This document shows, piece after piece, positions 1 to 64,000 of a DNA stretch of 64,000 nucleotides. Origin of the DNA: Norana najaformis. Its lineage: Eukaryota > Annelida > Clitellata > Crassiclitellata > Hormogastridae. A program made the translations under genes and the position numbers. Positions within the stretch are counted from its first letter, which is position 1, and each line of letters starts with the position of its first letter. Location: positions 671,501-735,500 of the forward strand of contig OZ029922.1 of NCBI GenBank assembly GCA_964023275.1, written 5' to 3'. The notes under the pieces are model-generated. The model was not told the DNA's origin and made no database searches. It saw only the letters and a list, made by a program, of their open reading frames with translations.

Positions 1-690
1 ATCCATGCTCCGACGCTCATAAAGTGCCGCCAATGTCCAGGCACATAGTCTACATACGTGCACACAGAAACTAGAGTATGCACGTCAGATTATCTTTCCA
101 AACAAATATCTAGCACGAAGACAATAGTGGCACTGACAATAAAGGCTTGACCTATTGCTGTGCATGTTGGATTGGCATGGTCTTGAATTGCTAACGCGTT
201 TGCCTTGAACCTCTAAGTCGGATATTCTAATCCCGCATAATAATGGTTGCTTGTCTGGTTGTTGGATTGATTTTGTCTTGTTTGCACTTCAGCCAAATGA
301 TTTGTCAACCCACCAACCACAACTATTAAGTATTAATGGTGAAAGAGGCGTACTATGACATATTCTTAACTTATCCACCATAGCCTACCTTTTATCCCTT
401 ACTTCATGGACATCGACGGTAGTGAATGATTGGATTAAAGAGAAAGGTTTCAACTAAAACACAGTCGGCTGTGGGCGATAGGCGGTGACAACTGGACAGT
501 GAAACTTTTAAAATCAGGTTATTATTCCTGCGTTGTATCGTTTTTACTTACTGCCATATGATTTTTGATGAGGATGTGTTGTCGAAATCTTAAAGAAGAG
601 AAACATTAATTTACACATTTAAAAATCTTATTTTATGTATCTATTTATTTAAATCACTTATAACGAGCGCAGTGTCAGTACACCCGAATC
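1..690. other. No gene seen; possible SINE remnant
   Basis: Around 165-345 a GCTAACGCGTTTGCCTTGAA stretch followed by TATTCTAATCCCG looks like a worn tRNA-derived head. Nothing else supportable. Confidence 0.3.
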
Positions 691-1400
691 TGAGGCGCGG
701 ATGTATGTTCGCTAGGGGCCAAGATGTAGGCCTAATCATGCAAAAGCCAGGGTGAAGTAGTTAATCATAAGAAGTGATTTAAAAGATGATAGCGAGTTTG
801 CAAGTAAGGCATTTTGTGATAGACGATTCCAAATACGAGCAGCACAACAAGTAAAGGCACATGCATGATTCTACAATTGTTCTGAACCTAGGTTCTTGCA
901 ATAAACCAGTATCAGAAGAATGCAAGAATCTAGGAGGGCGATATAGAGTCAGCAATGAATTAAGATATGATCGAAGGCCGGTGTTTTGAACCTTAAAGAT
1001 CAAGCATGGACTTTGAAAGTAAATACGCCATTCAGCAGGAACCCAGTGAAAAGCACCAAGAAGTTCTAATGCATTCGATGAAGAAGAACATGTCACAACC
1101 CTAGAAAGAGAGCTTTGAACCCTCTTGAGCTTTTTTGCATTAAAAGAGGTTATACCATATAACACCGAGAACCAACAAGTGCACAAGCCACTGTTTTAGC
1201 CATGTCGTTTGTCAGAGAATGTCTGATGTGACGAAATGCCTTTAAAAGACCTGCAAATCGAAGATACGTGTGAAGTCATAGTGAGCGAATTGTCAGTGGT
1301 AACACCCGAGATTTTTAATTTTGTCTGATAGTGGGATTTAGGTCCACAGATAACGCACTCATTGTTATTTGAATTTAAGTGGTAATGGTTTATCAATTTT
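690..1400 (-). mobile_element. Decayed CR1/L2-like LINE fragment
   Basis: Minus-strand frames carry LHLNSNNNECVICG and NSLTMTSHVSSICRSF, then LKRVQSSLSRVV and FHWVPAEWRIYF. These match in order the C-terminal RT region of the intact LINE at 52.9-56.1 kb (KLLLNPSKTEFLLLG, LQRVQNSLARAI, LHWLPVQQRICF). It is 5'-truncated and frameshifted. Confidence 0.75.
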
Positions 1401-2448
1401 CATAGCCGCTTCATTTGCCAAAAGAGTTGAAGTAGAAATCTTTCACCAAGTTATAGGTACTTGTAACACATGTAGCTACAGTTCTTTGTTGCCGATTAAA
1501 CTCCGAACTGTTGTAAAAGAAGTATCAAACTAAACTTGTGTTACTGCATTGAATTCGGTCTATTGGTGTTGATTATTATGCCTTTTGACCCTGCAGTAAT
1601 ATATAGAAGATAGGCTAGGATTTAAAAAGAATCATTTCTACATAAAAAAGCGTGTTTATAATTGTAGCTGGCAACAGTTTTACAAAGAACAACCAGATGA
1701 AACTGGTATTGCTGACCTCTTTGACAGACGACCTTCAGTTTATCTGAGCATTCGATTGTCTTCCATTAACCATTAGATGAATTGATTGAAATACAGTCTC
1801 CAGTTAATGATCACAATCGTCAGACCAATTGATGTATTTAATTTCGTCTTCTTCAGTTGCTATAAAAATTCTGAACTAAGTTGATTAAATTGTTCAGATT
1901 CACTAACATTCCATCTCTTTCGCTGCTCCAATTCTAAACATCATCCACAGTAGTCGTCTCACTATCGACCTTCATGACACATGTATCTTGACGTGGAGCC
2001 AAACCTGCAGGCCTTACCTGCCTACCAACTTTCTTTTTGACTGAGCGACTGTGAAGGCCCCTACAATATCTTTAGAAATTGTACCAATCAACATCATTTA
2101 GCACTTTCAAATCTGCGCTGTTCTTGGTTCAATTCCAATTTAAGTCGGCCATAGTGAGATACACATAAGCTGAGGCAGCTCTTTTCAGATTGCTGTTAAT
2201 GAAATAATTTATTAAATACCATTTTTATGCAAGGAGTGAAGTATTATCATGCTAACTTCTTTAAAGCAGCGCTTACAAAATAAATTGTACATTAATTCTT
2301 AACTTTGCATTACTGTTGCGCATCTTACGCCTTCAATGATCCTCAGCGCATTGCAACCTTTTATTATACAATAAACAAACACGATAATATTGCGTAAATT
2401 TAGAATTTTACACATGTGAGCAGAAGAAGATTTTAGCAAATGTTTTAC

Positions 2449-2751
2449 CCCCAGAAAGGTCTGGATCAGAATTTGGTTGTTCATCTAACCCCGACCAATC
2501 GTCGTATCTATAGTTTCTCCCGGATGTCCATACAGTAGAACCAATCAGATGTGAATGACGATAATTTGCAAAAACATCTTGTTCATTTCTATTACGAATG
2601 ACAGGTAGTGTTGAGTTTCTGGAATTGCACAGTTGCCATGCCGAGTTCCAATCTACCCCAAAGTCCCAGGCTTTAAAATAGCAGACGCTATCGTCGTTGA
2701 CATTCACGCATGTCTCTTTGCGTGACGAAGTTTGGCTGATCAGTGCAAAAT
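2449..2751 (-). CDS. Partial CTLD exon with QPN motif
   Basis: A phase 1 to phase 1 exon of 101 codons. The acceptor follows a pyrimidine-rich tract and the donor reads G then GTAAAA. It begins with the end of a hydrophobic segment (FALIS), as array exon 2 does, then TCVN, SVCYF, WNSAWQLC, TLPVI, VWTSG and WSGLDEQPN. These are ordered CTLD landmarks, closer to canonical CTLDs than the plus-strand CTLD1s. QPN is intermediate between galactose-type QPD and mannose-type EPN. A possible second half is the short minus frame near 2350-2299 with CNAL and VRCAT, but it lacks a clear WxD. No signal exon, TM or tail was found, so the gene may be truncated or decaying. Confidence 0.5.
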
Positions 2752-3694
2752 CTTAAGATACATACAGCAAAGGAACTCCTTAAGACGGATTTGACATGCA
2801 ATATGGCAAAATATAATAACGACAGCTCATTATGATTGTTTTTTAAAACCCAGTATTTTGATCATTTAATTAGTTAAATTGATCAAGTGAATAAAAGAAT
2901 TTGTGCACAAATTTGAAATAATTCTACGGAAATTAGATAGTGGTGCCTAATAAATCCAAAAATATAATTGCTAAGTTGGATCAAACGATGAAATTTTAGG
3001 GCTAAACAAATTTGCATTTCATGATCACGATTACTGAACCCGTGTACAACTCTGGACCTTCGTTACTCATGTTAACTGAGTATGAGCATTCGTCATTTTG
3101 CATGAATTTGATCCGCCCTGTTATTAGTAGCGACATCGTAACTCTGATCTGTATATTTCATATAGGGTACGATCAGGCTCATTTATCGAAGAAAAATGAC
3201 TACTCACCGAAGACTATAAGCAATACAACATTTAGACCGTTAGATCTACGTTGTCCATTTGAAGACATTTGCTGATTGCTTTGGCTGCCGTTAACGAAGT
3301 CTCAAATAACAGCAGCGAAAAAGGACACTCGCAGAATTTCCAGTGACACGGATATTCCCATATTAGCGGTTATTGTCTGCATTAATTAGTTGTATTCGTT
3401 AATCATCAAGACTACTGAACCCTTCGGTAATTATGATAATGATGGATCCGGATTTGAATAGGAAATTTAGCTGTTGTCACATGCTAACGTCAGTTGACTT
3501 GCATCGATGCCTAGCAGTAAATGCTACACACGGTTTAATTGCATATCGAAATTTGCCTTTCCCTCTTCCATCTAAGTTACAATTAATCGCTGTGTTTCTT
3601 TGCGTGCTTCACTGTTTCTGAGTTTATATGTGTCTGGTTTTGTGTTTCTGTTTGAGTTTATGTTTGTCTTTTATATCATTTCAGTATTTACTTA

Positions 3695-3840
3695 GCGCCA
3701 CTATATAACGACGACACATCAATCGATGGCGCCGAGCAATTGTTTTTACATAGTAACCGTCTCAGAGAAAGGGACTCAAACCCACACATTCCGCGTTAGA
3801 AGACTAGCGCTCAAACCAATCGGCTGCCGTATCATTTTTT
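3695..3840 (-). mobile_element. tRNA-derived SINE
   Basis: Same family as 20110-20275: TCAATCGATGGCGCCGAGCA body and a B-box-like GGGTTTGAGTCC on the minus strand. Confidence 0.55.
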
Positions 3841-4204
3841 ATACTTCTCAGACATTTGTGTATTTATAGAAATTTTATGTTTGTTTGTGTGCATTCTTGC
3901 TATAGGTATATCGCCCTTTAAATACTTTATTACAGTTCAAGTCACTGCGTAGCGACCTTGGACAAGTGGCTCACCCACAACTATCTGTGAGAAAGGCAAC
4001 GGGAAACCAACTCACTCATCTCATCCCTGGGTGGCATAAAGCCAGTGAACCTGCCTTAGGGCAGAGAAATCTTCATCATCATCACTGTGTATATATTTAT
4101 ATATATTCTCAAGTCACGCTGTCAAATTGGCAAATGTCCATCGTCAGACTTAAATATCTCATTTACAATACAGATTCTTAGTCTAAACACCACCAAAGTT
4201 AGCC

Positions 4205-4335
4205 ACACGACAAACTCCATGTCTTAAATAAAGTTGTTTCAACTACTACTGCGCCTATGAATAAGCTGGTTCTTCCGACTTGGGTTTTTCTGGGCGCTGT
4301 GGAAATCTCGAGATTATGATTACCATTACTCAACC
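4205..4335 (+). repeat. Interspersed repeat, family 2
   Basis: Short copy with ATGAATAAGCTGGTT and GGCGCTGTGGAAATCTCGAG. A weaker copy lies near 1905-2070. Confidence 0.5.
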
Positions 4336-6576
4336 CCTTAAGCAGACTCCCATTTTCCTGTTTCAACGCATAGACTAACGCTGCAAACCGGTGTGCATAT
4401 ACATGCTTAAACATCGTCACTTACGAAAACGGAAGTTCAACTTCCTTCTCTCCTTCTTCGAAGCTTGAACTTCCTCCTATTCTTCAAGACATCGCCTCCA
4501 GGGTCCGTCGATCAGAGACCTTCGAATTCTTCACATCCGTCTATCTCAAGTTTGCTCTATCAATTCTCGACTATCCGTGCAGTGCTATTCAACTAGTCAT
4601 CCTGTTACTAGGCTGCAGTGAACAACCGCCCATCCTTCACTCAAGTTAAAGCACTTTAAAAAGAAATTTATGATAAACATCGAGATCAAAAATCACGATC
4701 CGACAATCAGAATTTTACCAGTGGAAACATTCTAAAGAAACATTTTCAGCTTATCATGTCTTATCGAAACGGATCTGCCATAGAGCCTTGTTTCAGTGTC
4801 TTTAAGAAGTTTTATTAAAGGCGCAACGTAAATATTCAGATAAAATGCATGCATTGCGAATTTGAGGGAAATTGGTGAAAGAAGCGCATTACAAATGAGT
4901 GTTTACCTTGCAAGACATGTAAACAAAGCTCAACAAATACCTTATCTAACTTTGCCTTATCCGTTAGCATTCCTGAAATAATAGGTACGGTGTTATTAAT
5001 TTATTAAATATCATTGCCTAATTAATTTGTCACCATGTAACTGTGTACATATTAGTCGTAGTATTATTTAAATAAAAAGATAACACTAGCTTCAACGTAA
5101 TTAATTTCAGCAATGGTTTTAAAAGATAAAGTTAAATGTAAAATGTATATGTACACAGTTTTCTCTAGGACTCGACCCTGCTCACTTTGCAATGAATTTA
5201 TCTGGTGAGATCTTTCACCACCGCTTCCCGTTTGAATAGGCGCCACGCCACTTAAGGTCCCCGTTCAAGGACCAAGCTAACCAGAGATGCAAATCTCTGA
5301 AATAGCCACGGTTAAGTTCGACGTCAGCGGCCCATAAGATGTAGCTAGGCAATCAAAACTACTTGGGTGTTCACAATTTCTAGCGAAACTTGTCAATTCA
5401 ACTGCTTAGTCGGACTGTTCAGTTATCAATATTTAATCCGTAATTTGCAGTTCCGAGAGGGTAAAACACTGAACCGTGCTTGGCTACTATACTGAGTCTA
5501 AACTCAGTAGCGGGAAAGATATTTTGTTCAACCAGTCTGTTTGTCTGTCTGTCGGTCAATGATAGCTCCACCCATCCACTAAAACCCTTTTACACACCCA
5601 AATTCATTTCATTTATCCATCTATCCATCTATCCATGCATCCATCAGTCAACGTTTTACGGCCACATCAATGCAAATAAGATCAATAGCAATTGCTTCAA
5701 TCCAAAATAAAATAGTTTGTACCAGTTTTCAAGAAAAACACTCGCGGACCAGCCTCTATATGAACCATGTTAGTAAGTTCAGAAGCTAAGTTTAAATCCG
5801 CTTTCCTAATCGCTTACTAAATACTGGCTAAAGTCAAACACATCATAGGCCTACAGTGGTATTAGTCACTGCTATAAATTCACTTTCATACAAAGCCGCC
5901 AAACTGAGGAAATTAGTATGACCCAATTTCCTCGTGCAATTAGTTAATGTGTCCGTTTTCGCTTAATGTACAGTCAATAGTAAAGCTCAAACAGTTATTA
6001 ATGTAGTCAACTCTTATCCGTAGGCTTCCAGCTTAGGACAGAGATGTGTTCTCCTAGAAAACGTTTAGCTATAAACTTAGAAGCTTGAAAGTCAAAATGC
6101 AAGATATAATAGGGAGACCCAACTTTTCATAAAACAGACGCTAACTAATTCACTGTCGAAATCTAATAATACAGACCGAGTTCCTTAAAGGACTATATTG
6201 AAGTCTCATCTTTGTTGCAAAATTTTGGCATAAGCCTCAATAACTAAACAAGACGTATTTGTTGAAAGCATCATAAATTCATTTAAAAGAATTGCAGTTT
6301 CTACACGTAAAATTTACGCTGAAGAGGTTCGCGGTGTCTACATTTATTAAAGCGAAGCCTTAAAGACACAACTAAACTTTTGCACGTGTATTCCATTTTA
6401 GCCTGAGAATCAGCCTAACATTGACAACAGATTTCTAATGTCCTGAATACGGTAAATAAGTTTGTCTTTCTGTTAACCATTTTAATATAAAATACATCGA
6501 ATTGTATCCATCAATCAAATACAATTTCTCATTGTTTTCCTTACATGATCTAAATACGAGCGCACAACACTCGCCA

Positions 6577-8845
6577 CTATAGTGGAGGAATTACAGGGTG
6601 GACCAACACCTGACCAATTGGGTCGCCTACAGCCATTTTGTTATCCACGCCGGTACTAATTTCACCTCTAGAGATACCTCGACTAGGGTCCTGTACCTCC
6701 AGATCCGGATCCTTAGCCAATGAATAGATAGCTGGACAGGACTGCTCAGGGGCTGAGTCATTTCTAACTGTGGTCACCATAGGTTCCATCTCGACGTAGA
6801 TGACCGGCTGACTGGACGGCACAACAGTGGAAGGACCAGTCAGCATTTGGGTTTCAGTGCCCTCAGAGGGTTTTCCAGGCTTTCCAACTTCGTCGTCAAA
6901 ATCGAGAGCAGCATAGACGATTGCCTTCTCGCCTGAATCCTCTAGTCTATCGGCGCTGGTAGCAAGATCCTCAGCGCGTGGAATGACGGCGTAGTAACCC
7001 TGAATCTCTTCCTGTGATCGGGGATCTTTTTCCGTGTCCTTCTGTTCCTGCTTCGGGTCACCTTGCACTATGGACTGAGCTCGAATGACCTCGACTCGTT
7101 GACCCTGAGCCATCCTTATCGAGTTTGCGTGTGCGGGGCGTGGCCCTTGGGGTCGATTGTGGTCGGACCTCGTCTGTTGTCGAAGCTCTCTGGAAAACGT
7201 ACACAACTCTTCAGCAATAAGCACAATCCTACCAGAGACAACACTTACTCACTTCAGTCAACAACGCTTTGAAAAGCTCTCAAAATGCACTATACAAATG
7301 TTGAGATATACACATAGTCAGTGCTAGTATAAGTTGGTGTTAATGTCATAGTCAGTGCCGATGTTAGTTTTAGTTAGCTTTAGTGTTACTTAGTTCTTCG
7401 AGAAACGCAAGCATCTCTAAAGCAACAAACAAAATCCTAACAGAGATAACATTCACTATGTGAACAAAGCTTTTGATAGGCTCTCAAAATTCCTGTACGC
7501 ATAATAGGAATATATTTATAGTCAGTTTTAATGTTAGTTTTAGTGCTAGTTTCAGTCTTATTTAGTAAGCTGTTTAGTTACTTAGTTATCTTCCTCTGCG
7601 ACGAAAAACAACAAGAAGTCATTAGTTAGATATACTACATTTGTATAGATAGCGCCTTTTAGGAACCTCTCGAAGACTCTTCACCAGCCAAATTGATGTA
7701 TTAATCAGTAAGAAATGGCAGACTTTAATTAATACTGGACCTGTTACAGTTCATACTAACCTTGTCGATTTCCTGACGAATACCGCAACGACTATAATAA
7801 TGATAATACTCGCAGTGATTATGACGCCTCCAATGCAGACGACTATGATAACTTGTGCCATAAAATACAAATAAACAAATTAATCAGTTAGGTATTATCC
7901 AACATTTAGACAATTTATTCTACTGCATTTGCCAATTTTATAACGCCTCATTTAGAATAAACTAATCAGTGGCACTCAAAGCATGAGAGCCCCGAGCAAA
8001 TAGGTGAGAAAGCTGTTGACTGATAATACAGTTGCGTACTGCCCAGCAAATTCAACTCTCGTCTTTGTTCACTCCTCAGACTCTCGTCCACTCGCTCATC
8101 AGACGCTTTTGTACTTTTAACTTTTGAGGAATACCTGTACTGATTCCTCTTCTCATCATTCTCGCCGTTCCAATTCCACACACCATGCATCCACTATAGC
8201 CGTCCTTCTGTCTACCTGCATGATCCTTGGATCTGGACTTGGAACTGAATCTGACCTGACCTACCTATCCATTTTGTTTTGACTGAGCTGTTTCCCACGG
8301 CTTAGCTTTCTCTGGGCGCTGTAGAAATCTCTAGTTTACGACTACCCTGAACTAGAATAGTATTGGGATGCCTTGTGATTTATGACACGGCACTGTAATG
8401 TCTACAAAGAAGATCAGGTTAGGATACTGTAAATTTCTTGACTAAATCCAATAACTGAATTACATGAATTTATTTTACCTGTTCATGTTATGATTTCATT
8501 TATTTACTAGTTCATTCAAAAGTTTCTTACGCGTAATTTGGTCGGGACCCTCAGAAGACTGCGAAGTCGCTGACGTTGATTCTAAAATAGTGATGCAAAC
8601 TTTAAAACAGCTACCCCATCAACAACGTCATATGTTAAAGATATGGTGAGAATCTAACATTATACGCATAAGGGCTTCATATGCCCTACATACATACGTA
8701 TACTTGTCCTCTTAAATGATTCATGGTTTAATTATGCTTGCTGAACTGCATTAAAGGCAGTCAAATGCAAACCGATTTTGAAAACCAACTTTTGGAAATG
8801 TATGAACGAAAGCCTAGAAGAAAATAAAATGTACTTACCAGCCAT
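6577..8845 (-). CDS. Transmembrane-adaptor-like protein with YxxI, ITIM and YxxM motifs
   Basis: Four minus-strand exons: 8845-8839 (ATGGCTG), 8581-8531, 7851-7761 (TM), 7189-6577 (tail and stop); phases 1, 1, 2 like the plus-strand array; 253 aa. An in-frame TAG lies 12 bases upstream of the ATG. There is no signal peptide: residues 1-19 are Ser/Thr-rich, 20-45 a hydrophobic segment, followed by RKSTR. The tail has YYAVI (Y116), IVYAALDF (Y142, perfect ITIM core), VIYVEM (Y181, YxxM as bound by PI3K p85) and AIYSLA (Y205). Short ectodomain, one TM and a long tyrosine-rich tail is the layout of leukocyte adaptors such as LAT, LAX, SIT and TRIM; that is analogy of form, not shown homology. An unseen upstream exon could add an ectodomain. 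Confidence 0.65.
8125..8345 (+). repeat. Interspersed repeat, family 2
   Basis: Second clear copy of the family described at 24420-24640, ending in GGGCGCTGTAGAAATCTC. It lies in the intron between the short S/T-rich exon and the TM exon of the adaptor-like gene, on the opposite strand to that gene. Confidence 0.6.
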
Positions 8846-8849
8846 TGTT

Positions 8850-11800
8850 ACTAACTAGATATTCTCACACGAGATCCATGACATAGTCAGAAACTGCCTC
8901 TGGCGTGACTCTTATTAAGCCTCCGATTCTTAAAATCCTCGATTTCAGACTTTAAACAATATTTCAGTTATATAACAAAGAAATTAAATACTAAAAAGGA
9001 TTTAATAAGTTTATGTTTGAAGCTTAGAATGTTGTCTGAATTGTGTAGTCCAGCCAAGGCAAAACGACAACAGGAAACCTAAATCTAAAACTAGCAACAT
9101 CCGTGACACAAGACTAATAACATCACGACCATTATCTTCAGTATACAGCATAACGTATTCTTAATATCCGTAATTGTTTGTTCATACACATATCTAAATC
9201 ATATATACATATGCCGTACATATGTCGAATCTATTAATATGCTATATATTATTATATATAGTCTATATAATCTAGATGATGTAGAAGTGCACACAGCTGA
9301 TCTATATGCTTCTAGGCCTATGGCTTTAGCGAACACATGGGAGATATGATTATAAGTAATGTGTAGCTCACAGTGTACAAGTAAAACTGTCGGACTTTGC
9401 AATATGAATAAGCTATTAATTATAAACAGTGGAAGACGACCCTGAATTCAAAATGCAGTAGAGAAAAACTGAAAATGATATCAATAACACAGACGATGGT
9501 TCAAATGTAAAATCCAAGGTCGAGTTTTACTGTACTGTAGATATAAATTGCTGTATAAACATAGTGCAATGCCCCATGAAAAAATGGTCTCATTGTGAGA
9601 AATTGTTAACTGGAACATTTCTTACATTTTGCCAGAAAATTGCTAAGCAGGAAATGAAATCATTTTGTTGAAACAAAAAAACAGCAAAAGACCTAATTTG
9701 TTGAAAATGCTAAGCAGAAAATGATCTAATTTTGCTGGCAATTTTAAGTATAAAAATGATTTAAGTTATATCAGAAAATGCTATGCGAATGCATTCTTTG
9801 CTTAAAAAAAATATTCCCAGTTTTGCAAGGGATTGCCGCTAGTTTTGCTTGAAAGTGTTATGCCAGACATGATCTCAGCATCCAATACATGATTTAAGTA
9901 TTTATGCAGAATTGCTGTCAGTCTACTGCAGTTGCATTATCAACAGCTAATAAATAGTGCTTCAGAAAAGAATATGCGAGTACGACCTCAGCGTTGACGA
10001 TGTGAACGATGAATTAATATTATCGCTGATATATTACCCAATTCACACAGAAGAGAGACCCTAATAAACATAAAGCAGCATACCAAATTGTCTAATTATG
10101 TACTACAATGTCACTGCTCTGTGTGCAAAGTGATTGTGATTATATCTTGGAAAAGCTAGATTGTTATTAGAGCGTTAATGAACTTGCTAAGCTAGGTAGT
10201 CTAAGCTAACTAGTCATATATAGTACGGGCATGATAATGAAGAGAGAGAAAGAGGCATTTGGACAATTGTGTGGCACGTTTTTAGAGCCATTCAAATCGT
10301 CGTGACTACAATTAGTCCATGCAAATGTGTGCATACATGTACTATAGGGCTTTTATATAGCACCTTGTAGGAATTTCGCAAAGACTAAACAAGGCATGAG
10401 TAAATGTATTGCGTATCCTTTCATTTTAACTGACCTACATATATGTGGATAATTAAGCCTCGATGTATGCACTGCACATGGCTAATGCGATTGTGCAGGA
10501 GACGATGTTATAAGCGAAAGACGACAGTGTTGAAGCCTTGTAATTCATCGATATTCTGTGCAATCGCTAGTCATAGAATGTGTGACATGCAGTGGCAAAA
10601 TGCTTGATTATACTCTCTTACAGAAGCTCATCAAAAGCGTGATTCTGAGGTATGAGAATCCTTCTACTGAGGAGCAAACAATACCACATAAAAAATCCAA
10701 AGACAGGACACCTTGTACCTCCAAAAATACGTCTGTTGTTTACCAAACCCCGAAGAATGGAGGACTAAGTGGGCATAAGGTAATGTAGTATTCCATAGAC
10801 GGTCACCGGTCAAAGTACTAACCCGGCTACGCAACGTAAATGCGCCTGCCAGCGTCGTATCAACAGCGCCAGGCTGCAACATGTAAACACGGCAATAACC
10901 TTGGCCTTAAAAGTGAACAAGGCACGATATACCGTATTATTGATACGCTCCACAGACTTTGAACTGTAGATACAAAGCACGATGTATGCATTAAATCGTT
11001 CTTGAGTAGCAAGTCTTTGTCAAAGCCCCATACAGTAGCTATTGAAGGCTCAATGCCTTGAATAAGTCTTACCGTTCTAGAACGAATCCCATGGATGAAC
11101 ACAAGACTCAGTCTTGCACTGTGTCTAGGCCTACGCAAGCAAAAATTGACAATATTTTAGCATATAGATGCATAGACCATTTAAATATTTTTATTCAGGT
11201 GGAACATCAGCTTAGATGAGGTCACTAGAACGCGGAAGTTAAGAGATCTGTGAAAAGCATGGTTCTACACTTTTATGTACAAAGCAAATCAGATGTTGTG
11301 TAGCTTTTAATTACATTTTAGTATCTGAAGTATTTTATTATTTCTTTGATGTATAACATGAAATAATAGTTTACTGGGTGGTTAATTATGATTGAAAATG
11401 TTCAGTAATCTTCCGTGTACTTGGCACCTACCCCTTGGTTTCCTTATGCCGACAAACCTAAAGCACCAATGTACATGAATTGCAAGCTGAAGTACAACAA
11501 GCCATTAGTCGTACATTCAAGCGCAACTACCTGTTTCCTAATGTACAATACGGAAACATTTAGTGATTCATGCACAAAGAGATACTCTGTGCATCGTATC
11601 CATGCAATAACGAAGCCTTTTTCATAGTTTAAATTTTTTAATTTAGACTGTTCTTATGTGACCCGATTATAAGGTATTGTAAAAATAAATTGCAGTGCAG
11701 AACCCAAATTTTCTTAGCAGAAATTAGCCAACATCTTCTAAGAGAAACTTGGAGGACAAAATCCCCTGATTGCAAAATATGTGTGCCTCAAGATGCCAGA

Positions 11801-12345
11801 TTTTAGTCTACAGCGTATTGACACATCAAAGGCAGTCTTTGCTGCGAGACTCACTCAGCAGATCAAAGTAGCCATGCCGAATCTGTCGCATGCTATCGTC
11901 TTCATTTGTTTGACTATTGTTCCGTCTGGGCTTTAGCAATACGATAAAACTACTATTATGAAGATACACGCTGGTCAAGTATGAAAGATGAGAGCGTAAT
12001 AGTGGCATAAAATTGCTATAAAAATACAATACATAGCCAATACCAAATGCAAGAAACCATTTAAAAGGGAGCTTGCATGTAGGCTAGTTATATCAACGTT
12101 TGACTCATTAGCTTACAGTTCACGACCTAGACTTCTGTATATACGATCTATGTTTAATACATGTCTGTGTAAACATTTATATGCTGTTCTATTCAATTCT
12201 ATTACGCACGCACAGGCAAAGAAAAGAAACGAATGCAGCCTACACTTCAGACACGACTTATACAAAACCCAGAAGCCATCAAGTTAATTCATATGCCAAT
12301 CTACACAGTTAGATTACACAAGTATCTTTGGATAACACAAAGAAC
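8850..12345. other. Intergenic between the minus adaptor-like gene and array member A
   Basis: AT-rich; divergent arrangement of the two flanking genes. 9600-9800 has loose repeats of AAAATGCTAAGCAG. A possible tail relic is at 10640-10788. Confidence 0.5.
10640..10788 (+). pseudogene. Possible relic of a tyrosine-motif tail exon
   Basis: The frame contains RYENPSTEE, KKSKDR and SVVYQTPKN before a stop. VVYQTP recalls VYTVPEF and IIYSTPEF of the array tails, and YENP is a YxN motif. An acceptor at the AG before GTATGAG would be phase 2, as in the family, but its pyrimidine tract is weak and no TM exon lies upstream. Confidence 0.25.
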
Positions 12346-12350
12346 AAGAA

Positions 12351-15300
12351 ATGGACAATTTTGTTTGTTTTGCGTTTGGTAAGTTTAGTACAAAATTACT
12401 TAAACCGTTTTGCATTATAGTTATTACTAAAGAGGTATGCATAATCCAACTCTATTATAATAACGCGAAGATATCTACGATTAACCACTAAACTCAAATA
12501 AGATTGCCTATGTCAAAAAGTGCAGTCGCAATCGTTACAACTTTTGCCATTTTTTGCCTTAAGTTCTTTGTCTTTATCTACATATTTAATGTAGTGTTGA
12601 TACACCAACTAGGAATTAACCCACATTGTACCGCGCAGGATATCAACATTTTCGTACAAAATTTAATATTTACCAATGGCAAGAACATCACGCACTTATT
12701 AAATAAACCTAATTTGAAGAGCTTTGTTAGTAAGACGATATTTATTTTATTTCTCTACTGTGCATTTGTAATTTGTCATTGTAATCGCAAGTTTATATAG
12801 CGCCACTTCAAGAGAAACTAATCAGAGGGGCTCCAGAACTGACAACACGAAAAAAACGATTGGACAGAATGGTTTTCCAGGGCTTGCGGCAAAGAAAGGC
12901 TAAGAAACTCATGCTACCTGTAAGTAAGTATGGATGGCCATTTATATAGCGCCTTTTATGAATCTCACAAAGGCGCTAAACTTAGTTTTTATAAGCGATT
13001 TCTATAGGTCTATGGAATTCTATACTACAGCTACAGCAGCATATATGAGTATGTGTTGCTTATTATTTCAGAATGTCTGGCGATTCTGCTGCTTTTGATG
13101 TATGCTTCATCTGGTACCTCTAACTGTTCCGACGAGTATTGTTTCACTTATCCAGGCGCAGATGTGACTCGGAGTTTCGACGACGCTAGGTCTTGGTGTG
13201 CCATCAATGATTTGTCTACGTTAGCGGTTGTTAACAATGAATATTCCCACGATAAATTGATTAAGTTTCTATCATTGTCAAACATTTCTTCTCTATACAT
13301 AAACACAAGGCTGAACCAGAGCAGTGTGAATACGTGGTATATCATCAATGGAGAACGTTTTAATGGTTTGTATAATTTGTGTGCACCCAAACTCAAAATG
13401 AGGACATTCTATTAATTCAATTTTGAAAGCAGTAAGCTTCCATTTCTTGAAATTCAGTTACCTAAAGATACTGATTTAGTTAATCTTGATATAATTTGAG
13501 GTTCGAAATGCATTATCAGATGGTTGCAATAAGAAATTTTTTCTCATAAATGTTTTACATACAGAGAATTTAGATTGGAGAATCGCGATAGCATCGTTCC
13601 TTCGTCTATCTTCGGTCGTACCCAACCATAGCACTAAACCTTTTCAGCCTAAGCAGATTTGGCGACATCCTGGCTTGCACTTTAGCAACGATTGCAAGAC
13701 TAGTCAACACACAAGGACCGATAGGCGAATTAGTGGCTTGTTAAATAACACGTCTAGAAGCGTGGTTATGGGATGAAGTATCCTTTGATTTAAACGCAAA
13801 CGACAACAGCTGAATTCAAAGAAAAAGACAAGTTTTCCACACAGCTCAAACAATTAGATAAGAAAATGTCGTGCGACGCAAGATGTTTTAGCATTCATAT
13901 CGCACCTGAATGGCATCCTACATTACATATTATTTTAGGTGAAGTAGTAGACCAAACTGATAAAGAAAACACCTATAAGCTGTATACCTCGTTGGAAAAA
14001 TGGTCAAAGGAGTTTGCTGTACGTGCTTCAAATCCTCAAGGGCTGGAAAACTATATCTGCAAGTACAGAGGTGGGCACTATTTATATATCAGGAATAGGC
14101 CATTTGATATTATTTTAATGTATAAAGTTAACAGTTTTATTTATAACAATTTTTAGCGCCCACAGTCACCCGGAAGTAACACAGAATCCGAGGTTTATGT
14201 GTTCAACGCATAGAAAATTCTGTGGCACCGACATTAACTTTTCGAAAGTCACACATATAGGAGCAAGACACGGCCGCAATCCACGCTGGCATTATCCAAT
14301 GTAAGCTAACAAAATTAGTAAATAGGCAAAATTGTGGGCGCGTTATATATTCTCGAAACCCCATTCTTTAAACATAATTTGCACACCTTTTATTTTTTCA
14401 TCAGCTGCTATTCCAAGCCTTCAAATTCACAAAATAATTACTTAATAAGAGTACTGTATACTTGCATTGCGGCACAAGATACATAAATAAAAAAGCTTAT
14501 GTATCATCACTACAATAAATATCAATTAAGCAAGTCATTCTGTTTCTGTGCAGCTGATTCTGGACTAAGCATTTTGCCAAACACCAGCTACCGAGATAGC
14601 GAACTGATCTACGTAAAATACGAGAATGAAACGTTAACTTGGTTTGAAGCTAGAAACAGATGTTATCTTAAAGGCGGTGATTTGGCAACATTTTCCTACT
14701 TAAGTAACCTCAATACAACCTGGCTGAGTTCGTCGAGTTCTTACTGGATCGGATTTAGATGGCAAAACCGGTGCTGGAAAAACATGGGTAAGACTGCATA
14801 GTGTTTTTGAAATTAAAACTTAGCTGTTTGGCATGTAATGAATGAAATCTCATCATTGTGAGCCGCCATTCAGTCGTTTGAAACTAGTTTTTAATGCATT
14901 GTTAAATAGTCGATTCATTTTTGTCTTAATTTGGGAAAATCTGGTCTGGGATAAATCTTGAGGCTACATAGTGTATATCTTTAGGTCTAGATGTTTTATT
15001 AAGGATAGCTGTTATTTAGTATTAAAAGCAGCGAATATGTACCAAACATAAAAGCCGCATGTTTCGATTTGAACTTATTTTAACACATCTTTGAATAATA
15101 CAGTCCTCGTTTAGCTATGTAACTTCAAAGCCGGTTCCGTTGTTAGACTTATATTATCGTATTTTTTCCAAAGTTAAATATCCTTTCAACTTCGGTTGAT
15201 GTAAGGGTACATTTGAAGATTGTTTGGTTTGTTCAGTCGTTAATTCATATGAATTTCGTCTGATCAGCGTCTCTTCAATCACAAAAGTGAGCAACAGAAC

Positions 15301-18300
15301 TGACTTAGGTCACTTTAAAACTACAGGACCTACATTTTGTATTCCGGCATACAATTAAAACGCAAAGGGGCATAAAACGAGCTCTTCCCGTAAATTCCGT
15401 GAAGAAACAGGAAATCCCTCACAGGGATGACTTTTCTGGCCTTTTACTCGCACAGCGGATCGTATGCTCGTATAGAAACGGCAATTTAGATGGGTAAAAA
15501 TGTGTGATTTCTTCATTCGCTGATTTATCCGAATGTAGAATAATCAGCGTCGTTTCAATCATTATTATGTTTCATTTCTTCAAGACAATGGTGAAGAGAT
15601 AATATACACACGTTGGTCGAGTGGGAAACCAAACAGTTTATCTTCCGAATGTGTGTGCATCGAAAGAAGTGTTTCTTGGAACTGGACAGACTGCGACTGT
15701 ATCACCCCAAGGTCCTTTGTCTGCGTTAAATGTAGGTGATGCTTGTATCGTATGCATTTTCAAACTTGACTCCTTATCAGTGAACAACTGCTGGTGTTAT
15801 GAAGTGCCAATCATTGTCTTTAATAGGTATTTAAGATTGGATCTAGCATTTGCCTCACTAAGACCAGTGAAAGTCCATTATTCTAAATGCAACTTTACGA
15901 CGAAAGCTTTTTTCGTCCTCACGCCTATAAAGATGCATTTTTTCCAGCGATTACATTATTCTACTTTGCATCACACAAATTATTACCGAGTTGTTTCATT
16001 TTATTGCTTCTGTTTAATAACAATTGCTATAGCTGTTCATAAATCGTTGTTTGACTGACTCTTTTGTTATTGGGTTAAGCAATGTAACTGATTGTTAAGT
16101 AGTAATAATAAGTAAGTAAGTAAGTAAGTAATGCGTTGTTAACACGCCATATGTCCATCGACTGAGCGAGGAATCGTAGGAATTATACCACTGTTAATAT
16201 TTTAGTTTCTTCACACATAATTGCTTTCCTTAAACTGTATTTGCAAGCCAGCTGGTTTTGATTCTAGATAGAAGTATTTCAACCACAACTCCTACATCGA
16301 CCGCTATCAGTTCAGCAGCATCCGGTCAGACAGTACACTACGTCAGTAGAACTACAGAATATTCTAACAGTAAGTATTAGTCAGACTTCATAGGCTGAAA
16401 TATACCTGTGATATATTTAGTTATATATTTATTGCACTTAATACGCGCGCAAGGTCAGTAGATCTGATTTTGAGGTGAAAGAAATTTGCGTCTAAGGTCG
16501 TACACGGATTATGCTCGAACCCGCAAACGGTGTATTACATACCTACCGCGTTATCGATTAGACCGCAAGGCATCGTGCTCCATACACGGATTATACTTAG
16601 AGCCCCATCATCACAACTTTATTCAAGATTCAAATCATATATTGATTGCTGATACTGATTCAACACATATTACCAATACTATTACTCAACAGATTACACG
16701 GTTTAAGGCATGAGCATCTACTGTTTGAATACTCAGAATGACCCTTGCGGCCCTAATGTTGCCTACACATAATCGTAACCATGATCAGGGTCTACACCTA
16801 CCAGCAAAAAGCATGCAATAAAATTTATTTAACACTAGTTAATAGTTAGGAGCATTCTACTTATAAAGTTGGTTCATTTATTTAGAAGCAAATGTAACAT
16901 ATTCTAAAACCAGCCATAATAATATCAATATATTAAAATAAAATCATTTATTTGAGTAAGACGGCTGTTATTTTGGCAAAACATACTATTGGACTAAAAA
17001 TTAAATTAATTTGTTAATTTCGGGAGAGTCCGATGGTCCCACTTATGGATTTCAAGCTCCTACGATGCTGCTCTTCCCACATCTATTCGGTCTCATGTTT
17101 CTTCGGTCTCAACCTAAGACTCTTCTCTTCCAGCTGGCCTATCCGCCCTAGCCTACCTCTCTATCTCAGTGTACTGGCCTTCTGGTATTAACCTGACCAC
17201 GGGTTGGTTTTGGTGCGCCATTGGTTGATGCTTTGTGCATTATAAACCGGCGCTATAGAAGCGGCCAATTACTAATTAATAATTATTTGCTTCTGGCTCA
17301 GTTCTTCTACCTTGCCATCTAAATGACTTAAGGAAAATCAATGCCTAAAAACTTTCAGATCTCAAATAAACGTTTGTAAAAGAAACCAAAACCCATCGTC
17401 GTTAATAAAGAATAGAAATTTAGTAAGGCGAGGCAATATAAGGTAAGGTAAGGCAGGATAGGATAGGATATGGTAAGTTTAGGTAAGGCAGGGTAGAGTA
17501 TGACAGGGTAGAGTAAGGTAAAGCTATGTACAGTAAGGTAATGTAACGTAAGGCGGGTAGGGTAGGGTTAGGTAAGGTCATGTAAGGAAAGATAGCTTAG
17601 GGTAGGGGATGGTAAGGTGATATAGGGCCGGGTATGATAAGGTAGGGTATGGTATTATAAGGTAAGAAACTGTTAATGTAAGGTAAGATAAGGTAATGGT
17701 TCGTATATTACACTCCACTATCAGAGGCGTGGTCGTCGTGAGGTTGAAGTATATTTTTGCAGAAGTGCAGCCCCATATCAACTCCTAAAATGCCTTCCTA
17801 CGATGGACAAGACGCTATCTGCAAGCCTTTACTTTAGAACGCACACGACCTTGACATGTTTTAGGTGAATTCTATTCGACTCACATTTCGTCTGTTTCAG
17901 AGTTGGCGATTGGTGTTGGAGTAGGATTAGGTGCCGCTATTCTCCTCGCTGTCGTAGTAGTTGTCGTGGTCGTCATAGTAACCAAGAAACGGAAGAGGTA
18001 AAGCCTGATCTGTCACCAAGAATAAAAATAAAATTGCTCAATGCTTTTACTAAATTAAAATTAAAATTACGGTGACTGTATTTAAATATTTATGTTCTAA
18101 AACTTTTCAACTTCTTAGATACTATTAATCACGAAGAAATGGAGTTGCAGAAGTATATGTAAATAATTACATAAGTACAAATTCTGCAAGAAACAAAAAT
18201 GTGCTATCTCTAAATTCAATCCCAATATTGCCTTTCATTTAATTTTGATTTTAAAGCAGCTTAATTTTCACTTTTCCCATATGCTATTTATATTGAAGAG

Positions 18301-18686
18301 TTAATTAAAATGTGCTATATAACATCATATATATATATACATATACAAACACGCTGCTGGATTGAAAAATATACCTTTCTCGCTTAAATTTGTAAGAAAA
18401 TTAGTACAACTTGTAACTTTTTTTATTTCGATTTTAAAGTGAAATTGAATATCGGTTCATGTACTTCAGCAAACAAGGAACGACCGAACGACCAAATAAG
18501 GCCAAGGACGAACAAAGACCAAAACAAAAGCCTAAGAAGCCTAAAGATCCCGAAGTCGTTCAGCAAACCAACAACTTCCCCGAGTATGCAGACATTATGC
18601 CCCTCGCACAACCCATCGTTAGAGAACCAACCAGGAGTCCAATCTTCTACTCTAATCCCGAATTTGTTGCAACCACACCATCGTAA
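12351..18686 (+). CDS. Two-CTLD type I membrane receptor, tyrosine-motif tail (array member A)
   Basis: Eight exons, 426 aa: 12351-12378, 13072-13365, 13939-14070, 14554-14787, 15585-15731, 16268-16369, 17901-17997, 18440-18686 (tail could instead start at 18470, 416 aa). All boundaries are GT-AG and the frame closes. Residues 1-25 form a signal peptide split over exons 1 and 2. CTLD1 is about 26-151, CTLD2 152-278, Ser/Thr stalk 279-312, TM 313-340 (glycine-rich start, poly-Val end, KKRKR stop-transfer), tail to 426. CTLD2 has the WTDCDC block and a final FVC, but KPN replaces the sugar-binding EPN and the cysteine before VKYENE is Ile; CTLD1 lacks one of the two late cysteines kept in paralogues. 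The tail is short, with YADI and IFYSNPEF and no YANA block. Inferred role: cell-surface recognition and SH2-dependent signalling; ligand unknown. Confidence 0.78.
12790..12925 (+). repeat. Interspersed repeat, GCGCC-type
   Basis: Copy in intron 1 of member A: TATATAGCGCCACTTCAAGA, then TTTTCCAGGGCTTGCGG. Confidence 0.5.
17020..17290 (+). mobile_element. 5'-truncated LINE 3' end
   Basis: Nucleotide match to the last ORF codons and 3' UTR of the intact LINE, including the GCCATTGGTTGATGC block and a TTAATAATT end. It lies in the intron before the TM exon of member A. Confidence 0.75.
17422..17695 (+). repeat. Degenerate GGTAAGG minisatellite
   Basis: Dozens of 5-8 base variants of GGTAAGG/GGTAGGG with strong G/A versus T skew, all in one orientation. 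Located in the intron just before the TM exon of member A, on the sense strand. Confidence 0.85.
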
Positions 18687-19499
18687 GCTCCTCGATCGAA
18701 CCATTGAGCAACGTCGCGAGATATAGCGAAGCAGATCGACAATTCGAAACATCGCAGGCCATCAATTTTGCGTCAGAACTTGAGCCATTATGTTTACACG
18801 AATATCGGTAGAAACATCTAGCAACCGATAGATGCAACTGTTTTTGGTTTCCATCGTTGCCTTAGGACTTCTTTGAGATTATATTTGGTTGCATTACACT
18901 ACATTGCATTGTATTACATGACATTACAGTTGTATTACATTATATAACATTCGTTACATCATAAGCGGATTTACACGCACACAATGGTAGAGTCTCAGTA
19001 AGAGAGAATAGACACAGTCGGCTGAATGACTTGTTAGTGGAGCGAATGTACAGTCAGAGAGGTCACAATATTGTAGACCAGGTTAAGAATTAGGCTGCAT
19101 TAGTCTTGTCATTATTTAGCCAATCCTTAATACATTATCGAAAATTAAGATAAGTGCCCTACTACATTGGAATAAGCTTAGGCTAGTGACAACAACTTGA
19201 ATAAAAAGGAATATAGTTTGTAGTTTGTATGGCAGAGCTGTACTGCTATCGTATGCGTCCGCAGGTGGCAGATAGTGGAACGACCTCTAGATATAGAGGT
19301 CGGCTGTGAAATAAGCAGGTTAATTCTGATGAACAAGCAGTCCTGACCAAGAGCAGCAAGGCTATCAGAGCGCAGTTTGGGATGTGGGTGGCATCCGTCT
19401 TATGCTTAAATGCTGCAGAAGCTTCTTGATGGTCTTGCGACATGGCGAGTGCAGGACGCCATTTTCACTAAGCATGTAGTCCTCGCTGCCTTGCGAGTA

Positions 19500-19685
19500 G
19501 GGGTTTGCACCATAGGCTAGGACCACATCCGATAACCATGGCTGATGTCAGGGAGGGCATCCGGTCGTAAAAACTGTGTTCCAGATTTTCTCAGTGGATC
19601 CTTGGATTAAAGGATCCATGTGGCTGACCCCTCTCCAGGAGGGATTAATTCCAGCTGGAAGGGGAGAGAATGTAGTTTATTAACT
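19500..19685 (+). mobile_element. LINE/SINE 3' tail
   Basis: Contains AGGGCATCCGGTCGTAAAA, a sequence recurrent near the 3' ends of animal non-LTR elements, followed by a GGATCC/GGCTGACC/GGGATTAATTCCAGCTGG stretch shared with 22440-22500. Confidence 0.55.
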
Positions 19686-20109
19686 CTTGTGAATAGAAAT
19701 GCATTTCCTCGATGCATGGCTTTCATATTCGCCACGTGCAATTTGTGTTTGGCAGCAGCGAGAATGGAAAGACCTTGATCACGAGCAAAACATATGGGAT
19801 AGTTTATCTTCAATGGCAAGTAGTCTGAACCCGTGGGAAACGCCTATGAGCGTGAGAGAAATGCATGGAGAAATGCTTCCTCATAGGGAGATAATCAGAG
19901 CCAGTGGTGGAGTCACATATGGACATGAGTAAAATATATGGGGGAAATTTATTTTCAATTAGGAGATGGCTGAAACAGTGGGGGAATAAGCCAGGAGCGA
20001 AATGCATAAGGAACTACATGTATATCTGCAGTGAGAGATGATATTAACCATGGGAAAAATTTATGAACAAGAACGATATATATACATTATTACATCTGCA
20101 TTTATTAAG

Positions 20110-20275
20110 CGCTAGTATGTAATGACCGAGCATCAATCGATAGCGCTGAGCAATTGTGACTGAAGGACTTCCCCAAGGCTCCTACATAATAACAGTCTCA
20201 GGATAAGAGGCTCAAACCCATATTCTCCGCGTTACCAGCTGAGCGCTCTAACCAAGCTATCGTGTCCCACAAAAT
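20110..20275 (-). mobile_element. tRNA-derived SINE
   Basis: Read on minus, it has GGTTAGAGCGCTCAGCTGG (A-box-like) then GGGTTTGAGCC (B-box-like), followed by a body with CAATTGCTCAGCGC. Related copies lie at 3695-3840 (minus) and 44640-44775 (plus). Confidence 0.6.
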
Positions 20276-20576
20276 ATGAATGTATATGAATGCATATGTA
20301 TGTATCTCAATAGGGCATTGTGCGAACCAGTTGGGGAAATCCCAACTCTTTCCCAATCAACCAAAACCTGTATTCTGCATTTTTAAATATTACGCTAACA
20401 CTTCAACTATACTTGAAGTATTCATGCAGTATGCCTCTATCCATTGTCGTCCGTCACGCTTCAGTCGGCTTTATTTGTCTTTTGAGCAAATAAAGTCAGC
20501 CACTGAGCTGTGTCCTAATTCAAGTCCTCCGTTTTCTGCATTCTCTCTGCGGTTAGGTGATAGATTTGGTTGTTTT

Positions 20577-20586
20577 TAGCCTAGAT
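20577..20586 (+). promoter_or_regulatory. Shared upstream decamer (member B)
   Basis: TAGCCTAGAT lies 67 bases before the ATG. The identical decamer is at 34916-34925, 62 bases before the ATG of the ITAM gene; a diverged form sits near 40613 before the sister gene. Possibly promoter or 5' UTR. Confidence 0.3.
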
Positions 20587-20643
20587 GTGTTTAGTTAAAA
20601 CTCAGCTGTAACTTTAATAAGTTAATTTATGAGTTTGAGCAAA

Positions 20644-23600
20644 ATGGTTCAGTTGTGGTCGCCAACAGTTGCATTTGGTAAGTAAAATAAGGTACTACGA
20701 ATATTTTTAAAGCAACATTAAAGCTATTATGCAAATGACTTCAAAACGTGTATAACTTCCTGGTTCTAAAGAAAGTATAGACGTTTTGCTAGCTTGATAG
20801 ACTAATAGATTTCATAATAACCTACACTTGGAATTCAGCTGCAATAAGAACTGAAAATATTTAAATTGTGGATTATTGTCGTTGTTGTTCGTTGTCTCCA
20901 AAAATTAGTTCATCAACTGCAGTTTATATTATGTAAGCTTGAGTTGTTAGATTTTTCTGAAAGCCAAAAGTACTTCCCTTATTATAACATCTTTCAAACC
21001 TGCATTATTTGTTATTTTGCCTAAAAATAATCCGTTGCTAAATAAACGTCATTATCTTAGGCAAGAAAATGTCTGTCTCTTAGACTGTAACACAGGCAAT
21101 TACCTTAAAAGCAATGGTCAGCTTGGCATATTCTAAGTATTTTTTTACAAAATCTTTCTTTAATTCACATTAAAGGTAATGTCTTCTTTTGTTTAGTTTT
21201 GCTAGTCATCATTCCGTCAGTATCTTCACAGTTGGAAAAGGTCATCGGTGAATTTCAGTTTACAATACCAAATGTCACTGAAAGTTTCAGTGATGCTGTG
21301 TCGTTGTGCAAAACGAATAATTCTACACTAGCTGTTGTCAATGACAGTACTACTCAAATTGCTTTAGCTCAGTTCCTGAATTCTTCAAATTTCAGTTCAA
21401 TGATATATTTAAATGTTAAACTTTATAACGACCCCGAACCTTGGGTTCTCATTAATGGATCTGCATATAAAGGTGAGTTTTTTTAAATATTACGCTAACA
21501 GAACCATCTGAGAATAACAATCGAAAGTTAGCTATAAGTTTATGTGTAAATAGTGTAAGAATCTCTAGATGAGCCTGACTAATTAATATGCAAAATGCTT
21601 GAGCGTTTCTTCCTTGTTTCAGTAAGTCTTTAATTGAACCAATAGTGCAAATAGAATGTTCAGTTTCCTATTCTGTTGCAATTCAAATGCAACTGTTATT
21701 ACCATCTGCGAATACTTTAATAATCACACTTCGGCACTACAATGTTGTTACGCCGCCTATTGGACAAAATGTGGGATCTTTAGTTTGTGCAACATTAAGT
21801 TGAAAGCAGCTTTGATGTATAGTAATTGCATGAAATCATCAATTATATTATTCAGTTCTTACTTAAAGAACTTACAATAGTCGATATGATACTAAGAATA
21901 GCAATGGAAGCTTGCCATATGTTCATGTGTGAATGGTATAAAAACCTCTCAATGAGCCTTGCTAATGAAACATGTACAAAGCCTCAGTATTCATTTCTTG
22001 CTTCAGTCAGCCTTATGTTGAACCTTAGAATGAGCAGACAAAACTCTACTAATGCTATAATTTTCCTTTATTATTATGAATGCACAAATTTTTGTCTGCA
22101 TTCATTGAGGAGGAAGGAGGAACTCTTGGAGAGAACTGAGATGAGAATGCCGAGATGGATACTTGGGGTGTCATTGAAAGACAGGAAGAGGAGCGAATGT
22201 TTAAGGCAGCTGATTAGAGTAGCTCGTATAACCGAGAAAGTACGGGAGGCGAGACTGAGATGGTATGGTCATGTGGAGCGTGCAGAATAAGAAAGTTACT
22301 ATAAAAGAATTATGAAGGCAGAAATTCATGGAAATCGCAGTTGGGAAAAACAGAGGAAGAGATGGAGGAACATCATCCAACAGGATCCAAACTACTCAAA
22401 TAAAGAGGACACTGGAAACAGAAAAAAGTGGAGAGAAAGGATCCGTATGGCTGACTTCTCCCAAGGAGGAATTAATTCCAGCTAGAAGAAGAGAGGGATA
22501 TGTATGCATATGTAAAAGATAGCATAATTATCTGCTTGGGAAGTAAAAGCTATTGACTCGACGGTCAAATGTTCACATTCTAGGCCACATCAACTGTCTG
22601 CTCGTTTTTGTGGCTCCTCAGCTTTTTTGCTCTTCCTAAGGATCTGCTCGTCCTATAATTTGCTCCCGGTTAATCAATCTGGTTATAGAAAACCACTCCA
22701 TTGAATCTCGTTTGGTTCGCCTGCTTTTGGACATGATCATATGGCGACAGAGACCGCCCTGCATACCTTTTTGGCTCTGTATGATATCAATGCGGTCTTT
22801 AACACGGTAGATCACCACGTTCTAATTTGCAGCGTATTAGTCTCATTTGGCCATGGTAGCACGTGATACTTGAATGTCATCTGATCCGCCTCAAAAATCC
22901 ACATCGCAATTTATATGACTGGCAATAATCAGCAGCTTAAGAATATACACACTTTGAACAAGCTTCTCCATTTCCGCACGCAATCTTTGGCTTGTCTTTG
23001 GTCAGGAACACGCATACAGTATGTTGATTATCGCGCTTGCATCTTAGACACTGTTCACCTTAGCCAGAGCTCGACTGGGAGCATCCCTGGGTATACAACT
23101 TGAAGGCACGCTATATGAATGCATTGAATGAATGAATGAATGAATGTAAAGTTTTGCGGCCGCATGTTTGCAAAATATAAATTCTTTAGATAGTGGGACA
23201 TTACTTTGAAAGAACTTCTGTAATAGAAACGCACATAAATTATGTTGTGCATTTATTGATCCGCACACTTTTTAGGAATGCGCCGAAGAAGCTTGCGTTA
23301 AAATGTGCAACAGCACAGTCATTTATATTTGCATTTCAAAATGAATTCTTTCAGGTAGCATTGGAAATCAGGATCCCAAAGAAAATTATTTGACACATTG
23401 TCGTCTGAAACTTGATAAAAACAATTTTATCGTGGAGGCTTCACATCCTGGTGATTTAAGAAACTATATTTGCGACTACGAAGGTGATTATACGCGTAGA
23501 TGTAGAGCTAATTTTAATTGTACATCTTCTACTTTAACTTTACTTCTAACTTTATTTTCACTTTATCTCGTATTCTTCTATTTAAACCATTTTAAACTTT

Positions 23601-26600
23601 TGTTCCAAATGATAATATGTATTCTGAATTCTTTAATGTTATTGCCACATTGCGCAACAACTGGCTTTTGAGGGTTTTTGTGGGCTAGAAACTTTATACC
23701 AGGTTTTTAATAGCTCAAAACTGTACTGATCAGTATTAGGTTCAATAAAGAATAATTCCTTTTGAATTTTAATTGAAAATAGAATTTTCTGTGTACTGAC
23801 TTCAGTGTTTAAGAATTCCGGGTTATAAACTTTCTAGCAAAACTAAAAAAATGATAATCCTGGTTTTGTTTAATCCCCTTGCTTTAAGTTCAGTGATATA
23901 CTTTAAGTGACACAACCCAAAAATCAACACTTAAAGAACAATAAAAAGGTAGAGGTATAATGTATAGCAATCGTTCATGATTACACGCACCAATCAACAA
24001 TATTCCTCCAATGTGTGGTCCAAATGTTAAAGGATATCTTGCCTGAAGCCGAAATAAACCAGCCGTGGCTGTTTCAAACAGTTCTCGTTGTTTTAAAGTT
24101 TCATGTGTATAAGCTTGGTAATACCCCATCGGTACCGAAAACTTATGAATATTTTTATGTTTAGAATTGTAGTAAATTGTGCCTAGGAAATTGTGCAATT
24201 TCACTGCACTGACGCACTCCGTGCAAAGCAGGAGTGCGTCACTCGTCATCGCAAAATATGTTTGCGGCCACTGTTAATGGTTTGCAATGCATGCCACCAT
24301 CTTCCCGGTTTCGCTTTGACGAATTAACTACGAACACTCAAACACTGCACCTCTTGCAATCTCTGGGCATGTCTTTCGTTCAAAAAATAAAAATACTCTT
24401 CTTATACAAATCCTATCCTGACCTCCTCTTCCCCTTGCCTCTCTCGCCGTTCCAATTCTAAACACTATCCCATCTATCAGTGGCAGCCTGACTATCTACC
24501 TGCGTGACCCTTTGAACTTGACCTGGAACTGACCCTGACCTTATCCGACGATCAATTTTGTTTTGACTTAGCGCCTGTGATTAGGCTGGTTTCGACGACT
24601 AGGCTTTCTTTAGGCGCCGAATCTCGAGATTACGATGTATATTATGTTTCTGGATTGAAATGAAGTCACTTTATTGATCAGCAACATTTAGAACTGGCTG
24701 AAGAACTGCTAATTCTTATATAGCACCTTTCAGAACCTCACGTGGGTGCTGAAAATGGCTTTCTAACTGGTCTAATAAGGAGCGACTTAATATAGGTTGA
24801 AAATGCTTCTAAAGCTGACTATGGCGGAACTGCACGCATTTTATTGAACAACTGTTTCAGAAGGACGGTCCGTTGCACAAAAAGAACAGTGTGCCCGTGA
24901 TTCTGTGATTGCAAGACTTAGTAATCTAATAACAAAAGACAACAATCAAAAAGAAATTTACAAAAGAAAAAATAGCATTACTAAAATGTAAACAAACATC
25001 GGAACCGAGATTGAATTGGTAAATTGTCAATTGCAGGCATTTTAAAGTCAAGTCGACCAGCCGGTCAACTGAAATGACGCCGTGTGCCAAATTTGTCCCG
25101 CTGGCCAGGGTTTTTCTAGGCTTTCTGTTAAAACTATCTGGGCTCAGCAATCTTAACCTCACTGTAAATTCTAGCGCCGTATTATAAAAGCACCAAGGGG
25201 TCACTCTTGGCTCTGTTGACATATCGTGTTATATATGGAACCTCTAAAAGCCGCCGTACATCAAACCCATCCGACCCGAACCGATCCACCTGGAAATATC
25301 GAATCTGGACTGATTCGATCGGATCTGATTGGGATAGGTGTACGTTGCCAGTGTTTGTCAGTCGGCGGATCGGGGAAAATGTCTTTAGTCTGAAGACTAA
25401 TGTCTTATCGGGTGGAATCAGATCGGAATGGGTCGGTTTACGATCGGCAGCTGGTCTCTAGTTGCTGCGAATATAGCCATTTATCTGAGCCAATAACGTC
25501 TTATAAATTATTTAAGTCATATACAATATTAATAAGATGATAACATTATCATGTATTATATAATAATGACTATAGGCCTATAGATAATGCTACTTATGTA
25601 CGTATTTAATTACATATCTAATACATATCTGAGCGTCGTCCTAATCGAGCGATCGACCTGGCAATAGTAGCAGGCCGTAACGGCACTCAGACAAGCCTAC
25701 TTGTATAATGGGGTCAATCTGGTTCAGTCTGAGTCAGTCGGCCGAGTGTGTATCGCGCGCCGACCCAGCGCGTTCAGACTGAAAATTTTTGAACATGTCC
25801 AGACTGACATTGGTCGTTCCTGACTGAGTTTTTTATCATACACCGACCCAACACGATCCGATCTGATCCAAAGGAAAACATTGGATCGGGTCGGGTCGGT
25901 ATATTTATCAGTAAATAAAAATACTTCGGCAGCATTTATTCGCAATAAATCTTTAAGCAACCGATTTGCAGGTATACCGGTGGCTGATCAGTTGTTGGGT
26001 TGGAATTGATGAGTAATTTCGCTTGTAACAATATAGACGATGATATGTTAAGTTTGAAAATGAAAGTTTAACTTCATACGAATTATTTTGTTGTGCAGAA
26101 AGCGAGTGTTCCAATGATTCTACTAATAATATTCGTTATAAAGAAAGATGTTACGTCAAGTATGAAAATGAAACGTTGACTTGGTTTAAAGCCAGAGAAA
26201 GTTGCATTAGCAAAGGCGGTGATTTGGCAAGATTTAAGAACGAACGTGACGTTTGGGTTCTTCCTTTCAATACGTCCTGGTTGAACTCATCGTTGACGTA
26301 CTGGGTTGGAATTCGACGCAATGATTGGTCTTGGAAACCTCCAGGTACGCTATCTTTCAGCAGAGTTCATTCATTTGATACGAGTTTTCGCTTACGATTC
26401 TTCGCTAAGTCGATGGACAGATGCATTACTTACTTGCTTACTTTTCTTATTCTCAATTTACATCCATGTACACTTATGTACATGCATATTTATGTAAGTA
26501 TGTGTCCATATGTGTATGTGTGAATATGAATGTATGTTATGTATGTATCTATGTACGAACGAAGGTACATATGCATCCAGACATCTATTAAGCACCTTCT

Positions 26601-29600
26601 CAATGCCATATGAAACTGCTGCCAAAGCTAACCAAAGTGGTGTCAAAGTTCACTTTAAGAAGAATTTTCATCTGTAAATTCAAATCAAATCTAACAAATA
26701 ACTCCGAAGCAGACTTGTACGCAGTAAAATCTGAACATACTAGAATTATCAAGGAAATTCCGCACGTTACGAACTAATCTATTGAAATGAGTGAAAAGCA
26801 GAAATCGCAATCCAGTTTATACAAGTGGTTGCTTGGTTTTGATGATACTACGCGGACAAACGCAATGAATTCAAGCAAAATAGAGCCGAGTTAGTCACTA
26901 GATGGGCGACCGAATGATCAATTCTTTGCTGGTAAACGAGAATCAGCACAAGATGGAAATACAGCAGGTGTACTAGTCTTGGGGTGATGTGATTATGTTC
27001 CTTTATAGGAACTCCTCAGGTACACGTGTATATTATTTTATTTTTTTTATTTTTACATATATATATATATATATATACGCAAAACATCTGTTCAACAGCT
27101 ATGAAACCACTAGATTTTTCAGAGCCTCTGCACAACGCTTAAGCATCAAAGCATTATATAAGAGGCACAGTATAATTAACCAACACAATCCATGCCTTTA
27201 ATTACATAATTATAGAGGAAGTACTTCTTATCCACAGGTTTAAATAATGTAGATAATTGAGTCGTGTCGCAAAAAAGTGAATTTAATCATTGTTGTGATA
27301 CTTTTCTGTACAGACGGTGGCAATGAAACCATATACACCTCTTGGTCGGAAGGAAAACCGAATAACATTAATTACTCTTGTGTTTGTGTGGATCCGAATG
27401 GAAACCCAGTCTGGAGTTGGACAGATTGCGACTGTAATGTGCAAAGGCAATTCGTCTGTCTTAAAAGTAATCGAAATATATATTACGCTTTGTTGTATTT
27501 CATTTAAACACCCCCTCAAGTTTTGTTAACTGTGTTTTCCAACATGCTTGTATTGACTTTTCCTGTGGCCAAAATTGTATTGCAATTTAAGGATTAAAAT
27601 GTTACCTCTCTGTAAGCAAACCTTGCCGCCTTTCTTCAATCTGTCCGTGCAATGACCAACTCCAATGGCGAATGCCAGTGAAGAACATAACAGCAACGGT
27701 AAAACCATCGATTGATGCTTTGTGCACTATGACAACGGCGTTTCAGATTTGAATTGAAATAAGACAGACTATTGTGGATTTATGTTCTTTCGTTGAGTCA
27801 AAAAATTTATGGTGTAAGAGAAGCCACAGAAGTTGCAATTCTTCATCATCAAGAAGTCTATGCATATAAAGAATTTATAATAGCCGGCCCATTACAATAA
27901 AACAAACTGATGAAATATAAAGTAACATCTACCAGATTTGTCAGCTCTGTCAAAATGCATGTGCCAGACAACTTAGTAACGAACTTTCAGGCAAGCCTAT
28001 ATTAGAAAGACGCCATTCAGTTAAGTTGCAAGTGGATTAAAAAATTGTTGCTATTCGTGAAGGTCGAGAATGGAAAACCCAGCAGAGCAGATACGAAATA
28101 GACGAATAATACAGACAAATTTGAGTTCCTAAGCTGACTAAATATAAAAATAGTGACAACTTACATACAGATGCCACGAGAACTCCTCTCATACAAGGAA
28201 CTTCGTCGCTATGCAAGTAAATTCTGCGTTTATATTGATAAAATTGTCGCTGATTTTTAATTTTTCTTGTTATATCATAGTTCACTAGCATAATATAGAT
28301 TTCATTTATTGAATGTTCCTCTCTTTTTTGGACTTACTACACTAAGATTTTGGAGAGAATGTATAAATATACTGTATTAATGACTTTGTTGCAGAAGTAG
28401 ATGTACAAACGACGACATTAATGACATCAGCATCTATTACGATGGATCCAAAAACCACAACAGCGCTGACTGGGCTCACCGTGACCACTGATACTCACTC
28501 TACAGTTATAGCAGGCAGTCAAAGTAGTAAGAGTTTGAAATAAAACAATATTAACATTCCTGTAAACTAGAACGTCTCTCTGTGACCATCCATTACTTCA
28601 AAGTAAATTGCTTTCCACGGCATTTCCACCATTCCAAGCGATAACTAGCCATCCAAATAAATCAAGTCCCTCAATCATAATTTTTCATCTCACCATTGAG
28701 ACATAATCTTTTATCTTCTAAAATAAACTGGAAGAGCAGATTTAATTCCAATAATATAGAAGCCGTAATATCTAGTTACACGACAGACCTATTTGCATGG
28801 TAGGTCTGTCTCCTGAATTTAAGAAAATCTATCCGAACGAATTGGCCTAAATGGACACTTCTTTAAAATCGAATTTTATCAATTTATCAAAATACCAGGT
28901 TAGTCAATAATAATCGCTTTTGTACAATTTCTATCGCGCATTCTGAATCTTGAATAATAAAATTAATAATATTTTATGTTCAGATAGAACACTAGCCATT
29001 GGCTTGGGAGTTGGCATCGGAGGAGGTGGTCTTATCATTCTCATCATTATCGTCGTTGTCTTGGTAGTCGTGATCAGAAGAAGAAAAAGGTATCAGAAGT
29101 ATCGCATATATCTATTTCAAACTTATTTATAAACTTTTAGGTAGGTATTTTATGTACTCTTATATGTCGACTACCACCTGACTAGACTCAGATTCACATG
29201 TAGTTACGTTAACGATCACGTTAGATTTATATTTTGTTTGGCTTTGTTCAACTTATAAATTATTTAAATAATAATGATACCCGAATAAGAACTACTTGAA
29301 ACATTATTAACTCAATTTTTAAACAGCCTAGCCTATTAAATACGGGTGACGATCTTCATGTAGAACATTTAAAACTTATGCGCAATATGTACTGTAGTGT
29401 AACGTAACGTATTACATCATTTATATATCATGTTGTAAGGTAACGCTTCAGACCAAAGACATATGTGGGACCTCAGGTAACCTCAGACCATCATAAAATT
29501 ACGATAAGACTTTAATTAATTAGTTGCAGCATAATGACCTAAGATGGATTTGACTGCGCATCATAAATTAGCTGGGCTAATGATAGTGCGACTATTAGGT

Positions 29601-30676
29601 GATCTATTAGAATAGCGCGTTAGATTTGCGATCGAAAGGTTGCAGGTTCAAGGCTATTGAGCGAACTCCGTATAGCTACCCTGGGCAAGACATTTGCTCG
29701 CACGTGCCTCTATCATCAGGCAGTACAATTTGGTACCGGCATAAACCGGAAAGTAAGCGGTAAATATGGCTATGCACTGGCCCGGTGTCCAGCACTTTGA
29801 GATTCGTCTTTTGCAGGCTGAAGGGCAGAAAAGCGGAAAATGAACTTCCCCTACGTTCCGCATAGGACGTGGAAGTTCTTTTTTTGCTTTAGGTTAACAA
29901 CAGGAATAATCTTTTAATGAATTTGATATAACTTTCCAAAAGTGGTGTAGGGTCAACATTGCATCGAAAAAGCCGCAGTAACCATTTGCCTGTCTACTTG
30001 CCTGACCTCCGTATTTCTACTTGGAACCAACCTGACCATAGCTGCATCATCGATTTTGTAAAGTTTTTATTGAGCGCCTGTGAATAAGCTGGTTCCTGAG
30101 ATTTAGCTTTTATGGGCGCTGAGGACTTCCGGAGTTTACGATTATGATCAAATTTCAATTCTGGTACATTGTGTAGTTAGGGCGGTTTAGCGTTCAAATT
30201 TTATGTTTATTCCTCCTTAATCCTATTTACTCATTATAATTTCAACAATTTGGAGTCTTAGCGTTAATTCTTTTAGAAAACGCAGTAGCGGTGGCAGTGA
30301 ATCTAGGGCTGAAATGGAAAGCAACGACGAAGACGAGGTCAAGACGCAACGTCCTAAAGCGGCACAATCGCCTGGAAGGAATGGTTTAGCTATGGTAAAT
30401 AAACCACCACGGAATCCTGTAAACAACGAAGTTTATGCCGCAGTTGTTCCTAATGGTAAGCATCCAGCAAAGAAGACTGAACCAGAAATCGTTTATACAG
30501 TTCCAGAATTTATTGAGGATCCGCAATCAACGCCTCCTTACTCCAACTACGAAGTGGCCACTCGTGTTAAGGAATCTGGTCTGATTCCTACACTGCGAGA
30601 AAATTCTCAGTCTCTATTCCCGCAAGACTTGGGTGATTTATATGCAAATGCAAAGGAATCTTCAAACTACAACTGA
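20644..30676 (+). CDS. Two-CTLD type I membrane receptor with ITIM-like tail (array member B)
   Basis: Eight exons, 491 aa: 20644-20677, 21197-21472, 23355-23483, 26099-26344, 27314-27466, 28395-28526, 28984-29089, 30277-30676. Summed length is an exact multiple of three. Signal peptide 1-22 ends VSS; CTLD1 23-146 carries many N-glycosylation sequons and a final NYIC; CTLD2 147-279 has VKYENETLTWF, YWVGIR, GKPNN and WTDCDC; Thr-rich stalk 280-323; TM about 326-352 beginning LAIGLGVGIGGG and ending in RRRKR; tail 359-491. Tail tyrosines sit in VYAAV (Y412), IVYTVPEF (Y432), SNYEVA (Y450) and DLYANA (Y481). YxxV resembles ITIM cores, YxxP and YxN resemble Crk-type and Grb2-type SH2 ligands. The CTLD2 sugar site is KPN, not EPN. 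The exon 3 donor (GTGATT) is weak. Function is inferred from layout. Confidence 0.82.
20755..20763 (-). promoter_or_regulatory. ETS-like site in intron 1 (member B)
   Basis: ACTTCCTGG, i.e. CCAGGAAGT on minus, 78 bases after the exon 1 end. Equivalent sites: 32248-32256, 35099-35107, 40791-40799 and 48019-48027, all 60-88 bases after exon 1. Confidence 0.4.
22090..22500 (+). mobile_element. LINE 3' fragment of a second family
   Basis: A plus frame reads MRMPRWILGVSLKDRKR, VREARLRWYGHVERAE and then RWRNIIQQDPN, the conserved C-terminal end of many non-LTR reverse transcriptase ORFs (clade not resolved). It lies in intron 2 of member B; the rest of the element is absent. Confidence 0.75.
22600..23100 (+). 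mobile_element. Decayed reverse-transcriptase fragment
   Basis: Broken plus frames show NQSGYRKPHSIE, then NAVFNTVDHHVL, matching FQSAYRKFHSTE and AAFDTVDHSLL of the intact LINE. Many stops and shifts. It adjoins the fragment at 22090-22500 but belongs to a different LINE portion. Confidence 0.6.
24420..24640 (+). repeat. Interspersed repeat (LINE-like 3' UTR, family 2)
   Basis: Shares a CTCGCCGTTCCAATTC block, a GACTTAGCGCCTGTGA block and an AATCTCGAGATTACGA end with copies near 1905-2070, 4205-4335, 8125-8345, 29985-30150 and 43330-43535, all plus strand. The uniform 3' end and ragged 5' ends suggest LINE retrotransposition; no ORF remains. Confidence 0.6.
25245..25915. mobile_element. Possible non-autonomous DNA transposon (MITE)
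   Basis: The left end carries CCGACCCGAACCGATCCA and GATCGGATC; the right end carries the reverse complement of CCGACCCGACCCGATCCA and GATCGGATC. Inverted similarity covers roughly 60 bp per end around a non-coding core. Located in an intron of member B. Confidence 0.45.
27055..27076. repeat. AT microsatellite
   Basis: Pure TA run. Others lie at 38376-38399 and near 44121-44135. CATA/TATG-rich tetranucleotide tracts occur at 48720-48910, 59697-59765 and 63750-63810; GAAT repeats at 23125-23148; TAAG repeats at 16107-16130 and 32735-32750; CTAT/CCAT at 5612-5640 and 49700-49735. Confidence 0.9.
29590..29785 (+). mobile_element. tRNA-derived SINE, second family
   Basis: A GCGCGTTAGATTTGCGATCG stretch and GCAGGTTCAAGGC (B box) are followed by CCTGGGCAAGACATTTGC, a body motif common in invertebrate SINEs. 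Located in the last intron of member B. Confidence 0.6.
29985..30150 (+). repeat. Interspersed repeat, family 2
   Basis: Copy with GAGCGCCTGTGAATAAGCTG and a GGGCGCTGAGG end, in the last intron of member B. Confidence 0.6.
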
Positions 30677-30679
30677 CTG

Positions 30680-32150
30680 ATAATACCTCAAAACCGCTTA
30701 CTTAGCATAATAACACTAACGAAACCATGTTGATAAAGTTGATTGATAGGGAATTACGATTTTTGCTGATGATGAGATTGTTGAAACGAACTATTAAAAG
30801 TATACTGAAAGCAAGAATAAGTTAATCATCGTGATCAGGTGTACTCATTATTAAATCGCATGCTTTAATTTAATAAAATGCTACCTTAGGACATGCCAGC
30901 AAAGAGCCTACAATTGGCGCAAAGGATTGTCAAGCAGTTCTCAACAATAGCATGATGATTTTTTACACCAATAAATAACAGAATGAAAGCTGTATCTTTT
31001 CCCAGATTTTGACCAGTTGATACGATAATAAACCTTGGCCAGGATCTTAGAATAAGCAGACATAAATTGGAAACTGTTTTATTGCTTACACTCGACTCAG
31101 CATACTTAATTGATAGGCAACATTCATGTGTATTAGTGTGTGCACTGCTACAGTGCATCAATATAGCAGATACCAAAGGTACTTCCTATAAACTAAAAGT
31201 ACTATTGTTAACAGAATGTCCACGAACAAACATTTATTGTCTGTTTATTGCACAATCAGCCTGCTTTGCTATGATGAAAATTGCACAATAACTGGGTGGC
31301 ACAAGAATCACACAATTATTTTAGTAGATAAAGAAAATGAGCGATTCACCTTACCCTGTCCTTGTTTTTTTTTGATTAGCCATCAGAGACAGATTGTAAT
31401 AATAACTGCTTAACTCTATCTTGTTCGAATTTTATATGGCCTGACGATTTCGCTACCATTGATTGCTAAGGGCAAACATGAATGAACTTGAATTATGGCG
31501 ATAAAATAAGAGCTTCATCAAAGTTTTTATTTCAATTATAAAATGATATCCTATCTGATATAATCTAAAATCTTACGTAGCTACCATGATACAATGCCAC
31601 CAACCATTACGTTAGCACAACTGATTGCCAAGCAAAAATTGCAGGCCAGTCAGATTGGCAATTGCATTCAATTTCGCCGTATGTTGTCATTCGTGTTGCA
31701 GTCGGGTTTGAGTCACCATCGATAGACCAACGTCAGCCAAGCATCAACTCTGTTCAATTCATTATTCAAGTTAATGCTAACGAAATTATACTATTGATAT
31801 TCACTGGCAATCCTGTGACCAGTTATGTCATGATAATGACTTTATTAAGCTGGAAAATGTATGACTTTGCCACTAGTGCAACTGAACTACTCTATATTCG
31901 ATGCAATTGTGCAGTAGACTTGCGCAAACTAAATCTCGGCCGTTATGGTCCAGTCGCTTTCTCAAATAAGGGATTATACGTGAATTTAGCGTATCAAGTG
32001 GGTCGCATGAGTGGTGAGCCCTAGTTGCATTAATCAGTATTGTATATCCTGCATCATTATAGATATAGGTATTCATATAGAGCGAGATTTTTATATAAAC
32101 ACGACATTTTTCAACACCTTGACTATCTTGACTTAGTTTAGATATATCAG
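30680..32150. other. Intergenic between member B and pseudogene C
   Basis: Polyadenylation-like AATAAA near 30868. No exon or repeat recognised in the rest. Confidence 0.45.
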
Positions 32151-32154
32151 TAAA

Positions 32155-33985
32155 ATGATCAAGATTCTGATATCGCGAGCTGTTTTAGGGAAGTGAAATG
32201 ATATACCACCTGTTATTTGTTTCTTTGCAAATGAACAAATATAAGTAACTTCCTGGTTTTGGTTAAGGTATATGTAACCTAAACACGATTGCACTCATCT
32301 CTCAATAAACATTGCCTGATTTTAATCATCACTTAAGTGTAGACCAACTTATTTTCTTAAAGCTTCAACAGCTGAAAGGCTAGTATTCTCATTTAATGTC
32401 TTCTATGGCGACGTCATCGTACTTAGGCATCAATCGATATTCCTTTCAACAAAAGCTATAGTCAAAACGTAATCTGACGAAAAACTGTGGTCGAAACTCA
32501 ATAGGTCAGGGAAACCAGAGAAATCAATGGTCAGGCTACGGTGGGCAAGTTAAAACAGATGATTCTGAAGTTTAGACCTGAATGGCATTAAGAACTAACA
32601 GAACGCACAGAACTGGTAAATGAATCCCAAAGCTTTGTACCAACCACCGAGAATGCATGGGTCCAGTTGCTGTCTGGATGTCAGGCACAACAAGAGTCAA
32701 CGTATCTGTTAATCTAGTATTAGTATTATTAAGTAAGTAAGTAAGTAGGTATATTCTTTATTAACCAATAGCTAATCGCACATCGGTTTACAAGTATTTA
32801 AGAACACAAGAAAACTTAATATTCATACAACATCCTAACAATAAAACATTTACGCGTTAAATTGTCAGTAGGAGGAATAATACGATCATGGGTGTGGGGC
32901 CGTAGGAAATAACTGAGGGTTTTAATGGTGGGAGATGCCTATTTACATCTGACCCTTTAGGCTGTGTTTATGATGCAATAGCGGCGGAGCAACTAGTACA
33001 TAATTGTCTGACGTGGGATATTTTGTTTAGTGACGATTATCGGAATCCCACGGGTGTCTTCAGATCTTGAACCCTACAATGGTAAATTATACTTTACAAC
33101 ACCTGGACCCAGTGTGGTGGAAATTTTTGATAGTGGAATGTCTTGGTGCTCAGCGAATTCTTCTCAATTGGCTGTTCATAGAAACACTTATGCTCAAATG
33201 GCTTTGACTCAATTTCTGACCTCCTCACATCTTGATTCGATAATGTACATCAATTTAAACCTCATTCAGCATTACAGCACTTGGGTTCAAGTTGGTGGAC
33301 AAAAGTATAACGGTATGTTTGATTTTTTATGTAGTTCTCATTCTAAATGCATTACAGAATAAAATATAATCTTGCGTATTTAATTCATTAACAAATAAAG
33401 CATTTGTCTTCGTATGAGCAATGCTATAGTTAGATATTTTGCTTTTCAGAGAAAGTCAATTTTTTGTGTTAGGCCTTACTAGTTGGTAAAAATCATTCAG
33501 ATAAAAGTCGAATGTGGTTACTTGGAATTTGCAGAGACAACATTTACCGAATAATACCATTAACTAGTTTTACTATTTTTATTGTCACTTGCAGCTAGAT
33601 AAATCTAAGGTTTCTAATCTAATCCGTTGCCTTGGCGTCTAAAAAATCAAGATCTTTTAAATTATAAAAATGGGACACCTTTTTCGAATACTCCTTACAG
33701 AATCTGTTGCATCATAAAAATTAGATTAAATAGTTCGAAGACTTTCATCGTGGTTGTAAAAGAGTATGTTAGCATTTGCCAAGTTTACCTCTGATATACA
33801 TTAAGAGAATATTAGTTCATCTTAATTGCATTTTATTTTCGTTGAAAAAAAATGTTTTAGGTGAACTAGGAAATCAAAATAAATAGTGATTACAGGCTAT
33901 GATTCCAGGCATTACAATCCAAACGCTTTTATCATGGAAGGTTCAAGAACGGATGACCTCAGAAACTACTGATGCGACTTTGAAT
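32155..33985 (+). pseudogene. Degenerate CTLD1 receptor gene (array member C)
   Basis: A signal exon (32155-32188) and CTLD1 first-half exon (33031-33312, 94 intact codons ending in a GTATGT donor) align with members B and E. The second-half exon is 33861-33985. The copy is broken: the exon 1 donor reads GG where paralogues have GT, the third exon is 125 nt where B has 129, and it contains stops, including one replacing Ile of the conserved RNYIC. No CTLD2 exons follow before the next unit. The first-half exon is well preserved, so decay is probably recent or the exon is still used. Alternative: a short secreted product reading on into intron 2. Confidence 0.7.
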
Positions 33986-34144
33986 GTGAGTAGACGGGAA
34001 TTTATCAAAATAGTTATTGAATGTTATTTCTTCTCTTAAGAAGTGATTAGATTCCTATTTTTAAGGTTTTAGCTATTTAAGAATTTGTCGTGATCTTACT
34101 CGAGGATATTCCTTTGCGATGTATAAAGCTAATTTATTCATAAT

Positions 34145-37100
34145 GTTTGATGTCTGCGGCCACATCTGTCATGTTCTCCTAAATCTGTCATTTAGTAGTT
34201 CCTTCGCCTTGTGAAAAATTCGCCAGATCCTCCTTCGTTTTCCCCCGATCGATCGGTATGCTGCACCATTTTGACCCATCAGTCATAAGCGCATGACAAC
34301 ACCTTGGGGTAAACAGTTGAACCTTTGACCTATAGACCTGTGTGCCTTCATCAACTGGGAAAATCTGGGATTTGGTGAAAGTATAACGAGGAGTCTTCGG
34401 CATGGCGTTGCCCCTCAACCACGCAGAGTTTCTGCGGCCAATCGAACCTCTATTCTGCGCAGACCTGCGGTCTCAAGGAACGTCCACATGCTGGATCATC
34501 TACCAACTGTGTGATACATTTTGATGGTGAGGCAACCCTGGGCGGGTGACTACGCTGCCTGCCGTTCCTCATCCTTAGTGCTTCGCGGCCCAGGAACTCT
34601 CAACATGGTGTCGATTATCAACTCTGGCTGGGAAGCCATTGGTTCGGCAACATCTAATCTGATGATGACTCCTTTAGTATCGATAGCTTGAAGTAAAACG
34701 TACCCAAAATCGTGATACGTGAAGGTCCAGTCGAAATTATATGAATATGTTACATATGTATATAACTTCTGTTCGTCACAGTTCAGTAACTTGACTCAGT
34801 CAGCGAATGTCTTAAAAACAACGTATCAGAGCTACCGCTGCTTATTGTTGCATGCCCTACTTTCTTTTCGTATAGTCTATCATGTTCTGTGTAGTATGAT
34901 AGGTTTAGGTAGGGTTAGCCTAGATATTTTAAAGTATAAGTTGTTTAATTCGTGAATTATTATACTAATGTAAGAAAATGTTGAAGATTTTTACGCTCAC
35001 AGCTCTTTTCGGTCAGCAGGTTTATTTTACAACCGATATTCTTTTTTCTTCTATATGAGAGGCAGTAAATAGAGCCTACATGACTGAAAGAATTTGTAAC
35101 TTCCTGATTTTGAAGGCGGTACTTAAAACGAATGCTGTCCTTAATCAATATTGCCTTAGCTGGTTGTTATAATAGCTGTGAACGACTACTTCATCTTAAA
35201 GAAGGGGAGATAAGTGAAAGCCTATTCATCGACAATGGTATTCAAGCATTAGCATCTATATCGGTGTAAGTGTAAGATACCTAGCTGAATTCGACTGAGC
35301 AGGCGATACCGATAGTGCACAAAAACATTACAATTCATCAAAACGACTGCTGCTAAAAGTAATTTCCATAAAGAGAAATCACTTCCATTGTCAATATGGC
35401 CATAAACAAACAATTAATGTCTGCTAAAATAGTACACTTCATGAACTGTAATGTGGCCGCTTATAATAACCAGACGCCTGTTAATAAATGTTCACTGGAC
35501 CAGTTAAATAACACGAAATCATTGATTGTAGTACCCTAAACATGTCGATTGCAGCGCCTTCATGAGCTTTGAAATGTTATAAGATAAAGGGTCAGGGTCT
35601 TGCACATTAGAACACATCGAGCGTCATATTTTACTGCACCCTTTGCTTAAACTCATCATTAGTATCAGTCAAAGTATAGCAAGTCTCTAGGAAAAATAGA
35701 AGATGTTGTGATTTAGCTTCTGTTATGTTTTTCGGTGATATGAATCCACTGGTAGAAGATTTAGTTTCAAATGCTCTGAAATATTAGGACCTATCTATGA
35801 ATTTGCCTTTACGTAGTTGAAAGACAAAAAGCTATAAATTACTATAAAGATTTGTTTGCTAAAACAGTTGTTTTAGATACAACTGCGGTAACTCCTACTA
35901 CGATCACAGCATCCACCCCGACATCCAGCTCTACTATTGTGAGTTCAGCTTCGACGACAACGTCAACGACTACTTCTTCGACTACATCGACGACGACAAC
36001 ATCAACGCCTAATATTTCACCTATATCGAGGACGACAATATCAACGCCTACTACTACGACTACAGCGACAACGACAGCATCAAAACCTACTAATGAAACG
36101 ACTAACACAACAACAACAGAAACACAATCGAACGGTACTTCCTATTGACTTTCTTGCAATTTTCAACTAAACTGGTGAACTCAACGATTAACGGAATATT
36201 CTACCAAAATGCTACTAAGGTTAATTAAAGCAGGTCAGTAATAATCACGTAAACTAAAAACAAATAGCTTTAATGATACGAATATTTCATTTTATCGTAC
36301 TAACGTAATCGTAATCGTAAACTCGAAATGTCTAAACCTGTACTTAAAAGCCACTCGTAGGGCACCAGTTTATTCATGAGCGCTGCGTAAAGTCAGTGGG
36401 GTTGTCCCAAAGATGCCGTGTCAAGAACCAAGTCCGGTTGCCAGAAGACCAGAGAGAGGAGGGGGAGAGGAGTTGTTAGGGTGGCTTGTGTTTATGTATC
36501 CAACAGTTTCTGTACAAAGGAGAAGCTGTCAGAACAATGACTACCCGTTTGAAGTAAAAGACACAAATAATCGTAATCGTAAACTCAAAATTTCTCAGCC
36601 GCTACTCAAGAGCAAAGCGCTGTTTATTCACGATATCTAGGTCAAGTAATTGAGATTGTCCAGAGATACCGTGTGAAGAACAAGATCCAGTTACTGGGAT
36701 ATCAAAAGAGGGAGAGAGACAGAGGAGCGGTTAAGATGGGGTTGTGCATAGGTGAAGGCGGCAGACTGAATGGACAGGGATAAGATTTCATGAATAAAAT
36801 AAATTCAATTTGAATAAAAATCTGGATGAGTGTAATTCGCAATAGTTTATAATTTCCCTATTTAAGGCTCACCGTATTCGATTTATGTATTAATCAGCAC
36901 TAACCTTTTTGCAGTATTAGCCATTGGTTTGGGTGTTGGCATCGGCGGAGGTGTGTTTTTCATACTTCTCGTTGTAATTGTTGTCGCTACAGTCATCACA
37001 ATAAGAAAAAGGTATATTTGTCGCGATATTTTAACAGTAGCACAGTAAATGCTTTGAATTTTTAGCTAAATGAATATATTTACAATCATATATAGTTTCA

Positions 37101-37420
37101 GACTCTAACATTCATCGTAGTTAGCATATACAAAGAATTCTTTAACTGAACAGACACTAAATTTAGCAAGCCAATGTATAGATATTATATGTTTACATAT
37201 CTGCACTTAAGAACATAGACACAAGGAAAGTTAGCTCTTCTGCAACATTCCCTGCTTCTTTAATACATCAAGTAGGAACCGCTGTAACAAACTGCGGCTG
37301 TTCTACCAGACGTATACCTACTATGCCTGCCCGTTACCAATCTGTAATGTACAAAAGCCCATCGTTTCCTTATAAGGCTCTTAGGCAAAGGTTCTAAAAT
37401 AACATTTTTATGCAAACTTA
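34145..37420 (+). repeat. Tandem segmental duplication, unit 1
   Basis: Collinear with 39905-44415: GC-rich leader (GATGTCTGCGG), promoter region, signal exon, CTTCCTGA motif, stalk exon, TM exon and an intron part with CTCTTAGGCAAAGGTTC. Offset is about 5.73 kb up to the stalk exon, then larger because unit 2 gained an extra stalk copy. Confidence 0.8.
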
Positions 37421-38643
37421 ATGTTAGAATTAGCAGGAACGGGCTTGTCCAAGTTTTAAGATAAAATCAAATGCAGTTGGGTCGCAAGTTCAGTAGGCGT
37501 CTCGGTTGTGCGAGACCACAGAGGAGGCAATGATATTAGCTTTGAATGTTAAACTGTTGAGCTTTTCCAATGATGGTAACTGATGAAGGAGCAAATAATT
37601 CATAGTGTTTGGTGGAAAGAAAACTTAGCAGTAACGGAAGTATGATCAGAGAAATATGAATTAGCAGGAAAGATACTCGTAGCTGCGGAACAACTGGACC
37701 GGGTTATTAGGGGCTCAAGTGTATGCCTCTTGCTATAAGTTGGGTAGTTAAGTCATGTTGGTATAGTATATGTAATTAAAGATCATTAATTATCGGTTGC
37801 TCGTTTGCTAGCGTAAAGGACGTTATAGTCCTTAAAAGATCGATCTGTTTACAAACGCTCTTTAATTACTACACTGTGAACGAAAGACGAACCCAAAATT
37901 ATTGTTACATGACTTTTCTAAATTTTTTAATTTTAAATAAAACTAGAACTCTTCCAATTGTGACTATAACAGCAACTAAATTTACAATTATAAACAGTCG
38001 CTGTTTAAAAACCAGGACAGTTACATTGTTAATTGTGCAATGATCGAATAAAATTTTTGTATACTGAATTAAACTTGAACAATAATTTTCATTAGTTTAT
38101 AGAATTGCACTAGGCGTTCGTTTTACCGTTCATAGTGTACATTGCTTGTATAAACTGTCATAATACTTTAAGCATTGTCTCTATCTCCACAGAATGAAGC
38201 ATGAGTCTGAAAAAAATATCAGTCAGCTACTATGTACTCATATTATTCTATAAAATATGTAATACGTAATTAACTGTTGTTATAACATGTAATTAACTGT
38301 TGTTACATTCCTCAGTTTGTTTGTATAGGCTGCCTGATTACATAAAAGCCACACATTTTATTAACATTGCTGTGATATATATATATATATATATATATTA
38401 GCCACTTTTTATTCGTATTTGCTTTGCAGAGGCAAACGTCGCAGAAAGGAAAGCGCGAGTCATTTAGCGAGAACAACGTCTGTCCAGCAGGACAAAAGTG
38501 CAACGGAATTGGGGGCTGCAGTTCCAGATCCTCACTATCAGCATCTTCAAAGAGACCCTAGACCAGTCAATGCGATGCCGCTCTACGATCAACTCAACCA
38601 CACTGAAACTGGAGAATACGAATTCATTACCGAAAGACCGTAG
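34978..38643 (+). CDS. Mucin-like membrane receptor with canonical ITAM
   Basis: Four exons, 203 aa: 34978-35011 (signal exon), 35868-36134 (89-codon Thr/Ser/Pro stalk), 36915-37011 (TM), 38430-38643 (tail). Phases 1-1-2 and exact closure match the CTLD members; no CTLD exon lies between signal exon and stalk. The stalk is rich in STT and TTTT runs, so dense O-glycosylation is expected. TM begins LAIGLGVGIGGG and ends TIRKR. The tail is unlike the other members: after basic residues it has YQHL (Y169), then PLYDQL and EYEFI (Y185, Y196) with seven residues between Leu and the second Tyr, meeting the ITAM rule YxxL-x6-8-YxxI. Known ITAMs bind tandem-SH2 Syk/ZAP-70-family kinases after Src-family phosphorylation. 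Caveat: the exon 1 donor is GTCAGC, where the sister copy has GTAAGC. Confidence 0.72.
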
Positions 38644-39097
38644 AAACAATACTCTATCTCTGTCTATGTCTCTCAGTCTCTCTGTTATTACCATTTAAAA
38701 ATAGCTCACCATATTTTTCATTTCGCTCGAAGTTTTATGATTGAGTCAAAGAAGTATGAAGTAGCCTGGTGTTCGACACTGTTAGTACATAACGTGACCG
38801 AATCAGAAATGACTTATCTTTTAAAATGTCTTAATAATTGTTAAATATCCGCCCTATTAACGTGCCTTAATATATTAAATTTCATTTTTGATCGCAGCTA
38901 TTTGGGCTTACGATACGTGAGGTCGAATTAATTTGGTTAAAAGATACTTTACAAAATGAATTGACAAACGGTATCTAGGATATAAATAAATGCATATGAT
39001 ATCATTGCATCGTGTGATGTTATTGCAATACGATACAACTCTCCCTCAAGATATCTACTTATAGGCTATAAACTACGATAAACTTCAGAGTCCTTTA

Positions 39098-39292
39098 GTA
39101 GAGAAGTTTATGCTGCGATAGTTTCCGAAGAGCAAGGTCAAGAAAACTACAGCAGATCACCAAAGACACCCTTTACTAAACTCCGGAATCCCACAAAATT
39201 CGAAATCAAAGTCTTCTCATTCTATTCACGAAGTGGCCACTCTTGCTAACGAAAGCCAGACAAAGCAAATGGAAAAGCAGGAACCAAAATAA
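39098..39292 (+). pseudogene. Relic ITIM-like tail exon downstream of the ITAM exon
   Basis: Reading all three plus frames recovers, in order, EVYAAIV, LY-stop-TPES and HEVATLANES. These match EVYAAVV, VYTVPEF and YEVATRVKES of the member B tail, and the middle block also matches IIYSTPEF of the sister gene. Two frame changes and a stop inside the YxTPE block show it no longer codes as one exon. It lies where the ancestral last exon of this unit would be expected, 450 bp after the ITAM stop. Confidence 0.65.
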
Positions 39293-39904
39293 CATAAAGT
39301 TCCACAGACGTCTATAGGCTAATGCTGAGGAACCCAACTGAATGCGACCTTAAGTCTTAGCCTAATTGCAGTTATTACAAGGTAATATTAATACTGTTGT
39401 AGAACAAAAAATGTGATTAGAATTGGGGTAATTATAATGACAAGTGTTGGCTATTTAACACATAACAAGTATTTGGTATTCAACAAATAGCAAATGTTGG
39501 CTATTTACCATTTAGCCAGTCGCAGCGAAACAATATTATAACTTCATACTGTTTAACAGCATATAACACAGAAGTGTTGCACTGAAGCAATAACTGATTG
39601 ATGTTGTGCCTTTTCACTGGATTGGCCATTCCGTAGTCTTACTAAGCTAGTATGGTCGTCTCATAAATCTGTGACTTCTGTTGAACAGCGTCCTTCATCT
39701 GTACTTGAAAACTACCCCCCTTAAGCGGGGACTGGCCTGGGAAACAGTTTCAATAGATTTACGAAAGTCGTTTCTTTATCATTTCGACAACATCTTAATA
39801 TTTGCCGATCCATTTCAGTGTTAATCTATTATCCTATTTCATTTTTAATCTATTATTTATGAGTTTATTTTTGTTTTTGCGTGAATCTTCCTTACGATAA
39901 ATAA

Positions 39905-42900
39905 AGCTTGATGTCTGCGGTCAAATTGGACAGTGAACCTTTGATCTACTGACCTGTGGGCTTTCATCAACTGGGGAAATCTAGGTTTTTGGTGAAAGGA
40001 ACGCGCGAAGAGTCCTTGGCGTGGCCTTGCCCCTCAACCTCTGAGAGCTTCTGCGGCCAATCGAACTCCTATCCTTCGCAGGCCAACCGGCTCCCGAGAC
40101 GTAATGGCACGTATTGAAACATAATGGCCCGTTGCACCTGCTACCGACAGTGAGGGAATGCTGAAAGGTGAGGCAAACTTGTGCCCTGGGCGGTGGACCG
40201 CAACGCCTGTCGCTCCTCATTCTTGATGCAACGCGGTCCAGGAACTCTGAACATGATGTAAAATATCAACTCTGGATGGGAAGCCATTGGTTCGGCAATA
40301 TCTAATCTGATGACTCCTTTAGTACCGATTGCATAAAGCACAAGGCACCAACCGATGGTTGTTTGAAGTAAAACCACACTCAAAATCGTGATACGCATAA
40401 GTCCAGTAGAAATGCGATTGGTCAGGAAAATATGTAAGAGAGTATGTTATTTATGCATATAACTCTCGTTCGTCACAGTTCAGCCACTTGACTCAAGTCA
40501 GCCAATGACCGTCTTAATAACAAAATAACAACTACCGCTGCCTATTGTTGCATGCCCTACTTTCTTTTCATATTGCTGATCATGTTCTGTGTAGTGTGAT
40601 AGGTTTTTCATGTTGCCCTAGGTATTTTAAAAACTAAGTTGTTTAATTCATTAATTATTATACTGATGTAAGAAAATGTTGAGGCTTTTGACGTTTTCAG
40701 CTCTTTTCGGTAAGCGAGTTTATGTTATAACGGGTATTCTTTTTACCTATATACGAGTAGCAATGTATTCATGACTACAAGAATATAATTACTTCCTGAT
40801 CAACAGTAGCTGAAATGAATCTTGTCCTTAATCAGTTTTGCCTTAGCTTGTTGCTATAATAGCTGTGAACGACTACTCTTCAACTTTAAGCAGAAGTAAG
40901 TGAAAGTATATTCAACGTTATATCAGTCTTGTTATATAAGTATTAGCATCAGTATCGGTATCAGTATCAATAAAGGTATAGATGTAAGATACCTAGCTAC
41001 ACCCAACTCAGTAGGCGGTATTGATAGGCCAGACAAGAGCACATAGGCACTATTACTCATCAATACAGCCGCTGTCAAGTGTAATTTCTTCAAGCAAATA
41101 CACTGATGTTAAAAATGTGGCCATAGACAAATAATGTTTGCTATTATGCCACAATCAGTCTATGCATGAACTGCAATCTGGCCGTTTATAATAACTAGAT
41201 GCCTATTATGAAACGTTCACTGAGACAGTTAAATAATACGAGCTCGTTGATTAGAGCCAAAACTTTGTCTATTGCAGCGAAATCATGAGGTTTGGAATGT
41301 TATACGGTAAGGGCCTTGGACATTATAGGAAACATTAAGCGTCATATTTCAGTGCATTCTAAGAACTGTTCGTAAACTTGTAATAAGTCCAAGATAAAGT
41401 ATGGCAAGTCTGTTGGAAAATTGAAAGGTGTTGAGTTTTAGCCTTTGTGATATTCTTCGGTGATATGAATATATTGGCAAAACGATTGTTTCAATTATTC
41501 TGAAATATTAGGGTTTATCTATGAATTTGCCTTTACATAGTTGAAAGAAAAAAAGCTTTAAATTGTTATAAAGATTTTCTTGCTAAAACAGGTGTTCTAA
41601 CTACAACTGCGGCCATTACAATTACGGCCATAACAATCATCACAGCACCAACGCCTACTGATGCGACGTCGCCCAACACAATGACGACGGAACTATCATC
41701 AACAGGTATTTCCACATTAACTTCCTTGCAAGTGTCAAATAAACTGGTGAACTTATCGATTGACGGTAACATTCTACCAAACATTAGCATGTTAATTATT
41801 TAGCAAAACGATTCAATTTCAATTGTTCTGAAATATTAAGGCCTATTTATGAATTAATGAATAAGTAAGGTTAGTGAAATTAGGTCACATAAATTAAATT
41901 TTACATTCAATTTTCCTGTGTATCCAACAGTTTTGGTAAAAAGAGAAACTCTCAGAACGATGACCAACCCTTTGAAGCATAAGACGCCAAAGTAACGACC
42001 ATAATTGTAAGCTCAAAATTTCTAAACTGCTATTCACAAGCAAAGCTCAGTTTATTCATGATATCTGCCTCAAATAATTAAGGCATCGTGTGAAATACAA
42101 GATCCAGCTACCTTTGATCAAAAAGGGAGGGACACGAATGAGCGGTTAAGGTGGAGTTGTACCAAGTATATAGGTTGACAGAAATGGGAAGGCGGGCCTA
42201 TTAAATGAAACAGGGTAAGATTTCCTGTAACTTGACACCGAGGCAGAGTTTCAGACGCCTATTATCCAATGTTCACTGGGCCAGTGAGATTATAATACGA
42301 CCTCGTTGATTAGACTTAAATTTTCGTCGATTATAGCGCCATTATAGGGCTGAAATATTATAAGATAAAGTCTAGGCAACATTGAGCGTCATATGTAAGT
42401 GCATTGTGAGATCTTTGCTTAAACTCATCATTAGTCCCAGTTAAAATATGACAAATCTGTTTGCAAAATAAAAAATGTCGACATTTAGCTTCTTTGATAT
42501 TGTTCGGTGATACCCATTGGTAAAAAGATTCAGTTTGAAATGCTCTGAAATATTCGGTCCCCTCTATGAATTTGCCTTTACGTAGTTGAAAGACAAAAAG
42601 CTATGAATTACTATAAAGATTTGTTTGCTAAAACAGCTGTTTTAGATACAACTGCGGTAACTCCTACTACAATCACAGCATCCACCCCGACATCCAGCTC
42701 TACTATTGTGAGTTCAGCTTCGACGACAACGTCAACGACTACTTCTTCGACTACATCGACGACGACAACATCAACGCCTAATATTTCACCAATATCGAGG
42801 ACGACAATATCAACGCCTAATAGTTCACCTACATCGAGGACGACAATATCAACGCCTACTACTACGACTACAGCGACAACGACAGCATCAAACTCTACTA

Positions 42901-44415
42901 ATGAAACGAGTAACACAACAACAACGGAAACACAATCGAAGGGTACTTCCTATTGACTTTCTTGCAATTAAACTGATGAACTCAACTATTAACGCTATAT
43001 TCTACCAAAAATGATATTAAGGTTAATTACAATAGGTAAGTAATAATCACATAAATTAAAAACAAATAGATTTAATGATGCGCATATTCCATTCAATTGT
43101 ATCGTTTCGGTACGACAGAGAAGCTGTCAGAACGATGACTAACCGTTTGAAGGAAAAATCGCCAAAACAATAATCGCAATCGTAAACTTAAATTTCTAAA
43201 CCGCTACTCAACAGCAAATCTCAGTTCATTCACGATATTTGCGTCGTCATTATTTGCACCCTGTGTCTCAATCTCGTAGCAGCGCGAGTTTGACTCTCCA
43301 GAGGTACGGTGTGAAGAACAATATCCACTTACTTCCTCTTATCTCTCTTCCTGCTTCAATCCCAAACACCACCCACCGTAGCTGTCACGCTGTCTCTCTG
43401 TCTGACTTTTGGATCTTGACCTCGAACCGAACCCTTTTTGCCTGTCGATTTGTTTTGACTGAGCGCCTGTGAATAATTTGGTCCCTGTGATGTGGCTCTC
43501 GTTGGGCGCTGTAGAAATCTCGGGATTACGATTACGAGATGAAATAGGGAGAGACACACAGAGGACTGGTTACGGCGGGGTTGTTAATAGGTTGGCCGAA
43601 ATGAGGCGGCGGCGTCGGAGTGAATGAATCAGGGTTAGATTTTACAATAAAAGATTACACTTAATTTTAATGGAGTGCAATTTGCAATCGTATATTATTT
43701 CTCTATTATAGTATAACCATATACGATTTATGTATCTCTGAACACTAATCTTTTTGCAGTATTAGCCATTGGTTTGGGTGTTGGCATCGGAGGAGGTGTG
43801 TTTGTCATACTTCTCGTTGTAATTGTTGTCGCTACAGTCAACACAATAAGAAAAAGGTATATTTGTCGCGATACTTTTAACAGTGCCAGAGTAAATTCTT
43901 TAAACTTTTATTTTAATCAATATATTTACAGTCATGTACAGTTTTAGACGAGCATTCATCATAGTCAATCATACAATCAATCATACAACAAAGGTTGTTC
44001 AAATTAAGGCGAACCTTCCACAAAATTGTACAAAGCAAATACTCAAACCTTTGAGTATACGACTACATATATAAAGAATTCTTTAAATGAATAGACATTA
44101 ATGTTAACTAGCCAATGTACATATATATATATATATTATATTTGCATATCAACACAAACATGAATACAAAGGAATTTGGCTCTTCTGCAATACGCATTAT
44201 TTCTTAAATATCTAGCCTATTTATCGCGTCAATTAGGAGCCTCCATGGAAAAAGCCTTCAATCGTCTATCTTAACTCCCAGACTGCTCTAACAAACAACG
44301 ACTGTTCTATCAGTTCTACCTACCTTGCCTGCCTGTTACTAGTCTGCAGTGCACCACAACCCATTTTTACTTATAAGTCTCTTAGGTAAGGGTTCCAAAA
44401 TAACATTTTATGCAA
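39905..44415 (+). repeat. Tandem segmental duplication, unit 2
   Basis: Second copy of 34145-37420. It contains an internal duplication (about 41190-41960 and 42240-43150), giving two stalk exons. The second stalk exon is much closer to the unit 1 exon than to its neighbour. Confidence 0.8.
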
Positions 44416-45559
44416 TCTAAAAAGAATAAATTATATTGTTCTGTATTAGTTACATATTTTTCATAGGCATATAAGCTAGGTTATATAATTTTTAAAATAG
44501 CATTTTGCACTTTTGTCAAACCTCATGCAAAATGTATGGACCTAAACAGAGCATCGTCAGAAAATTTGGAACAGACCACGCATTAGCAAAATACTGAATG
44601 CATTAGAAATAATGTGTGACACGATACCCAATTTGTTTAGCGCTGGCCAGGTATCGTGGAGTGTGGAGATTCAAGCCTCTTCGCTACAGACGGTTACTGT
44701 GTAGGGTCCTCCATGCACAATTGCTCAGCGCCATCGACTGATGTTTAGTCATAAGTCAGTCCTGCTTAATAAATACAGAAATAATAATTGTGACATAATA
44801 TAAAATTAACTTAAGTCTCAACACTCACCTTTATCAATTGGCTTATCCGCCGCAGGCTGCCTCTCTGCTTCAGTGGAGAACTTTTCTGGATATTAACTGA
44901 CTGCGGCTTGAAATCAGTGCGCCATCGGGTTGGTGCCTTGTGCATTAGACCCCGGCGCTATAGAAGTTGCTAATTATTAATAATAATAAAATGATGCGAC
45001 CCTACACTACATTTGCTATATTACATTTGGCCTACGTAACGTTACAAACTATGCTACAGTAGGCACTCAGAGGTACATAAAGTTTACGTAACCTTAAAGT
45101 AGACCATAAGGCCTTTTAATGCTCAAAACTACTTTCCTTTTCTTCTTATTTTCTTTGACGTAATACAATTTCCTTTCAGATGTAATCACAAATATGTATT
45201 ATGTTCATGCTTCTAGGAAAAGCAAAGGCAGCGGTGGCAGTGCAACCAGAAATAAGTTGAAGAAGAAAAGCGCAGATAAGAAAAACAAGAACCAACGCAT
45301 CGATGCTTTAGAGTCAGACTATGCTTCGGTAGTTTCAACATTACAGCCTCAGCAAAATAGAAACAATACGCCAGGAAGCATCATATATTCAACTCCAGAA
45401 TTCAGTCAGAATTCAGCATCAATGCCTTCAAATTCTGGCTACGAAATGGCCGAACGTGTTAGGGAAAACAATGGAGTTCATACATTGATTGGAAAAAACA
45501 AACCCTATATCCCAAAACGTTCCAATGACATCTACGCAAATGCTGGGGAAGCATTTTAG
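40676..45559 (+). CDS. Mucin-like membrane receptor with ITIM-like tail
   Basis: Five exons, 297 aa: 40676-40709 (signal), 41592-41705 (38-codon stalk exon), 42637-42942 (102-codon stalk exon), 43760-43856 (TM), 45217-45559 (tail). All stalk junctions are phase 1, so the 38-codon exon can be skipped in frame (259 aa). The long stalk exon nearly repeats that of the ITAM gene plus one extra 13-residue unit. The TM exon differs from the ITAM gene mainly by Ile-to-Asn near its cytoplasmic end. The tail has SDYASV (Y219), a full [ILVS]xYxx[LIV] ITIM, then IIYSTPEF (Y241), SGYEMA (Y259) and DIYANA (Y290), collinear with B and E. Polyadenylation-like AATAAA motifs lie within 160 bp of the stop. Likely the inhibitory or adaptor-binding partner of the ITAM copy. 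Confidence 0.76.
43330..43535 (+). repeat. Interspersed repeat, family 2
   Basis: Copy with GACTGAGCGCCTGTGAATAA and a GGGCGCTGTAGAAATCTCG end, in the stalk-to-TM intron of the mucin-like ITIM gene. It is absent from the equivalent intron of the ITAM gene, so it inserted after the tandem duplication. Confidence 0.6.
44640..44775 (+). mobile_element. tRNA-derived SINE
   Basis: Plus-strand copy of the same family: GATTCAAGCC B-box-like site, then CAATTGCTCAGCGCCATCGA. It sits just upstream of a LINE 3' end in the same intron. Confidence 0.5.
44815..44995 (+). mobile_element. 5'-truncated LINE 3' end
   Basis: Begins at the TTGGCTTATCCGCCG region (end of the LINE ORF), carries the same 3' UTR and ends in TAATAATAATAA. 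It lies in the TM-to-tail intron of the mucin-like ITIM gene. Confidence 0.75.
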
Positions 45560-45564
45560 TTCAC

Positions 45565-47905
45565 ATGAATAAATAAACCACGTCTTTGAATTAAATTACT
45601 AACAACAATGAAACATTGACGAACATGACAATGACGTTGATGACATAACTTAACATACGGTAGTGATCACATTGTAATAAATACTTGCCTACAGTGAAGA
45701 AACTATGTAAATAAACCATGTTACAGCTAAATTCTAATAAACTAACAGTAATATCTTAAAGTATTCAATTCGTTTTATGGCTAAGGTTGTAAATAGATGA
45801 TATGTGTGAATATTTGTCCTTTTCCTGCAGTAAAACAAATTGTATCATAGATAAAATCCAATAAGAAGATAATAATTTCAAAACTGTTGCATTATTCTCT
45901 CTCTGTTATGGTAGTTTATATGCGATATATAGGTGAACATTTCTAAAGTAATGGCTTAACCTAACAAGTACTGCAAGCGCGTTGTCAAGGCTCGATATCA
46001 ATAGCTATTATCAGAGGTTCTTGCACATGGACTACTCGCCACTGTTGTTCTCATATAAACTGCTTGAATGAATCAATTAACAAACATGCTCTGTACATAG
46101 TACTCTAGTTCCATGTTTCGTATTAAGGAAAGTTGATCTTAACACATGAATTACTCGTCACTGTTGTGCTTACAATAACTGCCAGAATTAATAGATTAGC
46201 AAAGATACTCTGATTCAATTTATTCTGGTATAAAATCTGTATTTGCTGCGGTTGTGCACTGTACCATAGTCCCATGTTTCGTATTAAAGAAAGTTGATCT
46301 TAAGGTATTTTTAGGCTAATATTTTATGACTAACAGAATTTTCCCGGATAAATATAGACTTGGCCTAGCCGTTCGCCTATCATAGCTCAGTAGTCACTTT
46401 ACTCCATGTCAGTGATTGGCTACTGCAGCCATTGTATGTAGGCAGCTGATGATATATCATATTCTGTGTTACTCATAGTTGTTCGATCACTCACCGTTCA
46501 AGCGTTAACCCCCTCAGTGTGATCGCCACGGTCAACTGTCTCTTTTCAGAGCCTTAGGCAACAATTGGTTTGCCCCTTATCAGTCACTGGCTGTCAAGTA
46601 CAGGTATATCGAAAAGTGATGGTGAATATAAAAGTAAATCTCCAAAATTTCTCAGTGCTTCACCAAAGTCGCCTTAGTCAGGCCAGCTTATTCATTGGCG
46701 CTATATCTAGTCAAGTCCACTAGAGCCAGGTTGTTTGGTCAGTTTCTATGCCAGGTCAAAAGCCGGAAGGGGGTCAAACCAGGGACACAGCATGATGCTA
46801 CGGAGGAATTCGTTGGCAGTGTTGGTCATGCGATGTTGCAGAAGCGGAAGCAGGATAGGATAACTTGAAAAGTGTGGTGTAGTCTTCAGTGAAAAGCTGT
46901 AGGAGAAATTACAAGTGCATGAGTGCTCGTATCGACAGGTGTGGAAGGGATGCATCGCAGTGACGAAGCGAAAGCCTTTGAAACGCAAGAACAAAACGCA
47001 ATTTAGCCATGCCCTTAATGTCTAGGACAGGATGTGGTCCGTTTCTTCAGGAGAAACTCTTCCGATGAATTTCTGCTGAGCAGGCGCTATATAAATTTGT
47101 TATTACAGTTACAAAATGCCTACAAACTTTGTGATTATAATCACACATTCTGCCATTGAGTATAATGCACTGTCTCTTGTGATTGGCTCAAATGCTTTCT
47201 CTGTTTACCTTAAGATGCATTATTTAGAACAGATAGACAGCCATGTCAACAGCTATTAGAGGGTTCGTAATAGCCCATACATAAATGCTGTGACACATAC
47301 ATACATTATACAAGTCATATAATTATATGTAGGTATACTCCATCTATAACGGTAAACAAGTTCTATCTCTAACCATTGATCCGATGTACAAGCCATGGTT
47401 AAATGTTCGTGCATTATTCGTCACGGTTGAATTCAACAAGACTGGGTAAATGAACTAAGAGTGTTGTTTCATCCTACACATTACTCAGCGTTACACATGT
47501 TATGGGCTAAAAATTCGCCCAGCACCCTAGTTTTCTCTATGATTGTCACAGGCTATCCGCTTACATATATCTCTTTTTTGTAATATAAAACATCAAAGCA
47601 TATTTTCCGAAATGAATTATTACACGGTCGATTTCTTAGCCTTATTATAACTTCATACGATGCCTAGTTGGCCCGAGTCAAGCAGTTTACGATAACCAAA
47701 ACCAAGTGTACAGTCATATGTTCAGTCTACCATATCTACCTACACATGTCCTACTGCACGTAATGCTAGGCTGCTTAGGATAGCTCGTTGTTAAAGAATT
47801 CAACCTGTGGGCAGCTATTATATTCATAAAGATTTGTTTACATGTCTTCTTCGCCACTTTTGTGAACATACGTTGTCTAATAGTCTATATTATCATAGCG
47901 ATTCA
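45565..47905. other. Intergenic between the mucin-like ITIM gene and member E
   Basis: AATAAA motifs near 45567, 45677 and 45711 suit 3' end formation. A TTCGTATTAA/AGAAAGTTGATCTTAA block occurs twice (46110-46140, 46275-46305). 46680-47090 resembles worn LINE 3' sequence. Confidence 0.45.
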
Positions 47906-47910
47906 GTGAA

Positions 47911-50900
47911 ATGATGAACGTTTGGATGTCAATAACTCTTTTTGGTAAGCTATACATAATATATTTTCAAATTTTAATTTCTTTGGGGTGCAATTGCATA
48001 AGCCATATGACTCAAGATACTTCCTGGTTGTGAGGGATCACTTAGATGCATTAGGACAGACAGCAGTTAGCTGAAGATTGTGCTAGTTAGACCATAATCT
48101 AAGCCGTTGCCAGCTACATTTATGGCCTACTGATATAAATAACATCACACGTTTGATATGAAAATACTATGTGGGCTTGGGGCGAATTAAGCAGCTGTGA
48201 CGTATGCTACGTGCAGCTGCAAAGCTTGTTGGCGTTACAATGTAGTTTCAAATTTAGTCATTTTCTGATGTACTTCGTTGGCCGTCCTTCTAACCGTCCA
48301 GTTTTGTTAAGATTTCTGTGTGAGTCTAGTGGTGCCAGCTGAGTGGATGCATCTGCCTACTTACATGAGTTTTGAGCCTTAGGTCAACGACCTGGATGAA
48401 TTGGTTGTTCCCTTTAAATGTCCTTCGACAGTTTACCTTCGGGCCTTCCCTACTGCTTATATACAGTTGTGCCGCTTTCTGACTGGAACACTCCTTACAC
48501 CGTTTCTAAGTACATATACTGAAAAGGTGTTATATATGATTTTAAATGAACGAAACAAAGAAGTAAAAGCTCTATACATATTTTTTCTTTCAAAATACCA
48601 ACTACGAAATCACAAGTCATTCTGTCCTTCATAAATTGTGTTCATATAAAGCTCACAAGTACCACGACATTGATGCTGTTCTGTACTTCATAGGCACTAA
48701 AATAATTAAACCTACAAATGCATACACATGCACAGAATCACACACATAAATTCTTATGCATAACATACATGCATACACAAATTCTTTACTGTACATGCAT
48801 ACAATTTCAAGCATATACATATACATCTATACATACATTCATAAATACGTACACAAATACATACATACATGCACACAAATTTTTAATACAAACACAAATA
48901 CATGCATACATGTATAACCATTTGAAATTATGCTCATATGCCTACCCACGTAATGCCATGAAAATAGTTGAATTGTGTAACTGACTCTTTCGTTATGTTC
49001 GAAATAATCCTAGAACAAGATATGTGCTTTTTATAGTGAAATTACCAAACATACATACACTTTAAAATGCATTAGACAGAATGTTACAACTAAAATTAAA
49101 TATTCATAATAATATGGGTTGCTTGTGCTTTACTTTTATTTGACTTTGCAATGTTTAGCGATAACCTTCTTTGGACCAGTGTCTTCGTATTTTGAAAATT
49201 GTATCGGTGAAAGATGTTTTACAATATCTGGATCCAATGAGACAAAGAATTTCAATGATTCAAAGAATTGGTGTAAAGAAAGAACCTCTAGTTTAGCTGT
49301 TGTTAATGATGACGCTACTCGGGAAGACTTAATTCGATTTTTGAATTCTGTGCAACTGAACGAACAACCGAAACCATCGATGTTCATAGATTTGCAACTC
49401 AAAAAGACGGGTAATACATGGAATCTTTTCAATGGAACTCCCTATCTGGGTAAGACTGATTTTATAGTAAAATTATGGTAGACTCGTGTCTTATTAGTGT
49501 ACATTATTAATCTACAGAAACAGGAAAAATTCTTTGTAGTGACCCTTCTTTGGTCCTGTAAAACATTCTATAATTAGAAGAATAATATATAACAAGTTTC
49601 TTGGTTTATATCTGTCTAAATTTAATTACAACATACCTAAATTAGGTGAAATGGCACCAATAAACATACACATGAACGGGTGATTCACTTGGGCACCGCC
49701 ATCTATCTATCTGTCTATCTATCCATCTATCCATCGTCCAGAAAAGCTCATTACAATAAGAAACAAAGAAATCAGTTTTGTTATCTGCGAAAGGAGAAAC
49801 TATATCAAACACGGGTAGTAAGATACAACATTACATTTCGCAGAAAATGAGTTGAAACTCCACCAAAATGCATAGCAACTTAATCAAAGTCGGTTAACCG
49901 TTTTGGTCTTTTATCAAAAATGTCATGTAATGGATTTTACACAGCGCATTCTAATCCAAGGAATTACATATGAAGCAATTTATTTTACACAAGGAAGCCA
50001 GCTATTATTCATACATAAATTCATTTATACCCAAGAATCACAACAATGAAAAAATTGTGGGACGACTAGAAATAATCAAGAATTGGGGGAGTTGAGGGTC
50101 TCCAGCGTCATACTTTGCACATAAAGGTATACAGTGAACACCGTGGTTAACAGATTACTTGTGCTACCACCCCGTGTCGATTATACCCCATATGAATACA
50201 TTGCTTACGTAATTATATATTTCAACCTTGTCAGTCGCTAGGATAATGCAATAAAAATTTAAAGATCGTTAGAAAGATCTCACATAACAAATTTAAGTCA
50301 GTTTGATTGCAATACAGCAATTGTGATCTGCTACAATTTTTTTTGCAAATCTGATGCTTTCAGGAGGACTCGGGATACAAAACGAAGCCCAATACTTATG
50401 TTACGGTTGCGTGCAGTATCGTTCGTCTAAATATAACGTGGACGGTTCTAAACCAAACAGCCACAGGAACTTTATCTGTGAATATGAAGGTGTGTGCAAT
50501 TTTAAAAATTATTTAACATTTTCTGAAAAATATGTTTTACCACTTTGGAGCTCTTTTAACCCGAAATAGAAATTATTTCTCAGGGTTCGAAAAATTTCCG
50601 AAGAATAAAATCCAGTAAGACAACGATGGTGACGTGACAGTATGTTTCGAAGACGTAGGCAGTCAACGGGCAATAGTTTTCACGGTTCATAACGGCACTA
50701 CAGTCCAACGCAGTCTCCTGTAGGTGGCAGAAGACGCGGTATCAGGATATAACCACCATATCGATCTTTAAAGGACACCGTTGGAGTGATGCTATAAAAA
50801 CTATTTATGGTAGACGGTCGATACCATTTTAAGCCTCTTCTTGACTTTCAACGGCATAGGTAGGTCTGTAGGTGCTAGCCGCGATCGTCCATATGGAACC

Positions 50901-53900
50901 TGCCATCCGCCTGAGAGAAACGGATTATTTCAAGATCAAAAGAAGTTTAATCACGAGCAGAAAGAAAACGTGCAAAAAACTAGAAAAGTCGGCAAACTCG
51001 TGTAAATAACTCCGAAATAGTAACAATCCGAACACGAAAGAATTATCAAAAGAAATTTGTTCCGCCTAGAGACGAACCTTGAAACCCAATAACGGGCGAC
51101 TACAGCATGGTTACATCACGTGCCCCGGATGAATCTTCCTATATGCAAAATACATGTAAACACATATGATTTTACGTTTTGCACTTCTGGGAATAACTTT
51201 ATGGGCTGGCATCCAGCGACGGCTGGCTTGCCATGTCTTCTAATTGTCTGTGTACTAAAACACACGATTATCAGGATTTGTTGGTCGTTCTATACAAGTG
51301 TGTGAGAGCTTGCGTGAAACCCACCTCCAGCTATATATGCTAGCATTTAGGTTAGCGATGAGCTCATTTGAGAGATTTTCGACTTGTCATTATTACAAAA
51401 AATATGCTTTTGTGTAGATACATAAACACATCGACCTATATATGTCGGCAACAAAATACTGCACTTTTATAATCGAGTTCTGAAAGGCTAACTACCAAAC
51501 AGCATTAGATCGCATCGCTTTCCACCAACACCGTCGCTTCAGACGTGGTTTCGAGATTGTATATTTAGTTTGACGCAGAGCTGCGATCATATCAAGTTAT
51601 CACATGGAAAACTAATTTGTTTTGCAGTGAACAGGTGTTCAAATAATTCGACGAATAATTATGTCAACAAAGGAGAATGTTTCGTCAAGTATGAAAATGA
51701 AAACCTGACTTGGTTTCAGGCCAGAGAAAGATGTCGTAATAACAGCGGTGATTTGGCAACGTTTAACTACGATTCAGGCACCACCGGTTTCCCCAATGAC
51801 GTCCCATTCAATACGTCCTGGCTGAATCAATCGTTGTCCTACTGGGTCGGCATTCGATACAAAGATTGGCTTTGGAAATCTTCCGGTTTGTTATCTACTT
51901 CTAAGTAACTTTTTCTGCTTCTATCAGTTTATATTCTTGTCATAGTTGATCATCAGATACAACATGTCAACAGTATATATACATACACATATGTATTACA
52001 TTTTCGGACTCATTATATAATAAAACTTTGCGTAATTAAAATGTAATCAGAATTTTCCCTTTGAATACACACTGACAATAAATTCTTTTTCAGTTTCCGA
52101 GCAGGGGTCTCTACACGAACTATGTTATCAGCCTTTGTCCCAGATAAATGAGTCGTGAGAACGTATTTCTCTAATTTTGCAGAGGTAGTTAAAGTGTCAG
52201 TCACCTGGTGTGTTTGCTATTCTTTGCAGATGATGGTAAAGAAGTCATTTACACCTGGTGGTCAAGTGAAGAACCGAACAATATTAATTACGAATGCGTA
52301 TGTGTGGACACAAACGGAGTTCCTGTCTGGAGTTGGACAGATTGCGACTGTAATGAACAAAGGCAATTTATCTGTCTTAAAAGTAGGTAAAATTTGATAA
52401 CTTAACTGTCTCCAAATTAAAAAAATAAGGCCAGTTATTTTTCTAATAAACAAGATTATTTATAATTATTCGCTTCGTGGGATAAAATAGTGTTGTTTAC
52501 GTATAATAATGAATTAAAAAGAGCAATTTCTCTTGTCCGATCTACATTATAACCATGGAAATTCTAAAATATTGTAGTAATGTTTCAGTTATCCGTGCGA
52601 CCACCGTTGTATTGTTATCTGTTAGTCATATCTGTATATTTATAGTTCGATAAAATTGTCTTTTATCGAACACCCTCTATTATCGCTCTATGTTTACGCT
52701 GTTATCGGCTGATGTTGGCTTCGTTCCATGCAACAAGCTCCCTCCACTTCTCTAAAATTGTCTTGGTATAGCTCCACACTAACCCGGCTGGCACGCTTTA
52801 GTTTTCTGTGTTCATGAGTTGCCCATGAACTGAAGATTCTTCGCTTGTCTTCTCTAATTAGGTCACGTCTTCTTACTTGTTGCATGGTTCAAGCTGTTCA
52901 AGCTTCTGGTTTTCTTGTAACTTCAACTCTATCTCGTATTATGGGTGCCTCGTTACGCTGTTTGCTTTGGTACTGTATTGTGTTCATCCTGGTCCTGCTT
53001 GCTAAATCTGGTGAAGACAAGTCTATCACTTTTACACACGCGTCCTTACGGTTTGGTCTATTCAAGAATTTGGCTCAAGCTCTTTCATACTATCTGATTC
53101 CCAGTACTGCTTATTCAATTCGGCCATACGTTCTGCTACTATGCAATTCCCCTAACATTATTTTCCGTCGTGGGTTAAATGTAAATTCATGTAAAACATC
53201 TTCAACGACATGTCATGGGTTGTCTATGTATTTGTTTCTGTTGCTTCTTTTGGCTGGTGATGTTGAAATCAATCCAGGACCTGCTAGACTTAAAAATTTG
53301 GATATTGGTCTATTAAACATTTGTTCCCTTCGTAGTAAAGCTGCCGTCCTTCATAATTTTCTTTGTGAGAATTCTTTACACATACTTGCTCTTACTGAGA
53401 CGTGGCTCCAGCCTAGTGACACACCTGGATTCATTTCTGATCTTACTCCCCCAACCTTCACTATGCTGAATGAGCCTCGGTGCAGCGGCAAAGGCGGAGG
53501 GCTCGCCTTTCTTTTCAAGTCATATCTGCCACTACGTAAATTCATTTTGCCTATTCCTACACCCAAGTCATTTGAGGCCCTAGCTGCTACGCTCATTTCT
53601 GGCAACAAACAGGTTTTACTTGTAAATATTTATCGTCCCCCATCCCTCTCTTTGACTGATTTTCTTGATGAATTCCAGCCACTACTCGAATATTTAATTT
53701 CCTCTCCCTCTGAAATAGTTATTATGGGTGACTTTAATATTCATATTGATACAGCTGGTCATTATTCCTCATCATTTCTTGATATGTTAGAAGGGTTTGA
53801 CATGAAACAACTTGTTACCTTTCCTACACATTATAAAGGCCACACCTTAGATGTTTTGATAACTCGTTCTGACTCAAAATCACTTCATTCTGTCTCGCCA

Positions 53901-56900
53901 CTTGAGTCGTATTTATCAGATCATATTGCAATTTCCTCAAAATTTGACTTCCCTTTTAAACCACCCTCAAATTATAAAACAATTAAATTTCGTCCTTGGC
54001 ATAAAATTGATTTAAACAAATTGAAGCATGATGTCTTAACATCTCCATTGTGGTTATCTCCTGCACAAACTGCTAGTGAACTGGCTATGCAGTTCCAGTC
54101 TACTTTATCTGAGCTCCTTGACAGACAAATTCCTTTTAGATCTAAAAGAGTAGTAGAGCGCACACCACAGCCTTGGTTCAACTCTGCCATTTCCGATGCT
54201 AGGCGTCACAGAAGTCGGTTAGAGCGTTGGTGGCGCCACTCTCGACTTCCCTCAGATCTCAGTAGGTTTAAGCAACAGTGTAAACTTGTGCGTAAACTTG
54301 TTTCTTCAGCAAAATCAGAATATTTAACTAACTTAATTGCCGAAAGTTCTACATCTCCAAAAACTCTGTGGATGGCTTTGAATAAATTACTACACAGGGA
54401 GAAATTAAATTCATCTTTTGGCGTGTTCTGTTCTACCCAAGAGCTAGCCAGTAAATTTTTGTCCTTTTTTGCTGATAAGATTTCTGGTATAAGGCTGAAA
54501 TTTAGTGGTTATTTGTTATGTGATAAATTTCTTCTTCCTAGTTCTTCTCCTCCAGTCTTGGATTACTTTCTGCCAACAACTCTTGCGGAGGTCCGCAGAC
54601 TCATATTTTCTTCACCTGACAAAACCTCTCTCCTAGACACCATTCCCACTTCTTACCTAAAAGAATGTTTTGATGTCCTTGGTCCAACCATTACGTCAAT
54701 AATCAATTTCTCGTTGCTTGAGGGATCCTTTCCTTCTGGTTTTGCTCATGCCATAGTTCATCCTCTGCTAAAGAAACCTTCTCTCGATCCAAGTGACCTG
54801 TCTAATTACAGACCCATCTCAACTTTGAATTTTATATCTAAAATTCTTGAACGGGTAGTCTTGAATCGTATGCAAGCTCACCTTTCTTCCAACCCACTAA
54901 TTTCTCCATTTCAGTCTGCTTACCGTAAATTTCATTCAACAGAATCTGCCCTGCTTGCTGTCCATAATGACATCATGTGTTCCATGGATAAGGGTAAGGT
55001 GACTGCACTTGTTCTCCTTGATTTGTCTGCTGCCTTTGATACTGTCGACCACTCTCTCCTTTTGCATCGTCTTCAACATTGGTTTGGAGTTTCTGGTCCT
55101 GCCCTACATTGGTTTGCTACTTACCTCAGCCCTCGCACTCAATCTGTATATTTAAATGGACATTATTCAGCCAGTGCCTCGTTGACTTGTGGCGTTCCGC
55201 AGGGTTCTGTACTTGGTCCTCTTTTGTTTACATTATACACCACACCTCTAGGTACTCTGCTAGACAATCATTCACTGGGATATCATTTCTATGCTGATGA
55301 TACCCAAATCTACATCTCATTTGACAGTTTGACTTGTCACTCGTCTGTGCAGCTGTTGTCTGATGCCTTTGAAGAGCTGCAGTCTTGGATGGCAGCAAAT
55401 AAACTTCTCCTTAACCCCTCAAAAACTGAATTTCTACTGCTTGGCACTCCTCAGCAACTTAAGAAATTCGAATGGCTTAAATCTGTAAAACTGGGTGATT
55501 CACTGATTGAGATGACTGATACTGCTCGTGACTTGGGTGTTGTTTTTGATTCAACCATGTCCCTCACAAACTATGTAAATGGTATTTGTAAGTCATCATA
55601 TATGTATATTCGAGACATACGCAGAATTAGGCATTATGTCCCCATGTCTTCCAGAATATCCTTAGCTAACGCATTGGTCTCCAGTCGTCTTGACTATTGT
55701 AACTCCATTCTTGTTGGTATCACTAAATCAAACATGCAGAAACTCCAAAGAGTTCAGAACTCCTTGGCTAGAGCCATAACAAATACTTCTAAATATGAGC
55801 ATATAACGCCTGTGCTTAAATCTTTACATTGGCTTCCTGTTCAGCAAAGGATTTGTTTCAAATTAGGACTTACGGTTTATAAAACATTGAACTATGGCCA
55901 ACCACAATACCTGAAATCAATCCTTATTCCCCAGACTTACCATTATTCTGCAAGGTCATCTGATTGTCTTTCTCTTGTCATACCTTGGGCTAGAACTGTT
56001 CTTGGTAAACGAGCATTTTCGGTTGCTGGACCAAAATTTTGGAATTCCCTCCCTGTGTCTGTTCGTTCTGCTCAGTCGCTCCTGTCATTTCGTTCTCAAC
56101 TTAAAACTTACCTGTTTCAAATTGCTTATCCACCATAGGCTGCCTCTCTGTCGTGCGGACTGACCTCCTGGATATCGACCTGATTGTGGCTTGGTTTTGG
56201 TGTGCCATCGGTTGATGCCTTGTGCATTAGACACTGGCGCATTAGAAGTTGCTAATTAATAATAATAATAATAATATGATTTAATTGAAGGAATACATTA
56301 TTGTAATGCCTCTTGGTAAGGAAGGTATGAAAACATCCTTTTTGAGACCCGCTGAAGCCCGCTGCTGTCGACTAATGTATATCGTGTTACCTCACTAGTT
56401 TGCTTAAGATATGTAAGCTTTTATGGGAATCAATCAATAGTTAATAGATCATTGGTTAAAATATCAAGTGACGTGACAGTCGATGTAATACGCCGTTGAC
56501 ATCACTCTTGGCAGCGAAGTTTTTTCTCGTTCGGCACGAAGTTGACTTTTAGGCGCTTAGTCTAAGTTTTTTCTTCTATTTATTCTCTTTTCTGTGTAAC
56601 AGCCAATGCAGTCACTCATAGACTCGTCAGTGGTACTTTTTCAGTGAAGTTTTTTTCTCAGAAAAATGAACTCTAATTTGAAATATTAATTTCTGGCATG
56701 TAATCACATCCAACCCTCCTCACTGATAGGCCTTCTTGTAATGTAATGTAATGTAATCAAAAATTTATAAAGCGCCACTTCGAGATAAACTCCTCAGAGG
56801 CGCTCCCGGCCCTACAACCCAGAAGAACTGGGAAATAAGAAGGTCTTCAAGCGCTTGCGGAAAAGAGGGGGAGATAGACTAAGAAGTTCCTGGCGTAGGC

Positions 56901-59475
56901 CATTAGGAAGCCCATTCCAAAAAGCGGGACCAACCACATGCATGTATAAGCATACATGTATATATACTGTATAATACGCAATTATCGACCGCCCAGATCA
57001 AATCATTAACTTTAGTAACCTATAAACTACACTAGCTGCTAAAGCTTTGACAGCACACGAGCGTCTATAGAGGTTCCCCAAAATTCATGTTACACCGTCG
57101 GTTTCACATTATGAGAAATTATGCGAAACTGAAACTTCAATATTATCACGTATAGATAGCCACGTTTCAGCGCCTTTGAGACGTTCTTAAAGGTGCCATA
57201 TAAGTGATCAGGTATACAAACACATACATTTACTTAACATTGCTGAAAACATAAAGAACTAATAGAAGAATTAATTCGTTGTTCAAATAGTCGTTCCAAC
57301 AACTACTGTTACAACCACTACTACGACAACTGCCAGTACAACGTCGAGTACTGCTTCTTTTTCCTCTGCAAATAGTTTCACGACGACTAACGGTAAGAAT
57401 GTACCAGAAATTAAGCAATAGTTCCTAATCTATGACAGCGATGATCCAAGAAATTTATTATAATCTAAAAGTAGTACTGTTTTGCAATTTATAAGTTTGT
57501 TTCTAAAGGCTTTTGATTCCTGATTCTTTCTTACGAAATATATCGTTTAAGAACTAGATGTCCCTATATTAAATTCGATCTCTTATTATCATGCAATGCT
57601 AAAATTGGATCGTAAATTTTAGTAGGCTGAACGTTTCAACCGCTTTGCTGACTGTTCTAGTCTGATCTAATCCGAAAACTTGTATAGCTCCAATATTGTG
57701 TTGCACAAGGCATTAATCGATGGTCGCTTCGAACCAGTATTCTAAAAACTCGCAATCGACTGGACAAACCCATGCAGTGAAGATCTGTGAGGCCCAAGAA
57801 ACTGGAAGGCGATAAGCAACTCAAAACGTAAGATTTCAGTCACAACCTAAAGAACATCACAGAACCAACGGGGCGAACAGAAACAGGGAGAAAATTACAA
57901 AGCTTACATCAGGCGACTGAGAAATACCGGGAACCTAGTAATGTTTTGGTTTGAAGAACAATGAGAGTATATGAGAAAGTTATCTGGTCACAGACATGTT
58001 TTAAAGTGAGAAAGATCTGATAATTAAATATTGTAAAATAGTTTAAAGTTATAAACAAAGCACAGAAAAATGACACCACCTTAAGCTATTCTTTTTTATG
58101 CTACTCGAATGGTGCAGTGTAAATATTACCATTTTAGTTGTCTCTCGATTCACTAAGCATTTCATTAATTAATTTCACTCTTATTATATGCATTTAATAT
58201 TTATATTAAAAATGTGTTCTTTGCAGTATTAGCCATTGGTTTGGGAGCCGGCCTCGGCGGAGGTGTTTTTATCATTCTTCTCATTGTAGTTATTGTCGTT
58301 GCAGTTACCTTAACAAGAAAAAGGTATCAATACAGACTTACTGCATTTCCCATTCATTAGAAACTATTATCTAAATGCGCTTATATACTAATGTTGAGTA
58401 CTAAATGGGGTTCTACAGTTTTGCGCAATATTCTTGTATTGTCAAATGAAAAGTAATAACGTAAATGTAACAGTTATTTACCCACTGTATTGACACTTCT
58501 CAAAAGCACAGAGGCAAGGTAGCACAATTGTTTACACTCCTACATAGGCCCCAACCGCAATATCATATGCAGGACATATGAAGCTCATAATAATGACAAT
58601 ATTCTCAAATGGGATTCATATGTCCTACATGTAGGCCTATAGGGTAGGATATATAAATCCCATATGGGAATATTGTATATGGGCTTCCTGTGTCATACAT
58701 ATAACATTGCTACTGGGGGAAACTCCTCAGAAACATAAAAGTAAATGCAACACATTTGCATACTTGATAGTTATTCGAGTTTTCAGAAACTGAAGGTGGA
58801 TAAGCAAAAAAGGTAAAAGTTGGCAGAACGAACAGATAAGATGCAAATAATAAAGAACAAAGCATCAGTCAAAATGAAACCGTGTTAAAATTCAAAATCC
58901 AACATAATCCATTTTAGAAGACCTGTCGAGATCTAGTAGGCTGATATATCAGAATTTAGGCTATGGTGGGTAAGCAAGGCTAAACAGATGAGTATGTAAC
59001 CTACCACAGACAGGTAGATGATAGATGCTTAGTGTCGATTACAACTGATGCAGTTGAATGTCCAGAATTTATGAAGCAGTCCTTATATACTTAATACCAT
59101 ATTATAATTTTCTTCTGGATGACAATGTGACTGCATGTTATATCTGCACTTTTCAGGCGCAGAAAGAACAATGACGTTGAATACCTAAATGAAGTTGAAA
59201 ACACAGGCGAAGATAAGAAGAACAAGACGCCAAACGTTGAATTTGCAGCAGCCGAGGAAACTGAAACTTATGCCCAGGTACTTCCAACGACGCAAGACCC
59301 AGTAAACAACAACAAAGCGCAAAGCAACATCATCTATTCAACTCCAGATTTTGATCAGAATCAAACGCCTGAGCGATCTAGCTTTGATCCGACCAACATA
59401 CGCCGAGGAAACGCGCAATCCATTTTGTTTGAAGGTTCCGGTGACGTCTACGCTAACGCAACCAGCGTATCGTAA
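47911..59475 (+). CDS. Two-CTLD type I membrane receptor, EPN-type CTLD2, ITIM-like tail (array member E)
   Basis: Eight exons, 459 aa: 47911-47944, 49159-49449, 50364-50489, 51628-51885, 52230-52382, 57291-57392, 58227-58323, 59157-59475; frame closes exactly. Signal peptide 1-21 ends PVSS. CTLD1 22-150 ends FICEYE. CTLD2 151-287 has paired N-terminal cysteines, YWVGIRYKDW, EEPNN and SWTDCDC. It is the only array member here with the EPN triplet of mannose-type Ca-dependent lectins plus a WxD motif, so sugar binding is plausible. Thr-rich stalk 288-321; TM from about 323 starts LAIGLGAGLGGG. Tail tyrosines: EYLNE (Y363, YxN), TYAQV (Y392), IIYSTPDF (Y414), DVYANA (Y452). A complete LINE occupies the intron between CTLD2 and stalk, same strand. 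Confidence 0.83.
48019..48027 (-). promoter_or_regulatory. ETS-like site in intron 1 (member E)
   Basis: ACTTCCTGG 75 bases after the exon 1 end, matching position and sequence in four other array members. Member A lacks it. Confidence 0.4.
52600..56276 (+). mobile_element. Full-ORF CR1/L2-like LINE inserted in a receptor intron
   Basis: The element surrounds the ORF at 52884-56138. Its 3' UTR (about 140 bp, with a CATCGGTTGATGCC block) ends in a TAATAA microsatellite near 56276, as CR1/L2-type elements end in short repeats. The left end is uncertain, somewhere in 52500-52700. Truncated relatives with the same 3' UTR occur at 17020-17290 and 44815-44995. Confidence 0.8.
52884..56138 (+). CDS. 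LINE ORF: 2A-like peptide, APE endonuclease, reverse transcriptase
   Basis: Intact frame of 1084 codons from this ATG (the open frame extends 13 codons upstream without an ATG; ATG at 52941 is an alternative start). Order: hydrophobic N-terminus; a leucine run and GDVEINPGP near residue 130, a perfect 2A-like motif; APE-type endonuclease with LNICSL, LTETWL, GDFNIH and SDHIAIS; RT with LDLSAAFDTVDHS, GVPQGSVLGPLLF and FYADD; C-terminal LQRVQNSLAR and LHWLPVQQR, typical of CR1/L2/Rex-type elements. 2A-like sequences, described from CR1-type LINEs of sea urchins and other invertebrates, make the ribosome skip a bond at NPG/P. No stops or frameshifts, so possibly active recently. Confidence 0.93.
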   Translation: MVQAVQASGFLVTSTLSRIMGASLRCLLWYCIVFILVLLAKSGEDKSITFTHASLRFGLFKNLAQALSYYLIPSTAYSIRPYVLLLCNSPNIIFRRGLNVNSCKTSSTTCHGLSMYLFLLLLLAGDVEINPGPARLKNLDIGLLNICSLRSKAAVLHNFLCENSLHILALTETWLQPSDTPGFISDLTPPTFTMLNEPRCSGKGGGLAFLFKSYLPLRKFILPIPTPKSFEALAATLISGNKQVLLVNIYRPPSLSLTDFLDEFQPLLEYLISSPSEIVIMGDFNIHIDTAGHYSSSFLDMLEGFDMKQLVTFPTHYKGHTLDVLITRSDSKSLHSVSPLESYLSDHIAISSKFDFPFKPPSNYKTIKFRPWHKIDLNKLKHDVLTSPLWLSPAQTASELAMQFQSTLSELLDRQIPFRSKRVVERTPQPWFNSAISDARRHRSRLERWWRHSRLPSDLSRFKQQCKLVRKLVSSAKSEYLTNLIAESSTSPKTLWMALNKLLHREKLNSSFGVFCSTQELASKFLSFFADKISGIRLKFSGYLLCDKFLLPSSSPPVLDYFLPTTLAEVRRLIFSSPDKTSLLDTIPTSYLKECFDVLGPTITSIINFSLLEGSFPSGFAHAIVHPLLKKPSLDPSDLSNYRPISTLNFISKILERVVLNRMQAHLSSNPLISPFQSAYRKFHSTESALLAVHNDIMCSMDKGKVTALVLLDLSAAFDTVDHSLLLHRLQHWFGVSGPALHWFATYLSPRTQSVYLNGHYSASASLTCGVPQGSVLGPLLFTLYTTPLGTLLDNHSLGYHFYADDTQIYISFDSLTCHSSVQLLSDAFEELQSWMAANKLLLNPSKTEFLLLGTPQQLKKFEWLKSVKLGDSLIEMTDTARDLGVVFDSTMSLTNYVNGICKSSYMYIRDIRRIRHYVPMSSRISLANALVSSRLDYCNSILVGITKSNMQKLQRVQNSLARAITNTSKYEHITPVLKSLHWLPVQQRICFKLGLTVYKTLNYGQPQYLKSILIPQTYHYSARSSDCLSLVIPWARTVLGKRAFSVAGPKFWNSLPVSVRSAQSLLSFRSQLKTYLFQIAYPP
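56755..56950 (+). repeat. Interspersed repeat, GCGCC-type
   Basis: Shares a TTTATAAAGCGCCACTTC start, a CAAGCGCTTGCGGAAA middle and a GGGACCAACCAC end with copies at 12790-12925 and 61275-61480. Probably a SINE or LINE tail. Confidence 0.5.
58548..58719. mobile_element. Foldback element (palindromic MITE)
   Basis: The two halves are reverse complements over about 80 bp each. The left arm has GGACATATGAAGC and CAATATTCTCAAATGGG; the right arm mirrors both, with 28 of 32 bases matching in the inner part. Ends read CCCCAACCGCAAT and ATTGCTACTGGGG. Lies in the last intron of member E. Confidence 0.65.
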
Positions 59476-59824
59476 TGTAAATGACTCAAAGTCAACAACT
59501 TCCTTAACTATAGTAACTATGTGATTGAGTGTATTGAGTAAACAATGTATGATCTGAGGGATAGCATACTTCACCAACTGATTGATATACCCTTATCAAA
59601 GTTTAGCCACACCTCTTAGTCTATGCTATTGTTCGTTACCTCGGATCATCAACCACTTAACTCTTTTTCAACACTGACGCCGAAACATTATGCATTCTTG
59701 TATGTGTATTTCTATGTATGTATACATGTATGTATCTAGGTATGTGTGTATGTAAGTACGTAGCCTATATGACTCCTTTAAAAAAATTAAAAAGGTCCTT
59801 AATAGTAAGACATGAATGAGAAAA

Positions 59825-59915
59825 GGCTTCAGTGGGATTCGAATCTATGATCTCAGCCCACGATCTCCTGCTTAATAAGCAGCTGCTTTAACAAATAGAG
59901 CTATGCATTCATGCT
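59825..59915 (-). mobile_element. tRNA-like SINE head or tRNA pseudogene
   Basis: Minus strand reads TAGCTCTATTTGTTAAAGCA, then GATTCGAATCCCAC, i.e. A- and B-box-like blocks at tRNA spacing. The predicted cloverleaf is poor. Confidence 0.45.
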
Positions 59916-60631
59916 TCAGAGTATAGACATACACATTGTGTATAGTCATACAATGAGCGTCCAGTTCTGTAAACGACTTCAGTTTCGATCTATGTCTTTG
60001 CGCCCCAACATATGGCTTGTGAATCATTTGATTTCAGGTACGCGATGAGTGCGTGATCCAATTAAGATTGAACGGTTGTCAGATGACCGCCAGTAGCAAA
60101 TTAGGTGTGCATATATGCATGCGTATATCTATGAACATATCTATATCTATTAATTTCTAAATAAGTACGCCTTAACATATAGGCCCTAAAGATAATGTAA
60201 CTGTATGCTTATCACCTATTAAAAGCTTTTTTAAATTTATTATTTCCAATTCAGTCTACATGTCTGATGCATAGAATTTCAGAGGTTGTTCAACGAGGAC
60301 AGCCATCTGTTTTACCCGGACTTTTCCATGATACCCTGATCCCCTTAAGATGACACTACTGTCAATGCCTTTAGCTCATGCTCCGGCACTGCTTTTAAAC
60401 CCACCATGGGATCATAAATAGTAAGTTAATCTGATACATGCATGTTGGTCTGCTGAGACGTGTCTTGCTCATGTGATTGACCTACGATTCATCGCTCTGA
60501 TGATAGGCAAAATATGGGCGTCAACAAATGCGCTACCTACTTACCTTACTTAAGGATATCCTAGTTTAATGACACAATTATGTTCCTACTGTGAAGGCCC
60601 TTGAGAATTAGGTTAGAAAGAGATACATCAA

Positions 60632-60765
60632 GGTAATTGTGACAGGTCTCATTCAGCTTCTAACTCACTGCAGAGGTAAAAGCTGAGTGATGCCTGTCAC
60701 AATTAATGCAATGGCAACAACATTACATTTGTAGATATCTGCAAATGTAGTGTTGTTGCATTTGC
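60632..60765. repeat. Two adjacent hairpins
   Basis: First: AATTGTGACAGG and CCTGTCACAATT arms around a 40-50 base interior with further pairing (CAGCTT/AAGCTG). Second: 60714-60759, a loopless palindrome centred at 60736/60737 with 23-base arms and about two imperfect pairs. Non-coding. Confidence 0.6.
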
Positions 60766-61274
60766 TCAACATAAATCGTGAAAACGCATTTTAAGCATTT
60801 AACAGTTCAAAGCAAAGTAGTTCCTCGAATTCGATCACATTTTCTAGTGTAAGCAATTCTGTTCAATTCGATCAAATTCAATCATATCCTTTGCTATCCT
60901 ATTCTATCCAATCCAATCCTATCGTAGCCCATCATCTTAATCTTAGGATTCGACCCAAATGACATTAAAGAACGCCCAGTACAGATGAGTCGTAAATTTT
61001 CAACCCGAATGATATCAAAGAACTGATCGAACGCATAAAACTTGGCCCTGTAATCCAAAGCTTCGGATCGGTACCGAGAACATACGAGAACCCCTTTCTG
61101 TCCAGGTGCTAGGCGTGAGTCAATACTGCTGACTGAGTGCAATAATTGTTGGTATCAAGAGTGAGAGCAAGGAGCAGAGATAGGTTGATTCTACAGTAAG
61201 GTGAATAAAGTAAGAACTGAGGTAAACTATCTAGAACGAGAAATATGCACTTCATTAAAACAATTGCAATTACA

Positions 61275-61480
61275 ATGGCAGATTTTTATAGCGCTTCTTA
61301 AAGTAAGACTCATAAGAGTCGCTCCAGACATGACAGCACAAAACCACGATCAAACAAAATGGTTTTCAAGCGCCTACAGAATAGAAGTAAAGAAAGACTA
61401 ATGAGCTTATGTCACAGGTAGCTAGGCAACCTGTAACAGAAAGTTGGACCAACCACAGCGAAGCTTCTGTGCTGCACTGT
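61275..61480 (+). repeat. Interspersed repeat, GCGCC-type
   Basis: Copy with TTTATAGCGCTTCTTAAAG, GGTTTTCAAGCGCCTAC and TTGGACCAACCACAGCGAAG. Confidence 0.5.
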
Positions 61481-62122
61481 GGAAGTTCTGGCGGACCGAA
61501 CAACCAGGTCATCTTGATCATCAAAAAAAAACAAGAAATGATGACAGTAGGCTAACGATAATGACATATATACTACTATACCTTGACAGTTTGCCTGCAA
61601 CAGAAAGAGGACACTGCCTTAATATATGACCACTCTCATTAAGAGTAGGCCCTAGTTATACAGAAGTGCCTACACAAAGAACGTCCGCACCCATAGGCGA
61701 ATAGAGGTTACAATGAGGGTTCATAATCCCGGGAGCTTTTTACCTTCTGTACTGTGATGTTGTTAGGATTAGTTTAATACGGGATCCATCGTCGTGGCTT
61801 GGTATAAAAACGCTCTGCTTGCTGGGCTTGGCTGCGATATGAAAACGGTGATGCTTTATGAAGTCGGGCAGAGCCGAAAAGAGAAACTGTTTTGTGAACA
61901 TTGTGGGCAAATTATTGAGTCTTCTGTCTGTATTCCTTGTCAATTATCTTTCGTATACCCAAAAATGAAACTAGAGCTAAAAACGTTGCATGTGTTTGCT
62001 TACAGTTAAAGCTGCATCTGTCCGGTTTAAAATATTGTTAATATTGTTAAGAGTTACTTTACAAAGACTAAGGTGGAGTTTACTGGTTCCCACAAAATTT
62101 CTAAAAGATAGCAAGTCAAACC

Positions 62123-63357
62123 ATGCCAGGGTAAGTACGTAAAATTATTCATTTTTAATGCGTAGTTGCAACGAATTGTGCAAAAATTATATGTATATTG
62201 ACACTAAATATGAAGCAAGTTTTCTGCAACTCTGTCCAAACTCAGTGTTTACATTTGAGTTTTCCAACTGCTAAAAGTGTGGTGGATGTATAGCAGCATC
62301 GCTATCCAACACACCCTCCTTTTAAGTATTAATATTCAAACAATGTGATCACTTGCAGAAATGTGTTAACAAGAGTTAGATATAACTGTAGATTATTGAA
62401 AGAAATTGGTTGCATTTGTAAAGTTATTACGGAAATTAAATTAGGTCAATTTCTATTCTTCATTGTGCACAGTTCACCAGGCATGAAATAATTCTAACTG
62501 CTGATTCACAACATTTAAACTGGGTGAATCATATATGTGCCCTGTCTTATCTGGGACAATTAGCTGCAGAGTTGGGGCAAATATCTGTAAGCATGTGACT
62601 TGAAGTTAATGCGAAAGCGATTCATACACATGACGTGTGTATATAAATATTGTTACAACTTGCTAATCGTCTGTTACTTCGAGTTGTCGGGATTAGTTGT
62701 GAGGTATTGAGCAGAGGTTCTCTGGTGAGTTAAGAGCATGCTTTGGGAATGGGCTAAGGTACACATAGCAGGATTGTTGGGGGACTTTTTTAGGCACTCA
62801 AGTGCTCAGAATCTTTCAGAGATAAATAAAAATAAGTGCTGACATGAAAAGTTATTACAAATAAATGAAAATGTTACACTTAAATGTTATCGTAGACATT
62901 CATTGTAACATTTCAGTTACAATGAAATGCTGTTATATGTAATATGAAATGCTAAACTAACACGGCAGCATGAATAGAATGATACATTAAAGTTAAATTT
63001 TGTTTTAAACAGCATTTCATTTGAAACTGTAGAATAAATTCTGTAGATACTTTCATTCTAAATTACAAGTAAAATATTTTAGAACTCTACAATGAAGATA
63101 ACGTGGCTGCCAAATAAACTATTGCAGAGCGAACAAAAATGATTCTATGTCCACATTCATGATCAATGAAATTCCAGTGTATAGCAAAACAATGGAAAAC
63201 AGCACAAGTTCGACATCGGAGTCTTTCCCTAATGGCAGCGCACATGACTGGTTAAACGTTTCAGAAACTTCAACTGAAGACACAGCATTTGTAACTACTC
63301 CTGAAGAGCGAGCAGGTGGTATGACAAAATCTGGAATATCTGTTATAATAGAGCCAA
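62123..63357 (+). CDS. 5' part of a membrane protein gene: tiny first exon plus S/T-rich ectodomain
   Basis: Exon 62123-62130 reads ATGCCAGG before GTAAGT, with an in-frame TAA 24 bases upstream. The next exon, 63128-63357, follows a TATTGCAG acceptor, continues the frame for 76 codons and ends at GTAAAG in phase 1, the phase that precedes the TM exon in every other gene here. The product so far is about 79 aa with three N-glycosylation sequons (NST, NGS, NVS) and many Ser/Thr, and no signal peptide. It recalls the minus-strand adaptor-like gene, which also starts with a 2-3 residue coding exon. The TM and tail would lie beyond the window. Unproven: no homology found by eye. Confidence 0.4.
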
Positions 63358-63359
63358 GT

Positions 63360-64000
63360 AAAGTCTTACTGTACATTTAGCACAATGGAACGTAAGGAAA
63401 GCTTTTTTCCTACGTTTAGGCTTTGATCCAGAAACCCGAGTCCTTTTATGAATGAAGTAGCTCGCAGCCATTTGAGATTTTGCTCTACTTGAGAGATATG
63501 TTATCAACGTTTTCTAGTTTAAGGATGGTTCATGTGTCATTGTAATTGGATGATAAGAGATCTTGTGATTTTTAAAATTAACTTTATGACATTTTATGGC
63601 GTTATTGTGGCATTATGAATGCATTTAAATCTGTGCAGCGGACATGTACAAGATGTCTTAAAACGCACTTGTTTAGATCAGTTAAATAGCCATGTGTTTA
63701 GAGATTTTTATGGGGTACTTAAAATGCGCTATATAAAGTGTACTGTCTTGATACATACATTCATACATACATTCATACATACGTACGTACACACATACAT
63801 ATATATAATGTTACCATCTATTATTATATATAGAATTTGGGCGGCTCTTCCAGGCAGACATCGTTACCCCTTTTCCTTCACCCTATCCATCGTTGTACCT
63901 TCTGTGTAACGTAGGCCTAATCTACATTTTTTGGTGATCAATAAAGTATGCGAAACAGCAACCGAAAATATGAAAACTAATAATACTAGGAAGTAGCCTA
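63360..64000. other. Right edge, presumed intron
   Basis: Follows the GTAAAG donor of the right-edge gene. Contains CATA tetranucleotide repeats; no TM exon seen before the window ends. Confidence 0.4.

Follow-up and report, generated by a model that had tools for sequence, protein, structure and literature searches.

A candidate ITAM-type receptor tail in a cluster of two-lectin-domain genes of the annelid Norana najaformis

Exons of the window copy and its tandem partner

The window analysed here, a 64-kb stretch of DNA, corresponds to C10:671501-735500 in the searched genome of 608 Mb and 17 contigs. It contains two tandem duplicates, unit A (34.3-37.4 kb) and unit B (39.9-44.4 kb), and between them an exon whose + strand encodes YDQLNHTETGEYEFI at 38584-38628, in a frame that remains open to 38643. 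The exons at 34978-35011, 35868-36134, 36915-37011 and 38430-38643 have GT-AG ends and join in phase into a product of 203 aa, hereafter the window copy. Both this product, with the tail exon in phase with the TM exon, and a YxxL-x7-YxxI motif preceded by YQHL had been proposed in an earlier sequence-only reading; phases and splice ends agree with the former, and translation reproduces the latter at the positions below. The motif lies behind the phase-2 junction to the TM exon and after basic residues, and is predicted to be cytoplasmic.

34978-35011, + strand: initial (signal-peptide) exon of unit A, MLKIFTLTALF, donor gtcagc
35868-36134, + strand: Thr/Ser-rich stalk exon of unit A, phase 1-1, conserved relative to unit B
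36915-37011, + strand: TM exon of unit A, non-ITAM type (LAIGLGVGIGGG...), from comparison with unit B and of TM types
38430-38643, + strand: ITAM-type cytoplasmic tail exon including the stop codon, from phase, homologues and dN/dS
38536-38547, + strand: upstream tyrosine motif YQHL, its spacing to YDQL unfit for an ITAM pair
38584-38628, + strand: ITAM core YDQL-x7-YEFI, from translation and motif scan
39088-39280 (approximate), + strand: relic of a non-ITAM-type tail, degenerate, frame broken, E 0.18
40676-40709, + strand: initial exon of unit B, MLRLLTFSALF, donor gtaagc
41592-41705, + strand: stalk exon 1 of unit B
42637-42942, + strand: stalk exon 2 of unit B
43760-43856, + strand: TM exon of unit B
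45217-45559, + strand: tail exon of unit B, non-ITAM type (SDYASV, IIYSTPEF, DIYANA)

The stalk and TM exons of the two units are 97% identical, as against 88% and 82% for their flanks (p = 1.8e-5 and 1.7e-4); these identities skip gap columns, of which the stalk has 39. The signal exon showed no such extra conservation between the units (82% versus 80% for its flanks, not significant). Of the signal exon, stalk and TM that the sequence-only reading had put together, stalk and TM are supported by conservation, and the signal exon, no more conserved than its flanks, draws its support from look-alike initial exons elsewhere (see below). Within the relic, positions 39198-39253 match the tail of gene 2 at the DNA level (E 7.7e-4).

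The nearest upstream lectin exons, at 33.0-34.0 kb, are those of gene 3:

33012-33312, + strand: first lectin exon (CTLD1a) of gene 3, open to a likely donor, without a Pfam match of its own
33922-33984, + strand: remnant of CTLD1b of gene 3, with an in-frame stop

No match to a CTLD2 was found for gene 3, and together with the stop in CTLD1b this rules it out as an intact lectin receptor. Unit A itself yielded neither a Lectin_C domain nor any working lectin domain. As its sequence stands, the window copy carries a non-ITAM-type TM exon, now placed ahead of an ITAM tail exon, and no working lectin domain. A search for a hidden ITAM-type TM exon at 37.0-38.46 kb returned chance-level matches alone, the best of them (E 0.07) on the opposite strand.

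Tail homologues and motif conservation

A single genome search with the window tail gave eight candidates, all of which were scored; there were five matches, the tail itself and four others, all inside one gene cluster. The four paralogous tails lie on the minus strand at C10:739.9-772.7 kb, 30-63 kb away and beyond the window's end:

C10:739.9 kb, - strand: ITAM-type tail of gene A (genome tail search)
C10:753.8 kb, - strand: ITAM-type tail of gene C (genome tail search)
C10:761.0 kb, - strand: ITAM-type tail of gene D (genome tail search)
C10:772.5 kb, - strand: ITAM-type tail of gene F (genome tail search)

An AG acceptor in the identical phase precedes all four. HYQHL...MPLYDQL...YE is kept in A, C and F; gene D has YQRL and has lost the first ITAM Tyr. 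Two database proteins carry related tails: P0001 (source lgn), a 445-aa frame with two CTLDs, TM and tail on a 1573-b contig, and P0002 (source jgi), a 213-aa frame running from CTLD2 through the tail on a 1791-b contig. Both look spliced, since their frames run on across positions where the genes of the cluster have exon junctions. When the window tail was searched against a protein database, none of the seven candidates reached E<=1; P0002 lay within the limits of this search and was nevertheless missed, showing that it is insensitive, and P0001 was too long for those limits. P0002 likewise pairs a TM of the non-ITAM type with an ITAM-type tail, and the combination seen in the window copy is therefore not unique. 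This agrees, as does the conservation of the tail exon, with the earlier proposal of an ITAM-core tail on an invertebrate single-pass receptor.

The ITAM core YxxL/I-x6-8-YxxL/I is present in five of the seven tails (window, A, C, F and P0002) and absent from gene D (RHQL) and P0001 (YELP), while the seven-residue spacing is constant in all seven. The strict form of the motif has D/E three residues ahead of the first Tyr (PMC2832619). Such a residue occurs in 0 of 7 tails, so we use the term ITAM core and do not class these tails as strict ITAMs; in this one respect the "textbook ITAM" originally described departs from the textbook. When six tails were aligned (all except P0002), nine of ten invariant columns fell in the ITAM half. 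For this half, dN/dS, a rough pairwise estimate throughout, was 0.21 for window-A, 0.23 for both window-F and window-C, and 0.14 for window-D (dS 2.67, saturated); it was 0.50 for A-F and A-C, 0.51 for A-D and 0.87 for F-D and C-D. The F-C pair has two changes in the ITAM half, neither a replacement. Whole-tail values for the ten pairs ranged from 0.18 to 0.97; the window-A value, 0.45, speaks against the preferred reading given below. As sequence estimates, the ITAM-half values would agree with a motif under constraint in the intact members and under weaker constraint in D.

The lectin receptor cluster and its two tail types

Exon sets for two lectin domains were found in window genes 1, 2 and 4 and in minus-strand genes A, B, C, E and F. 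The sequence-only reading had missed this cluster together with its second tail type, the relic tail, the broken lectin exon and the paralogues. The window genes are:

13008-18686 (start approximate), + strand: gene 1, two-CTLD receptor, non-ITAM tail at 18470-18686
21197-30676 (initial exon unplaced), + strand: gene 2, two-CTLD receptor, non-ITAM tail at 30277-30676
49113-59475 (start approximate), + strand: gene 4, two-CTLD receptor, non-ITAM tail at 59157-59475, with a LINE inside it

The LINE in gene 4 occupies window positions 52818-56138 (RVT_1, E 1.9e-35) and contains GDVEINPGP, which we take to be a 2A-like stretch.

Pfam Lectin_C exceeded its cut-off in P0001 and in the models of genes 2 and C, with two stretches in each, and fell below it in the partial P0002. 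Among six single CTLD frames scanned, one passed the cut-off (minus-strand 2408-2752), three gave weaker matches, and those at 33012 and 13008 had no Pfam match. Ig families were absent at E<=0.01 from all four proteins scanned. Against the PDB, P0001 matched 14 sequences, all lectin-type, the best being the macrophage mannose receptor (E 1.5e-8). A further lectin receptor lies on the minus strand at window positions 2408-7840 (Lectin_C E 1.5e-4); a stretch near 7840-7760 looks like a TM, and its tail frame at 6577-7248 contains the strict ITIM IVYAAL. Minus-strand lectin-like matches go on at C10:647-667 kb.

The tails fall into two types, an ITAM type in the window copy (unit A) and genes A, C, D and F, and a non-ITAM type in genes 1, 2 and 4, unit B and genes B and E. 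YxxP and YxN occur in all six non-ITAM tails and YAxV in five. A strict ITIM is found in one of these six (unit B, SDYASV) and in four of the seven ITAM-type tails, as VHYQHL (C and F), LNYQRL (P0001) and LDYDFI (P0002), where it falls on the upstream YQHL/YQRL Tyr (C, F, P0001) or on the last Tyr (P0002). With this distribution neither "activating" nor "inhibitory" is a settled label, which lowers our confidence, and for the same reason we do not class these genes as classical activating/inhibitory pairs.

Initial exons similar to that of unit A, of the form MFK[IT][FL]T[IL]T..., stand 812-1293 b ahead of the first lectin exon in four of the five minus-strand genes examined, namely B, C, E and F; gene A showed none. 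These first exons sort by type, reading MFKIFT[IL]TIVF in B and E and MFKTLTLTAFF in C and F, which supports the signal exon of the earlier reading. An exon finder requiring GT donors detected no open CTLD1b in B, C or F and a doubtful form in E; alignment to E showed the exon to be open in all four. CTLD1b seems to have a GC donor in C, E and F. In gene B neither GT nor GC is found at that place (C10:749.85-750.15 kb), and on this account gene B may be impaired.

We then compared the lectin domains. A tree of nine rows, from which gene D and the window copy were excluded as having too little lectin sequence, joined A (ITAM) with gene 2 (93/96) and P0001 (ITAM) with gene 4 (82/86). A single clade (99/98) unites B, C, E and F, two of each tail kind, without a resolved inner order; genes 1, 4 and P0001 have long branches, making their placement less certain. 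By amino acid identity of the lectin domains C is closest to B (88%) and F to E (89%), and A and gene 2, on opposite strands, share 77%. The nearest lectin-domain relative of each of the four testable ITAM receptors is therefore a non-ITAM one (4/4). The ITAM label needs four changes on the tree, a count that was as low in all 500 label shuffles, and a single ITAM clade was rejected (delta lnL 94.6, p-AU 1.8e-39).

Identity along the B, C, E and F genes depends on the segment. The upstream 500 b, first exon and first intron are 90-100% identical within type (B-E, C-F) and 62-79% between types. The same holds for the intron ahead of the TM exon (81-91% versus 44-46%), for TM, next intron and tail together (84-95% versus 42-51%), for the tail exons alone (90-92% versus 47-48%) and for the 300 b downstream (63 and 90% versus 47-53%). 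Lectin exons 1a, 2a and 2b, by contrast with the tails, are 86-98% identical in all six pairs. Intron 1a-2a is intermediate (82-86% within type, 67-76% between), and intron 2a-2b is 79-97% identical in all pairs. In the neighbours B and C, intron 2a-2b plus exon 2b reach 97-98%. The genes thus have much alike ligand-binding domains on members with differing tails, as paired receptors do. We read them as paired receptors whose lectin exons would be kept similar by gene conversion centred there. Constraint alone could also make the lectin exons alike, and the similarity of the B-C intron favours exchange over constraint.

Candidate paired receptors and rival explanations

Our preferred reading, to which we give a probability of about two in three, is that the exon encodes the ITAM-type tail in a receptor family with two CTLDs, a Thr/Ser stalk and one TM, which comes in paired types and exchanges lectin exons. 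The two types differ in first exons, TM exons and tails, and would hold their lectin exons in common through exchange among neighbouring genes. With the predicted type I topology, clustering by ligand would let Src kinases phosphorylate YDQL and YExI, and these would serve as docking sites for the tandem SH2 pair of the animal's putative Syk. The non-ITAM tail (YAxV, YxxP, YxN) would turn the same ligand into another signal, which might oppose the first.

We searched the genome with a SYK tandem-SH2 fragment and obtained 14 matches, several of which, including the best (C1:22.32 Mb), resemble other SH2 genes. N- and C-SH2 pieces in colinear order were matched at C7:1.22, C1:32.5 and C14:22.7 Mb, with stops in one piece at each, and an N-SH2 alone lies at C7:1.240 Mb. 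The N-SH2 at C7:1.224 Mb, in two exons, matched SYK at E 6.7e-44, ZAP-70 at 3e-35 and ABL at 3.6e-13; the C-SH2 piece at C7:1.2226 Mb is a genome-search match, and sequence was read there for the N-SH2 alone. Judged by these matches, the genome encodes a Syk-type SH2 domain. By eye, we take the tandem SH2 genes on C9 and C14 to be PI3K p85 and those on C6 and C10 to be SHP-like. Several close SH2 pairs are present at C10:11.58-11.98 Mb, and the one inspected looks SHP-like by eye. Invertebrate Syk/Zap70 homologues are described only alongside CARD-CC/Bcl10, annelids and molluscs are among the lineages with a Bcl10-dependent paracaspase, and ancient upstream ITAM receptors are postulated, with none named in the excerpts of that source (PMC5978004). 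The cluster is a concrete candidate for such receptors upstream of invertebrate Syk and makes that idea testable.

It is scarcely credible that the motif arose by chance in a spurious frame. Among six-frame ORFs of at least 20 aa across the window, the expression YxxL/I-x6-8-YxxL/I matched 33 times, 15 of the matches coming from one minus-strand stretch, against a mean of 10.1 in 30 first-order simulations, and the pattern alone is therefore no evidence. The ITAM reading becomes credible because paralogues and database proteins keep the motif's frame and spacing, the paralogues its splice phase as well. Another explanation takes the three YxxPhi motifs as endocytic sorting or other adaptor sites, with the ITAM spacing incidental and Syk unused. 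All three tyrosines of the window tail do fit YxxPhi, and the missing acidic residue, the loss of the core in D and P0001 and the ITIM pattern in four of seven tails point the same way; we consider it unlikely given the spacing held in 7/7 tails, the concentration of invariant columns in the ITAM half and the Syk-type N-SH2.

Two alternatives concern the window copy itself. It may be decaying or silent, the tail family being real and the 203-aa product not made; this we regard as a tangible though not a favoured possibility. The stop in CTLD1b, the missing CTLD2 match, the relic second tail, the weaker donor gtcagc and a signal exon no more conserved than its flanks all suggest decay, while the near-identity of stalk and TM exons amid diverged DNA, the ITAM-half dN/dS of 0.21 against A and the same TM-tail combination in P0002 argue against it. 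Perhaps silent, the copy may alternatively act as a mucin-like receptor or be disappearing. It is rather improbable that a single gene uses units A and B as alternative stalk-TM-tail cassettes, with splicing swapping the tails: the units share strand, phases and almost identical stalk and TM exons, and splicing-based motif switching is described for Botryllus FcoR (PMC12065747), but each unit has its own initial exon, and the types on the minus strand are separate genes.

Returning to the preferred reading of paired lectin receptors, the cluster can be set beside several known systems. The ectodomains of CEACAMs are of Ig type and those of Hydractinia Alr Ig-like, whereas the cluster's are lectin. 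The vertebrate Ly49, NKG2/CD94 and Dectin-type lectin receptors form gene clusters too; they are type II, with one CTLD and hemITAM or partner adaptors, unlike the cluster receptors with two CTLDs, a signal exon first and their own ITAM core. Like the cluster receptors, Ly49 and CD94/NKG2 have C-type lectin-like domains; they come in activating and inhibitory versions (PMC3533184). In CEACAM1/CEACAM3 and the opossum ITAM CEACAMs, similarly, some members carry an ITAM or ITAM-like tail themselves and others have different tails, and there too tail exons were replaced and ligand-binding exons kept alike by gene conversion (PMC2832619). CEACAM partner tails carry ITIM/ITSM, unlike five of the six non-ITAM tails here, which have no strict ITIM.

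Among invertebrates, Botryllus FcoR and Hydractinia Alr are families with ITAM-type and ITIM motifs, hemITAM/ITIM in FcoR and the motifs also in Hydractinia candidate genes, and the FcoR ectodomain has Ig and sushi domains, unlike the four Ig-free proteins here (PMC12065747). The oyster CgIgIT2 is, like the window receptor, lophotrochozoan with its own ITAM; it differs in having five Ig domains, and excerpts of its description mention no paired partner (PMC11999971). The rarity outside vertebrates that the sequence-only reading had claimed was, in view of these reports, overstated. Paired ITAM lectin receptors in annelids were absent from the matches listed in the open-licence literature, as was the pairing pattern in protostomes in the excerpts seen there. 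The motif is known, and the receptor family is new.

A set of two matched versions, one with an ITAM-type ending, is most familiar in the immune cells of vertebrates. On balance we favour the view that a protostome independently evolved true paired receptors, with gene-converted lectin exons, two tyrosine-tail types and private promoters, TMs and tails; they would feed the annelid Syk, and tail exchange, of which the window copy is an example, would give rise to new members. If true, the paired-receptor design arose again on lectin receptors.

Elsewhere in the genome, contig C15 carries sequences of annelid appearance, nuclear fragments of mitochondrial COX1 with stops beside frames that by eye are ND2- and COX2-like.
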